Assembly: GCA_963681505.1 (NCBI GenBank)
Contig: OY811972.1
Location: 8,946,775 to 9,010,774, forward strand
Source of the DNA: Eunapius fragilis
Lineage: Eukaryota > Porifera > Demospongiae > Spongillida > Spongillidae
DNA: 64,000 nt
Reading direction: 5' to 3'
Shown here: piece by piece, positions 1 through 64,000 of the stretch
Layout: the number at the start of each line of letters is the position of its first letter
Numbering within the stretch: position 1 is the stretch's first letter
The notes under the pieces: generated by a model
Database searches by the model: none
What the model was told of the DNA's origin: nothing
What the model saw: only the letters and a program-made list of their open reading frames with translations
Translations under genes and position numbers: made by a program

Positions 1-316
1 ACTAGTTTTCCCTTGATGTTTATATATTTAAAACTTCTATATCAGCCCCAATTAATATGAGTAAATGCATCATGATCTGAAGATGTAAAGCATGCTCCAT
101 ACAAAGTCATAGTGGAATGACCCACACCTGAATAACGTGCACACTTCTTTATTCTCGATAGCACATATTGTGTGTACATGTATGTGATGTGGGGGGGGGG
201 GGAGTGGGTAGCAATGTTATTAATGGTGCATTTCGCCTTTGCCACTGCATCCTTACAACATCCCTCCATACCCTCATTAGTCCATATACATCTCTCCACA
301 ACTAAACATCACTTAC

Positions 317-418
317 ATCAGATGTTGCTATATTCACTCCAGCACCAGCTCCCAACAAGGTCTGTACTACATCATGATGACCCTTCTGACTTGCCACATT
401 CAGTGGAGTTGCATTGTT
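317..418 (-). CDS. Ankyrin exon, type B, copy 1
   Basis: A 102-bp phase-0 exon reading NNATPLNVASQKGHHDVV and ending GVNIATSD. It is the last exon seen before the gene leaves the window; its GTAAGTGA donor implies further downstream exons. Confidence 0.8.
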
Positions 419-791
419 CTGGTAAGGAGAGAAGGAACAAAGGCATCACAGATGCACATAAGAAGGGAGAACAGTTTGAAAGTGAATAGGAAGAAGAGAA
501 GTGAATGAGAGAAGTACAGAGGGAGAAGGTGCATGTTGGGAGGGTGTAGAAATGACAACATCACAAGATCAATTTGTATATGATGTGTTGCAGCAAGTAC
601 TCCGTACACATGTTGGTACACATGGTTTGTGGTATTAGGGTAAGGACTGAGGTCATGGGCCTTGACCCACCACAGTCTACATGTACATCTATAGGGTTAT
701 TCTTTGCGCTTGAAAGGAATAAATGCACATTTATTATTATTACCTTATTATTGTTACTATACCTACCACCTAGACTACACAATAAAGAAAG

Positions 792-866
<75 letters not shown>

Positions 867-3800
867 CCTTTTCAGCCCTCGCCCTCTGAATGCTGAAACC
901 TAGCACGAGATAGCAAGGCCCTGGCATTGCAGTGAACTAGGGTGAGGTTCAGTCTCTGGTAGATGCTTGAAATGCTTTTGACTTGCTGCACTGCAACTGC
1001 AAAGCCAGATGGGCAGCCAGTCTAGAAATGGAACCCTGAGCTTCCGCACCCCAACAACCATACGTCTCTACTGCCAAGGGTATGCAGACCCAACCCAACT
1101 CTGTGCACTTGGCGTCATTGGCATTGTGCTTGCGCACTTCAGCCTTTCCAGCTGCTGACCCACTTCTGGCTCCCGCTTCATTCAATGTAGAGGAGTTAAG
1201 TGGAGAGACCACTGTTAGGTCAAAAGCAGCTGGCTTTCTAATCACCCAGTTGGGCACTAGGATGTCTGCCGGCCTACTGAGCGAACTTTCACCCCCATAC
1301 CCATGACCTACCTCAAGCTGACCACCCAGCCTTGTCCTGTGACAAAACTGGGCAAAAACATCTCTTAAGCTGTTGTGGCTCAACACCACACCACCACCCC
1401 CTTTGCACGTCATGGCATGATGCCCAAGAGGATCCAGCTGGTGGTCAGGGCAGTAAGGGCAACGTAGCTGTGATGATGTGTCCATCCCAAGCCACCATTT
1501 TAAAGCAACCTGGAACTCGTATGGATCCAAGCTAAGATTAATACCACTTGATGGAATTACGGCTAGCCATGAAGAAGCATGACATGATGCAACTGAAAGA
1601 AGACGAGCACGGTTGGTCGGGGTGGAGATGAGGCACAGCTGGTCAAATTGATGGTCATCAATTCTGGATGATAAGTCTTTTTGACTTGAACAGGGCTCCA
1701 GAAGAGACTATTCAGAGATGGAACTTGCAGGTGGAACCAAGCTATTGAACAAGGTGACAGCTTTTGTAAGGTGAACTCATCCAGTGGAGCTGAACAACCT
1801 GCTTTGTTTACTGAGGCCAGATAAGCAGCCGAGCAATGTAAAGCCAACCTACGGAGGCCTAGACCACCCCCTGCTGAGGCTCAGCTGAACTTGAAGCCAC
1901 TCAGAGTCAGAGGGATCAATTGCAACAGTGTCACAAAAGTGACGACGAACCTCCGCATCAAACAATGATGCTAGGCCTTCAGACACAAGGGCAGGTGGAG
2001 TGGAGCGAGCTAAATGGACCAGCTTACAAAAGATGGCACAATGACGTAAGAGAAGGAGTGCAATTTGAGGATCTACTGAACCCACCTCTGACATCTATTG
2101 ACCGCCTTGGCTCGCTTTTGAGCAAGGAACTTGGCACAAAATATTGCATCCCCAATAGGAGCACCCAGGATCTCAAAGTTAAGCTCATGAAACACCTTTA
2201 TGACCGCTGGAAAGCCCCTCCATGGCCCCTCGAGAAAAGAGTTCACACCTGGCCATATTGATATATAGCCCCAAGGAGGGACCAAACTGCTGAATTAGGT
2301 GGATAGCATGTTTCACTGCATCCTTGGGACCTGCCAGAGTACCGTCATCAAGGTACCACATATTAAACAAAAGTTCGGAACATTCACTGTCTGCCGCAAT
2401 GGACTGGACAAGCTTATGCAGAACTAGAGAGAACAGGAGAGGACCCAAAGGATCCCCCTGCTGAACTCCCTGCTCCGACCCAAGAGTACCCGTGGAGTGC
2501 CACAGGGTGGGATGCTGCCCATACCACCAAAAAACCCACCAGAAAAGTTCTGTGAAATGGATTGCACACTCCTCTAGGAGGGCTCTTCGTGAAACCGCAT
2601 TGAATGCATTCCTCTGGTCCACCTTACATGTCACAAAATCATCCTCCTATTAATCCCTAATACACCGGCGCAGACCATGTATCAACTTTTCCACTCCTGC
2701 TGGACAAGCCACGCCAAGCTGAAATTGGCCAAAAACTCAGAAGCCTTGACTCTAGCCATGGTACAGAGACATTTTCCTGTTAGTCTTCTAAGAGCCTCTC
2801 CAACAACAATAGGCCGTATATCCAGCGGAGACCCTCCTCATTTTTAATCAAGGCTGTGAGTGAGCCACCAGCTAGATACATGTACTTGGCTACCTTGGCT
2901 GGAGCTCTACCTCCTGCTAGGATGTTTACCACAGCTCTGAGCAATGCACAGATGGGGGTTGCCAGGTGGACTTCGGCAGCGTCAATGAGGTGCTGTATTT
3001 GCAGACCTGAGGGGCCACTAGCACTATCTCTAGGAAATTGATGAAGGATCGACAAGTCTGGGGACAACCTGAAACCTTCTGATGGTAATGTGACTTTCGA
3101 ACTTGATGGAACTGGATCCTTGGGATGCTTCTATAATTAATTATATTAATCATGATGGCCCTTCTCACTTGCCACAAGAAGTGCAGTTGAGTTGCTCTGG
3201 TAATAGGAAAAAGAACAGGCAGTGGAACCCCAGGTCCAGAACGACTCAAAGAGGGTAACAGAACTCCAGGGTGGTGCTCAGAAGCATAAGCAGGTCCAAT
3301 CGAGTCGGATCCAGAGACCGTACCAGTATAATGAAATATGGTAAGCTCCTGAAAGGACCAACCCCACGATGTTTGTCACAGCATAGGGGTGCCAGAAAGG
3401 ATGAACTGTTAGCAAAAAGGTGGAGCTGGAGAAAGGCCTGATCTAGACTTTCGGGGGGGGGGGGGGGAGGGGGGGGGGGGGTGGGGGGTTTGTCAACTTC
3501 AGAAAACTGATGCAAAGATATGCAGTCATCTAAGGATTGACATCTGAGGACTCCCTCAAACATCCAGTAAAGGGGCAGTCAGGAAAGGTGGAAGAGTGGA
3601 AACAGTTGGTCGTTCCCAAAAAAATGCTGAGAAGCAGCACAGATCGAAGCTGGCACACGAAATTCCAATGGTAGAACACCAGAAGAAGATGAACTAACTA
3701 GCCAGCAGTTTCTACTAGCCAGTATTAACAAGGATATGGCCAACATTAGTCACAACTGTGCAACATGTCAGAAGGCCTGTACACAACTGAAGAGGACAGC

Positions 3801-6800
3801 CTGTTCCACTCATCCCACTACCAATCATGTTGGAGCCCGTTTCAATGATATTTCTCTAATGTACTTGTACTAGTATGTGGTTATGCATGGGTCATCGTTT
3901 TTTGTATCAGACAACATTTAGCGATTAGACGGATGTACCCATCAGATATGATATAAATTTAAGTGTGCTTAAGGGGTTTACATGTAAATATATCATGAAT
4001 TTGCAAAAAATAATATAGTCCAATGTTTTTGAAAAACAACTCTAATAACATGTACATGTACATGTATGATGGTGTGAAATTATTGTTTATAACTTTGAGA
4101 TAAAATCAAATATAACTTTGACTGAAGTGGAAAAAGGTTGCCACCAATCACATTATCCGCTTATGTTTATCAATAAACATTAAATGGAACATGTAAAATT
4201 ATGGAAACTCAACGTGAATAGTATTTGATTTTAGAAAAGTAACCTCTATAATGCAGCTGTTGTTCACAGTGATATCAGGACAGTTGCTGATACCATGAAA
4301 GGCAAAACCTTGTGTACTTTAACTGGGGGGGGGGGGGGGCTGAACTACTCAAGGCTTAGCCCATCTTGGCTGAGCTATTAGGAATGCACAGTTTGGTAGC
4401 CGGTGGTGCTAATACAAGTGTGCTCAATCGGCTATTGAAGAGACATGGCTGCTGGTGGTTATAGTGAGCCAAGAATGGCTATGTGATATAAGTTCCCACC
4501 CAAATGTTGACATTACATGGTGTTTGGTGTGCCATGGTGGGAGGGGGGGGGAGCAGGGATATAAGAGATGGAGCTATGTTTGAGGACATTGCAGGGATTT
4601 ATCTGACCCACCATTTACCCAAGGTTTTTTATTACTATGTACTGATAAGGTATTGCAAAGGATGTACTTTTGGGCTTGACCACTCGTAAAAACCATATTG
4701 GATGGTACCACTTTTTAGAGTTAATTGCACTTCTCACCAGCGATGCAGGCATGATCTTTCAATGTGCGGAAATCAATTTGTGTATTCTGTTGTTCATACA
4801 TGCAACAACAGTACCGGCTCGATCATAGAGAAAATAAATACATGTACAAATGTAACTAAAGAAACCATCAGTGTTCATAGCAACCGCAATGAAAACTAAG
4901 TTGGCTTAGTCTCAATGTATACACTTTATATTCTCTATGAGCAAGCTGCGAAATTTCTCTATGACCGAGCCGGTACTGTATTACTACAATATGAATTGAT
5001 TGCACATAATTGAATTCTGGCATTTGACATATAACTTCCATGATTGACATAACCCACCCATGTCCAGTTGTCTACCCACCCATCACAAATAAATCCCTGC
5101 ATTGTACATATACATGTAGGTGGCACACCATGTGCTGTTCATTTTAACCATTAAATGTATGTACACAAGAACGTCTAGCAAGACAGATCAGTACAGGGAG
5201 GGTTCCTCCATGATAATTGCTCATACAGGGACACCTACATACCCGGTAGCCATCATGGAGAGATATTTCAGCAGTACACAAGAGCATGGCAAAGTGCTTT
5301 GGGCAAAAGGAGGGCTGTGATTGTGTAAATCAGGGGGGGGGGGGGGGGATTAGTGTAACAATCGGTGATTAGTGTGGGGAAAGAAATCGCTTGATTGTAC
5401 ACAAACAGTTTAAATACACGTTAGAGCTGCTGGACTACAGCAATTTTTGTGCATGTAGCCTTTTGCCACTGCATCCTTATAACATCCCTCCATACCCTCA
5501 TTAGTCCATAAACAACTAAGCATCACTTACGTTGGATGTTGCTAAGGATGAGTGGTGTATCTACACCCCACACCATCTATCTGCTTTGATGCCACCACCT
5601 CTTCAGTTCCCTCCACTGATTATTTCAACACACTACTCATATATTGCTTATCTAACCAACAGCACAGGTATCAATTCTCTTCATATTTTATAAATCTACA
5701 GGTAAAGTACAGAGTGTGGATGGAGAACATGTGTACAAGCTGCTCTTGTTCTAAACATACATGTAGTTTAAAAGCTTTATTCCTAAATTTGGGGCTCTTT
5801 ACATTAAGGTATCGTAGATTTAATAAAATAGTTCACACCCCGTCACATCTAAACATTACTTACAACAGATCTTGCTATATTCACTCCAGCACCAGCTCCC
5901 AACAAGGTCTGTACTACATCATGATGACCCTGCTGACTTGCCATAAACAGTGGAGTCATATTGTCCTGGTAAGGAGAGAAGGAACAAAGGCATCACAGAT
6001 GCACATAAGAAGGGAGAACAGTTTGAAAGTGAATATGAAGAAGAGAAGTGAATGAGAGAAGTACAGAGGGAGAAGGTGCATGTTGGGAGGGTGTAGAAAT
6101 GACAACATCACCAGATCAATTTGTATGAGTTGCAGTATGTACACTGTACACATGTTGGTACACATGGTTTGTGGTATTAGGGTAAGGACTGAGGTCATGG
6201 GCCTTGACCCACCATGGTCTACATGTACATCTATAGGGTTATTATTAAACCTCTTTGCGTTTGAAAGGAATAAATGCACATTTATTATTATTACCTTATA
6301 TTTGTTATTATACCTACCACCTAGACTACACAATAAAGAAAGAGAAAACACACACAAACACACACACACACACACACACAAAACATTTTCAGCCCTCGCC
6401 CTCTGAATGCTGAAACCTAGCACGGGATAGCAAGGCCCTGGCATTGCAGTGAACTAGGGTGAGGTTCAGTCTCTGGTAGATGCTTGAAATGGCCTTTGAC
6501 TTGCTGCTCTGCAACTGCAAAGCCAGACGGGCAGCCAGTCTAGAAATGGAACCCTGAGCTTCCGCACCCCAACAACCATACGTCTCTACTGCCAAGGGTA
6601 TGCAGACCTGTGCACTTGGCGTCATTGGCATTGTGCTTGTGCACTTCAGCCTTTCCAGCTGCTGTCCCACTTCTGGCTCCCGCTTCATTCAATGTAGTGG
6701 AGTGAAGTGGAGAGACCACTGTTAGGTCAAAAGCAGCTGGCTTTCTAATCATCCAGTTGGGCACTAGGATGTCTGCCGGCCTACTGAGCGAACTTTCACC

Positions 6801-9800
6801 CCCATACCCATGACCTACCTCAAGCTGACCACCCAGCCTTGTCCTGTGACAAAACTGGGCAAAAACATCTCTTAAGCTGTTGTGGCTCAACACCACATCA
6901 CCACCCCCTTTGCGTACGTCACAGCATGATGCCCAAGAGGATCCAGCTGGTGGTCAGGGCAGTAAGGGCAACGTAGCTGTGATGATGTGTCCATCCCAAG
7001 CCACCATTTTAAAGCAACCTGGAACTCGTATGGATCCAAGCTAAGATTAATACCACTTGATGGAATTACGGCTAGCCATGAAGAAGCATGACACGATGCA
7101 ACTGAAAGAAGACGAGCACGGTTGGTCGGGGTGGAGATGAGGCACAGCTGGTCAAATTGATGGTCATCAATTCTGGATGATAAGTCTTTTTGACTTGAAC
7201 AGGGCTCCAGAAGAGACTATTCAGAGAAGGAACTTGCAGGTGGAACCAAGCTATTGAACAAGGTGACAGCTTTTGTAAGGTGAACTCATCCAGTGGAGCT
7301 GAACAACCTGCTTTGTTTACTGAGTCCAGATAAGCAGCCGAGCAATGTGAAGCCAACCTACGGAGGCCTAGACCACCCCTGCTGAGGCTCAGCTGAACTT
7401 GAAGCCACTCAGAGTCAGAGGGATCAATTGCAACAGGGTCACAAAAGTGACGACAAACCTCCGCATCAAACAATGATGCTAGGCCTTCAGACACAAGGGC
7501 AGGTGGAGTGGAGCGAGCTAAATGGACCAGCTTACAAAAGGTGGCACAATGACGTAAGAGAAGGAGTGCAATTTGAGGATCTACTGAACCCACCTCTGAC
7601 ATCTATTGACCACCTTGGCTCGCTTTTGAGCGAGGAACTTGGCACAAAATATTGCATCCCAATAGGAGCACCCAGGATCTCAAAGTTAGGCTCATGAAAC
7701 ACCTTTATGTCCGCTGGAAAGCCCTCCATGGCCCCTTGAGAAAAGAGTTCACACTTGGCCATATTGATATATAGCCCCAAGGAGGGACCAAACTGCTGAA
7801 TTAGGTGGATAGCATGTTTCACTGCATCCTTGGGACCTGCCAGAGTACCGTCATCAAGGTACCACATATTAAACAAAAGTTCGGAACATTCACTGTCTGC
7901 CGCAATGGACTGGACAAGCTTATGCAGAACTAGAGAGAACAGGAGAGGACCCAAAGGATCCCCCTGCTGAACTCCCTGCTCCGACCCAAGAGTACCCGTG
8001 GAGTGCCACAGGGTGGGATGCTGCCCATAACACCAAAAAACCCACCAGAAAAGTTCTGGGAAATGGGTAGCACACTCCTCTAGGAGGGCTCTTCGTGAAA
8101 CCGCATTGAATGCATTCCTCAGGTCCACCTTACATGCCACAAAATCATCCTCCCATTAATCCCTAATACACCGGCGCAGACCATGTACCAACTTTTCCAC
8201 TCCTGCTGGACAAGCCACGCCAAGCTGAAATGGGCCAAAAACTCAGAAGCCTTGACTCTAGCCATGGTACAGAGACATTTTCCTGTTAGTCTTCTAAGAG
8301 CCTCTCCAACAACAATAGGCCGTATATCCAGCGGAGACCCTCCTCATTTTTAATCAAGGCTGTGAGTGAGCCACCAGCTAGATAGATGTACTTGGCTACC
8401 TTGGCTGGAGCTCTACCTCCTGCTAGGATGTTTACCACAGCTCTGAGCAATGCACAGATGGGGGTTGGCAGGTGGACTTCGGCAGCGTCAATGAGGTGCT
8501 GTATTCGCAGACCTGAGGGGCCACTAGCACTATCTCTAGGAAATTGATGAAGGATCGACAAGTCTGGGGGCAACCTGAAACCTTCTGATGGTAATGTGAC
8601 TTTCGAACTTGATGGAACTGGATCCTTGGGATGCTTCTATAATTAATTATATTAATCATGATGGCCCTTCTCACTTGCCACAAGAAGTGCAGTTGAGTTG
8701 CTCTGGTAATAGGAAAAAGAACAGGCAGTGGAACCCCAGGTCCAGAACGACTCAAAGAGGGTAACAGAACTCCAGGGTGGTGCTCAGAAGCATAAGCAGG
8801 TCCAATCGAGTCGGATCCAGAGACCGTACCAGTATAATGAAATATGGTAAGCTCCTGAAAGGACCAACCCCACGATGTTTGTCACAGCATAGGGGTGCCA
8901 GAAAGGATGAACTGTTAGCAAAAAGGTGGAGCTGGAGAAAGGCCTGATCTAGACTTTCGGGGGGGGGGGGTTTGTCAACTTCAGAAAACTGATGCAAAGA
9001 TATGCAGTCATCTAAGGATTGACATCTGAGGACTCCCTCAAACATCCAGTAAAGGGGCAGTCAGGAAAGGTGGAAGAGTGGAAACAGTTGGTCGTTCCCA
9101 AAAAAATGCTGAGAAGCAGCACAGAAGCTGGCACACGAAATTCCAATGGTAGAACACCAGAAGAAGATGAACTAACTAGCCAGCAGTTTCTACTAGCCAG
9201 TATTAACAAGGATATGGCCAACATTAGTCACAACTGTGCAACATGTCAGAAGGCCTGTACACAACTGAAGAGGACAGCCTGTTCCACTCATCCCACTACC
9301 AATCATGTTGGAGCCCGTTTGAATGATATTTCTCTAATGTACTTGTACTAGTATGTGGTTATGCATGGGTCATCTTTTTTTGTATCAGACAACATTTAGC
9401 GATTAGACGGATGTACCCATCAGATATGATATAAATTTAAGTGTGCTTAAGGGGTTTACATGTAAATATATCATGAATTTGCAAAAAATAATATAGTCCA
9501 ATGTTTTTGAAAAACAACTCTAATAACATGTACATGTACATGTATGATGGTGTGAAATTATTGTTTATAACTTTGAGATAAAATCAAATATAACTTTGAC
9601 TGAAATGGAAAAAGGTTGCCACCAATCACATTATCCGCTTATGTTTATCAATAAACATTAAATGGAACATGTAAAATTATGGAAACTCAATGTGAATAGT
9701 ATTTGATTTTAGAAAAGTAACCTCTATAATGCAGCTGTTGTTCACAGTGATATCAGGACAGTTGCTGATACCATGAAAGGCAAAACCTTGTGTACTTTAA

Positions 9801-11813
9801 CTGGGGGGGGCTGAACTACTCAAGGCTTAGCCCATCTTGGCTGAGCTATTAGGAATGCACAGTTTGGTAGCCGGTGGTGCTAATACAAGTGTGCTCAATC
9901 GGCTATTGAAGAGACATGGCTGCTGGTGGTTATAGTGAGCCAAGAATGGCTATGTGATATAAGTTCCCACCCAAATGTTGACATTACATGGTGTTTGGTG
10001 TGCCATGGTGGGAGGGGGGGGGGGAGCAGGGATATAAGAGATGGAGCTATGTTTGAGGACATTGCAGGGATTTATCTGACCCACCATTTACCCAAGGTTT
10101 TTTATTACTATGTACTGATAAGGTATTGCAAAGGATGTACTTTTGGGCTTGACCACTCGTAAAAACCATATTGGATGGTACCACTTTTTAGAGTTAATTG
10201 CACTTCTCACCAGCGATGCAGGCATGATCTTTCAATGTGCGGAAATCAATTTGTGTATTCTGTTGTTCATACATGCAACAACAGTACCGGCTCGATCATA
10301 GAGAAAATAAATACATGTACAAATGTAACTAAAGAAACCATCAGTGTTCATAGCAACCGCAATGAAAACTAAGTTGGCTTAGTCTCAATGTATACACTTT
10401 ATTTTCTCTATGAGCGAGCTGCGAAATTTCTCTATGACCAAGCCGGTACTGTATTACTACAATATGAATTGATTGCACACAATTGAATTCTGGCATTTGA
10501 CATATAACTTCCATGGTTGACATAACCCACCCATGTCCAGTTGCCTACCCACCCATCATAAATAAATCCCTGCATTGTACATATACATGTAGGTGGCACA
10601 CCATGTGCTGCTCATTTTAACCATTAAATGTATGTACACAAGAACGTCTAGCAAGACAGATCAGTACAGGGAGGGTTCCTCCATGATAATTGCTCATACA
10701 GGGACACCTACATACCCGGTAGCCATCATGGAGAGATATTTCAGCAGTACACAAGAGCATGGCAAAGTGCTTTGGGCAAAAGGAGGGCTGTGATTGTGTA
10801 AATCAGGAGGGGGGGGGGGATTAGTGTAACAATCGGTGATTAGTGTGGGGAAAGAAATCGCTTGATTGTGCACAAACAGTTTAAATACACGTTAGAGCTG
10901 CTGGACTACAGTAATTTTTGTGCATTTCGCCTTTTGCCACTGCATCCTTATAACATCCCTCCATACCCTCATTAGTCCATAAACAACTAAGCATCACTTA
11001 CGTTGGATGTTGCTAAGGATGAGTGGTGTATCTACACCCCACACCATCTATCTGCTTTGATGCCACCACCTCTTCAGTTCCCTCCACTGATTATTTCAAC
11101 ACACTCCTCATATATTGCTTATCTAACCAACAGCACAGGTATCAATTCTCTTCATATTTTATAAATCTACAGGTAAAGTACAGAGTGTGGATGGAGAACA
11201 TGTGTACAAGCTGCTCTTGATCTAAACATACATGTAGTTTAAAAGCTATATTCCTAAATTTGGGGCTCTTTACATTAAGGTATCGTAGATTTAATAAAAT
11301 AGTTCACACCCCATCACATCTAAACATTACTTACAACAGATCTTGCTATATTCACTCCAGCACCAGCTCCCAACAAGGTCTGTACTACATCATGATGACC
11401 ATTCTGACTTGCCATAAACAGTGGAGTTCTATTGTCCTGGTAAGGAGAGAAGGAACAAAGGCATCACAGATGCACATAAGAAGGGAGAACAGTTTGAAAG
11501 TGAATATGAAGAAGAGAAGTGAATGAGAGAAGTACAGAGGGAGAAGGTGCATGTTCGGAGGGTGTAGAAATGACAACATCACCAGATCAATTTGTATGAG
11601 TTGCAGTATGTACACTGTACACATGTTGGTACACATGGTTTGTGGTATTAGGGTAAGGACTGAGGTCATGGGCCTTGACCCACCATGGTCTACATGTACA
11701 TCTATAGGGTTATTATTAAACCTCTTTGCATTTGAAAGGAATAAATGCACATTTATTATTATAAGCTTATTATTGTTATTATACCTACCACCTAGACTAC
11801 ACAATAAAGAAAG

Positions 11814-11854
<41 letters not shown>

Positions 11855-14800
11855 CATTGTCAGCCCTCGCCCTCTGAATGCTGAAACCTAGTACGGGATA
11901 GCAAGGCCCTGGCATTGCAGCGAACTAGGGTGAGGTTCAGTCTCTGGTAGATGCTTGAAATGGCCTTTGACCTGCTGCACTGCAACTGCAAAGCCAGACG
12001 GGCAGCCAGTCTAGAAATGGAACCCTGAGCTTCCGCACCCCAACAACCATATGTCTCTACTGCCAAGGGTATGCAGACCCAACCCAACTCTGTGCACTTG
12101 GCGTCATTGGCATTGTGCTTGCGCACTTCAGCCTTTCCAGCTGCTAACCCACTTCTGGCTCCCGCTTCATTCAATGTACTGGAGTTAAGCAGAGAGACCA
12201 CTGTTTGGTCAAAAGCAGCTGGCTTCCCAATCATCCAGTTGGGCACTAGGATGTCTGCCGGCCTACTGAGCGAACTTTCACCCCCATACCCATGATCTAC
12301 CTCAAGCTGACCAACCAGCCTTGCCCTGTGACAAAACTGAGCAAAAACATCTCTTAAGCTGTTGTGGCTCAACACCACATCACCACCCCCTTTGCACGTC
12401 ACAGCATGATGCCCAAGAGGATCCAGCTGGTGGTCAGGGCAGTAAGGGCAACGTAGCTGTGATGATTTGTCCATCCCAAGCCACCATTTTAAAGCAACCT
12501 GGAACTCGTCTGGATCCAAGCTAAGATCAATACCTCTTGCTGGAATTACAGCTAGCCATGAAGAAGCATGACACGATGCAACTGAAAGAAGACGAGCACG
12601 GTTGGCCGGGGTGGAGATGAGGCACAGCTGGTCAAATTGATGGTCATCAATTCTGGATGATAAGTCTTTTTGACTTTAACAGGGCTCCAGAAGAGACTCT
12701 TCAGAGATGGAACTTGCAGGTGGAACCAAGCTATTGAACAAGGTGACAGCTTGTAAGGTGAACTCATCCAGTGGAGCTGAACAACCTGCTTTGTTTACTG
12801 AGGCCAGATAAGCAGCCGAGCAATGTAAAGCCAACCTACAGAGGCCTAGACCACCCCTGCTGAGGCTCAGCTGAACTTGAAGCCACTCAGAGTCAGAGGG
12901 ATCAATTGCAACAGGGTCACAAAAGTGACGACGAACCTCCACATCAAACAATGATGCTAGGCCTTCAGACACAAGGGCAGGTGGAGTGGAGCGAGCTAAA
13001 TGGACCAGCTTACAAAAGGTGGCACAATGACGTAAGAGAAGGAGTGCAATTTGAGGATCTACTGAACCCACCTCTGACATCTATTGACCGCCTTGGCTTG
13101 CTTTTGAGCGAGGAACTTGGCACAAAATATTGCATCCCAATAGGAGCACCCAGGATCTCAAAGTTAGGCTCCTGAAACACCTTTATGTCCGCTGGAAAGC
13201 CCCTCGAGAAAAGAGTTCACACTTGGCCATATTGATATATAGCCCCAAGGAGAGACCAAACTGCTGAATTAGGTGGATAGCATGTTTCACTGCATCCTTG
13301 GGACCTGCCAGAGTACCGTCATCAAGGTACCACATATTAAACAAAAGTTCGGATCATTCACTGTCTGCCGCAATGGACTGGACAAGCTTATGCAGAACTA
13401 GAGAGAACAGGAGAGGACCCAAAGGATCCCCCTGCTGAACTCCCTGCTCCGACCCAAGAGTACCCGTGGAGTGCCACAGGGTGGGATGCTGCCCATACCA
13501 CTAAAAAACCCACCAGAAAAGTTCTGGGAAATGGGTAGCACACTCCTCTAGGAGGGTTTTTCGTGAAACCTCATTGAATGCATTCCTCAGGTCCACCTTA
13601 CATGCCACAAAATCATCATCCTCCCAGTTATCCCTAATACACCGGCGCAGACCATGTACCAACTTTTCCGCTCCTGCTGGACAAGCCACGCCAAGCTGAA
13701 ATGGGCCAAAAAACTCAGAAGCCTTGACTCTAGCCATGGTACAGAGACATTTTCCCGGTAGTCTTAAAAGAGCCTCTCCAACAACAATAGGCAGTATATC
13801 CAGCGGAGACCCCTCTTCATTTTTAATCAAGGCTGTGAGTGAGCCACCAGCTAGATACATGTACTTGGCTACCTTGGCTGGAGCTCTACCTCCTGCTAGG
13901 ATGTTTATCACAGCCCTGAGTGATGCACAGATGGGGGTTGCCAGGTGGACTTTGGCAGCGTCAATGAGGTGCTGTATTCGCAGACCTGAGGGGCCACTAG
14001 CACTATCTCTAGGAAATTGATGAAGGACCGACAAGTCTGGGGGCAACCTGAAACCTTCTGATGGTAATGTGACTTTCGGACTACTTTCGGACTTGATGGA
14101 ACTGGACCCTTGGGATGCTTCTATAATTAATTATATTAATCATGATGGTCCTTCTCACTTGCCACAAGAAGTGCAGTTGAATTGCTCTGGTAATGGGAAA
14201 AAGAACAGGCAGTGGAACCCCAGGTCCAGAACGACTCAAAGAGGGTAACAGAACCCCAGGGTGGTGCTCAGAAGCATAAGCAGGTCCAAGAGTCGTAACC
14301 AGAGACGGTACCAGTGTAATGAAAGATGGTAAGTTCATGGAAGGACCAACCCCACGATGTTTGTCCACAGCATAGGGGTGCCAGAAAGGATGAACTGTTA
14401 GCAAAAAGGTGGGCTGGAGAAAGGCCAGATCTAGACTTTCGGGGGGAGGGGGGGGGGGGGATGGTTTGTCAACTTCAGAAAACTGATGCAAGGATATGCA
14501 GTCATCTAAGGATTGACATCTGAGGACTCCCTCAAACATCCAGTAAAGGGGCAGTCAAGAAAGGTGGAAGAGTGGAAACAGTTGGTCGTTCCTGAGAAGC
14601 AGCACAGAAGCTGGCACACGAAATTCCAGTGGTAGAACACCAGAAAAAGATGAACTAGCCAGCAGTTTCTACTGGCCAATATTTACAAGGATATGGCCAA
14701 CATTAGTTGCAACTGTGCAACATGTCAGAAGGCATGTGCACAACTGAAGAGGACAGCCTGTTCCACTCATCCCACTACCAATCATGTTGGAGCCCGTTCC

Positions 14801-17800
14801 ATGGACATCGTTGGGCCCTCTACCAAGGAGTAGTAAAGGGCACAAATAGGGTTAATTGTACCACCATAAATACCTTACCTTCTCACATTGAGATACCATT
14901 TCCCATATATATTCTCCCAACTCTAATACACTAAATTGCATACCCTATGTAGTTCCGTTTATGAAATATGGCCACTCGCATAATTAATTATTTTGATCAC
15001 CTTTGTGAGTTCAAAAGAGCAGTACAGTACCAGCCCGATTATAGAGAAAATAAAGTGTATACATTGGGACTAAGCCAACTATGAGTTTTCATAGCGGTTG
15101 CTATGAACACTGATGATTTCTTTAGTTACCAATGTATACGCTTTATTTTCTCTATGACCAAGCTGCAAAATTTCTCTATTATATTTCTCTGGTAATGTAC
15201 TTGTACTTGTATGTGGTTATGCATTGGTCATCTCTTTTTGTATCAGACAACATTTGGGTATTAGACGGATGTACCCATCGGATATGATATTAACTTAAGT
15301 GTGCTTAAGGGGTTAAAGTACATGTACATGTATATCATGAATTTGGAAAAAATAATATAGTCCAATTTTTTTGAAAAACAACTCTAACAACATGTTGGGG
15401 GGATAACTTTGTACAGATAAGGTATTGCAAAGGATGTACTTGGGCTTACCCACTCGTAAAAACCATATTGGATGGTACCACTTTTTATAGTTAATTGCAC
15501 TTCTCACCAGCGGTTCAGGCATGATCTTTCAATGTGCGGAAATCAATTTGTGTATTCTGTTGTTTATACATGCAACAACAGTACCGGCTCGATCATAGAG
15601 AAAATAAAGCGTATACATTGGTAACTAAAGAAACCATCAGTGTTCATAGCAACCGCAATGAAAACTAAGTTGGCTTAGTCTCAATGTATACACTTTATTT
15701 TCTCTATGACCGAGCTGCGAAATTTCTCTATGACCAAGCCGGTACTGTATTACTACAATATGAATTGATTGCACACTGTTGAATTCTGGCAATTGACGTA
15801 TAACTTCCATGGTTGACATAACCCACCCATGTCCAGTTGCCTACCCACCCATCATAAATAAATCCCTGCATTGTACATATAGGTGGCACACCATGTGCTG
15901 TTCCTTTTAACCATTATGTACACAAAAGCGTCTAGCAAGACAGATCAGTACAGGGAGGGTTCCTTCCTGGTAATTGCTCGTACAGGGACACCTACATGTA
16001 CTGTACATACCCGGTAGCCATGATGGAGAGATATTTCAGCATGGGTGGTTTGTGTACACAAGAGCCTGGCAAAGTGTTTTGGGCAAAAGGTGGGCAGTGA
16101 TTGTGTAAATCAGTAAATCAGGGCGAGGGGGGGGGGGGGATTGTGTAAATCAGAGGGGGGGGGGGTGGGATTAGTGTAACGATCTGTGATTAGTGTGGGG
16201 AAAGGAATCGCTAGATTGTGCACAAACACAGTTTAAATACACGTTAGAGCTGCTGGACTACAGCAATTTTATTAATGGTACATGTACAGTAGCCTTTTGC
16301 CACTGCATCCTTATAACATCCCTCCATACCCTCATTAGTCCATATACATCTCTCCACAACTAAACATCACTTACATCAGATGATGCTATATTCACTCCAG
16401 CACCAGCTCCCAACAAGGTCTGTACTACATCATGATGACCCTCCTGACTTGCCACATTCAGTGGAGTTGTATTGTCCTGGTAAGGAGAGAAGAAACAAAG
16501 GCATCACAGATGTACATAAGAAGGGAGAACAGTTTGAAAGTGAATATGAAGAAGAGAAGTGAATGAGAGAAGTACAGAGGGAGAAGGTGCATGTTGCGGG
16601 AGTGTAGAAATGGCAACATCACCAGATCAATTTGTAAATGATGTTTTGCAACATGTTTACTGTACACATGTTGGTACACATGGTATGTGGTGTTAGGGTA
16701 AGGATTGAGGTCACGGGCCTTGACCCACCACAGTGAGTAAGGTAATTAATAATATTCTACATCTCAAGTGCCAGCTGAGGGGAAGGGATGTTCATACCAT
16801 TAAACCATCCATATATATTGACCTACATGTACTATCTATCTAAATGTTGCCATGACATGGTGATTGGGTGAAATGGAATGCCACATAGGGGGCAGGGATT
16901 TAGGAGATGGAGCAATGTTTTTTATTACTATGTATTAGGTTTTCTATTACTATGTACTGATAAGGTATTACAAAGGATGAGTGGTGTATCTACACCCCAC
17001 ACCATCTATCTGCTTTGATGCCACCACCTCTTCAGTTTCCTCCACTGATTATTTGAACATATTGCATATCTAACCAACAGCACAAGTATCAATTCTCTTC
17101 ATATTTTATAAATCTACAGGTAAAGTACAGAGTGTGGATGGAGAATACGAGTAGTTTAAAAGCTTTATTCCTACCCATCAAGGGTTGTGATAACCTGTGC
17201 TTGGTTAACAAGATGGTTGTGGAGCATTAGCAAACCACGTCCTTTTAATGACATCATGTTCCATCAGCGAACAAGTCACAATCGACGGCTTCTTGGTACA
17301 CCTTTATCAATCACCTGCCCCTTAACTGAGATACTTTACATTAAGGTATGCCATAAAACTTTCTATGGGCAGATGTTGTGAATTCCAATTGGGTGATGGC
17401 TGACCAGCGTCCATCAAAGGGTGGTAGAGACAGCATGTACAGTTTTGGGTGGATGTGCTATGTGCCCCAGAGTGGATCGTTGATTTAATACGGGAAGGGT
17501 ATGTGATACCGTTCTACTCCAAACCTACGGCGTATACAAGGACAAATCAGCTGTCGGCGTGGGTGAACGCAGGATTTGTGGACCTTGCTGTTGCTGAGCT
17601 GCTCAGTGGGGGTTACGTCCAGACAGTAAGTGCTAGACCGTTTATTTGCAGCCCGCTGTCAGAAGAAGCGCTTGGTGCTTAACCTGCATCATGTGAACCA
17701 GTTAGTACAGAAACAGAAATTTAAGTATGAAGACTTGCGTATTGCCATGATGCTTTTCAGATCAGGTGAGTATATGATTTAAAGTCGGGTTACCACCATG

Positions 17801-18004
17801 TGGAGGTGGTGGAGGCGCATCGTAAGTACTTAGGTTTTGATGGACCATATGTGTTCTCTAAACTTATGCGACCCTTGGTTAAGCTATGGCGATCTAAGGG
17901 GTTAAAAGCAGAGATGTACCTGGACAATGGCATATGTACAGTTAAGGGTAAGATATTATTGTTATTATACTTACCACCTAGACTACACAATAAAGAAAGA
18001 GAAA

Positions 18005-18041
<37 letters not shown>

Positions 18042-21000
18042 GCATTTTCAGCCCTCGCCCTCTGAATGAAGAAACCTAGCACGTGATAGCAAGGCCCTGG
18101 CATTGCAGCGAACTAAGGTGAGGTTCAGTCTCTGGTAGATGCTTGGAATGGCCTTTGACTAGCTGCACTGCAACTGCAAAGCCAGACGGGCAGCCAGTCT
18201 AGAAATGGAACCCTGAGCTTCCGCACCCCAACAACCATATGTCTCTACTGCCAAGGGTATACAGACCCAACCCAACTCTGTGCACTTGGCATCATTGGCA
18301 TTGTGCTTGCGCACTTCAGCCTTTCCAGCTGCTAACCCACTTATGGCTCCCGCTTCATTCAATGTAGTGGAGTTAAGCAGAGAGACCACTGTTTGGTCAA
18401 AAAGCAGCTGGCTTTCTAATCATCCAGTTGGGCACTAGGATGTCTGCCGGCCTACTGAGCGAACTTTCACCCCCATACCCATGACCTACCTCAAGCTGAC
18501 CACCCAGCCTTGCCCTGTGACAAAACTGGGCAAAAACATCTCTTAAGCTGTTGTGGCTCAACACCACACCACCACCCACCCCCTTTGCACGTCACAGCAT
18601 GATGCCCAAGAGGATCCAGCTTGTGGCATAAAGTATAAAATAAGAGACCACTGATGTGCAATGTGGGATAAAAATATCAGCCACTAAGAAGGCATATGGT
18701 TATGTAACTGTAAATGCTATGTTATGATTTTTACATGTTCTAATATCCCGAAACGTTTTATTCTAAATCATGTTAAAGTACCAGTACATGCTGACCACTA
18801 CATGATAAATGGAGCAGATCATTTCATACCAACCTTATTAGCCTGATTGATATCAGCTCCTGCTTCAATGAGTTTCTTTACTACTTCAAGGTGTCCATTG
18901 AAACTTGCTGTCCACAATGGACTCTGACCGTCCTAATACAAGAGTGATCAATGTAAATTACCAGTCCGTTGCGTTTTACAAGTAATAGTTGTGCAAGTAC
19001 ATCTACGTACATCTACACACAGTTCAATTTAAGTCCTAACAAATGATTACGCATGCTACATTTCATTATGTGTGCAGATAGTGGACCGTCTCCTCTGTTG
19101 ACTGACCTGGTTAGTCAGCTGAAGTAAATTTGCCAAACAATGTCTGGCTGACACAACTAAATGCATAAGTTCGTTAACTAAGTCAAATTGATTTGTACAT
19201 GTGTACATGTAAATTGCTGTGAATGAACAAATTGTGTTGTTAAGTGGTCTAAGTGGTTTGTGGTATATTAGGAAGCTCTTGCCATTGATACTATGTAATG
19301 CACTAAAAGATCTTACTTGCATGTGGCATTTGTGGCTGGCATAGACTGTCAAAGAAACACTTGAGGCATAAATAAACCTCAGTGTTGATAGCTGTTGTAT
19401 GATAGTTATGTAACACACTTACCACCACTTAGTAATATAATGCAAGCCAGGTTAAAAAATAAATATGACTGCCACATCAATGTGGTTCTCAGGGGTTATC
19501 TATACACTTATTTTGTATTAACACAAACGCGAGATATTAGTCTTCCCTTGATGATTAAAACTTCCATATGAATCCGAATTTTGAAATCAGCACTTTAGAT
19601 CACCACCCACAAAAATGATCATTAATGATGGGCTCCAATTAAGTTAGATGTCAATAATCAGACAAAAAAGGTATCAAGTTGAACTTTATTAATTATTCAG
19701 GACAGCATATTTCGTACCAAATGGTAAAAGCAACATTCATCCAAAGACAAACAAATAAATGAGTAAAATAAATGAGTAAATGAGTAAATGCATCATGATC
19801 TGAAGATGTGAAGCACGCTCCCATACAAAGTCATAGTGGGAAATGGGAAGGGTATGTGATACCGTTCTACTCCAAACCTACGGCGTATACAAGGACAAAT
19901 CAGCAGTCGGCGTGGGTGAACACATGATTTGTGGACCTTGCTGTTGCTGAACTGCTCAGTGGGGGTTACGTCCAGACAGTAAGTGCTGGACCGTATATTT
20001 GCAGCCCGCTGTCTGAAGAAGTGCTTGGTACTTAACCTGCATCATGTGAACGAGTTAGTATGGAAACAGAAATATTAGCATGATGGTTTTTCGACCAGGT
20101 GAGTATATGTTTACTTTGTCGGGTTACCCTCATGTGGAAAGTATTTTCAGTTCTCGGTGTTTGTCGTTAGCAACATACATGTATGTGTTCTCTAAACTTA
20201 TGAGACCCTTGGTCAAGATATGGTGATCTAAGGGGTTAAAAGTAGTGATGTACCTGGACAATGGCAAATGTGCAGTTAAGGGTAAGATAGAGGCCAAAAA
20301 GGCCAGTGCATGGGTGAGGGATGCTCTTGAATGTGCGGGTTTGGTTGTGCATGAGGGTAAGTCAGTTTGGTTTCCGTCACTTAGCACAGCGTGGTTGAGA
20401 TTCAATGCAGACCTGGAACGGGACTGTGTTTCGGTTCTAGAAGCTAAGTTGGCAGGGTTGTGTGCCATGTTGCAGATCACTTGGGTAGCCACACATCTGA
20501 ATGCAGGGTTCATAATACTGCCACTTACAATCAAAGTCAGAGAAAAAGTAGAAAGAAATGACTATTTAGTTAGCGCTGTTTTCATGAAAGCCAAAATATC
20601 CAATATGATGTGAATTGAAGTTGATACAAGCAGCGTAAAGCTATCTATAATTCACGATTTCCATCCTAATTAAAGGATGGAAATAGATTAGAGATTAAGA
20701 GTCATTAATGTCAGCCCCTGGCTGGTGTGGCTCATCACTTATTCATCACTGGTGGCATTTGCTGGTTTTATGCATTGTGATGAGTTGTTAAAGTTGCAGT
20801 GCTGTAGTGAGAGATGCTTTTGAATTTTTTTTCGGGTTTTTGGAATGACCCAGTTGGGTATTTGGCATTGATGTATCTGGACGATGGCATATGACTTACA
20901 TGTACACGTAAGTCCTATTGAATCATTAACGTCAGCCCCTGCCTATACACTATGCACTTGGTCCTGACACACCTGAGTAATGTGCACACTTCTATAGCAC

Positions 21001-24000
21001 ACCTTGTGTGTACATGTATGTGTTGTGGGGGGAGGGGGTGGGGAGCAATTTTCATATTTATTAGTAGTATATGTAGCCTCTTTTACTGTATCCATAACAT
21101 ACCCCTCCATACCCTCACATCACTTACATCAGATGTTGCTATATTCACTCCAGCACCAGCTCCCAACAAGGTCTGTACTACATCATGATGACCCTTCTGA
21201 CTTGCCACATTCAGTGGAGTTGCATTGTTCTGGTAAGGAGAGAAGGAACAAAGGCATCACAGATGCAAATAAGAAGGGAGAACAGTTTGAAAGTGAATAT
21301 GAAGAAGAGAAGTGAATGAGAGAAGTACAGAGGGAGAAGGTGCATGTTGGGAGGGTGTAGAAATGACAACATCACCAGATCAATTTGTATATGATGTGTT
21401 GCAGCAGGTACTCTGTACACATGGTTTGTGGTATTAGGGTAAGGACTGAGGTCATGGGCCTTGACCCACCATGGTCTACATGTACATGTACATGTAGACT
21501 GATAGGGTAATTCATAATATTATTATGAATAGAGTTACATGTACATGTTGGCATGCCTACACCCCACACCATCAATCTGCTTTGGTCATCAAGGGTTGTG
21601 ATAACCTGTGCTTGGTTGGTACACTTTTATTAATCACCTGCCCCTTAACTGAGATAAATTTGGGGCTCTTTACATTAAGGTATGCCATAAAACTTTCTAT
21701 GGGCAGATGTTGGGAATTCCAATTGGGTGATGGCTGACCAGCGTCCATCAAAGGGTGGTAGAGACAGCATGTACAGTTTTGGGTGGATGTGCTATGTGCC
21801 CCAGAGTGGATCGTTAATTTAATATGGGAAGGGTATGTGATACCGTTATACTCCAAACAGAATTGTTAAAGATTGTTATATTATATGTTAATGTCGGACT
21901 GTTCGTAGTAAGCCAGTGGGTGGTGGCAAGCCTGGTAGAGTTGTGAGGATCAATGGGTGTGGCCAGTGAGAGAGGGTGGATGAGTGTGGTATGTGAGTGT
22001 GAGGAGGTGTAGTGTATCAGGTAGGATGTTTGCAGCTGGTATATATAAACAAGATGTCTACATGTAATGTACATGAGTTATGTTGAAGCCCTTATATGGA
22101 AGGGCATATATTCCTGCCTGCTATGAGGGCCCATGGGTCAATGGGTGTGGCCAGTGAGTTATTAGTGTCATTAAGACGGAACATGGCGTGCTGACATGCT
22201 ATAGTCAAGTCTACTAGTGTAGTATGGTGGTCCACTACATATAGTAGTTCAATTTCTTGTTAGCACTTTTACTTGGACTTGATTTTCCACCCAAATATAC
22301 ATTCGATGCGAGTACACAGATTGAATGTGAGTGTTAGCGAGTCACTTGTATGCTGTTGTTTGTAGGTGGGCAGCAATTGTGTAAATCAGGGGGTGGATCA
22401 GATACACAAGACTTGGGGAGTTGCTACTAGAGAAGACAGAACAGTTGGGTATGGACCCAAGTGTATTTGGCATGCATAGTCTGTGGGCAGGTGGTGCCAC
22501 TGCTGCAGTGAGGGCTGGTGTGGTCCATCACTTATTCAAGAGGCATGGCCACTAGAGGTCACAATCTGCCAAGGATGGTTATGTAAAGGATGCACTGGAA
22601 ACTCGTTTGTCGGTTACTAAGCAGTAGGGAATATAACTCCCAACTGGTCAGCCCGTTCTTTGTTTGTCTATTGTGTCTTATTAAGATGGCATGCACAGGT
22701 GACACTACACCTACTGTATGGTTATGTGAAAAGGGATACCAGTTTTGTGCAGTGTTGATGCAATGATGTGTTTGGTCAAATAAGGAGATTTCCTTAACAG
22801 ATAACAGATAAGCCTGGAGTACTACATGTATGACACCGAGGGAGTTCTCTGTGAATTGTGCTGTATGTGGCTGGGCAGTGCTAGATAGCACACCTTTTGT
22901 GTACATGTATGGGGCAGTAGAAAGGTCTCGTTCCGTATTCATGCTGCATGATCATAGCATTTTTGACCTGTACGTTTATTGGTCTAACTTCGGCCCAACT
23001 TCATTTCATATGAATAGCACCAAACATGTAAATGTGTCAAATAGTTGTATGCCGTTTAAACGACACCATACAAACGATGACATATTCGTACATGAAATAC
23101 ATCCATCACGTGATACATGTAAATGTATTTGATAAAATCATCTACAGTACATGTGGTGGTATCGTTGAAACTGACCGTTTACACAAGTAGACTTTGAAAT
23201 TGTTCAGTGATAGATGAAAACGATTTAACCATGAATCCTTTTGAATTTTGATAAACTAGCACCTTGATAAGCACTAAACATTGCCCACATTCTTATTCTA
23301 CCTTCGTCATCTCATCTCATCGAGTGAAACAATTAAACAAAATTAAACTGACGGAGTTTTTAGCCAGAAAATTACAGCTGCACGCAATGCACGCCATGTA
23401 CGCTAATGGTAGAACAGCTGAAATATCCACTAAACTTTAGCACACAACAAAGCATCATCGTTCAATACATTACGATCCAAAACACGACAACGTTGAATAT
23501 ATAAATGTATGTGTTGTGGGGTGGGCAGCATTTTTATTAATGGTACATGTAGCCTTTTGCCACTGCATCCTTGATTGATTGCTTGATTGATTGCATAAAT
23601 ATAAACACACATACATATGCAAAAAGGCAAGTAGTGGCACGATGTGTACGTGCACTTACAAATAAACTGCCTAAACATGGAAGGGATATAACATACAAAA
23701 GGGTGAAAGGTCAACATATCTAAGTCGGGTACAAAAAACTGTAATGTTCAATGAAGTGACATACAAGTCCTTATAACATCTCTCCATACCCTTATTAGTT
23801 CATATACATCTCTCCACAACTAAACATCACTTACATTAGATGTTGCTGTATTCACTCCAGCACCAGCTCCCAACAAGGTCTGTACTACATCATGGTGGCC
23901 GTACCCACTTGCCACATACAGTGGAGTTACATTGTCCTGGTAAGGAGAGAAGGAACAAAGGCATCACTGATGCACATAAGAAGGGAGAACAGTTTGAAAG

Positions 24001-27000
24001 TGAATATGAAGAAGAGAAGTGAATGAGAGAAGTATAGAGGGAGAAGGTGTATGTTGGGAGGATGTAGAAATGACATCATAAGATCAGCATTATACATGTA
24101 CATGTATGTGGCAATGGTACTACATGTATTTCATTATTCAGTAACTATGCCTGTTTTTTAATGGTATTTCAATATTACTTATTACGTGGCGTGCATGCAG
24201 GCACATACAATGTAAACACAGTCACATACACACACACAAATGCACAACAGGTCTGCATTTAAAAAGTGGAGTGTTTTCCACTCTTGTTAGGAAGCTAGGG
24301 CTTTTCATTTCATCGAAGTGAAATCGTTCACATGCAAACACAGTTACAGAATTGAGATGCATCCAGTATATAGGAGTCATTTTTAATCTGCCATAAGGGC
24401 TTTAACTAATTAGTTAATTAGTTGTGCTTTATCAAACATGCCCTTTTAGACAGCTCACCCTCCATGGCAGTTTTCAACCACTGGTTTACGTACATGTACA
24501 TGTAATAAGTAGTCTCCCCCTAACCCTATTTTAGTCAAGGTAAAAGCTGATCTTAAGGTATGCTGGAAAACAAGATTGAAGAACATATGTACATCTACAT
24601 GTACATGTAATTTGATGTATACATAGGAAACTCTACTTCTAATTAATATTGTAAACCTGGCTGCATCAGGTGGCTGGTTTGCCATCAGTGGGGGATGCAA
24701 CATTAGTGGGGGATGCACCATTAGTGCAGGTGACACTGGCAGGGCTCAGGAATGAGTTGGTGTGGCCAAAAATGTGCAAGGAGCCTGTCACTGCAGATAT
24801 GTTAAGGGCAATGGTAGACTTGATGGGGCAGGAACCATTATTGCCACTGCATCCTTATAACATCCCTCCATACCCTCATTAGTCCATATACATCTCTCCA
24901 GAACTAAACATCACTTACATCAGATCTTGCTATATTCACTCCAGCACCAGCTCCCAACAAGGTCTGTACTACATCATGATGACCCTCCTGACTTGCCACA
25001 TACAGTGGAGTTACATTGTCCTGGTAAGGAGAGAAGGAACAAAGGCATCACAGATGCACATAAGAAGGGAGAACAGTTTGAAAGTGAATATGAAGAAGAG
25101 AAGTGAATGAGAGAAGTACAGAGGGAGAAGGTGCATGTTGGGAGGGTGTAGAAATGACAACATCACCAGATCAGCATTATATGTGGCAATGGTACATGTA
25201 TTTTATTATTTGGTAACTATGTCTGTTGTTATGGGGTATTTCAATTTTACTTATTACGTGGCGTGCATGCACATACACACACACAAATGCACAACAGGTC
25301 TGCATTTTAAAAGGGAAGTGTTTTCCACTCTTATTAGGAAGACAGAGCTTTTCGTTTCATCGAAGTGAAATCCTTCACATGCAAACACAGTTACAGTATT
25401 GAGATGCATCCAGTATATAGGAGTCACATTTAATCTGGCATAAAGGGTTAGTTAATTAGTTGTGCTTTATCAAATATGCCATATTAGACAGCTCACCCTC
25501 CATGGCAGTTTTCAACCACTGGATTACGTAATAAGTAGTCTTCCCCTAACCCTATTTTAGTCAAGGTAAAAGCTGATCTTAAAGTATGCTGGAAAACAAG
25601 ATTGAAGAATATATGTACATCTACATGTAACTTGATGTAAATAGGAAACTTTACTTCTAAGTAATATTGTAAACCTTCTTTTAAGATTGTGTCAACAGTC
25701 AATGGATGATCAATGAATATCTATACCACATGATATTGACAACCTGCATGCATACGTTGTACATTGCACATAACATTACATCATTTCTAAGGTGAACAAA
25801 TTTAAAGTGGTCAAGGATTGCAGACCACTAAATGGAGCAGATCATTTCATACCAACCTCATTAGCCTGATTGACATCAGCTCCTGCGTCAATGAGTTTCT
25901 TTACTTCATCAAGGCGTCCATTAAAACTTGCTGTCCACAATGGACTCTGACCTCCCTAATAGAAGTGATGTATTTGTACCTACAGTAATTACTACAAGAT
26001 GTCCACTGTGTGTATATGATATACACAATGCATTCATATACATAATGGAAACTGTTGACGTTACTCTATAGTGGTTTTTCTTTCTCATAAGTCACATATG
26101 TACTAGTACATGTATGCTGATTTTGAATATATATACAAATTACAAGTACATTTAATAAATACAGAAATGATATAAAAATCACTTCTGTTTACATTATTAT
26201 GCTTTCTCCATCTTATCATTTATCTTTCATTACTAATTTTCATGTTGCCAATTCATGATGATCCAATGTATTCATTTTTAGCCCTTCATATGTGTGTACA
26301 AAAAGTTTTTAAAAATCATTTGAGCAATCACAAAGGAGGAATGATCAATCAAGGTGATTTCCCATATTGAATCATATGAAAATTCTAACATTTATACATA
26401 CAATGTATGCAATTGGATGTGATGGATGTCTTTGTTATATAATGAAATCCCATTTACATGTGTAAATGACTTGTCAGTGATTCAAATTACATAAATGTAC
26501 TAGGCACCTGTATACTAGGCACCTGATAATGTTGAGCTTGGCCATTATTTTTTATAATGGCCCGATGTCTCAATTCACTCATCATCAGGTGAAGGCTTCG
26601 ACTACACTCCACAATTGTATTGTCAAATGAGCACATTAAATATCGACCATGCAGGCACTCAGCGGCATAGCTATTCCCTACAGAAACAAGTTTTTGTATA
26701 CGAATAAACCATGTTAATGAGGAGGTTTTTGAGATTAAAAATACACAAAAGGAGAAAACTTGAACAGGTCCATTCCACATGTTATGTATCAAATGAATGC
26801 ACATACATGTAGACCAGCTCAGGTTTTTAAACTCAACCACCAATTTTTAGAACGTTGCACAAGTGATGAAAACATGCTTTAAAACGGATGAAGCTAAAAG
26901 GCGCCTGATAAAAGGACATAGACCTCGAATAAAATATAAATTAACAGCTTCAAAGTTCCCTGGATATTGTAATTGAGAACTGCCAAAAGGTGAGTACGTC

Positions 27001-27244
27001 GTGACCTCATTAAAGGTGTTATCGGTCGAATATATGACAGGCCGAGACAGCAAGTGATCCGTTTCCTACTCTGTAATCTATGATAGTGCAGAACATAACG
27101 AGCGCCTACCTCATCAGTTCTGTTCACGTCATCACTTTTGGAGGGCGCTCTTGTATCCGTTGGTTTGGCTTGCGTCTGCGGTAAGTGGATGGATGTGGTA
27201 TTAATAATGGATGATAAACATTTATAGTCGCATACCTGTCCCAT
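317..27244 (-). CDS. Multi-exon ankyrin-repeat gene, 5' part (gene model)
   Basis: Model joins minus-strand exons 27236-27244, 27110-27175, 25857-25955, 24919-25020, 23835-23936, 21128-21229, 18834-18932, 16375-16476, 11335-11436, 5864-5965 and 317-418. All are phase 0 and together give 329 open codons; the gene continues past the left edge. Ankyrin repeats are protein-protein interaction modules of helix-turn-helix plus beta-turn. Each ankyrin exon encodes one repeat with the TPL..AS..GH..VV..LL..GA.VN pattern. Exons are flanked by GT donors and AG acceptors; type B acceptors have a long pyrimidine tract. Retrotransposons fill the introns. Cellular role and domains beyond the ankyrins are unknown. 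The N-terminal MG start could allow N-myristoylation (inference). Exons between those listed could be missed, and transcript support was not available. Confidence 0.72.
797..862. repeat. (CA)n microsatellite
   Basis: About 66 bp of pure CA, directly beyond the 3' end of the minus-strand RLE element. The same position holds shorter CA tracts in the other blocks (6349-6380, 11818-11850, 18006-18038), so it probably belongs to the element tail or its insertion site. Confidence 0.95.
880..3085 (-). mobile_element. RLE-type non-LTR retrotransposon, copy 1 (defective)
   Basis: Minus-strand pieces give, in order, RT N-terminal region (SASGPSGLQIQHLI), palm with CKVDQRNAFN, GVQQGDPLGPLLFSL and WYLDDGTL, a thumb region (ARSTPPALVSEGLASLF), a CPYC..H....C zinc knuckle (CCHC), and RPADIL followed about 13 residues later by FDLTV. 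The last two match the zinc knuckle and PD..D core of the restriction-like endonuclease of R2/NeSL-type LINEs. Several frameshifts break the ORF. No apurinic endonuclease domain was seen. The 5' end is truncated near 3085. Confidence 0.75.
3151..3196 (-). pseudogene. Truncated type B ankyrin exon
   Basis: Minus-strand sequence after a CCAG acceptor reads SNSTALLVASEKGHHD and then hits a stop in an AT-rich stretch. This is the first half of a type B exon. The second half and the donor are missing, so it is probably an exon relic next to the RLE element. Confidence 0.55.
3540..3845 (+). mobile_element. Ty3/Gypsy integrase N-terminal fragment (block 1)
   Basis: Plus strand reads PEEDELTSQQFLLASI, NKDMANISHNCATCQKAC and STHPTTNHVGAR. 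The pattern resembles the HHCC zinc-binding domain and following linker of retroelement integrases (..W..M..DI..Y...C..CQ). It is open but short and lies antisense to the ankyrin gene. Confidence 0.55.
4378..4491 (+). mobile_element. DIRS-like tyrosine recombinase remnant (block 1)
   Basis: Reads GMHSLVAGGANTSVLN then RLLKRHG, resembling the HSLR.GGAT...GV...LFKRHGRW box of DIRS-type tyrosine recombinases. The catalytic arginine position is valine here, and stops follow. A second copy is at 9850-9964. Confidence 0.5.
4809..4978. mobile_element. Palindromic MITE, 170 bp
   Basis: Terminal inverted repeats CAGTACCGGCTCG / CGAGCCGGTACTG, with subterminal inverted ATAGAGAAAATAAA boxes and an inverted TGTATACA-like centre. 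No coding capacity. Copies are at 10282-10451 and 15579-15747, with a degraded one in opposite orientation at 15025-15181. Confidence 0.7.
5864..5965 (-). CDS. Ankyrin exon, type B, copy 2
   Basis: A 102-bp phase-0 exon reading DNMTPLFMASQQGHHDVV and ending GVNIARSV. It lies in the second tandem block. It differs from copy 3 only at residues 3 and 12. Confidence 0.8.
6385..8590 (-). mobile_element. RLE-type non-LTR retrotransposon, copy 2 (defective)
   Basis: Collinear with copy 1. The RT palm stays open over 7532-8140 with CKVDLRNAFN, QQGDPLGP and YLDDGTL, so all catalytic aspartates are visible. The endonuclease-like region (6540-6896) has RPADILVPNW then AFDLTV. Frameshifts separate palm, thumb and C-terminal parts. 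A deletion near 6605 removes part of the region after HNANDAKC. Confidence 0.75.
8657..8702 (-). pseudogene. Truncated type B ankyrin exon (second block)
   Basis: Same half-exon as at 3151-3196, carried along in the second tandem block. Confidence 0.5.
9025..9335 (+). mobile_element. Ty3/Gypsy integrase N-terminal fragment (block 2)
   Basis: Collinear copy of 3540-3845 with the same CATCQK motif. Confidence 0.55.
9850..9964 (+). mobile_element. DIRS-like tyrosine recombinase remnant (block 2)
   Basis: Copy of 4378-4491 in the second block, with the same loss of the catalytic arginine. Confidence 0.5.
10282..10451. mobile_element. Palindromic MITE, second block copy
   Basis: Copy of the 4809-4978 MITE, 170 bp, with the same CAGTACCGG termini. 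Confidence 0.7.
11335..11436 (-). CDS. Ankyrin exon, type B, copy 3
   Basis: A 102-bp phase-0 exon reading DNRTPLFMASQNGHHDVV and ending GVNIARSV. It lies in the third tandem ~5.4 kb block. Donor GTAAGTAA and acceptor CTTACCAG are present. Confidence 0.8.
11856..14070 (-). mobile_element. RLE-type non-LTR retrotransposon, copy 3 (defective)
   Basis: Third collinear copy. The C-terminal part is open over 11860-12519 (CPYC knuckle, RPADIL, FDQTV, HNANDAKC, GWVCIPLAVETYGCWGAEAQ). The RT N-terminal region is open over 13501-14046 (RDSASGPSGLRIQHL, then VDLRNAFNEVSR). The middle is interrupted by frameshifts and a 16-bp class deletion near 13200. Confidence 0.75.
14141..14186 (-). pseudogene. Truncated type B ankyrin exon (third block)
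   Basis: Same half-exon in the third tandem block with a few substitutions; the second half of the ankyrin repeat is absent. Confidence 0.5.
14525..14833 (+). mobile_element. Ty3/Gypsy integrase fragment with start of catalytic core (block 3)
   Basis: Same fragment as in blocks 1 and 2, but it continues through ARSMDIVGPSTKE-stop. MDIVGP is the typical beginning of an integrase core and carries the first catalytic aspartate, so this copy supports the integrase assignment. The remainder of the core is absent. Confidence 0.6.
15025..15181. mobile_element. Palindromic MITE, inverted and truncated copy
   Basis: Begins CAGTACCAGCCCG and contains the same central boxes in reverse order (GGACTAAGCCAAC...TTCTTTAGTTACC). 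It lacks the right terminus, so it is a separate insertion event from the three block copies. Confidence 0.6.
15579..15747. mobile_element. Palindromic MITE, third block copy
   Basis: Copy of the MITE at 4809-4978 with intact CAGTACCGG / CCGGTACTG termini. Confidence 0.7.
16375..16476 (-). CDS. Ankyrin exon, type B, copy 4
   Basis: A 102-bp phase-0 exon reading DNTTPLNVASQEGHHDVV and ending GVNIASSD, with intact GTAAGT donor and pyrimidine-rich acceptor. Confidence 0.8.
17449..17960 (+). mobile_element. DIRS-like retrotransposon RT fragment
   Basis: Plus strand reads EWIVDLIREGYVIPF, GGYVQTVSARPFICSPLS, LVLNLHHVNQ, YEDLRIAMMLF, then after a deletion VEVVEAHRKYLGFDGPYVF, LMRPLVKLWRSKGLKAEMYLDNG and CTVKGKI. 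This matches the fingers and palm of DIRS-type reverse transcriptases. YLDDG has become YLDNG, losing one catalytic aspartate, and the frame is broken more than once. Confidence 0.65.
18045..18628 (-). mobile_element. RLE-type retrotransposon, copy 4 (3' end only)
   Basis: Covers only the C-terminal zinc-knuckle/endonuclease part (SRPADILVPNW, HNANDAKCTELGWV, WGAEAQGS). It stops abruptly at 18628, where unrelated intron sequence begins. An extra A at about 18401 shifts the frame. Confidence 0.7.
18834..18932 (-). CDS. Ankyrin exon, type A (second)
   Basis: A 99-bp exon with acceptor TAATATTAG-type end and donor GTTGGT. It reads DGQSPLWTASFNGHLEVV then KKLIEAGADINQANK. It sits between a truncated RLE element (18.6 kb) and unrecognised intron sequence. 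Confidence 0.8.
19845..20540 (+). mobile_element. DIRS-like retrotransposon RT fragment, second copy
   Basis: Begins with the EGYVIPFYSKPT block (frameshifted). After an internal deletion it is open over 20245-20613: MYLDNGKCAVKGKIEAK, ASAWVRDALECAGLVVHEGK, SVWFPSLSTAWLRFN. This is the palm-to-RNase H junction of DIRS-type RTs. It extends further 3' than the 17.4 kb copy. Confidence 0.65.
20735..20815 (+). mobile_element. DIRS-like recombinase scrap
   Basis: Reads HLLVLC or, in the next frame, AFAGFMHCDELLKLQCC, which resembles the FAGFLR.DELLKL box of DIRS-type tyrosine recombinases; the catalytic arginine position is histidine. A YLDDG-like box (MYLDDGI) follows at about 20870-20890. Confidence 0.4.
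21128..21229 (-). CDS. Ankyrin exon, type B, copy 5
   Basis: A 102-bp phase-0 exon reading NNATPLNVASQKGHHDVV at its start and GVNIATSD at its end. Its protein is identical to copy 1 (317-418), although the two are 20 kb apart with other variants between them. Confidence 0.8.
21590..21860 (+). mobile_element. DIRS-like element fragment
   Basis: Near-identical to 17190-17525, with a small internal deletion. It ends in the EGYVIP block, after which unrelated sequence begins. Confidence 0.55.
22396..22605 (+). mobile_element. DIRS-like tyrosine recombinase C-terminus
   Basis: Reads RYTRLGELLLEKTEQLGM, DPSVFGMHSLWAGGATAA, VVHHLFKRHG-H-stop, then SQSAKDGYVKDALE. This is a clear match in layout to the C-terminal box of DIRS-type recombinases. 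The expected HSLRAGG arginine is tryptophan and a stop interrupts the frame, so it is inactive. Confidence 0.6.
22610..23755. other. Intron sequence without recognised gene
   Basis: About 1.1 kb of AT-rich sequence. Several short open frames have no family pattern. A short duplicated intron flank (GCCTTTTGCCACTGCATCCTT) appears at 23556, interrupted by ~190 bp of unrelated sequence before its continuation at 23770. Confidence 0.6.
23835..23936 (-). CDS. Ankyrin exon, type B, copy 6
   Basis: A 102-bp phase-0 exon beginning DNVTPLYVASGYGHHDVV and ending GVNTATSN. The GY pair at positions 11-12 is unique among the seven copies, and the splice sites are intact. Confidence 0.8.
24664..24845 (+). 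mobile_element. DIRS-like recombinase N-terminal fragment
   Basis: Reads VQVTLAGLRNELVWPKMC, KEPVTADMLRAMVDLMG. This resembles the N-terminal SAM-like region of DIRS-type tyrosine recombinases. It is inserted between two duplicated ankyrin exon segments. Confidence 0.5.
24919..25020 (-). CDS. Ankyrin exon, type B, copy 7
   Basis: A 102-bp phase-0 exon with acceptor CTTACCAG and donor GTAAGTGA. It begins DNVTPLYVASQEGHHDVV and ends GAGVNIARSD. The exon and about 0.6 kb of flanking intron are duplicated, the other copy being the 23.8 kb exon. Confidence 0.8.
25857..25955 (-). CDS. Ankyrin exon, type A (first repeat)
   Basis: A 99-bp, 33-codon exon with acceptor ...CTATTAG and donor GTTGGT. 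It reads GGQSPLWTASFNGRLDEV followed by KKLIDAGADVNQANE, a canonical ankyrin repeat (SPLWTAS, G.L..VK.LI..GAD.N). The second type A exon at 18834-18932 is closely similar. Confidence 0.8.
25960..27100. other. Intron between first ankyrin exon and linker exon
   Basis: About 1.15 kb, AT-rich. No mobile element recognised. An exon-like open stretch at 26523-26677 was considered and rejected on phase. Confidence 0.55.
27110..27175 (-). CDS. Linker exon of the ankyrin gene
   Basis: A 66-bp, 22-codon open exon between acceptor CCGCAG and donor GTAGGC, rich in T, K, D, S and R (TQAKPTDTRAPSK then SDDVNRTDE). It is hydrophilic and probably disordered. It ends in phase 0, which fits the first ankyrin exon at 25955. 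Confidence 0.55.
27236..27244 (-). CDS. Candidate first coding exon (MGQ) of the ankyrin gene
   Basis: ATGGGACAG is followed by donor GTATGC. The next acceptor (TTACCGCAG) lies 60 bp downstream, a typical length for a compact intron. The frame runs phase 0 into the linker exon. It was chosen as the start because it is the only ATG that splices in frame to the linker exon and on to the first ankyrin exon. A glycine at position 2 is visible. Confidence 0.55.
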
Positions 27245-27400
27245 GTTGTTATAATTTCACGTTTTCTGGGATCTCAAGTTGACGTAGCGACTTGAAACAA
27301 AGCCATGTACGCCCTTCGATTGGGACGTCACGTGAGTACTGCGATAATTATTTTTTGATAATCATGAGAGCAATTGATGAAAAGCTGAGAGCACTTTTGG
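27245..27400 (-). promoter_or_regulatory. Putative promoter region of the ankyrin gene
   Basis: The sequence immediately upstream of the MGQ start exon contains gacgtcacgtg at 27324-27334, which overlaps a CRE-like half (GACGTCA) and an E-box (CACGTG). No clear TATA box was seen. Assignment rests only on position and this motif. Confidence 0.3.
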
Positions 27401-27890
27401 CCAGATGTGTCTCTCCAAACATCTGCTGTGAATTTTAGTTATTTGTAGTGCTTATTTTTATTCTCTTTGATGCTAAAATTGAGGGCTTGGTATATTATGA
27501 TGGACACGGCAACCAGTTTCATAACTAACTTAGTTTCTATCATCACGTGGTCCAATTTACTCATTATGGAGAACAAACCTGCACACAACCACAGAATACA
27601 CATATAGTGACAATGCAGAAACATTTAAAGCAATCACCATCTTTTGATTTTCTCACAGTCATGATACACATTATATACAAAAGAAATATTACAAAGTCAA
27701 GTTTTTTATAATCTTCAGATGTTGGTCTGCTATGTCTCTCCCTGAAGTTGTCCACTGACTTGGTATCATCATTATGAGGTGTACCACTGTGATGGAGGGA
27801 AACAATTACTGACAGTTATAATAACAGCACAATACATGAATACAATACAAATGGTAATGGCTTGGTAGCATCATTATGGGATGTGAGATA
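27400..27890. other. Intergenic sequence
   Basis: AT-rich; short open frames only, none with a recognisable pattern. It separates the presumed ankyrin promoter from the RLE fragment. Confidence 0.6.
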
Positions 27891-28463
27891 ACAGGAGAGG
27901 ACCCAAAGGGTCCCCCTGCCAAACTCCTTGTTCTGTCACAAGGCAAGGGGAGATGTTGTCCATTTCATAGAAGTGCATTGCACACTCCTCTAGAAGACCT
28001 CATTAAAGGCATTCCTAAGGTCAACCTTGCAGGCAACAAAATCATTATCCTTCCAATGTTCTGAAATACTCTGATGCAGACCATGTACCAACTTTTCAGC
28101 CCCAGCTAGACAAGCCACACCAAGCTGGAAAGGCAGATGCTTTGACTCCAGAAATGATGCAAAGACATTTTCCTGTTAATCTTCTCAAAGCCTCTCCAAC
28201 AGCAATCGGGCATATGTCCTGTGGAGACCCCTCCTCACTTTTAATCAAGGCCATGAGTGAGTCACCATCAAGAAACTTGGCTACCCCCATTGGAGCTCTG
28301 CTAAGATGTTAACAATGGCCCTGAGAGAAGAACAGATGGAGATAGGAAGATGGACTTCAGCTGCTTCAATTATAAGTGCTGTATTCACAGACCTGAGGGG
28401 ACAACAAGGACTATCTCTATAAAATTGACGAAGGACAGACATGGTGGAAGCAGCTTGAAACAA
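27890..28463 (-). mobile_element. RLE-type retrotransposon fragment, RT N-terminal and palm
   Basis: Minus strand reads RDSPC..RSVNTALIIEAAEVHL, then GDSLMALIKSEEGSPQDICPIAVGEAL, then palm remnants ending with the QGDPLGP box at 27890-27915. It is a diverged relative of the element in the ankyrin introns, broken by frameshifts. Confidence 0.65.
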
Positions 28464-28469
28464 ATGATC

Positions 28470-29255
28470 AACCTTGATAATTGAGGAACATTATTGCTAA
28501 TTGTTGCATGCAAATTTATGTATTATAATAGCTGGTGGTGTTCATTTAATGTCATGTAATACCCTGCATGTTGAGGAAAATTACAAACAGGAAGATAATT
28601 CCCTGCCTGTGAAATTATTAAACTGTCTTCAACATTTTACATGTACAGGGTGGTGTATTATGCTGTGCAGGCTGTGTTCACAAAATTGTGGGGCAAGATT
28701 TTATGTGCAATTATGAGGTCTAAATGTACATACATGTATGCTCACTCCAATTATCCTATGCACACCTAACATGTACCATATAATCAGCTCTGTTTGCAAA
28801 TTACATCCTACAGTGTACATGTATTCAACTGCATTCAAATAATTACACAAATTGTTTTATTGGGCTTTACATGTATTTGGTACTTTCAAAATCACGGAAC
28901 AAAGTAAAACTATGTGGTCATCTTAGTAAAGACAAAAAAGTTTTTACAGGGATGATCTAAGATACAAGTGCCTCAACGGTGTCAATTAACATGTAATTGT
29001 TGTGCCTACTTACACGTGTCATGATGTTTTAGAACTAAGATGATAACAGTATAAATGGGAGAGACACAAAATAATAGTACAGGACTTTCTGCTGAGCTTG
29101 GTAATAATAATAAATGAAGTTCAACAGTGTGACAACCAATCCAGGCATGGGGCAGGTTGTCACTATGGTACCCAATTTTTGACTGCAAGGTCACATCAAT
29201 TATTACGTATTTTTAGTGCAGTAGTTTGCAGGTTAGTGTATTTATATCATCGTGA
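28470..29255. other. Intergenic sequence
   Basis: AT-rich sequence between two RLE fragments; several TACATGTA-type palindromes; nothing coding recognised. Confidence 0.6.
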
Positions 29256-29261
29256 CCTATC

Positions 29262-29976
29262 TGTGCCTGCTTCACATGCAAGTTCCTGGATCTGAATGGT
29301 CCCTTCTACGAGCCTTGGTCATCATCTTGATCCTGCTGAATGTCAAACAGCCATCAAATGGTGGCTTGGCCTGGACACATCCGGAGGCTCCCTTTGTCCT
29401 TTCTGCTCTGGCATCGCCCTGGACCCTCTTAGACACCATGCCATCTCTTGTAGACATGGTGGGTTTGTTGTTCTTCGTCATAACCACCTCCGTGACATCA
29501 TAGCCAACTTCTGTCACCGTGCCCACCTTTCGGTGAAAGTGGAAATGGGACATGGGCTATCCCCAAGTCATTCTAATTCCCGTCCAGCTGACATTCGTGT
29601 TCAGGGCTGGGATAGGGGTCGCCCTGCAGCCTTTGATGTGACAGTGACCTCTCCTCTCACTCCAGCCATCTTGGAGGAGACTAGTGCCTTGGCAGGTGCT
29701 GCAGCTCACATCGCTGAAACAAGAAAGCACTCAGCCAATGATGCCAAGTGTGAGGAGTTGGGCTGGGTGTGCATCCCATTGGCTGTGGAATCCTATGGTA
29801 ATTGGGGGATGGAGGCTCGTTCCACTCTCAAACGCTTGACCTCCCTAATTGCCATCTATGAGTCACGCATAATGGCTTCGGTGTCGTCACAGCTTTATGG
29901 CCACCTCAACTTATCTTTAGTTAGGTCAGTACCAAGAGCCATAATGGGTAGGGAGTCTATGGGAGTGGGTTGTTAG
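29262..29976 (+). mobile_element. RLE-type retrotransposon, 3' part (plus strand)
   Basis: Reads SHASSWI-stop then one 226-residue open frame: LDPAECQTAIKWWLGLD, CPFC..H....C knuckle, RHNHLRD, RPADIRVQGW then AFDVTVTSPL, KHSANDAKCEELGWVCIPLA and WGMEARSTLK. It is the best-preserved endonuclease domain in the window but belongs to a different subfamily from the ankyrin-intron copies. It is 5'-truncated at about 29255, as is usual for LINEs. AATAAA-like signals follow near 30096. Confidence 0.72.
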
Positions 29977-30224
29977 GCTGCTTATGCATACATAATGTGT
30001 AGATAGTGTGTATTAGTTCTATTGTATACTTTTACTTGGTGTGTTGATTCCGTGCTTTGTATTCCTTTGAAAATTAATTAAATACATTTTTAAAAATAAA
30101 CTGCTATAGCCAAAGTGTGCGTAGATGATGTCCCTTTATTATGAAATAACCATTATTACATGTACAAGTACACATATACACCACTTGAAAAACATGCAAA
30201 AATCAAAGTTAAACTCCACCCTCA

Positions 30225-30362
30225 GATCTGAAAAAGCCTGAACGTGAAAGTAAAGCTCGAGCATTAGCTCTCACCAGTGTTAGATTGAGATGTTGGTAGA
30301 TGGTAGTGATGGCCTTGGATTTGCTACACTGCAACTGGATGGCCAGACGGGATGCTAGCCTA
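30225..30362 (-). mobile_element. RLE-type retrotransposon, C-terminal scrap
   Basis: About 140 bp similar to the 3' coding end of the intronic RLE copies (CTAGAAAT...GGCAGAC pattern; reads SRLASRLAIQLQCSKSKAI-like on the minus strand). The fragment ends at both sides in unrelated sequence. Confidence 0.5.
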
Positions 30363-30379
30363 GAAATAACCATCAATTT

Positions 30380-30780
30380 ATAAAATCACGGGATAATAAA
30401 AAAATTGTGACAACCAGCCCTGGTCTCCCCTACAGTGTACTGTATGGTCACCAATTATAAATGAAAGGTTATTCACTAATTGTGTACTGTGGTCATCACT
30501 TGTGTAAAGTGTGTGTTCACCAATTGTGGAATAGGCTGAGCCCACAATTAATTTTTGAGGACAGTGATGCATATTTTACTTGTTATCCAGTGTAACTGTG
30601 TTAAGTTATATTACACTAAGTTGAATAACTGCATTTATTACACAACCTAATAATTATACAAAATTAGTGAACACTGTTACATACATTGTATACTGCCCAC
30701 AGAGTGTGATAATTTACTAACACAGTGTAATAATTAATACATGTACCTGTATACAACTGAAATATATCACCAATTAACAC
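30380..30780. repeat. Degenerate TTCACCAATTGTG-type repeats
   Basis: Contains multiple imperfect copies of GGTCACCAATT / TTCACCAATTGTGGAATAGGCT / ACACAATTA modules, the same family that dominates 59.7-63.1 kb. Confidence 0.55.
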
Positions 30781-30804
30781 AAATGTGATTACTTTTTAAA
30801 TATA

Positions 30805-32293
30805 CAGGGTGATTGAAAAGTCAAATAAAAGTCGTGCAAAATTGGTATAAGTCCCGAACTGAACAATGAAAAATTTTGCTGTATAAACCAAAAAAGTAAA
30901 ATGACCAGCTTAAAGTTATTGATTAGTAGTTATTATAAATTATTGCTCAGTTTACAATGCTTTGATCAACATTCAACACCACTCCAATGATGCAGATACA
31001 TAGAATATCTTCAGAAACATGTATGTACATTAATCATTTGTTGGGGTTGGAGCAGTGAGCCTCATCAAATGGAGAAGTGGGCTGGGATTTGATGATGGGG
31101 CTCCCCTGGCCTCATTAATGGAATAAAATATTATGTCTCTAGGCTGAACAAATGTGATTACGTTTTTAAAATAATATACAGGGTGATGGAAAAGTCGTGC
31201 AAAATTTTTGAATTGGTATAACTCCAGAACTGAAAAATGAAAGATCAACATTGCTGTTTAAACCAAAAAATATACATGTACCAATGACCAGCTTAACCTT
31301 AATTCTCCAGGTTCAAGTCCTACGCGTAGGACCAATATTTGAAAATTCATTATAAATACATGTAGATATGCAGTTTTTGGCATCCATTTCTCTACTGCTG
31401 TTTGATGTGTTGATCGTGCTAAATTTACCAATTGTCAGTAATCACACCCTTGGTTACACGATGCTAATAATACGGTTCTTTAAAATACATTATGTAGAGA
31501 ATTTAATTGTCACAGAAAAAAATACGAAAAGTATAACGTGTTTTGAATATTTTTTTAAGCATGATGTGTGTGCTATTATATACATTGTATGGCAGTGTTT
31601 TTACTCTAATTGGTTTTGCCATTTTTACTGAAAAGACTCTAGATTTTGTCCATTCACTTGGCTATTCCTGCAACATGCGTCTGACAAATACCTATCGTTC
31701 ATAAGCTTGTGGAGCTAGCAATTTCCAAATGTACAATGTACTTTTTTATATGCTTAGTGCAAAAGACCTGTCTTCTTTCAACATGTTGTTCTGATCTTCC
31801 CAACATTACTTTTTAGTACTTTAAGTTGCTTTGCGATTTACCGCAAATACATCTTTTAGCAATGCAGTATTGATTGTATTTGACAATCTTAGACGAATTG
31901 CAAGAAAGTAAAAATATTTTCTGAATTAATAACCATTTCTACAGTACAACGAGATTTTGGTTTGTTCTTTGATCATATGAGTTTAAATTAATTTTAACTT
32001 GCGTCCTACGCGTAAGACAATGCGTGAGATGAAGTGAGATTAAAGGTCAAAGTTATTGATGTGTAATTATTAAAATTATTGCTCAGTTTATTAACACCTT
32101 GACAATGCTTTGATCAACTTTTAACACAACACAGCTGGGTGGTGTGTTGATCAAAGAACTGAGCAATAATTTCTCATCAATAACTTTAAGCTGGTCATTG
32201 GTATATTTTTTGGTTTAAACAGCAAAATTTTTTATTGTTCAGTTCTGGAGTTATACCAATTCAAAGATTTTGCATGACTTTTCAATCACCCTG
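30805..32293. mobile_element. Tc1/mariner-like inverted-repeat element, non-autonomous
   Basis: Left end CAGGGTGATTGAAAAGTC after TA, right end GACTTTTCAATCACCCTG before TA, with about 190-bp inverted termini. CAGGGTG ends and TA target duplication are typical of the IS630-Tc1-mariner group. A second copy of the left end with its flank starts at 31179, so the core element may be 31179-32293. No transposase frame was found inside. Confidence 0.6.
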
Positions 32294-33304
32294 TATAATT
32301 TGTTTTATAGCCTTAAAAATAAAAGTACCATTTACATGTACACACTGTAATTGTGTCTCGAGATGTTTATAAATTGATCGGTAATTTTCATAAGCATATA
32401 CTACTGTAGCCGAGTTCTAGAGTGGATTAGAAATGAGCATCCAATATCCAAGGTTTGCAGGCTAGCTGGTTCAAATGTTACTTTATCCATGCATGTGTTG
32501 TATTAAAGTTTACAAAATAAAGATGAACAATTTTATTCTAAAATCTATCACCAATTTCCAACAAGGATTTATTCCTAAGATCCAACAGAAACTAATAATA
32601 TACATGTAGTGGATAATACAAATGTAAGAAACTGCAATAACAGGTGAACATCAACAATGAGTCCTTATGGCTGAACAGGATGAGAGACACTGTGCACACT
32701 CTATAAATACACTGATCCATGATAGAAACCAGTACGCTTATCTGTTATCTCATGTGATGTCATTGTGATTGCAAAAAGTATGAAAGAGCAAGTGACTCAC
32801 AATACTGAACACATGTCTTGTTGATTGCAAACATTCATAGCTAGTTGCCAGCAATGTTTTGTATTGTTCCACTTCCTGCGGGTGTATATACATGTAATTA
32901 TAATTATAAAAATAAGTAATTAATTCAATATTAATGTGTCAAAGTGATAAAAGACAAAGAAAAGTTATCCAGAAGATAAGTACATATAGTTTTATTTACC
33001 TTTATTGAAAATAAATTGTAAAACAGTGCACATGTACATGTATATACCCTGACCAGCCAATAGCAAGTGATAACACTGTACTCAGCCTAAAAATTGCACA
33101 CACAATTTTTAAGTGTTCAGAAATAGGCTTAGCTCATAATTATAGGGCCAATCTGCCATAATTGAGTGCAACTTTAACATTGTGTTAAATGTGTTTTCAT
33201 TTTGTAGAATTAGAGTGTACCGCAGGGGTCACAGAACTACCGCTACCACCCAAAGGCATGTTATGGCATGTTGTATTAATTAACATTAAAAAGCTGTGCA
33301 TGTA

Positions 33305-33354
33305 CTACCGCGTTTGGTCGGGCTTGTCACCCTACTACCTGACCAAATGCGGTA
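33305..33354. repeat. Short perfect-stem palindrome
   Basis: CTACCGCGTTTGGTC pairs with GACCAAATGCGGTAG around a ~20-base loop. It is GC-richer than its surroundings and could be a MITE end or a hairpin. Confidence 0.5.
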
Positions 33355-33546
33355 GTAGGGCCCGCCCGACTATGCACAGCACGGATCTGCACAAAACCAT
33401 TCACTTCTCATGTAATTAAGCATGCATAGTGACTCAACTGTGTGTACAGTAGTGTCTATTGTTTTAATCTGATTAGGCTTTCTTACTTATCGATTTACAC
33501 TGAGCCATGTATTTCACTTCATGTGTTCCCACACTATCAATCTATT

Positions 33547-33698
33547 GGGCTATTCCAGTTTAAAATCGTACATGGGTACTGATGACTAATCTGCATACCA
33601 CCGGATAATAGCTAGTAATCTTAGAATACTAGTGGTTATCCGGAGGTATGCAGAGTATGTCATCAGTACCCCTGTACAATTTTAAACTGGAATAGCCC
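33547..33698. mobile_element. Hairpin MITE, 152 bp
   Basis: Ends GGGCTATTCCAGTTTAAAAT and ATTTTAAACTGGAATAGCCC form near-perfect inverted repeats that continue inward for about 60 bp. It is flanked by ATT on both sides, a likely 3-bp target duplication. Superfamily uncertain. Confidence 0.7.
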
Positions 33699-33933
33699 AT
33701 TGCATGCCTCCATGTTTAGATGGGAGCATTTTTACTGGATCAAATTTGACCAATAGATTTTTAGCGCAACTGACACACATACACCCCTTCCCTCCTGTTA
33801 TCTATATGATGGAATTGGACCAATAGCGCTGCAGTCTACACATGTATTAAGGCTTTGCAAGGTATAAAAGTCACTCACGCGCTGAATAGTGCACTTTGCA
33901 AAAAGAGGTAAAAATTAAAAATACAATGTTGAT

Positions 33934-34190
33934 TCTAGGCTAACGGAACGGAAGTATTGCGCAACACGACGCGAATTGTTGGCTGTGGTGTGGGCTGCTC
34001 AGCACTTTAGACCGTATCTGTACGGAAGGCGGTTCAACCTTCGTACAGATCATCATTGTCTAAAATGGCTGCATTCTTTCAAGGAACCCGAGGGCCAGGT
34101 GGCGCGTTGGCTTGAAGCTCTGGCTGAGTTTCAGTATACAATCATGCAACCACAGACCTGGTAATCATGGTAGAGACCGCTACATGTACA
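33934..34190 (+). mobile_element. Ty3/Gypsy RNase H fragment
   Basis: Reads RLTERKYCATRRELLAVVWA, AQHFRPYLYGRRFNLRTDHH, CLKWLHSFKEPEGQVARWLE, ALAEFQYTIMQPQTW. This is the typical RNase H region following a Gypsy RT (TRRE.LAVVWA, TDH..L.WL...EGQ.ARW), with the catalytic E and D positions visible. Nothing of the flanking pol domains remains. Confidence 0.75.
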
Positions 34191-34194
34191 TTGA

Positions 34195-34990
34195 AATTAA
34201 AGGTTTTTTTAAAAAATCATTCGAGCAATCACATAGGAGGGTCCAAATATATTTCCGCCATTCCCAAATTTCATTGGTTTCAGAAATTGAGAATTTGCAT
34301 TATCTTCCAATATTTTATTGTTTCATCAAATTCAATTCATGCAGGTAATCAATTCCGCCTGTATTCTTCTTGATAGATCTCAAATTGCAGTGTATAATTC
34401 CGCCATTTCCCTAGGTTACACGCACTCTCATGTAAAAATTATATTATGGTTTACGTAAGTAACAGTTAATTTCATAACAGTTAATTTCATTCATCATTGA
34501 ACTTTTGATCGCTGAGGTTTGAATGTTATGTAATCCACTTAGCCACACTTTCTGCTAAATCAACTCAAAATGGCTGCTCACACATAAAACCATTTCTGGT
34601 CCTCAGGGGTTATCAATAATCAACATTTTTATTTTGAAAAAACACCAAGTTCAATATGGTGTCCAAACTGGTTTTTAAAAAGTGGTGATTTTCAACCTTC
34701 TTCTAACAGTATTTGTAAAATCTGTAGTTTAAACCAATTAATAATTTAACTCTTTCACCTCCCACCAAAATGCATATCGTACGTATCTTGATTGCATTTC
34801 ATAAGATCTTTGAGTGGTGTGAAACATGCAACTAGGCTATAAGTGGGAACCAAAATAAAACATGTGAAAGTTGAACTTATCAGTGAAGTGTATCATTATT
34901 CAACAATGTGTATCTCCTAAACCATTAAGGTTATTAAAGTAAACAATGGTCAAATGTCTTCTCATATGAAGACAATCATATATGAGAAAT
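34195..34990. other. Sequence without recognised feature
   Basis: AT-rich; short frames only; no repeat family recognised. Confidence 0.55.
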
Positions 34991-34999
34991 TGCACCAAA

Positions 35000-36070
35000 A
35001 TCTGAGAGGTGCTGTCCATTTGCTGGGTGAAAGGAGGGAGAATGACCCTGGAGCAATTTCCCCTTGTGGCTAGGTGAGAGGCAAGGGGTGTCAAAGTCTG
35101 CATGGCTTCTGCACCCCAGCACCCATAAGTCTCCACTGCTATGGGGATACATGTCCAGCCTAGCTCTGAGCACTTGACATCATTAGCATTGTGCTTGTAC
35201 ACCTCAGCTGCCAGAGCTGCAGATCCACTTGTCACACCTGCTTCCAATAACGTACTTGAATTTAGCATAGATGTGACAGTCAGATCTAGAGCTGCTGGTT
35301 TGCCCAAATCCCGATGAGGGATAAGGATGTCTGCTGGCCATGTTCTATGTCCTTCATGCCCCAAACCACTTCCTGCTTCAACTTGAGGACCCAAACAGGC
35401 TCGTCGACAAGATTCTAAGAGGGCATCCCTGAGCCTGTTGTGCCGCGACACCACATCTCCTCCGTGCTTGCATGTTAAGGCATGGTGGCCTTAAGGGTCC
35501 AAAGTATGGGATTGGCAAAAGGAGCAAACAGGAGTATCAGTAACAGCAATGCCCAACCACCACTTTACAGCAATCTGAAACTCAGCAGGTTCAAGATAGA
35601 GATTCAGCCTGAGGGAAGGAATCACAGAGAGCCATACAGCTGCTTGTGGTGAAGAAATTAAAAGCAGATGTGCTTTGTCAGGCAAGGAGACCTTATCAAG
35701 TCACACACTTAAATCATGATCTAGACAGAGATCTTTGGTGCATCACAACATCAAGATGAGCCAACACTAAGGCATCATCAGAGGAGACAAGTTCATTAAA
35801 AGCCTTGATGGATTCGGCTAGTTGCTTGCAAGAAGATGAGCAGACACCAGAAGCACTTAAAGAGAATATGTAGGCAGCTGAACTGTGTTCTGAAAGACTA
35901 CGGAGCCCAAGGCCCCCTCTGCTTAGGCTGAGTTGGGCTTGTTGCCATGTGACATTGGGTGTGTCTATCGCGGTGCATTCAGAAAAACAGCGACGGACAT
36001 CATCATCAAAGAATTGCAAAGCCTCACCAATTAAGGCTGGGGGGGTAGATCTAGCAAGGTTCACCAACTG
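35000..36070 (-). mobile_element. RLE-type retrotransposon, second subfamily (unit 1)
   Basis: Minus strand carries the thumb region (LARSTPPALIGEALQFF), LSLSRGGLGLRSLSEHSSAA, then LEPAEFQIAVKWWLGIA, CSFC knuckle, RHNRLRDALLESC, WPADILIPHRDLGK then ALDLTVTS, and HNANDVKCSELGWTC. Frameshifts occur near 35490 and 35700. It is 5'-truncated at about 36070, where it abuts TTCACCA-type repeats. The second copy is at 47270-48312. Confidence 0.72.
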
Positions 36071-36295
36071 ATAGTGTAAAATTATTGGGCCAATGTTCAC
36101 AAATTGTGTGTATGTAATATTATTAGGCTGTGTTCACCAACAGTGTATTGTACAATAAATTGTGTGGTTCATTGATATTATGATTGTAATATGTTTTATC
36201 AACCAAACACCTGCAATTATTTATTGTTCTACTTTGTGATAGAGACTTTCCTAAAAAGATCAAATAAAAATGAACAAATGGAAAATTAACGGGCA

Positions 36296-36475
36296 TAGTG
36301 GTAGTTTAAGTGGTGATTGACTTGAGCTATCAACCCTGAAGATAACTAGGCCCAGCTTGTACCAGACATGCAGCCCCAAGACTAGGTGCCTGGTTCAAGC
36401 TGGGCCTACAGGTAGTTAGGTTCAGCCTATAGAGATGGTACGATAACTTACCTCGATTACCACTTAAACTACACC
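36296..36475. mobile_element. Palindromic MITE A (unit 1)
   Basis: TAGTTTAAGTGGTGATT and AATTACCACTTAAACTA-like arms, with inner arms ACTAGGCCCAGCTTG / CAAGCTGGGCCTA. The copy in unit 2 is at 48703-48914, where an inner box is tandemly repeated. Confidence 0.65.
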
Positions 36476-36571
36476 TACATGTACATGTATGCCAAATTAG
36501 TGTGTCAAGCAATGAAACTTAAAAGAAAAAAGAAAGTGATCCAGAGAGAAGAGTTAGTGGGATGGACATCA

Positions 36572-36794
36572 GGATCACCTTAGTTACCAAATCTGGGTCT
36601 GGGTGAAGTAAGGTACTGTACACCTTGCTAAACTTGAGACTTCACCAATTCATCATAACAGAGATGGCTTTAACATATTCATAGTTGACCAGGAGTTTGG
36701 TCAACTATGAATATTATAAGAAGCCAATTCTGTTGTGATGAATAGATTAAGTCACAAGTTCACCCAGAACCAGATTTGGTAACTAAGGTAATCC
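36572..36794. mobile_element. Palindromic MITE B (unit 1, uninterrupted)
   Basis: GGATCACCTTAGTTACCAAAT pairs with ATTTGGTAACTAAGGTAATCC, and the centre is a strong hairpin (ATTCATAGTTGACCA / TGGTCAACTATGAAT). In unit 2 the same MITE is split by the ISL2EU element. Confidence 0.7.
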
Positions 36795-36799
36795 TTGAG

Positions 36800-37541
36800 G
36801 GCATTTGGAAATAATTAACATAAATTAAATTTTCAAAAATGCCAACCCTATGAATAATTTTAAGTTCGTTAAACAGGTCAATGTCATACTGTAGGTATTT
36901 AGTTAATTCATTCCCACAAATAAGTAGGCAAAGTATGAAAGGTCATGATGGAAATTAAATATTCAGTGCACAATATTTTCATATAAAAGATGTGGGTGGT
37001 AAACATATATCCAGCAAAGTGTACATATCTATGAAGAGAATTTGAAGTTTAATTAATACTAATTTGATGTGGAATGACTCCATTTTAATCCGATGAATGC
37101 TCAAATTTTTTTAACATTAACATTATTAGGCTGTTTGAGCAATTATTAAGCCTACATATTAAATATTGCATGTACATGAATACATGTACATCAGACTTGT
37201 GTACTTTTACTATATAATTATTTCACGTGTGCTCTCTAATTCTGTACCATGTGTTCTCAAATTGTGTACAATTATAAGGCTGTGTTCAACAATTTGTACC
37301 ATTACATACATGTCATGTAGCCAAGTTCATTACAATCATTAAGATTCAATTAAAAAAATTTGGGCCAATGTGAAGATGAAATTTTAAGACCAATTATCCA
37401 CATGTACCTAATTGTGTACTGTGTTCATCAAGTATCAGACACACACATGATAGTTGTGTAATAACAATTACCAATAATGTTCCCCAATTCATCAATTGTT
37501 AAAACCTTATCTTTCAACAAGCCTCAATTATGGCAAGTGGG

Positions 37542-37575
<34 letters not shown>

Positions 37576-37855
37576 CGCGCATGCCTGTAGTTAACATATA
37601 GATTTTGGTGAACCCATAAATCAATAATTGTCCTTGCAAAGGTATCAAATGCATAATGGTTCCTAAAGGAATAAAGACCTCTATTACACATGCGTATTGT
37701 TTGCCCCAGATTGATTTGCATTGTATGTGGCTCAGGTTATATATCAGTGATCAATCAACATTACTAAAAATCAACAGTTTTCACATGCAAACACAATGCC
37801 AAATCAAGCAGGCATTGACACCGTAACATGTACTGATATACTGACATCAGAATCA
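36800..37855. repeat. TTCACCA-type repeat region downstream of NTPase gene (unit 1)
   Basis: AT-rich, non-coding, with degenerate GTGTTC.(A/C)CAATTGTGTAC modules and a (TG)n tract at 37543-37572. Duplicated at 54755-55810. Confidence 0.6.
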
Positions 37856-37859
37856 AAGA

Positions 37860-39749
37860 TCAAGGTAGGGCCTTAAGACATTTAATTTCTTTGGGCCAGA
37901 CATGTTCAAAAAGAAATTCTTCGTCCAAAACAGAAATATTCTTATGCTTAAAGTATTCCAGTGCTGCAGGTGTGATGCTTCGTGTTGTGGCCAGGTATCT
38001 GAACGAGTTGGACAAGGGGATACCACTTCGCTGGTACGCTTCCAATGCCAGCTTCTCTCGGCTGAAGAATTTTGCGGCAATGTCTTCAGCACTGTCCTGC
38101 TTAACTCCTTTTTCGGCTTCTGTGAAAATAGTAGAGGTGCCAAGCTTCACTTGGACACGATAAGCAATGCTGGACTTGTGGTCGTCTGGTATAAGGACAA
38201 CAGCATCAGCACCAAAGGCATCTCGGCCATGCATGAGCTCCTTGTACATCACATAATGGTCAAAGGACACAGGATGTTCATCACCCTCTTTGTTGAGATT
38301 TAGTGGGGATATCTCAGAGAACTTAACTGGATTTGGAACTTTGGCGATTTTTTCAAATGCTTTGGCCAGAAACCGACAGGTCACATTTTCTGCAACTACT
38401 CCCATCTTATGGCCAGATGGCATGTAAAGAGCAGCAGCCTCAAAGGCAGTCACAATCAGTTTACCTTGCATAGCCACTGTAAAATATACCAGGGGACTGC
38501 CAAACCCAATTCTTTTCAAAGTTGGGTCATCTGTACATGTGATGTACCTAATGAGGCCAGCATCAGCCATGTCATACAAAATGCTCTCTGGATGGTCAGC
38601 AAGGCTTTTTGCAAGGTGCGTTGGAATCAAATGTGTTGTAGCAGCAGCAAAAGTGAGATGATTGAGATTGTCAGTACACCGTGGGAGTGCCTCATATATA
38701 GCTTGAAGCACTTGTGCTCTCTCATCAGGTTCAGGGTCAAACTTGACTGATGAGACATGATAAGTCGAAGACTCCCTGTACTGCAAACACTCAGAGAGAA
38801 CTCCGGGTGAGCCACCTGTTTTGATGAACAACTCTGAGAGAGCATCTGTCTCCTCTTCTGAAGGCACATAATTATCAGGCATGTGATTTATGGTCCGATA
38901 AAGACATAAAAAGGAGTCCACATCAAGAAAAGGGTAGATCCAGCGAGGTTGGTACTTGGTGCTGTTCAGGTCAACACCGGTGTAATTAGGATAGTTTGAT
39001 TTGAGTTCATTTGGTAGCTTGGCAAAGGCCAGTTGACGCAAACGAGTGCTGCTGCCGCTGATAATGCAGTTGATTTGGCCATTTGCATCCTCGCCGAGGG
39101 CAAGTATATCATCAATGGTAAGGCGCCCTTCTGGAAACGCACCCATGTAAACATCGTTAAGTTCATCGACAACCAGGAAAAGCTTTTTGTCTGCGCTCTG
39201 AAGAAGCGCGCTTAGGCGCGTAAATAGCGGAGGTTGGCTCGCTGCAGAAACAATTCGCCCCGCCATGCCTGGTATAATGCCGCAACCACGGAAATAGCCT
39301 TCATCGTGGAGGAGGAGGTCGTACAAGTCCAGCTGCTGCTGTAGGATGATGTTACAGGTTGGTTCGTCCACACAAGCCTCTTCTAGGAACTCTGAGATAT
39401 TTGGTCTGATGCCGGACTTTCGTAGATGGTGGCAAATAATTCTTCCAAGACGCGCAGTTGTATCGGCGTAGGACACATAAAGAGTGATTAGTTCAGGGTA
39501 TGCCGTATTAGCTGCTTTAAGCAAACTCTTCAGTAAAGTTGTTTTGCCGACAGCTTTGCAGCCAAGTAGGAGGCGTCGAAAACGGTTTTGCTTATTTAGT
39601 TCACCATTCATCAGACACGAAACGACAGAAGCTTGTTCGCGTACGAAAGCGCGTCGAGTTTCATCCAGGACACACTCGTCCCTAGGAAAGGACGCCTCCA
39701 ATAATTCTAATTCTGCCATGAACTGAACGCGGGAACAATTAAAGGTCAT
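37860..39749 (-). CDS. P-loop NTPase / PD-(D/E)XK-like nuclease (Crinkler/RHS-like), copy 1
   Basis: Intronless minus-strand ORF. From ATG 39749 it gives 629 residues; from the next ATG (39719, MAELELLEASFPRDE) it gives 619, and I number from the latter. Walker A is GCKAVGKTT at 53-61 and Walker B FLVVDE at 181-186. ISGSSTRLR (220-228) looks like a sensor segment. The C-terminal third has GADAVVLIP (D505) followed by RVQVKLG (Q523-x-K525), the D...QxK core of PD-(D/E)XK nucleases, with E494 as possible helix glutamate. This order matches Crinkler/RHS-type proteins, some of which are secreted or nuclear effectors and some transposon-linked. No signal peptide is evident from either ATG. It has no spliceosomal introns, unlike the ankyrin gene. 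Function here is unknown; a domesticated mobile gene or a defence NTPase are both possible. Confidence 0.75.
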   Translation of the reverse strand: MTFNCSRVQFMAELELLEASFPRDECVLDETRRAFVREQASVVSCLMNGELNKQNRFRRLLLGCKAVGKTTLLKSLLKAANTAYPELITLYVSYADTTARLGRIICHHLRKSGIRPNISEFLEEACVDEPTCNIILQQQLDLYDLLLHDEGYFRGCGIIPGMAGRIVSAASQPPLFTRLSALLQSADKKLFLVVDELNDVYMGAFPEGRLTIDDILALGEDANGQINCIISGSSTRLRQLAFAKLPNELKSNYPNYTGVDLNSTKYQPRWIYPFLDVDSFLCLYRTINHMPDNYVPSEEETDALSELFIKTGGSPGVLSECLQYRESSTYHVSSVKFDPEPDERAQVLQAIYEALPRCTDNLNHLTFAAATTHLIPTHLAKSLADHPESILYDMADAGLIRYITCTDDPTLKRIGFGSPLVYFTVAMQGKLIVTAFEAAALYMPSGHKMGVVAENVTCRFLAKAFEKIAKVPNPVKFSEISPLNLNKEGDEHPVSFDHYVMYKELMHGRDAFGADAVVLIPDDHKSSIAYRVQVKLGTSTIFTEAEKGVKQDSAEDIAAKFFSREKLALEAYQRSGIPLSNSFRYLATTRSITPAALEYFKHKNISVLDEEFLFEHVWPKEIKCLKALP

Positions 39750-39952
39750 GAGAACTGGAACAAGAGAGGAAAACAAAGAGGGCAAACAATGACCTTTGCA
39801 ACACAAATATACATAAAGAAATGGGTGGACAAAAAGAGTGCCATACAAAAATCTTTGAGTTAAACCTGTACCTTGTCCAGACGAACATCAGTTGAACAGC
39901 AAGCTAGCGCAGGCGTCGCGATTCTGTAAGTGGCGCTATTTATTGGTTGCGT

Positions 39953-41302
39953 TGTAACAAAGGTCATGTTAACACCTCTACAGTTAATTAAAGGTCGTGC
40001 TGGATGACCAACCGTTATAACATCACATTGGTGGGATGTCCCGCAGTCTGTGTCAGGTACTGATGGAGTGAAAAAGGTGTGTGGCATAACCTGCATTGGA
40101 GGCACAGAAAAATTGCAGCAGGAACAGGCCAGAGATGTTTACACTTCTCAGATCATTGAGGCACTCAGAAGGGGTGAGTCAACCAATAAGAAAAGAAGAT
40201 GCAGGTACTCTCTAGAAAAGGGAATTTTATGTCATCACTCGATCAAAGGTAGCCATCACCCTCAAGTAATAGTTCCAGCCACCCTACGGCCACTTGTCAT
40301 AGAGCAGTTGCATGACAAGTCTGGACACTTAGGCATTCACAAAACACTAGAAAAACTCAGAGAGTGTTTCTACTGGCCTAAGTGTGCATGATGTCAATGT
40401 CAAGAATGCTATCCAACAGTGTGACATTGCCAGAAAAGGAACAACCCTGTTGCTCACCAACCCTGCCAGTTGATGTGATGTTGGGGCAAGGAGAAAGGAA
40501 ACGAGAGTTGCCAGACTATGTCCAAAGGGTGCAACAGTCCCTTCGAGCTGCATTTTCTTCAGTACATAAACACCTTGATGTTGCACACCAATGCCAACAG
40601 CAAGAAGCTGACAAGCTAAACACTGGGGAAGGCCAGTTGCAGATAGGGGATAGGGTATGGTTGTATGAAACTGGTAAGACCAGGAAATTGGCATTCCTAT
40701 GGTGAGGACCTTATAAAGTTGTTGGCAAACTGAGCACTGTAAATTAAGTCCCAAATTGTTCATAGAAATAGGCTGAAACTTTGTTGTAGCAACCCTGATC
40801 TGCCTGCAGACCAACCACATACAAATATTGAAGCAAGCACATCTAAGCCCAACAATAATTCAGAGTTCTTCACATATGTAGAGCATGACCAAGGTGCAAC
40901 AGAAAAACTAGAAGTCATTCAAGAAGGTAACAAAAGTGACTTGCAAGGCCCTGAAGATCAATATATGGATGTTGAACCTGATCCAGCACCACCACAGTAA
41001 TTCAGAAGAAATCCCCCTAGAAACCGCCAACCACCATTGAGATATAGAGATGATGGGCTTGCAGGAACGCAAGGGCTTGAAGGGGGGAGTTATGTAACAA
41101 GGGTCATGTTAGCACCTCTACTGTTAATTCAAGGTCATGCAGGATGAAGCCTGCCCAGAACATTCTAGAACTCTTCAGAACATTCTAGAACTCTTCAGAA
41201 CATTATCTGTGACTATATATATAGACAGTGTGTTGTGTTGTGTAGAGCTGTTGTTTTCTGTGTAATCCCATTTCCAACTGTTATAACATTATACTTGTTA
41301 CA
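39953..41302 (+). mobile_element. Miniature Ty3/Gypsy LTR element (unit 1)
   Basis: TGTAACAA...ends, flanked by GCGT at 39949-39952 and 41303-41306. 5' LTR 39953-40027 is only ~75 bp because the middle of the LTR is missing; 3' LTR 41093-41302 is 210 bp. A polypurine tract (AAGGGGGGAG) precedes the 3' LTR. Internal plus-strand coding gives the integrase zinc domain (HDKSGHLGIHKTLEKL, FYWPKC) and the integrase C-terminal region, but the catalytic core and everything upstream (gag, protease, RT) are gone. It is non-autonomous and lies about 200 bp upstream of the NTPase gene start, in opposite orientation. Confidence 0.8.
40050..40705 (+). pseudogene. Integrase remnant lacking the catalytic core
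   Basis: Zinc-binding part (HSIKGSHHPQVIVP, HDKSGHLGIHKT, CQ..C) is joined directly to the C-terminal part (LPDYVQRVQQSLRAAF, QIGDRVWLY). The ~200-residue DDE core expected between them is absent. Frameshifts separate the pieces. Confidence 0.65.
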
Positions 41303-41309
41303 GCGTCAT

Positions 41310-43060
41310 TTGTATAACAAAATGGTAGATTGCTCCGTAACCCAAGTTACTAAAATTGTAATATCGCAGAGAACATATAATCAGTGTAGATCAAAGGAAG
41401 GAAAAGGTTTGACAATTATTGTCCTGTTGTGTTGATATCATTGGATGTGTTCATCAATTGTAACAACTATAATGTGCTTGGGTTCACCAATTAGGGAGAC
41501 TTCACTGATTGTGTAACATTATTGGACTAATGTTCACAAATTGTGTGTATGTAATTATTAGGCTATGTTCACCAACAGTGTATTGTACAATTATTACAAT
41601 AAATTGTGTTCACCAATTGTGTTAATGCTAAGTTCACCAGTTGTGGAAAATTATTGCTTCTACATGTACATGGTGTGATTACAAATTATATGCTATTGGT
41701 GAACACAGTTTACATAATTGTTGACCACAAGTACAAGTTAGTTAACCCAATAGGTTTTCAACTGAATATGCTAAATGGAAAATGATGAACCTATACATGT
41801 AGTACAGTTTAGTGAATTCAGCCTCATCATTTAACATACATGTACTTGGTGAACACTCACAAATACAAATGTGAACTATGGACTTGTATACCATGGTGAA
41901 CATGTCTAAAAAAAAAATCTTTTGCCTATTAAAATTGCACACACAATTTGTAAGTGTTCACCAATTGTTTATGAATTGTAACAAATTATTAGGCTCAGTT
42001 AATCAATTGTGAGCTATAATTAAGCTTACACATAAAATATTGTATGTACACCAGACTTGTGTACAGTTACTGTGTTCAATAATTGTGCATAATACATGTG
42101 TTCTCCAAATAGTGTATATGTGTTCGACAGTTTTTACAATTACAGGTTCCAATTAACTTAAGAGACAGATAGTAATTGTAGTGCCTTTTAGTTGTGAGTA
42201 TGTATCTGCTGCTGTGTATCGTATAATAACTTTGGAATTTGATTATCGAACAAACTAATTATGTGGGTGTGTTCACCAATTACAATACATCACATGTAGA
42301 CTGTGCTAATCATTTGAAAACTGTTTTCCCAAATTCTGTAAAATAGCATTAACCCTTCACTACAATGTAGGGTCACCAAATCTGCATAATAAAGACACAT
42401 GTACATGTATGTTTATCAATTGCAGGTAATATTAGTTGGCCAATATTTATCCAACCATGGGATGTGTTATCACTAATATGCTAAATGTAACCATCAGAGC
42501 ACAAAGGGATGCTAGCAAATCAAAAAACTGACATTTCGACAATTATATTAATTAGGTATATGGGGGTGAATATCTCTCTTGTGAGGATGGTAGCTAGGGT
42601 CATCGAAAGTAGAAGAATTGTTCCAGGTTTAAACTTAATAATCAATATTAAAACAATCATCATTTGATTTTGATCAGTTATCATTTATTTCTGAATTGTA
42701 CTCATCAAAATAGTCTCGTAGACCAGACAGACCTACATCGTAATTCAGTGATGAAGTTGGGTGTGGCCCGTCTAGGCACAGCGATCGATATACTTTACTG
42801 GCTCAGCTCACCAAGTGTGTAGCTTTATTGGGCCTACAGTATGTTTACCAAATGTGTACAACTATTAGTCCCGTGTTCTCCAGTGAGTTGCGTGAAAATA
42901 CAAGACACTTAATTTTGTCTCAAACTCAATCCTTTAGGCCAATAGTTATAACAATACCCTCACCCGGCGGATGTACCAGGAAGCATGCAGGAAGTCAGGC
43001 ACAAACAACAACCTATATTAGCGCTAAAACGTCTTACCTGCAATGGAATCCCGTCCTTTA
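41310..43060. repeat. TTCACCA-type repeat region (unit 1)
   Basis: Begins with a short conserved stretch after the LTR (ATGGTAGATTGCTCCGTAAC...), then many degenerate GTGTTCACCAATTGTGT / AATTATTAGGCT modules, then a unique-looking ~850 bp segment that recurs at 63105-63935. Confidence 0.6.
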
Positions 43061-43114
43061 GGAAGCTACGGTGGCCCGGTAGGTCGCGGGTACGAGCAGC
43101 GGTTTGAGAGCAAA

Positions 43115-43315
43115 AATGAGTACGAGCAACGGTCTGAGAGCAAAATTGCGTACGGTCCGAGAGCAAAATTGCGTACGGTCCGAGAGCAAAATTGCGTACG
43201 GTCCGAGAGCAAAATTGCGTACGGTCTGAGAGCAAAATTGCGTACGGTCCGAGAGCAAAATTGCGTATGGTCCGAGAGCAAAAACGCGCAGGAGCTGAGA
43301 GCAAAAATGCGTACG
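43115..43315. repeat. 23-bp tandem array, left arm
   Basis: About eight copies of a unit like GGTCCGAGAGCAAAATTGCGTAC with sporadic changes. The inverted counterpart in the right arm is 45340-45500 with fewer copies. Confidence 0.85.
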
Positions 43316-43495
43316 AACAGTTGTTTACATTGGATTTAGGCATTACGCCATTTGTTTTTTTTCTTTAAAAAAATGGCTTCCAGATGCATCGCTAGCGTCA
43401 CCCGTTTGTAACTTTTCCAAGGGCTGTTAACATCCTGAGGCAGCGCAAGGCAGCTATTCTCGATCCCTGATTGCGCACCGGTGTGTAACTGTTTG

Positions 43496-43647
<152 letters not shown>

Positions 43648-43782
43648 AATTCCTTTACATCGTGATGTGTATCTCTTTATTTGTCATACACTGGTACAGT
43701 TAAGAGCAGTCTTGGGAGATTTACCAAAAGCACGGACAGCTGTGGTCTTATCTTATTTACTGTGCACTAAGTCGGCTGACTG

Positions 43783-43853
<71 letters not shown>

Positions 43854-44344
43854 TGTGTGTGGTTTGTCTGCATCATGCATGTCTATGTTCTAGGCGTTAC
43901 AGAAGGGAAATTTACTTTTAAATCATGCATACTTTCATTTATTGTTTTGTCTCACTATTAATTGGGCCAAGGATCTTGTAACACTCAAGATTGAGATACT
44001 AGTAATCGGCTTCAACCGCCCAGAACTCTCTAAGTTGCTGACATGTTGTTCCTCTCTCTCTCATTGCGTTGTTGCAGCTTGGATTGCCTCCCTGTCATTC
44101 TCAGGCTTGGGCAGTGCTGTTAACAGTAGGTGACGGCAGTGTTCAACACCAAGGTCTCCCTCTCCAATGCCATGTCTGCTCTGGACCCTCCCATTCCCCA
44201 GAGGGTCTTGTCAGGAATGATAATGATATAAGCTCAACATTTCCACATCTTGTTGGAGTCTCCAACAGAACTTACCTTCTGTCAGTAGCAGTTAGATCCT
44301 CATGCTTCCTCTTGGCTACCGGTGGTCCCTTCCCCTTCTGGTGA

Positions 44345-44440
44345 CCAAAAGGGTTGAGAGCAGTATTGGCACATAGATATCCAACTCAAGCCACCACCAA
44401 TGGCCATCTGGTACTCATTGGAATCCAGGTACAAACCCAT
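44345..44440 (-). mobile_element. RLE retrotransposon fragment captured in the foldback loop
   Basis: Minus strand reads PGMGLYLDSNEYQMAIGGGL, SWISMCQYCSQPF. This aligns with the LSLDPYEFQVALKWWLG ... CPYC block of the RLE elements, ending in the zinc knuckle. Confidence 0.45.
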
Positions 44441-44920
44441 ACCAGGGGAAGCGACCACCGGTAGCCAAGAGGAAGCATGAGGAGCTAACTGCTACTGACA
44501 GAAAGTAAGCTCTGTTGGTTGGGGAGGAAGACTCCAACAAGATGTGGAAATGTTAAGCTTATATCATTATCATTTGACCCTCTGGGAAATGGGAGGGTCC
44601 AGAGCAGAGATGGCATTGGAGAGAGAGACCTTGGTGTTGAACACTGCCGTCGCCTACTGTTAACAGCACTGCCCAAGCCTGAGAATGACAGGGAGGCAAT
44701 CAAAGCTGCAACAACGCAATGAGAGAGAGAGGGACAACATGTCAGCAACTTAGAGAGTTCTGGGCGGTTGAAGCCGATTACTAGTATCTCAATCTTGAGT
44801 GTTACAAGATCCTTGGCCCAATTAATAGTGGGACAAAACAATAAATGAAAGTATGCATGATTTAAAAGTAATTTTCCCTTCTTTAACGCCCAGAACATAG
44901 ACATGCATGATGCAGACAAA

Positions 44921-44978
<58 letters not shown>

Positions 44979-45041
44979 CAGTCAGCCGACTTAGTGCCAG
45001 TGTATGACAAATAGAGATACACATCACGATGTAAAGGAATT

Positions 45042-45148
<107 letters not shown>

Positions 45149-45339
45149 AAAACAGTTACACACCGGTGCGCAATCAGGGATCGAGAATAGCTGCCTTGCG
45201 CTGCCTCAGGATGTTAATAGCCCTTGGAAAAGTTACAAACGGGTGACGCTAGCTATGCATCTGGAAGCCATTTTTTTAAGAAAAAAAAAACAAATGGCGT
45301 AATGCCTAAATCCAATGTAAACAACTGCTCTCAGCTCGT

Positions 45340-45500
45340 ACGCATTTTTGCTCTCAGCTCCTGCGCGTTTTTGCTCTCGGACCATACGCAATTTTGCTCT
45401 CGGACCGTACGCAATTTTGCTCTCAGACCGTACGCAATTTTGCTCTCGGACCGTACGCAATTTTGCTCTCAGACCGTTGCTCGTACTCATTTTTGCTCTC
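45340..45500. repeat. 23-bp tandem array, right arm (inverted)
   Basis: Complement of the left array (GTACGCAATTTTGCTCTCGGACC units). Copy number is lower than in the left arm, so the arms are diverging by unequal repeat change. Confidence 0.85.
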
Positions 45501-45544
45501 AAACCGCTGCTCGTACCCGCGACCTACCGGGCCACCGTAGGAAG

Positions 45545-46145
45545 CACTCCCACTGTAATAGAGCTCCATCAATCGAGTAAACAGATGCCTAATTGACGCG
45601 CAAATTTTAATTTTTACCATAATAGATTAATAGCCAACTTACATTTGTATTTTATTCAGCATAAATTAGTGCGGTACAGTATAGATGGTACAGGTCTTTG
45701 GATGTTGTATAGTATAATACCTAATGTAGCTCTCCACGTGCACATAAGCTTAAGCCAGTAAGATGTCAATGATTTGATTACATGTAGCTGCATGTGTTAA
45801 TACATGCGTATTTTACGCTATAAAGTTAGATGTGGGTTCTAATACACACCTTGGCATAAGATTATAATCTAGAAGAGTGCCTGTCTAACCTGAGAACTGA
45901 ACCACACATGATAACATTTGTTGGATCGATAGAACATCTCTAAGGCCATGAAGCTTCTGCCTTAGTAGTGTGTTTGCGTACTTCAGTATTTTTCTTAACG
46001 TTTTTTTTTACACAACGAAATTTACAAGCATCAAATAACTATGCAGAGGCTCTCAGCTTCAGACGACACCAGACATGACATAATGGCCCTAGCTGCAGGC
46101 CACACTAAGTTAAGGTGACAATACTAGTAAAGATTATCAAGCCGT
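45545..46145. other. Sequence without recognised gene
   Basis: Starts with the remainder of the exon-like block split by the foldback element, then about 550 bp of AT-rich DNA with nothing recognised. Confidence 0.5.
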
Positions 46146-46149
46146 GACC

Positions 46150-46370
46150 ACATGACGTTGTGGCAAGACATGCAGCCAGCCACCAGAGGAAGGTTTTCTG
46201 TGCTCCCTTGCCCCAACAACAGTAAGCCTCAGCTTTATGTGTTATGCTCACCCAGTCCATTTGATGGCATTGGCATCATGCAAAGCTATGCAGACCCACA
46301 AGTCAGATCCACTTCCAAGATACTTAGCAGTGAGGAACAGTGAGGTCAAATGCAGCTGGCTTGTCACATT
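46150..46370 (-). mobile_element. Heavily degraded RLE C-terminal fragment
   Basis: Minus strand reads SGSDLWVCIALHDANAIK and, in another frame, CCWGKGAQKTF. These align with the HNANDAKC and YGCWGAEAQGS blocks of the RLE elements. It is strongly diverged and stop-containing. Confidence 0.45.
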
Positions 46371-46374
46371 CCCC

Positions 46375-47265
46375 AGCAGTCTGGAACAAGTACATATTAG
46401 TGGGACATGACTGAGGATATGTTCTGAGAGCAAAAGGGTGTCAAATTGAAGGGAACATGGTTGCGGGAAACATAAATTAGTACATTGAAATCATTGCAAT
46501 CAACCACACTAGATGCCTTTATAGTATATTTGTTGTTAATTCTTTTAAGTGTGGCAGTGATGATCGAGGGAAGCTGACCAAAGTAGAAAACAGACCTACT
46601 GAAATTATGAGGTGATGAAGCTAGAGAGTAGATTGGCAAAAGCACTTGTGGCCACACTACACACTCCTCCCTTATCACTTAGTAGCTAGGTACTTCACTA
46701 CCTTTACAGCAAAGTCTTAGAGAACAATTATACTATGCCAATTGGTAACAAGAATTAAAAGAAATCAGAACATTATTTTAAAACCTGGAGGTGTTCTATT
46801 GTAATAGGGAATGAGGAGTAGCTAGTGTATGATATGCCATGGACGTGCACACTATACAGAGGTATTCTTATTAAGGTATTGTGTTGGCAGTTGTTATTGT
46901 GATATATGGATGTTCTCCCCTGGCTCGGCATTGAAGCTGTGTGCTCAAATGAGTTTGAGCTGGAGATAATGTTGGCTCCAGTACAGAATGCTCCAGTAGG
47001 TAGTCTGGTAGCACACAGATGACATTATAAATCCTGGTAGGTAATTCTGGGCACCATGGTTACATGCCACAGACCACACTTTTTTGCCCATGGTGTACAA
47101 AACATCATTATATGTAAACACATGTACATTGTAATACATCATCATCACACACAGGGGGAGAAATTATGAGGCAATATGTATGGCAGGGTGCAATGAGCCT
47201 AGCCTAGTAATCAGCAGGAGACAGGAGTGCCCGTGCGTTGGCTCACATCAAAGTCAGGCTAAGCT
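46375..47265. other. Sequence without recognised gene
   Basis: AT-rich; no repeat family or coding pattern recognised. The duplication boundary lies near its right end. Confidence 0.5.
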
Positions 47266-47269
47266 TGCC

Positions 47270-48312
47270 ATACAATAGACAGGTAGCATGGGACTTGGAG
47301 CAATTTCCCCTGGTGGCTAGGTGAGAGGCAAGGGGTGTCAAAGTCTGCATGGCTTCTGCACCCCAGCACATAAGTCTCCACTGCTATGGGGATACATGTC
47401 CAGCCTAGCTCTGAGCACTTGGCATCATTAGCATTGTGCTTGCACACCTCAGCTGCCATAGCTGCAGATCCACTTGTCACACCCGCTTCCAATAATGTAC
47501 TTGAATTTAGCATAGATGTGACAGTCAGATCTAGAGCTGCTGGTTTGCCCAAATCCCGATGAGGGATAAGGATGTCTGCTGGCCATGTTATATGTCCTTC
47601 ATGCCCCAAACCACTTCCTGCTTCAACTTGAGGACCCAAACAGGCTCGTCGACAAGATTCTAAGAGGGCATCCCTGAGCCTGTTGTGCCGCGACACCACA
47701 TCTCCTCCGTGCTTGCATGTTAAGGCATGGTGGCCTAAAGGGTCCAAAGTATGGGATGGCAAAAGGAGCAAACAGGAATATCAGTAAAAGCAATGTCCAA
47801 CCACCACTTTACAGCAATCTGAAACTCAGCAGGTTCAAGATGGAGATTCAGCTTGAGGGAAGGAATCACAGAGAGCCAAGCAGCTGCATGTGGTGAAGAA
47901 ATGGAAAGCAGACGTGCTTTGTCAGGCAAGGAGACCTTATCAAGTAACACACTTAAATCATGATCTTCAATTTTGCCAGACAGAGATCTTTGGTGCATCA
48001 CAACATCAAGATGATCCAACACTAAGGCATCATCAGAGGAGACAAGTTCATTAAAAACCTTGATGGATTTCGGCTAGGTGCTTGCAAGAAGATGAGCAGA
48101 CACCAGAAGCACTTAAAGAGGATATGTAGGCAGCTGAACTGTGTTCTGAAAGACTATGGAGCCCAAGGCCCCCTCTGCTTAGGCTGAGTTGGGCTTGTTG
48201 CCATGCAACATTGGGTGTGTCTATCGCGGTGCATTCAGAAAAACAGCGACGGACATCATCATCAAAGAATTGCAAAGCCTCACCAATTAAGGCTGGGGGT
48301 AGATCTAGCAAG
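47270..48312 (-). mobile_element. RLE-type retrotransposon, second subfamily (unit 2)
   Basis: Paralogous copy of 35000-36070 produced by the segmental duplication: same 5' truncation point and same downstream flank. Its 3' side diverges below about 47295, which helps place the duplication boundary. The endonuclease core WPADILIPHRD then ALDLTV is kept. Confidence 0.72.
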
Positions 48313-48461
48313 GTGCACCAACTGATAGTGTAAAATTATTGGGCCAATGTTCACAAATTGTGTGTATGTAATTATTAGGCTGTGTTCACCAACAGTGTAT
48401 TGTACAATTATTAAAATAAATTGTGTGATCAACCAAACGGCTGCAATTATTTAATGTTCTA

Positions 48462-48636
48462 CAGTCTACCCTCAATATAGTCCGGGCTACGGGAACCCCC
48501 AAATAAGCGGACTGTAGGACAAACGGATAATAGCGATGCGAAGTTTAGCTTACAAAGGGTTAGTAGTTGGCAAGAAAAATAGCGGACATTATCGCGGATG
48601 GACTGTATCGAAGTGGACACTATCGAGGGTAGACTG
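48462..48636. mobile_element. pogo/Tigger-like MITE, 175 bp
   Basis: Ends CAGTCTACCCTCAATATAG and CTATCGAGGGTAGACTG, flanked by TA at 48460-48461 and 48637-48638. Unit 1 has the empty site (GTTCTACTTTG at 36227-36237). The CAGT..ACCCTC termini and TA duplication are typical of pogo/Tigger elements. Non-coding. Confidence 0.8.
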
Positions 48637-48702
48637 TACTTTGTGATAGAGACTTTCCTAAAAAGATTAAATAAAAATGAACACATAGAAAATTAACGGG
48701 CA

Positions 48703-48914
48703 TAGTGGTAGTTTAAGTGGTGATTGACTTGAGCTATCATCCCTGAAGGCTAAACCTAACTTGTCTGAAGGCTAAACCTAACTAGGCCCAGCTTGTACCA
48801 GGCATACAGCCCCAGACTAGGTGCCTGGTTCGAGCTGGGCCTACAGGTAGTTAGGTTCAGCCTATAGAGATGGTAAAACGATAGCTTACCTCGATTACCA
48901 CTTAAACTACACCT
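48703..48914. mobile_element. Palindromic MITE A (unit 2)
   Basis: Duplicate of 36296-36475; the GAAGGCTAAACCTAACT box occurs twice here. Confidence 0.65.
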
Positions 48915-49736
48915 ACATGTATATGTATGCCAAATTAGTGTGTCAAGGAATGAAACTTAAAAGAAAAAAGAAAGTGATCCAGAGAGAAGAGTTAGTGGGA
49001 TGGACATCAGGATCACCTTAGTGACCAAATCTGGGTCTGGGTGAAGTAAGGTACTGTACACCTTGCTAAACTTGTGACTTCACCAATAGACAACTTCAGG
49101 AATGTTGATTGAATAGATATAATTGCCTTTGACGTCACATCCGGAGTACACGCGTCGAAGCGTTCGTGTTCTAAATGCTAGAGCTAAACAAGCACAACTT
49201 ACAGTTACTGTATCCCATAAGCACGTAAGCGAGTAGAATGCTTTGAAAGATGTTGTTCAGTTGTTTTGTGTAATCTCAGACTTAGCCACGTGGACAACTT
49301 ACATGAATCTATCAGAGATAATATATAGAGGGATTGGCAACGAGTTCACTTAACGCTAATTAACGCGTGCCATCCGCACGTGAATCCATAGAAATTTCCT
49401 GTTCCCCTAAGTTTCCAGGCAACCTTGTACAGGCACTTTGAGTATGAAAAGCTAGACATAAGTCCACTGATCTGACAACCAGTTTTGCTTTATTCCTCAA
49501 TCAACTATAATCCTAGAGGAATGGATTGGCATTGACCTTTGGATGATATGGTTTACTAGCTTAATCCTTGCTAACTTACAAGTTACAAAAGTCATATTTA
49601 TATCCTGGAGGCTTCACGACCATGCAGCACTAATTGCATTGATACAGAGCCACCATAACTTGGTGCACTGTGAACCTTACAAACATGTAATGGCCTGTTC
49701 CAGTAAAAGAAGTGGGGTTTGGGCATGTGAAGGTGT

Positions 49737-49971
49737 TGGGGGGAGGGGGGGGGGGTTGCTAATTTGGCGGAATTTATATAGTTACAGTAAAGAGTGGGAG
49801 GGAAGATGAGAGTGACAGGACTGTTTTGCCTTTTGTGCAGCCATGCATTATCCAAATTCTACTCGATCCAGACCCCCTTCACAGTGCACCAGCTCCTGAA
49901 CCCATTCCATTACATCACAACTGCTCCTGTTGAATCCCTTTGTCCCACACCCCCACACCCCCCCCCCCCCC
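49737..49971. repeat. Poly-G / poly-C pair
   Basis: A G-rich run at about 49737-49756 and a C-rich run at about 49950-49970 face each other and could pair into a hairpin. Confidence 0.6.
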
Positions 49972-50286
49972 AACTCTCACACACTCTTCCAAGCAACAAT
50001 AAATCCCATCCCCTCACCACAAATGACAAATGGAATTGTGTAGGGGGTATTTTAAGGTTACATTCGAGATGGGTGTGAGGAGTAGAGTAGGATCGTTTGA
50101 AACCAATTGGACTTTTAAGCAGTAGTGGTTTCATGCTAAACTTTTATACACACTCTTGTCAACGGTAATAAAAGCTGGATACAGCAGGCTAGTGGTAGTA
50201 CTCAACGATCAAGAAACAGACTATTCTCGCGAGGCTGTGGGCGCTCGCCGTTCTTTTGCGAATAAATTCACATTCTCTTCGAAAAA

Positions 50287-50640
50287 ATGCAGGTTGTCAA
50301 CCAAACGCGTGGTGCACATCACTATACTTGGACGCTAAAATGTAAGGAATGTGCTACAAGCCAGTATCGGTTTTATAGTACTAGCTTGCTTAGCAATGAC
50401 TACACTGTCCCACAAGATTTGCATACTCGATATGTTATACGGGTGGTACTGAGCGCGTTATTGGCAAAACAAGAATGGCACGCTAAAATACAACCATTTT
50501 TAAGTTGGGGTAACGGATTTCAGAAAGAACTACCCGTCGATTCACTAGATACTGTCCCACAAAAAAGAGCGCACCCAACATTGGAATTTTTCGCTGAACT
50601 TGGACAAAAAAAAAATGACGCGAAGAACTCTCGATCCTGA
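50287..50640 (+). CDS. Short open frame upstream in ISL2EU, unrecognised
   Basis: 117 residues, starting MQVVNQTRGAHHYTW. No family recognised. Same strand as the YqaJ gene and about 230 bp before its SAP exon. It could be a first exon, a nested insertion or a chance frame. Confidence 0.3.
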   Translation: MQVVNQTRGAHHYTWTLKCKECATSQYRFYSTSLLSNDYTVPQDLHTRYVIRVVLSALLAKQEWHAKIQPFLSWGNGFQKELPVDSLDTVPQKRAHPTLEFFAELGQKKNDAKNSRS

Positions 50641-50645
50641 AAAGC

Positions 50646-52794
50646 TTGTTAAAATACACATATACAATAACCTGCTTGCGTACTACAGTGAAACGTGCTT
50701 ATCCATCTTTGTTCCAAAACGCCAGCGAATTTTCGTACCCCTTTCACACTTCGATGTACGTGTTATTCACAGCAGGTCGGATGGCACACATAAAATTGCA
50801 AATATCTATGGCTCACGTGACGCGTTGCCAATCCCTCTATATATTATCTCTGAATCTATCTTCGTCAGGAGATACCTGCAGCACAGCCGAGCTTTCTGAA
50901 AACGACATCCCTGGCGCTTCATTGACTGAACCATTAGAGGCCCACAATGTGGCAGCACTAAAATGGTGGCTTCTTTGCCGTGGGATAAAAGTTAAGTCAT
51001 CTAGTAGAAAAAAGGAGATAATAGAGAGGATCAGGGAAGCTATGAGAAGTGGAGCAAAGGTCATTGACGTGGACGGCTCATATGTTGCTCGCAAACGGCA
51101 ACTACAGTGCGAGATTATAAACGAACCAACAGGCTTGGTCACCGATATTGGCTTACCTATTACTGGTTGGGAGGTTATTTCAGCTGAGAATTACAAGTCT
51201 TACTCATGCAAGATGCCTACAGTTACCCTTGGTCAGTAATACATGACGCAGATATACATAATTATTGTAGTTTATCTTCCTTGTTAGGAATTCTCTATGA
51301 ATACCTTGCAAAAGGTGTTGGTCGATCACAAGACAAGGGTGCTTTCAGAGCAATCTCAAGGGGCTACAACCACTGGGCATCAGGAAGGATAGAGAGGGTT
51401 GAAATAAACACACGACATCCAAACTTGTGTCATGTGCAATGCATAATGAAGCCATCAATGAAAGTAGGAAAGTACCATGTATATGTTTTGCTTGACCATG
51501 AAGGAACCTTGGCATCTATAAAAAAGGCTACCTGTGAATGTCCTGCTGGGTAGGTTGGAGTATACACATGATATGTGCCTGTGCATGTACATCTTTGTTT
51601 CCCAAATACAGAAAATCAGCTTCCTGCACACATATTTCAGCATTGCTACATGCTCTAGTGACAATGACATCTATGAATGTGTCTGGACATCAAGATGAAA
51701 AAGACACTGAACTACCAGTCACATCTTATTTATGTAAATGGAATGTTCCTCGGGTACGAAAAGATTGCACTTTAAGGATATCAGAACAAAAATTTCAGAA
51801 ACATGATTATAGACAGTTGAAGAAGGCTAAGTATAGCAGTGTGCAAGATTTTGACCCAAGGCCACTTCAATACAGGGGTACAGCAAAAACAGAGCTTGAA
51901 GCATTATTAAGTAAAGTGAAAGGAAAAGGGCTGGGTATTTCATTGCTACTTGACCCAACATATTGTGACAGAAATACAGTAAAAAGTACTCCAGTTGCAC
52001 CAGGCTTACCTACACAGCTACAGTTAGAAGAATTCATTCATCAGTTTAAATTGAGCCTCTCTTTATCAGAAGAAAAGATAAATGAAGTTGAATTTAATAC
52101 AAGGGAACAACGCAACTCACCATTGTGGTTTTCTGCTCGAAAATATAGACTGACAGCATCAACGTTTGGAGAAATTTTCCATTTTCAGCCAGACACAACT
52201 CCTGATCGCATTGTTCTTAGACTATTGAAGGGCAAACAGTTTACATGTCCTTCTGTACAATGGGGAATAGAAAATGAACCAGTGGCAATTCAAGCTTATA
52301 TAAAGCATCAGCAGACAAATGGTCACCATGGATTGACTGTTGACCCTGTTGGATTTCTTATCAGCAAAGACTATCCATTCCCTGGTGCATCTGCAGATGG
52401 CACTGTCCATGATCCTACAAGTGACCAACAGTTAGGATTTCTTGAAGTTAAGTGCCCCTATACACATCGTTGCCTTTCACCGTATGAAGCCAGTCAAGAT
52501 AAGTCTTTTTATTGTTGCCCTTCAGACAACAAAACTATAACCCTGAAGTGCAATAGTAACTACTACTGCCAAGTGCAAGGACAAATGGCAGTTGGAAAGA
52601 GGCCTTGGTGCGACTTTGTTGTGTATACAACAAAGGGCATCAATGTTGAACGAATCAGGTTTAACCCAGACTACTGGGCTGAAGTACTAATGAAATTAAC
52701 AGATTTTTATGACAAGTGCTTTGCTCCAGAACTGGTTAGCCCGCTACATGTTCTAGGACAAAAAGTACGAGATCTGCGATCAAATGATCTGTAA
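50646..52794 (+). CDS. ISL2EU second protein: SAP - SWIM zinc finger - YqaJ nuclease
   Basis: Three exons: up to 51231, 51288-51549 and 51612-52794, with introns of 56 bp (GTCAGT...TTGTTAG) and 62 bp (GTAGGT...ATACAG). Order: SAP DNA-binding motif (LEAHNVAALKWWLLCRGIKV), SWIM-type C-x-C ... C-x-H formed across the second intron (CECPAG / KSASCTHISALLHAL), then a YqaJ/lambda-exonuclease-like domain with RLTASTFGEI, GIENEPVAIQAY, PGASADG, FLEVKCPYTH and YYCQVQGQMAV. The E-x-K and preceding D motifs of the nuclease are kept, so this gene looks intact. The N-terminus is uncertain: an acceptor at 50868 suggests an upstream exon not identified here. Confidence 0.8.
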
Positions 52795-52905
52795 GCATAC
52801 AAACACATCATTCTTTACAAAAATTATGAACACCGTATTGAAAATATAAAATGCTATTGTTATCTCAATGACAACTATCATCTGAGTCTGAGCATGCATG
52901 ATCAT

Positions 52906-53030
52906 CATCTGTATCATCCAATGTTTGAATATATGTATCCACATCTGTGTCACTTAAGTCAGTCACATCATCTGTATCATCCAATGTTTGAATATATATG
53001 TATCCACATCTGTGTCACTTAAGTCAGTCA
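52906..53030. repeat. Direct ~62-bp duplication at transposase 3' end
   Basis: ATCATCTGTATCATCCAATG...CACTTAAGTCAGTCA occurs twice in tandem; the right copy encodes the transposase tail (LSDTDVDTYIF). Confidence 0.8.
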
Positions 53031-54508
53031 TAGCAGGTACAAGGGCAGGTTGAAAGTTTGTTAACCATGCACAAACACTTACAATGTGGTTGGTAAGCCG
53101 TATCATTGACAGAGGAATCTCTTCCTTTAAAATAGAATAGCTTTTTATTCTTCGAATAGCTCGTTCTACATGAATTCGAAGTGATGCAATGTTTCTCCCT
53201 TTTAACACATCATCTGGAGACAACTGGTTACCACCATCAAGAAAAGGTGGTATATTAAGGTCAACTCCAATTTCTTTTAGCTGGTCTTTAATTGTAAAAC
53301 CTTTGTCCGCCATGATTGAAATCCCATTTTTTCCTTCTAGTTTCTTTAGAAATCCTGACACTCTAGTTAGTTCAACATCAGATATTGAACCGACATATAA
53401 AGGTGAGATATAACTGATGGCACCATTGGGAGTACAGGCTATCAAAAATTTAGCTGTATTGTGATGCTTGTACTGACTCCATGTAGAGGCCTGTAAATGC
53501 AAGTCAGAGGGAGTTTGAATAAAGACTTCACTTCCATCAACTATAGCAAACGTTGAAGGGTATTTCTTAAAGAATGAATCAGGCAATGTTGCAGCAACCT
53601 GACTAGGTGAAGGCATCCATTCAATCTCATTCAAGTGTTGATAAAGAAAACAAATCCATGTATTTCGATACCTCTGACTCTGATATACCAAATCGCACTG
53701 CTAGATCCAAATTTCTTAGATTCAGCTTAAGCTTCATTAAGGTCAGAAAAAACTCATCAATTGCATCCAATGACCTTTTCCTAGCTTTCTGAGGCTTTTT
53801 TCTTTTTTCCTCCCCCCAATATGTAAGGTTTGAAACTGAGGGACCCAAAAACTCAAAAAAAGCCAACAAAATCTCATATGACTGAAACCCTGTGTACAGT
53901 TTAACAAGCTTGTCATTTTCTGCTATATCTGTAATTTTAAAGTAAACTTTCTCTTTGGTAAAAAAGTCCAGTTTCTTAGTTAACTCGTTATTCCCTTTCT
54001 CTAAAGTTTTGATTCGATCAAGCATTGCCGCAGTGTTTGTCTCACAAGCTGAATCAATATGTTCTTCAGGAATCTCGTACACTTGATAGTCTGTAATGAG
54101 TTGCTCACCCACATTTGCTATCATAGACTTTGGGAGCGTGTCAGTACTAATGGAAACTATCTGTTCATCAGGAACACTTAATTCATCATGACCATTCGGT
54201 TGCATTTGCGATATAGTAACCGAAGCCCTTCTTAATTCCCGCCCTACAGCTCTCCTGTTTCTCTCGGTGCCTTTCTTCATTGGAGATGCCAAATGTCTAC
54301 CAAGGTTAAGCTGTGGATCGTTTCTTGCATCAGCATCTAAGAAGTGTCGACTGAAAACACGATGGTACTCTTTTATCACAACACTGGTAAGGTCAAGCGC
54401 TTCAATCCATCGTAGCCTCTTCGCACGCTCTTGAGGAAAGCGATGAAAAGAAGCACTTCCATCCTTGGCCTTCGTATTTTGACATACGATGCAAACGTTT
54501 CCTGGCAT
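52963..54508 (-). pseudogene. ISL2EU THAP-DDE transposase, frameshifted
   Basis: ATG at 54508 opens MPGNVCIVCQNTKAKDG, a THAP domain with C6 and C9, FHRFP and the RW pair. The third zinc ligand is replaced: HRVFSRHF where RVCSxHF is expected. A helix-turn-helix follows (FLTLMKLKLNLRNLDLAVRF, GISESEVSKY). Near 53660 the frame is lost and coding resumes in another frame at NTWICFLYQHLNEIEWMPS. It continues through the DDE domain: FAIVDGSEVFI (D), SIMADKGF (D) and HVERAIRRIK (E). About eight bases seem to be missing at the break. All three acidic catalytic residues are present, but the protein cannot be made in one piece unless by frameshifting. Confidence 0.8.
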
Positions 54509-54754
54509 TACTGTGACTACAAAGCGCTATACTCAGTTTCTTCGACTGTACTCCGGACGTGACGTCACACATCATTAAAACTAATGAAACATTCCAGAAA
54601 GTTGTCTATTCATCACAACAGAGATGGCTTTAACATATTCATAGTTGACCAGGAGCTTGGTCAACTATGAATATTATAAGAAGCCAATTCTGTTGTGATG
54701 AATAGATTAAGTCACAAGTTCACCCAGAGCCAGATTTGGTAACTAAGGTAATCC

Positions 54755-55498
54755 TTGAGGGCATTTGGAAATAATTAACATAATTTTTCGATAATGGCCA
54801 ACCCTATGAATAATTTTAAGTTCGTTAAACAGGTCAATGTCATACTGTAGGTATTTAGTTAATTCATTCCCACAAAGAAGTAGGCAAAGTATGAAAGGTC
54901 ATGATGGAAATTAAATATTCAGTGCACAATATTTTCATTTAAAAGACGTGGGTGGTAAACATATATCGAGCAAAAGTGTGCATATCTATGAGGAGAATTT
55001 GAAGTTTAAATAATACTAATTTGATGTGGAATGACTCCATTTTAATCCGATGAATGCTCAAAATTTAACATTAACATTATTAGGCAGTTTGAGCAATTAT
55101 TAAGTCTACATATTAAATATCGCATGTACATGAATACATGTACATCAGACTTGTGTACTTTTACTATATAATTATTTCACGTGTGCTCTCCAATTCTGTA
55201 CCATGTGTTCTCATATTGTGTACAATTATAAGGCTGTGTTCAACAATTTGTACCATTACATACATGTCATGTAGCCAAGTTCATTACAATAATTAAGATT
55301 CAATAAAAAAAAAAATTTGGGCCAATTTGAAGATGAAATTTTAAGACCAATTATCCACATGTACCCAATTGTGTACTGTGTTCACCAAGTATCAGACACA
55401 CACATGATAGTTGTGTAATAACAATTACCAATAATGTTCCCCAATTCATCAATTGTTAAAACCTTATCTTTCAACAAGCCTCAATTATGGCAAGTGGG

Positions 55499-55540
<42 letters not shown>

Positions 55541-55810
55541 CGCGCGTGCCTGTAGTTAACATATAGATTTTGGTGAACCCATAAATCAATAATAGTCCTT
55601 GCAAAGGTATCAAATGCATAATGGTTCCTAAAATAATAAATACCTCTATTACACATGCATATGGTTTGCCCCCAGATTGATTTGCATTGTATGTGGTTCA
55701 GATTATATATCAGTGATCAATCAACATTATCACAAATCAACGGTTTTCACATGCACACACACGGTAACATATACACACATTCATACCAAGTATATACTGA
55801 TATCAGAATC
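54755..55810. repeat. TTCACCA-type repeat region downstream of NTPase gene (unit 2)
   Basis: Collinear with 36795-37855; (TG)n tract at 55501-55538 is longer than in unit 1. Confidence 0.65.
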
Positions 55811-55815
55811 AAAGA

Positions 55816-57705
55816 TCAAGGTAGTGCCTTAAGGCATTTAATTTCTTTGGGCCAAACATGTTCAAAAAGAAAATCTTTGTCCAAAACTGAAATATTCTTA
55901 CGCTTAAAGTATTCCTGTGCTGCAGGTGTGATGTTTCGTGTTGTGGCCAGGTATCTGAACCAGTTGGACAAGGGGATGCCACTTCGCTGGTATGCTTCCA
56001 ATGCCAGTTTCTCTCGGCTAAAGAATTTAGTGGCAATGTCTTCAGCACTGTCCTGCTTAATTCCTTTTTCAGCTTCTGTGAAAATAGTAGAGGTGCCAAG
56101 CTTCACTTGGATACGATAAGCAATGCTGGACTTGTGGTCGCCTGGTATAAGGACAACAGCATCAGCACCAAAGGCATCTCGGCCATGCATGAGCTCCTTG
56201 TACATCACATAATGGTCAAAGGACACACAATGTTCATCACCCTCTTTGTTGAGATTTAGTGGGGATATCTCAGAGAACTTAACTGGATTTGGAACTTTGG
56301 CAATTTTTTTTAATGCTTTAGCCAGAAACCGACAGGTCACATTTTCTGCAACTACTCCCATCTTATGGCCAGATGGCATGTAAAGAGCAGCAGCCTCAAA
56401 GGCAGTCACTATCAGTTTACCTTGCATAGCCACTGTAAAATATACCAGGGGACTGCTAAACCCAATTCTTTTCAAAGTTGGATCATCTGTGATGTACCTA
56501 ATGAGGCCAGCATCAGCCATGTCATACAAAATGCTCTCTGGATGGTCAGCAAGGCTTTTTGCAAGGTGCGTTGGAATCAAATGTGTTGTAGCAGCAGCAA
56601 AAGTGAGATGATTGAGATTGTCAGTACACCGTGGGAGTGCCTCATATATAGCTTGAAGCACTTGTGCTCTCTCGTCAGGTTCAGGGTCAAACTTGACCGA
56701 TTTGGCTGAGACATGATAGGTCGACGACTCCCTGTTCTGCAAACACTCTGAGAGAACTCCGGGTGAGCCACCTGTTTTGATGAACAACTCTGAGAGAGCA
56801 TCTGTCTCCTCTTCTGAAGGCACATAATTATCAGGCATGTGATTTATGGTCCGATAAAGACATAAAAAGGAGTCCACATCAAGAAAAGGGTAGATCCAGC
56901 GAGGTTGGTACTTGGTGCTGTTCAGGTCAACACCGGTGTAATTAGGATAGTTTGATTTGAGTTCATTTGGTAGCTTGGCAAAGGCCAGTTGACGCAAACG
57001 AGTGCTGCTGCCGCTGATAATGCAGTTGATTTGGCCATTTGCATCCTCGCCAAGGGCAAGTATATCATCAATGGTAAGGCGCCCTTCTGGAAACGCACCC
57101 ATGTAAACATCGTTAAGCTCATCGACAACCAGGAAAAGCTTTTTATCTGCGCTCTGAAGAAGCGCGCTTAGGCGCGTAAATAGCGGAGGTTGGCTCGCTG
57201 CAGAAACAATTCGCCCCGCCATGCCTGGTACAATGCCGCAACCACGGAAATAGCTTTCATCGTGGAGGAGGAGGTCGTACAAGTCCAGCTGCTGCTGTAG
57301 GATGATGTTACAGGTTGGTTCGTCTACACAAGCCTCTTCTAGGAACTCTGAGATATTTGGTTTAATGCCAGACTTTCGTAGATGGTGGCAAATAATTCTT
57401 CCAAGACGCACCTTTGTATCGGCGTAGGACACATAAAGAGTGATTAGTTCAGGGTATGCCGTATTAGCTGCTTTAAGCAAACTCTTCAGTAAAGTTGTTT
57501 TGCCGACAGCTTTGCAGCCAAGTAGGAGGCGTCGAAAACGGTTTCGCTTATTTAGTTCACCTTTCATCAGACACGAAACGACAGAAGCTTGTTCACGTAC
57601 GAAAGCGCGTCGAGTTTCATCCAGGACACACTCGTCCCTAGGAAAGGACGCCTCCAATAATTCTAATTCTGCCATGAACTGAACGCGGGAACAATTAAAG
57701 GTCAT
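55816..57705 (-). CDS. P-loop NTPase / PD-(D/E)XK-like nuclease (Crinkler/RHS-like), copy 2
   Basis: Paralogue of the 37.9 kb gene, 629 residues from ATG 57705 or 619 from ATG 57675. Walker A GCKAVGKTT, Walker B FLVVDE, GADAVVLIP and RIQVKLG are all kept. Relative to copy 1 it lacks two codons after RYIT and has two extra after STYHVS, so both copies stay open with equal length. About 25 amino-acid differences are scattered, with none in the catalytic motifs. The gene lies between the same 3' repeat region and the same upstream LTR element. Both being open suggests function or very recent duplication. Confidence 0.75.
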   Translation of the reverse strand: MTFNCSRVQFMAELELLEASFPRDECVLDETRRAFVREQASVVSCLMKGELNKRNRFRRLLLGCKAVGKTTLLKSLLKAANTAYPELITLYVSYADTKVRLGRIICHHLRKSGIKPNISEFLEEACVDEPTCNIILQQQLDLYDLLLHDESYFRGCGIVPGMAGRIVSAASQPPLFTRLSALLQSADKKLFLVVDELNDVYMGAFPEGRLTIDDILALGEDANGQINCIISGSSTRLRQLAFAKLPNELKSNYPNYTGVDLNSTKYQPRWIYPFLDVDSFLCLYRTINHMPDNYVPSEEETDALSELFIKTGGSPGVLSECLQNRESSTYHVSAKSVKFDPEPDERAQVLQAIYEALPRCTDNLNHLTFAAATTHLIPTHLAKSLADHPESILYDMADAGLIRYITDDPTLKRIGFSSPLVYFTVAMQGKLIVTAFEAAALYMPSGHKMGVVAENVTCRFLAKALKKIAKVPNPVKFSEISPLNLNKEGDEHCVSFDHYVMYKELMHGRDAFGADAVVLIPGDHKSSIAYRIQVKLGTSTIFTEAEKGIKQDSAEDIATKFFSREKLALEAYQRSGIPLSNWFRYLATTRNITPAAQEYFKRKNISVLDKDFLFEHVWPKEIKCLKALP

Positions 57706-57902
57706 GAGAACTGGAACAAGAGAGGAAAACAAAGAGGGCAAACAATGACCTTCGCAACACAAATATACATAAAGAAATGGGCGGACAAAAAGAGTGCCCT
57801 ACAAAAATCTTTGAGTTAAACCTGTACCTTGTCCAGACTGACATCAGTTGAACAGCAAGCAGGCGTCGCGATTCTATAAGTGGCGCTATTTATTGGTTGC
57901 GT

Positions 57903-59285
57903 TGTAACAAAGGTCATGTTAACACCTCTACAGTTAATTAAAGGTCGTGCAGGATGACCAACCGTTATAACATCATACTTGTTACATTGGTGGGATGTCC
58001 CGCAGTCTGTGTCAGGTACTTATGGAGTGAAAAAGGTGTGTGGCATAACCTGCATCGGAGGCACAGAAAAATTGCAGCAGGAACAGGCCCGAGATGTTTA
58101 CACTTCTCAGATCATTGAGGCACTCAGAAGGGGTGAGTCAACCAATAAGAAAAGGAGATGCAGGCACTCTCTAGAAAAGGGAGTTTTATGTCGTCACTCG
58201 ATCAAAGGTAGCCATCACCCTCAAGTAATAGTTCCAGCCACCCTACGGCCACTTGTCATAGAGCAGTTGCATGACAAGTCTGGACACTTAGGCATTCACA
58301 AAACACTAGAAAAACTCAGAGAGCGTTTCTACTGGCCTAAGTGTGCATGATGTCAATGTCAAGAATGCTATCCAACAGTGTGACCGTTGCCAGAAAAGGA
58401 ACAACCCTGTTGCTCACCAACCCTGCCAGTTGATGTGATGTTGGGAGAAGGAGAGAGGAAACAAGAGTTGCCAGACTATGTCCAAAGGGTGCAACAGTCC
58501 CTTCGAGCTGCATTTTCTTCAGTACGTAAACACCTTGATGTTGCACACCAATGCCAAAAGCGAGAAGCTGACAAGCTAAACACTGGGGAAGGCCGGTTGC
58601 AGATAGGGGATAGGGTGTGGTTGTATGTCACAGCTGTAAGACCAGGAAATTGGCATCCCAATGACGAGGACCTCATACAGTTGTTGACAAACTGAGCACT
58701 GTAAATTACAAAATATAAATCATTGGTGGAATTAAGTCCCAAGTTGTTCATAGAAATAGGCTGAAACTTTGTTGTAGCAACCCTGATCTGCCTGCAGTCC
58801 AACCACATACAAATATTGAAGCGAGCACATCTAAGCCCAACAATAATTCTGAGTGCTTCACATATGTAGAGCATGACCAAGGTGCAACAGAAAAACAGGA
58901 AGTCATTCAAGAAGGTAACAAAAGTGACTTGCAAGGCCCTGAAGATCAATATATGGATGTTGAACTTGATCCAGCATCACCACAGCAATTCAGAAGAAAT
59001 CCCCCTAGAAACCGCCAACCACCATTGAGATATAGAGATGATGGCCATTAGCCTTGCAGGGACGCAAGGGCTTGAAGGGGGGAGTTATGTAACAAGGGTC
59101 ATGTTAACACCTCTACTGTTAATTAAAGGTCTTGCATGATGAAGCCTGCCCAGAACATTCTAGAACTCTCCAGAACATTCTAGAACTCTCTGTGACTATC
59201 TATATATATAGTGTGTTGTGTTGTGTAGAGCTGTTGTTTTCTGTGTAATCCTATTTCCAACCGTTATAACATTATACTTGTTACA
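57903..59285 (+). mobile_element. Miniature Ty3/Gypsy LTR element (unit 2)
   Basis: Same element and same GCGT duplication (57899-57902 and 59286-59289). 5' LTR 57903-57986 is 84 bp and retains the ACTTGTTACA end that unit 1 has lost; 3' LTR is 59088-59285. Internal reading: LGIHKTLEKLRERFYWPKC, CDRCQKRNNP, then LPDYVQRVQQSLRAAF and RLQIGDRVWLYVTAVRPG. The identical site shows that insertion preceded the segmental duplication. Confidence 0.8.
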
Positions 59286-59289
59286 GCGT

Positions 59290-62200
59290 CATTTATATAA
59301 CAAAATGGCGGATTGCTCCGTAACCCAAGTTACTAAAATTGTAATATCGCAGAGAACATATAATCGGTGTAGATCAAAAGAAGGAATAAGGTTTGACAAT
59401 TATTGTCCTGTTGTGTTGATATCATTGGACGTGTTCATCAATTGTAACAACTATAATATGCTTGGGTTCACCAATAAAAATATATACTTGTACAGATATT
59501 AAAGTGTAAAAAATAAAGATGAACAATTTTATTCTAAAATCTATCCCCATCCCAGCAAGGATATGTTCCTAAGATCAAAAGAAACTAATAGTATAGTGGA
59601 TAATACAAATGTAAGAAACTGCAATAACAGGTGAACATCAACAATGAGTCCTTATGGCTGAACAGGATGAGAGACACTGTGCACACTCTATAAATACACA
59701 CACACAGTAATAGTAATATGATATTAAAATGATGTACCTACATGTACATGTATATACTGTACGTGTAGTTTGACACAATTTAGTGAACAAATAGCCTCAT
59801 CATTCAACATACATGTCTTGGTGAGCGCACACATAAAATGTGAGTGTTCACCAGTTGTCTATGAATTAATTTGGCTCAGTTGATCAATTTTGAGCAATGA
59901 CCGTTAAATATTGTATGTACAGCAGATCTGAGTTCCCTTACTGTGTTCAATAATTGTGTAAAGTACATGTGTTACTGGTCAATGTGTTAGACAATATGTC
60001 ACATTACATGTGCACAAGGATAAGACTGGTGTTCATCATTTTAAACATTTTTCACCATTTAGACAATAGTATATGGCAAAGTGGTCTGGTTATTAATAGT
60101 GTTCTCTGCTATGAAAGCACAGATGTGAATAAATACATGTCCTGTGTAGTGCATAATGGAACTTTGCCTTAAGATTCGGAATTGGATAAAAGATTCATAT
60201 TTTATCACATTGTTCGTCACCTTGATGTGTGTGACTACATTGAAAAAAAAATAGCAGTTATGGACAATTATTATCAGACTGTTTTGCATGTGTTCATCAA
60301 TTGGAACAACTATAATGTGCTTGGGTTCACCAATTAGGGAGACTTCACTGATTGTGTAAAATTATTGGACCAATGTTCACAAATTGTGTGTATGTAATTA
60401 TTAGGCTGTGTTCACCAACAGTGTATTGTACAATTATTACAATAAATTATGTTCACCAGTTGTGTTAATGCTAAGTTCACCAGTTGATTGATTGCTTCTA
60501 CATGTACATGGTGTGTTTACAAATTATATGCTATTGGTGAACACACAGTTTACATAATTATTGACCACAAGTTAGTAAACCCAATAGGTTTTCAACTGAA
60601 TATGCTAAATGGTAAAATGATGAACCTATACATGTAGTACAGTTTAGTGAATTCAGCCTCATCATTTAACATACATGTACTTGGTGAACGCACACACAAA
60701 TACAACTTGTGAACTATGGACATGTATTGGTGAACATGGCCTAAAAATAAATTCTTTTGCCTATTATAATTGTACACACAATTTGTAAGTGTTCACCAAT
60801 TGTTTATGAATGGTAACAAATTATTAGGCTCAGTTAATCAATTGTGAGCTATAATCAAGCCTACACGTAAAATATTGTATGTACACCAGACTTGTGTACA
60901 GTTACTGTGTTCAATAATTGTGTACAATACATGTGTTCTCCAAATAGTGTAAATGTGTACGACAGTTTGTACAATTACAGGTTCCAATTAACTTAAGAGA
61001 CAGATAGTAAGAAACTTTCTCATGATGTTTATAAATAGATCGCTAATTTTCATAAGCATATACTGTAGCTGAGTTCCAGAGTGGATTACACATTTGTGAC
61101 ATTAATATCCAATATCCAAGGTTTGCTGGCTAGCTACATGTACATGTAGTTCAAATGTTACTTTGTGTCGTATGTGTACAAAATAATAAAGATGTACATG
61201 TATGTATATGATACTGTGTTGAAATCATGATTTCTATATGCTGTATTGGGATAAAGTTTAATCACTGTTTAGAGCCACAATTTTTCTAGTTATTATTATT
61301 TTTGACTATTTTGTTCTTTTTTATTTCACTGCAGTCCCACACATCAAAGTGATGAACAATGTGATAAGATAATCACCCAATCCTACTGTGTTTACCAATT
61401 ATCAGCTATTATTGGACATGTTATTAAGTTTCATCAATTATAAATTACCGGAGCAGTGTTCACTATTTGTGATAAACAATTCTTAAAGGCCCATCCATTA
61501 TGAATGTAAATTTAATGTGTCAATGTTAAGCAATTATTAGTTCACACACTTAACGTGTGCAAAATTATTTAGACAATCTTCACCAGTTTACCAGTTGTTA
61601 AACTATTGGGTCAATATACATGTACTGTTATTGTATGAAGCATATTAACACGTCGCCCTACTAGACTATAAACAAATAAATTATTTAGCCAATTTTTACC
61701 AGTTGTGTACAGGTAAATGTACCTGTGTACAGTCGTTAGGTTTAGCTCACATTGGCCAATAATGTCTAGGCCAAAAAACCAGGGTATTAAGTGACATTCA
61801 TAACATTGTATTATAAGTATTGCTAAACACCACCCTGGTCAATGTGCTTGGGTTCACGTAAGATTATTGGGTCAAATTGTGTGGCATGTATGTATGTTAT
61901 AATGTATGTACATAAATACATGTACAAATGGCTCACATGTGTTGGGCCAAAGTTCACAAATTGTGTGTACAATTATTAGGTTGTGTTCAGTGATCAATAC
62001 ATGTAGTATTGTATGATTATTACAATACATCGTGTGGTTCACCAAGTGTGTTGAATGATTCATGCAATTAAGGCTAAGTTCACCAATTGCACAAAAATTA
62101 TTGGCTCAATGGTTACAAATAATATATATTGGTAACACACACTTTGCACAATTCTTAACCACGGCAAAAATCAATCCAATAGGTTTTTAACTACTTGTTC

Positions 62201-63100
62201 ACAGTTGTGAAATTATTTGTACATATTGAACACACAATGGTGTCTAGACATGTATGTTCAATATCTAGACAATTTTTTAATAAGCCTCCATACATGTACT
62301 TGGTGAACATACACAAATACAATTATTGGTGAACACAGCCTAAATATTCCATTCTGAGCGTTCACCGATTATGGAATAGGCTGTGCTCCCAGTTTGAAGA
62401 ATGTGATATTTTAATTTGACTGTGGACTATGGTTCAAACATTGTGTTAAATCATTGTGTGTGTGTGTGTGTGTATGTTAATGTCAGTTATGTACATTTGT
62501 ACAATTATTAATTACTAGGCACTGTTCAACAATTGTGTAACATCACCACAGTCCATGTGTACACTAATTTTTAGGCTGTGGACCCCAATAATTAAATCTA
62601 CAAGTCTTCTAAGTACAGCAGTTGTGGACAATTATTATCAGGCTGTTTTGCATGTGTTCATCAATTGTAACAACTATAATGTGCTTGGGTTCACCAATTA
62701 TGGAGACTTCACTGATTGTGGAAAATTATTGGGCCAATGTTCACAAATTGTGTGTATGTAATTATTAGGCTGTGTTCACCAACAGTGTATTGTACAATTA
62801 TTACAATAAATTGTGTGGTTCACCAATTGTGTTAATGCTAAGTTCTCCAGTTGTGGAAAATTATTGCTTCTACATGTACATGGTGTGATTACAAATTATA
62901 TGCTATTGGTGAACCCACAGTTTACATAATTGTTAACCACAAGTACAAGTTAGTTAACCCAATAGGTTTTGAACCGAATATGCTTAATGGAAAATGATAA
63001 ACCTACACATGTAATACAGATTAGTGAATTTAGTCTCATCTATACATGTACTTGGTGAACACTCACAAATACAACTTGTGAACTACATGTACATGTATTG
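59290..63100. repeat. Long array of degenerate TTCACCAATTGTGT-type repeats (unit 2)
   Basis: Non-coding, AT-rich. Repeated modules include TGTGTTCACCAATTGTGT, ACAATTATTAGGCTGTG and TTGGTGAACACA, in both orientations. The sub-segment CATCAATTGTAACAACTATA... occurs at 59438, 60296 and 62659, so the array grew by internal duplication. Confidence 0.7.
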
Positions 63101-63829
63101 GTGAACATATACATATCTGCTGCTGTGTATCGTATAATAACTTTGGAATTTGATTATCGAACAAACTAATTATGTGGGTGTGTTCACCAATTCCAATGCA
63201 TCACATGTAGACTGTGCTAATCATTTTTTCCCAAATTCTGTAAAATAGCATTAACCCTTCACTACAATGTAGGGTCACCAAATCTGCATAATAAAGGCAC
63301 ATGTACATGTATGTTCATCAATTGCACGTAATATTAGTTGACCAATATTTATCCAACCAGGGGATGTGTTATATGCTAAATATAACCACCAGAGCACAAA
63401 GGGATACTTATCAAAAAACTGACATTTAGACAATTATATTAATTAGGTATATGGGGTGAATATCTCTCTACTGAGGATGGTAGCTTGGGTCATCGAAAGT
63501 AGAAGAATTGTTCCAGGTTTAAACTTAATAATCAATATTAAAACAATCATCATTTGATTTTGATGAAGTATCATTTATTTCTGAATTGCACTCACCAAAA
63601 TAGTCTCGTAGACCAGACAGACCTACATCGTAATTCAGCGATGAAGTTGGGTGTGGCCCGACTAGGCACAGCGATCGATATACTTTACTGGCTCAGCTCA
63701 CCAAGTGTGTAGCGTTATTGGGCCTACAGTATGTTTACCAAATGTGTACAACTATTAGTCCCGTGTTCTCCAGTGAGTTGCGTGAAAATATCAGACAGTC
63801 GACTCAAACTCAATAATCCTTTATAGCTA

Positions 63830-63990
63830 TGGCGGATGTACCAGGAAGCATGCAGGAAGACAGGCACAAACAACACACAATATTAGCGCCAAGAGGTCTT
63901 ACGTACCTGCAATGGAATCCCGTCCTTTAGGAAGCACTCCCGCTGTTAAAGAGCTCCATCAATAGAGTAAACAGCTGCAGATCCCTGTCT
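63830..63990. other. Exon-like block near the window edge
   Basis: Two readings are possible. Plus strand: ATGGAATCC... gives MESRPLGSTPAVKELHQ then a stop. Minus strand: a 36-bp piece between ...TTTAACAG and GTACGT encodes RECFLKDGIPLQ. In unit 1 the same block (WECFLKDGIPLQ) is split by the foldback element. Which strand is real, if either, cannot be settled here. Confidence 0.3.
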
Positions 63991-64000
63991 AATTAATAAT

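Follow-up and report, generated by a model that had tools for sequence, protein, structure and literature searches.

Nucleases of the Crinkler type are best known as effectors of parasites, and prokaryotic proteins of the ATPase_2/AAA_14 type are known in fusions with C-terminal DUF234 or DUF4143 nucleases. The combination of an NTPase, an HTH and an REase domain makes up a known class of CR (Crinkler-RHS-type) proteins, as the source on these proteins describes it (PMC5289972). According to a further account, a CR-NTPase and a CR-REase are also found together in an animal, in Medea1 of the beetle Tribolium, and the CR-REase7 domains of Medea1 and CifB are marked by an active-site Glu with a His three residues downstream (PMC11342252). 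Here we describe a duplicated gene in a window of 64,000 nucleotides (the whole stretch of DNA analyzed), whose product, going by structure prediction and conservation, would have the domain order of the CR proteins, namely a P-loop NTPase followed by a nuclease of the REase superfamily (Table 1).

Table 1. Features of the window, with positions, strand and the basis of each assignment
Feature	Position	Strand	Basis
Gene copy 1, putative NTPase-(wHTH)-PD-(D/E)XK protein, 619 aa, one unbroken frame	37860..39719	-	ORF analysis and copy comparison
Predicted P-loop NTPase domain, ORC/Cdc6/TnsC-like, residues 12-320	38760..39686	-	structure prediction and Foldseek
Walker A GCKAVGKT, residues 53-60	39540..39563	-	conservation, 25 proteins
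Walker B FLVVDE, residues 181-186	39162..39179	-	conservation, 25 proteins
Predicted helices and beta hairpin, residues 333-406	38502..38723	-	DSSP on predicted structure
Predicted PD-(D/E)XK nuclease domain, residues 437-608	37896..38411	-	structure prediction and structure search
Catalytic-type Asp D505	38205..38207	-	alignment and conservation
QVK motif, Q523-K525	38145..38153	-	alignment and conservation
Gene copy 2, intact, 619 aa	55816..57675	-	ORF and alignment to copy 1
Unit 1 of tandem segmental duplication, portion with detectable partner blocks in unit 2	35049..43066	.	self-comparison of window
Unit 2 of tandem segmental duplication, with 5.5-kb transposon insertion and further insertions	47296..63935	.	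self-comparison of window
Duplication block pair	35049-36156 vs 47296-48408		
Duplication block pair, 95.3% identity	36648-40746 vs 54608-58708		
Duplication block pair	40742-41491 vs 58730-59475		
Duplication block pair	41441-42175 vs 60284-61010		
Duplication block pair	42203-43066 vs 63114-63935		
DNA transposon, 5.5 kb, in unit 2, missing from unit 1	49087-54608		
YqaJ/viral-alkaline-exonuclease-type protein, 418 aa, in the 5.5-kb transposon	51538-52791	+	
THAP-domain transposon	53630-54526	-	domain search

Reading frame and domain architecture

The stop-to-stop frame of copy 1 spans 37860-39887 on the minus strand (675 codons), a stop-free length whose chance expectation at this base composition is ~7e-16, and it bears out an earlier note on this DNA that had described an intact, intronless ORF of ~620 residues. 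That note had placed the start at the ATG at 39749, which would give 629 residues; the frame stands, but the ATG at 39719, yielding 619 residues and the N-terminus MAELELLEASF, appears the more plausible start, as it occupies the same position as the N-termini of the relatives P0003 and P0005, and we number residues from it. The three motifs that had been read from this single ORF are all present, as GCKAVGKTT (residues 53-61), FLVVDE (181-186) and a D505...Q523-x-K525 core, and the proposed fusion of a P-loop NTPase with a PD-(D/E)XK nuclease is supported by two structure predictions together with invariant catalytic-type residues. Structure prediction of both halves, which the same note had named as a check, returned an AAA+ fold for the N-terminal and a nuclease fold for the C-terminal half. 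Its label "Crinkler/RHS-like" holds for the domain order and fails for the header: the first NTPase strand begins at residue 48 of 619, and, as only 47 residues (with a short helix at 6-9 and a long one at 20-37) precede it, there is no room for one. At E<=1, the Pfam matches of the window proteins are P-loop NTPase families alone, with no family of the header type among them. Nor is an RHSP-type family, whose model we take to be in the library, listed for P0001 and P0002 (E<=1) or for 10 queries (E<=0.5).

The predicted NTPase half displays the features of AAA+/STAND NTPases of the ORC-like kind, with Walker A, Walker B and an ORC-like core fold. Conservation was counted over 25 proteins, comprising 23 relatives and both window copies: K59 and T60 of Walker A are found in 22/22 proteins with a letter there, D185 and E186 of Walker B in 24/24, and G222, S223 and S224 in all 25. 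Structure searches with this half recover many AAA+ proteins, Avs3 and BrxC included, among which replication and transposition ATPases outscore Avs3, and the P. abyssi ATPase 2qen stands at Foldseek rank 4. Profile searches point the same way with low scores: for P0002 the Pfam families at E<=1 (AAA models, DAP3 and Pox_A32) are every one below cut-off, and nine relatives and a C-terminal piece gave families of the P-loop NTPase kind, along with a few unrelated weak matches, none better than E 0.009; P0016, P0022 and the C-terminal piece had no match. ATPase_2 is sub-threshold in P0015 and P0019 (E 2.5e-4, 21.4 bits against a cut-off of 33.2). A PDB profile search with alignment A3 gave AAA-type matches, the best being 7jgr_G (E 2.3e-4), and none for the nuclease part. 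With 3 of the 25 proteins as queries, PADLOC returned weak matches at most (best E 0.004); NCBIfam, likewise for 3 of the 25, returned none for P0002 and weak P-loop matches for P0015 and P0021. Titin matches in a sequence search of the PDB (4 sequences, best E 5.7e-5) fall on a stretch predicted as AAA+ fold, and we regard them as chance.

The predicted helices and hairpin of residues 333-406 are consistent with a winged helix, and an alignment to ORC2 (1w5s_A), in which the middle part is viewed within the larger model, extends to model residue 387. The predicted nuclease domain shows the hallmarks of the PD-(D/E)XK superfamily: an alpha-beta-beta-beta-alpha-beta core in which neighboring strands carry D...(E/Q)xK. 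D500, D505, Q523 and K525 are present in 18/18 proteins with a letter there, the other 7 of the 25 having a gap, and E444 in 21/21 of those with a letter at that site. Structural matches of this half include Avs4, Shedu and RPB5, the last being presumably a non-catalytic member of the nuclease-like fold class.

Segmental duplication and genomic surroundings

The window contains a second intact copy, absent from the earlier note, which had described copy 1 alone; it differs from the first by 22 amino acids over 617 aligned codons. The two genes diverge at 50/1854 aligned bases (2.7%), and the flanks at 49/1194 (4.1%) on the 3′ and 33/1020 (3.2%) on the 5′ side. Over 1 kb of sequence to either side was thus copied at a divergence similar to that of the gene, so that the duplication is segmental, with the gene copied along with its flanks rather than moving by itself, and does not demonstrate the earlier option of a domesticated mobile gene. 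Averaged over both copies, dS is 0.065, dN 0.017 and dN/dS 0.257 (bootstrap range 0.14-0.46). The pair is hence under purifying selection, and, as the upper bound of dN/dS lies below 0.5, constraint on both copies is likely, if not certain.

The surroundings are rich in transposons. The 5.5-kb element in unit 2 has the ends AGACAACTT...AAGTTGTCT and an apparent 2-bp target duplication, AT, and its minus strand codes for a transposase of the DDE_Tnp_4 family as well as a protein that combines THAP with HTH_Tnp_4. THAP is, we assume, mainly an animal domain, and its presence fits the "animal-type genome" claimed earlier. At 1-16000 lie three head-to-tail ~5.5-kb repeats, with further fragments up to ~28000. 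On the minus strand they contain pieces of a reverse transcriptase (RVT_1; 7535-8155 and 2188-2646), and they look like a retroelement arrayed in tandem. Directly upstream of copy 1, at 39953-41147, we noted a possible LTR-element remnant, with a 55-bp direct repeat (89%; 39953-40007 vs 41093-41147) and an Integrase_H2C2 fragment (40050-40388, plus strand), which might affect the promoter. Nested inverted repeats occupy 43066-45540 (arms of at most 401 nt, 97% complementarity, 368 nt spacing). Scans of the whole window for tRNAs and Rfam families gave no match.

Relatives and their distribution

Three protein searches were each limited to scoring ~7,995 word-rich candidates. Two of them recovered at least 23 relatives, a lower bound, with identities from 97% to 25%; the third listed P0021 alone, probably on account of this limit. 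Of the relatives, P0003 (97%) and P0004 (92%) stem from other records. For the tree, P0012, P0014, P0018, P0023 and P0024 were left out before building, and among the remaining 20 proteins copy 1 pairs with P0003 (99/98), followed by copy 2 (89/85) and then P0004, whereas several deep rows sit on long branches with unsure placement. Given this grouping, copy 1 and P0003 may be alleles or orthologues.

Outside these sets, scans of viral contigs with A2, A4 and P0025 gave 44, 60 and 5 pattern matches and those of prokaryote genome contigs (pattern scan and tblastn) with A2 and A4 gave 35 and 6, none confirmed, and plasmids scanned with P0021 gave no match; these scans depend on short conserved patterns or close similarity, such that distant relatives could escape them. 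In the viral structure library, the best match of the full model is an uncharacterized Sylvanvirus protein of 509 aa (A0A3G5AH84; Foldseek E 7.9e-12, 445 columns, TMq 0.41), the best PDB entry having a higher E of 1.8e-7, in a library of different size. Giant viruses may possess a relative with a similar architecture.

Probable function, possible conflict role and comparison with described systems

We think it probable that the gene product, which has the C-terminal architecture of CR proteins and no header, does its work within the cell that produces it. The ORC/STAND-like P-loop NTPase would bind and hydrolyze ATP as a switch or assembly module, the winged-helix-like middle part might touch DNA or pass on the switch, and the PD-(D/E)XK nuclease would cut DNA with its D...QxK active site. 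The two folds and the catalytic-type residues come from prediction and conservation, as does the purifying selection on the pair; the nuclease is most likely gated by ATP and directed at DNA, and it may be employed in genome conflict, wherein we infer the restriction of invasive or mobile DNA to be somewhat more likely than a selfish toxin.

Within this explanation we tentatively prefer, at a little under an even chance, a host-domesticated defense nuclease: a fixed host gene whose NTPase-wHTH part would sense foreign or mobile DNA that is then cut, in a logic like that of the bacterial Avs STAND-nucleases. The selection on the pair, the Avs3 and BrxC matches of one half, the Avs4 and Shedu matches of the other and the lack of a delivery domain agree with it, but the higher scores of replication and transposition ATPases over Avs3 weaken the parallel. 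A selfish element gene or toxin, using the nuclease for Medea1-like killing or inheritance bias and spreading as many copies, seems rather unlikely: Medea1 does furnish an animal CR-NTPase + CR-REase (PMC11342252), and the transposon-rich neighborhood and the presence of P0003 and P0004 (97% and 92% identical) in other records would suit such spread, but the window copies were duplicated with their flanks, the REase7 signature is missing and a casual look, rather than a systematic search, noticed no adjacent antidote gene.

Neither stop codon has a poly(A)-signal hexamer in the surrounding ~600 nt, which counts against activity or expression and, with the likeness to RPB5 (taken to be non-catalytic), might indicate degenerate copies: the two genes could be pseudogenes, or could encode an ORC-like ATPase whose nuclease-like tail has no catalytic function. 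This we consider very improbable, as both frames are intact, dN/dS is bounded at 0.46 and the catalytic-type residues are invariant wherever the proteins have a letter. Equally improbable is a secreted Crinkler-type effector from parasite DNA within the assembly, with no space for a header before the first NTPase strand and a THAP transposon (by its assumed animal link) suggesting an animal genome. Returning to the defense nuclease, one could go further and propose that STAND-like NTPase-nucleases with no header form a family that has expanded in early-branching animals. Purifying selection would have preserved it as a cell-autonomous endonuclease of immunity, aimed at viral or mobile DNA, and it would be the animal equivalent of Avs-type defense; we offer this as speculation that is more apt to fail than to hold by a long way.

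Among prokaryotic systems, Avs3 and Avs4 likewise unite a P-loop NTPase with a PD-(D/E)XK nuclease, and the two match our protein in its NTPase (Avs3) and its nuclease (Avs4) portions; however, the Avs4 nuclease is N-terminal (chain residues 2-174) and ours C-terminal, and the matched chains (2028 and 1534 residues) have a large remainder that the protein of 619 residues lacks. The likeness to ATPase_2/AAA_14 proteins consists of the sub-threshold ATPase_2 matches and 2qen, and Pfam lists neither DUF234 nor DUF4143 for the window proteins, nine relatives or the C-terminal piece. The CR-NTPase8-REase7 proteins Medea1 and CifB are NTPase-REase fusions as here, but in place of the Glu and His the family has Q-x-K-L, with Gln at the Glu position in 18/18 proteins and Leu at +3 in all 17 sequences of A3. 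CR proteins share the transposon-rich setting and differ in their N-terminal header (Ubl/LXLFLAK or other). Since the header and the REase7 signature are missing, we do not class the protein as a Crinkler effector or as a Medea1-type REase7; it would act like the C-terminal module of the Crinkler-RHS kind. A header-less Crinkler-type nuclease with complete catalytic-type residues, duplicated in an apparent animal genome, would bear on whether these modules also have intracellular defense or selfish roles in animals, and such cases would stand alongside the beetle Medea1. Thus, this is probably a header-less further member of the known Crinkler-RHS-type architecture rather than a novel kind.
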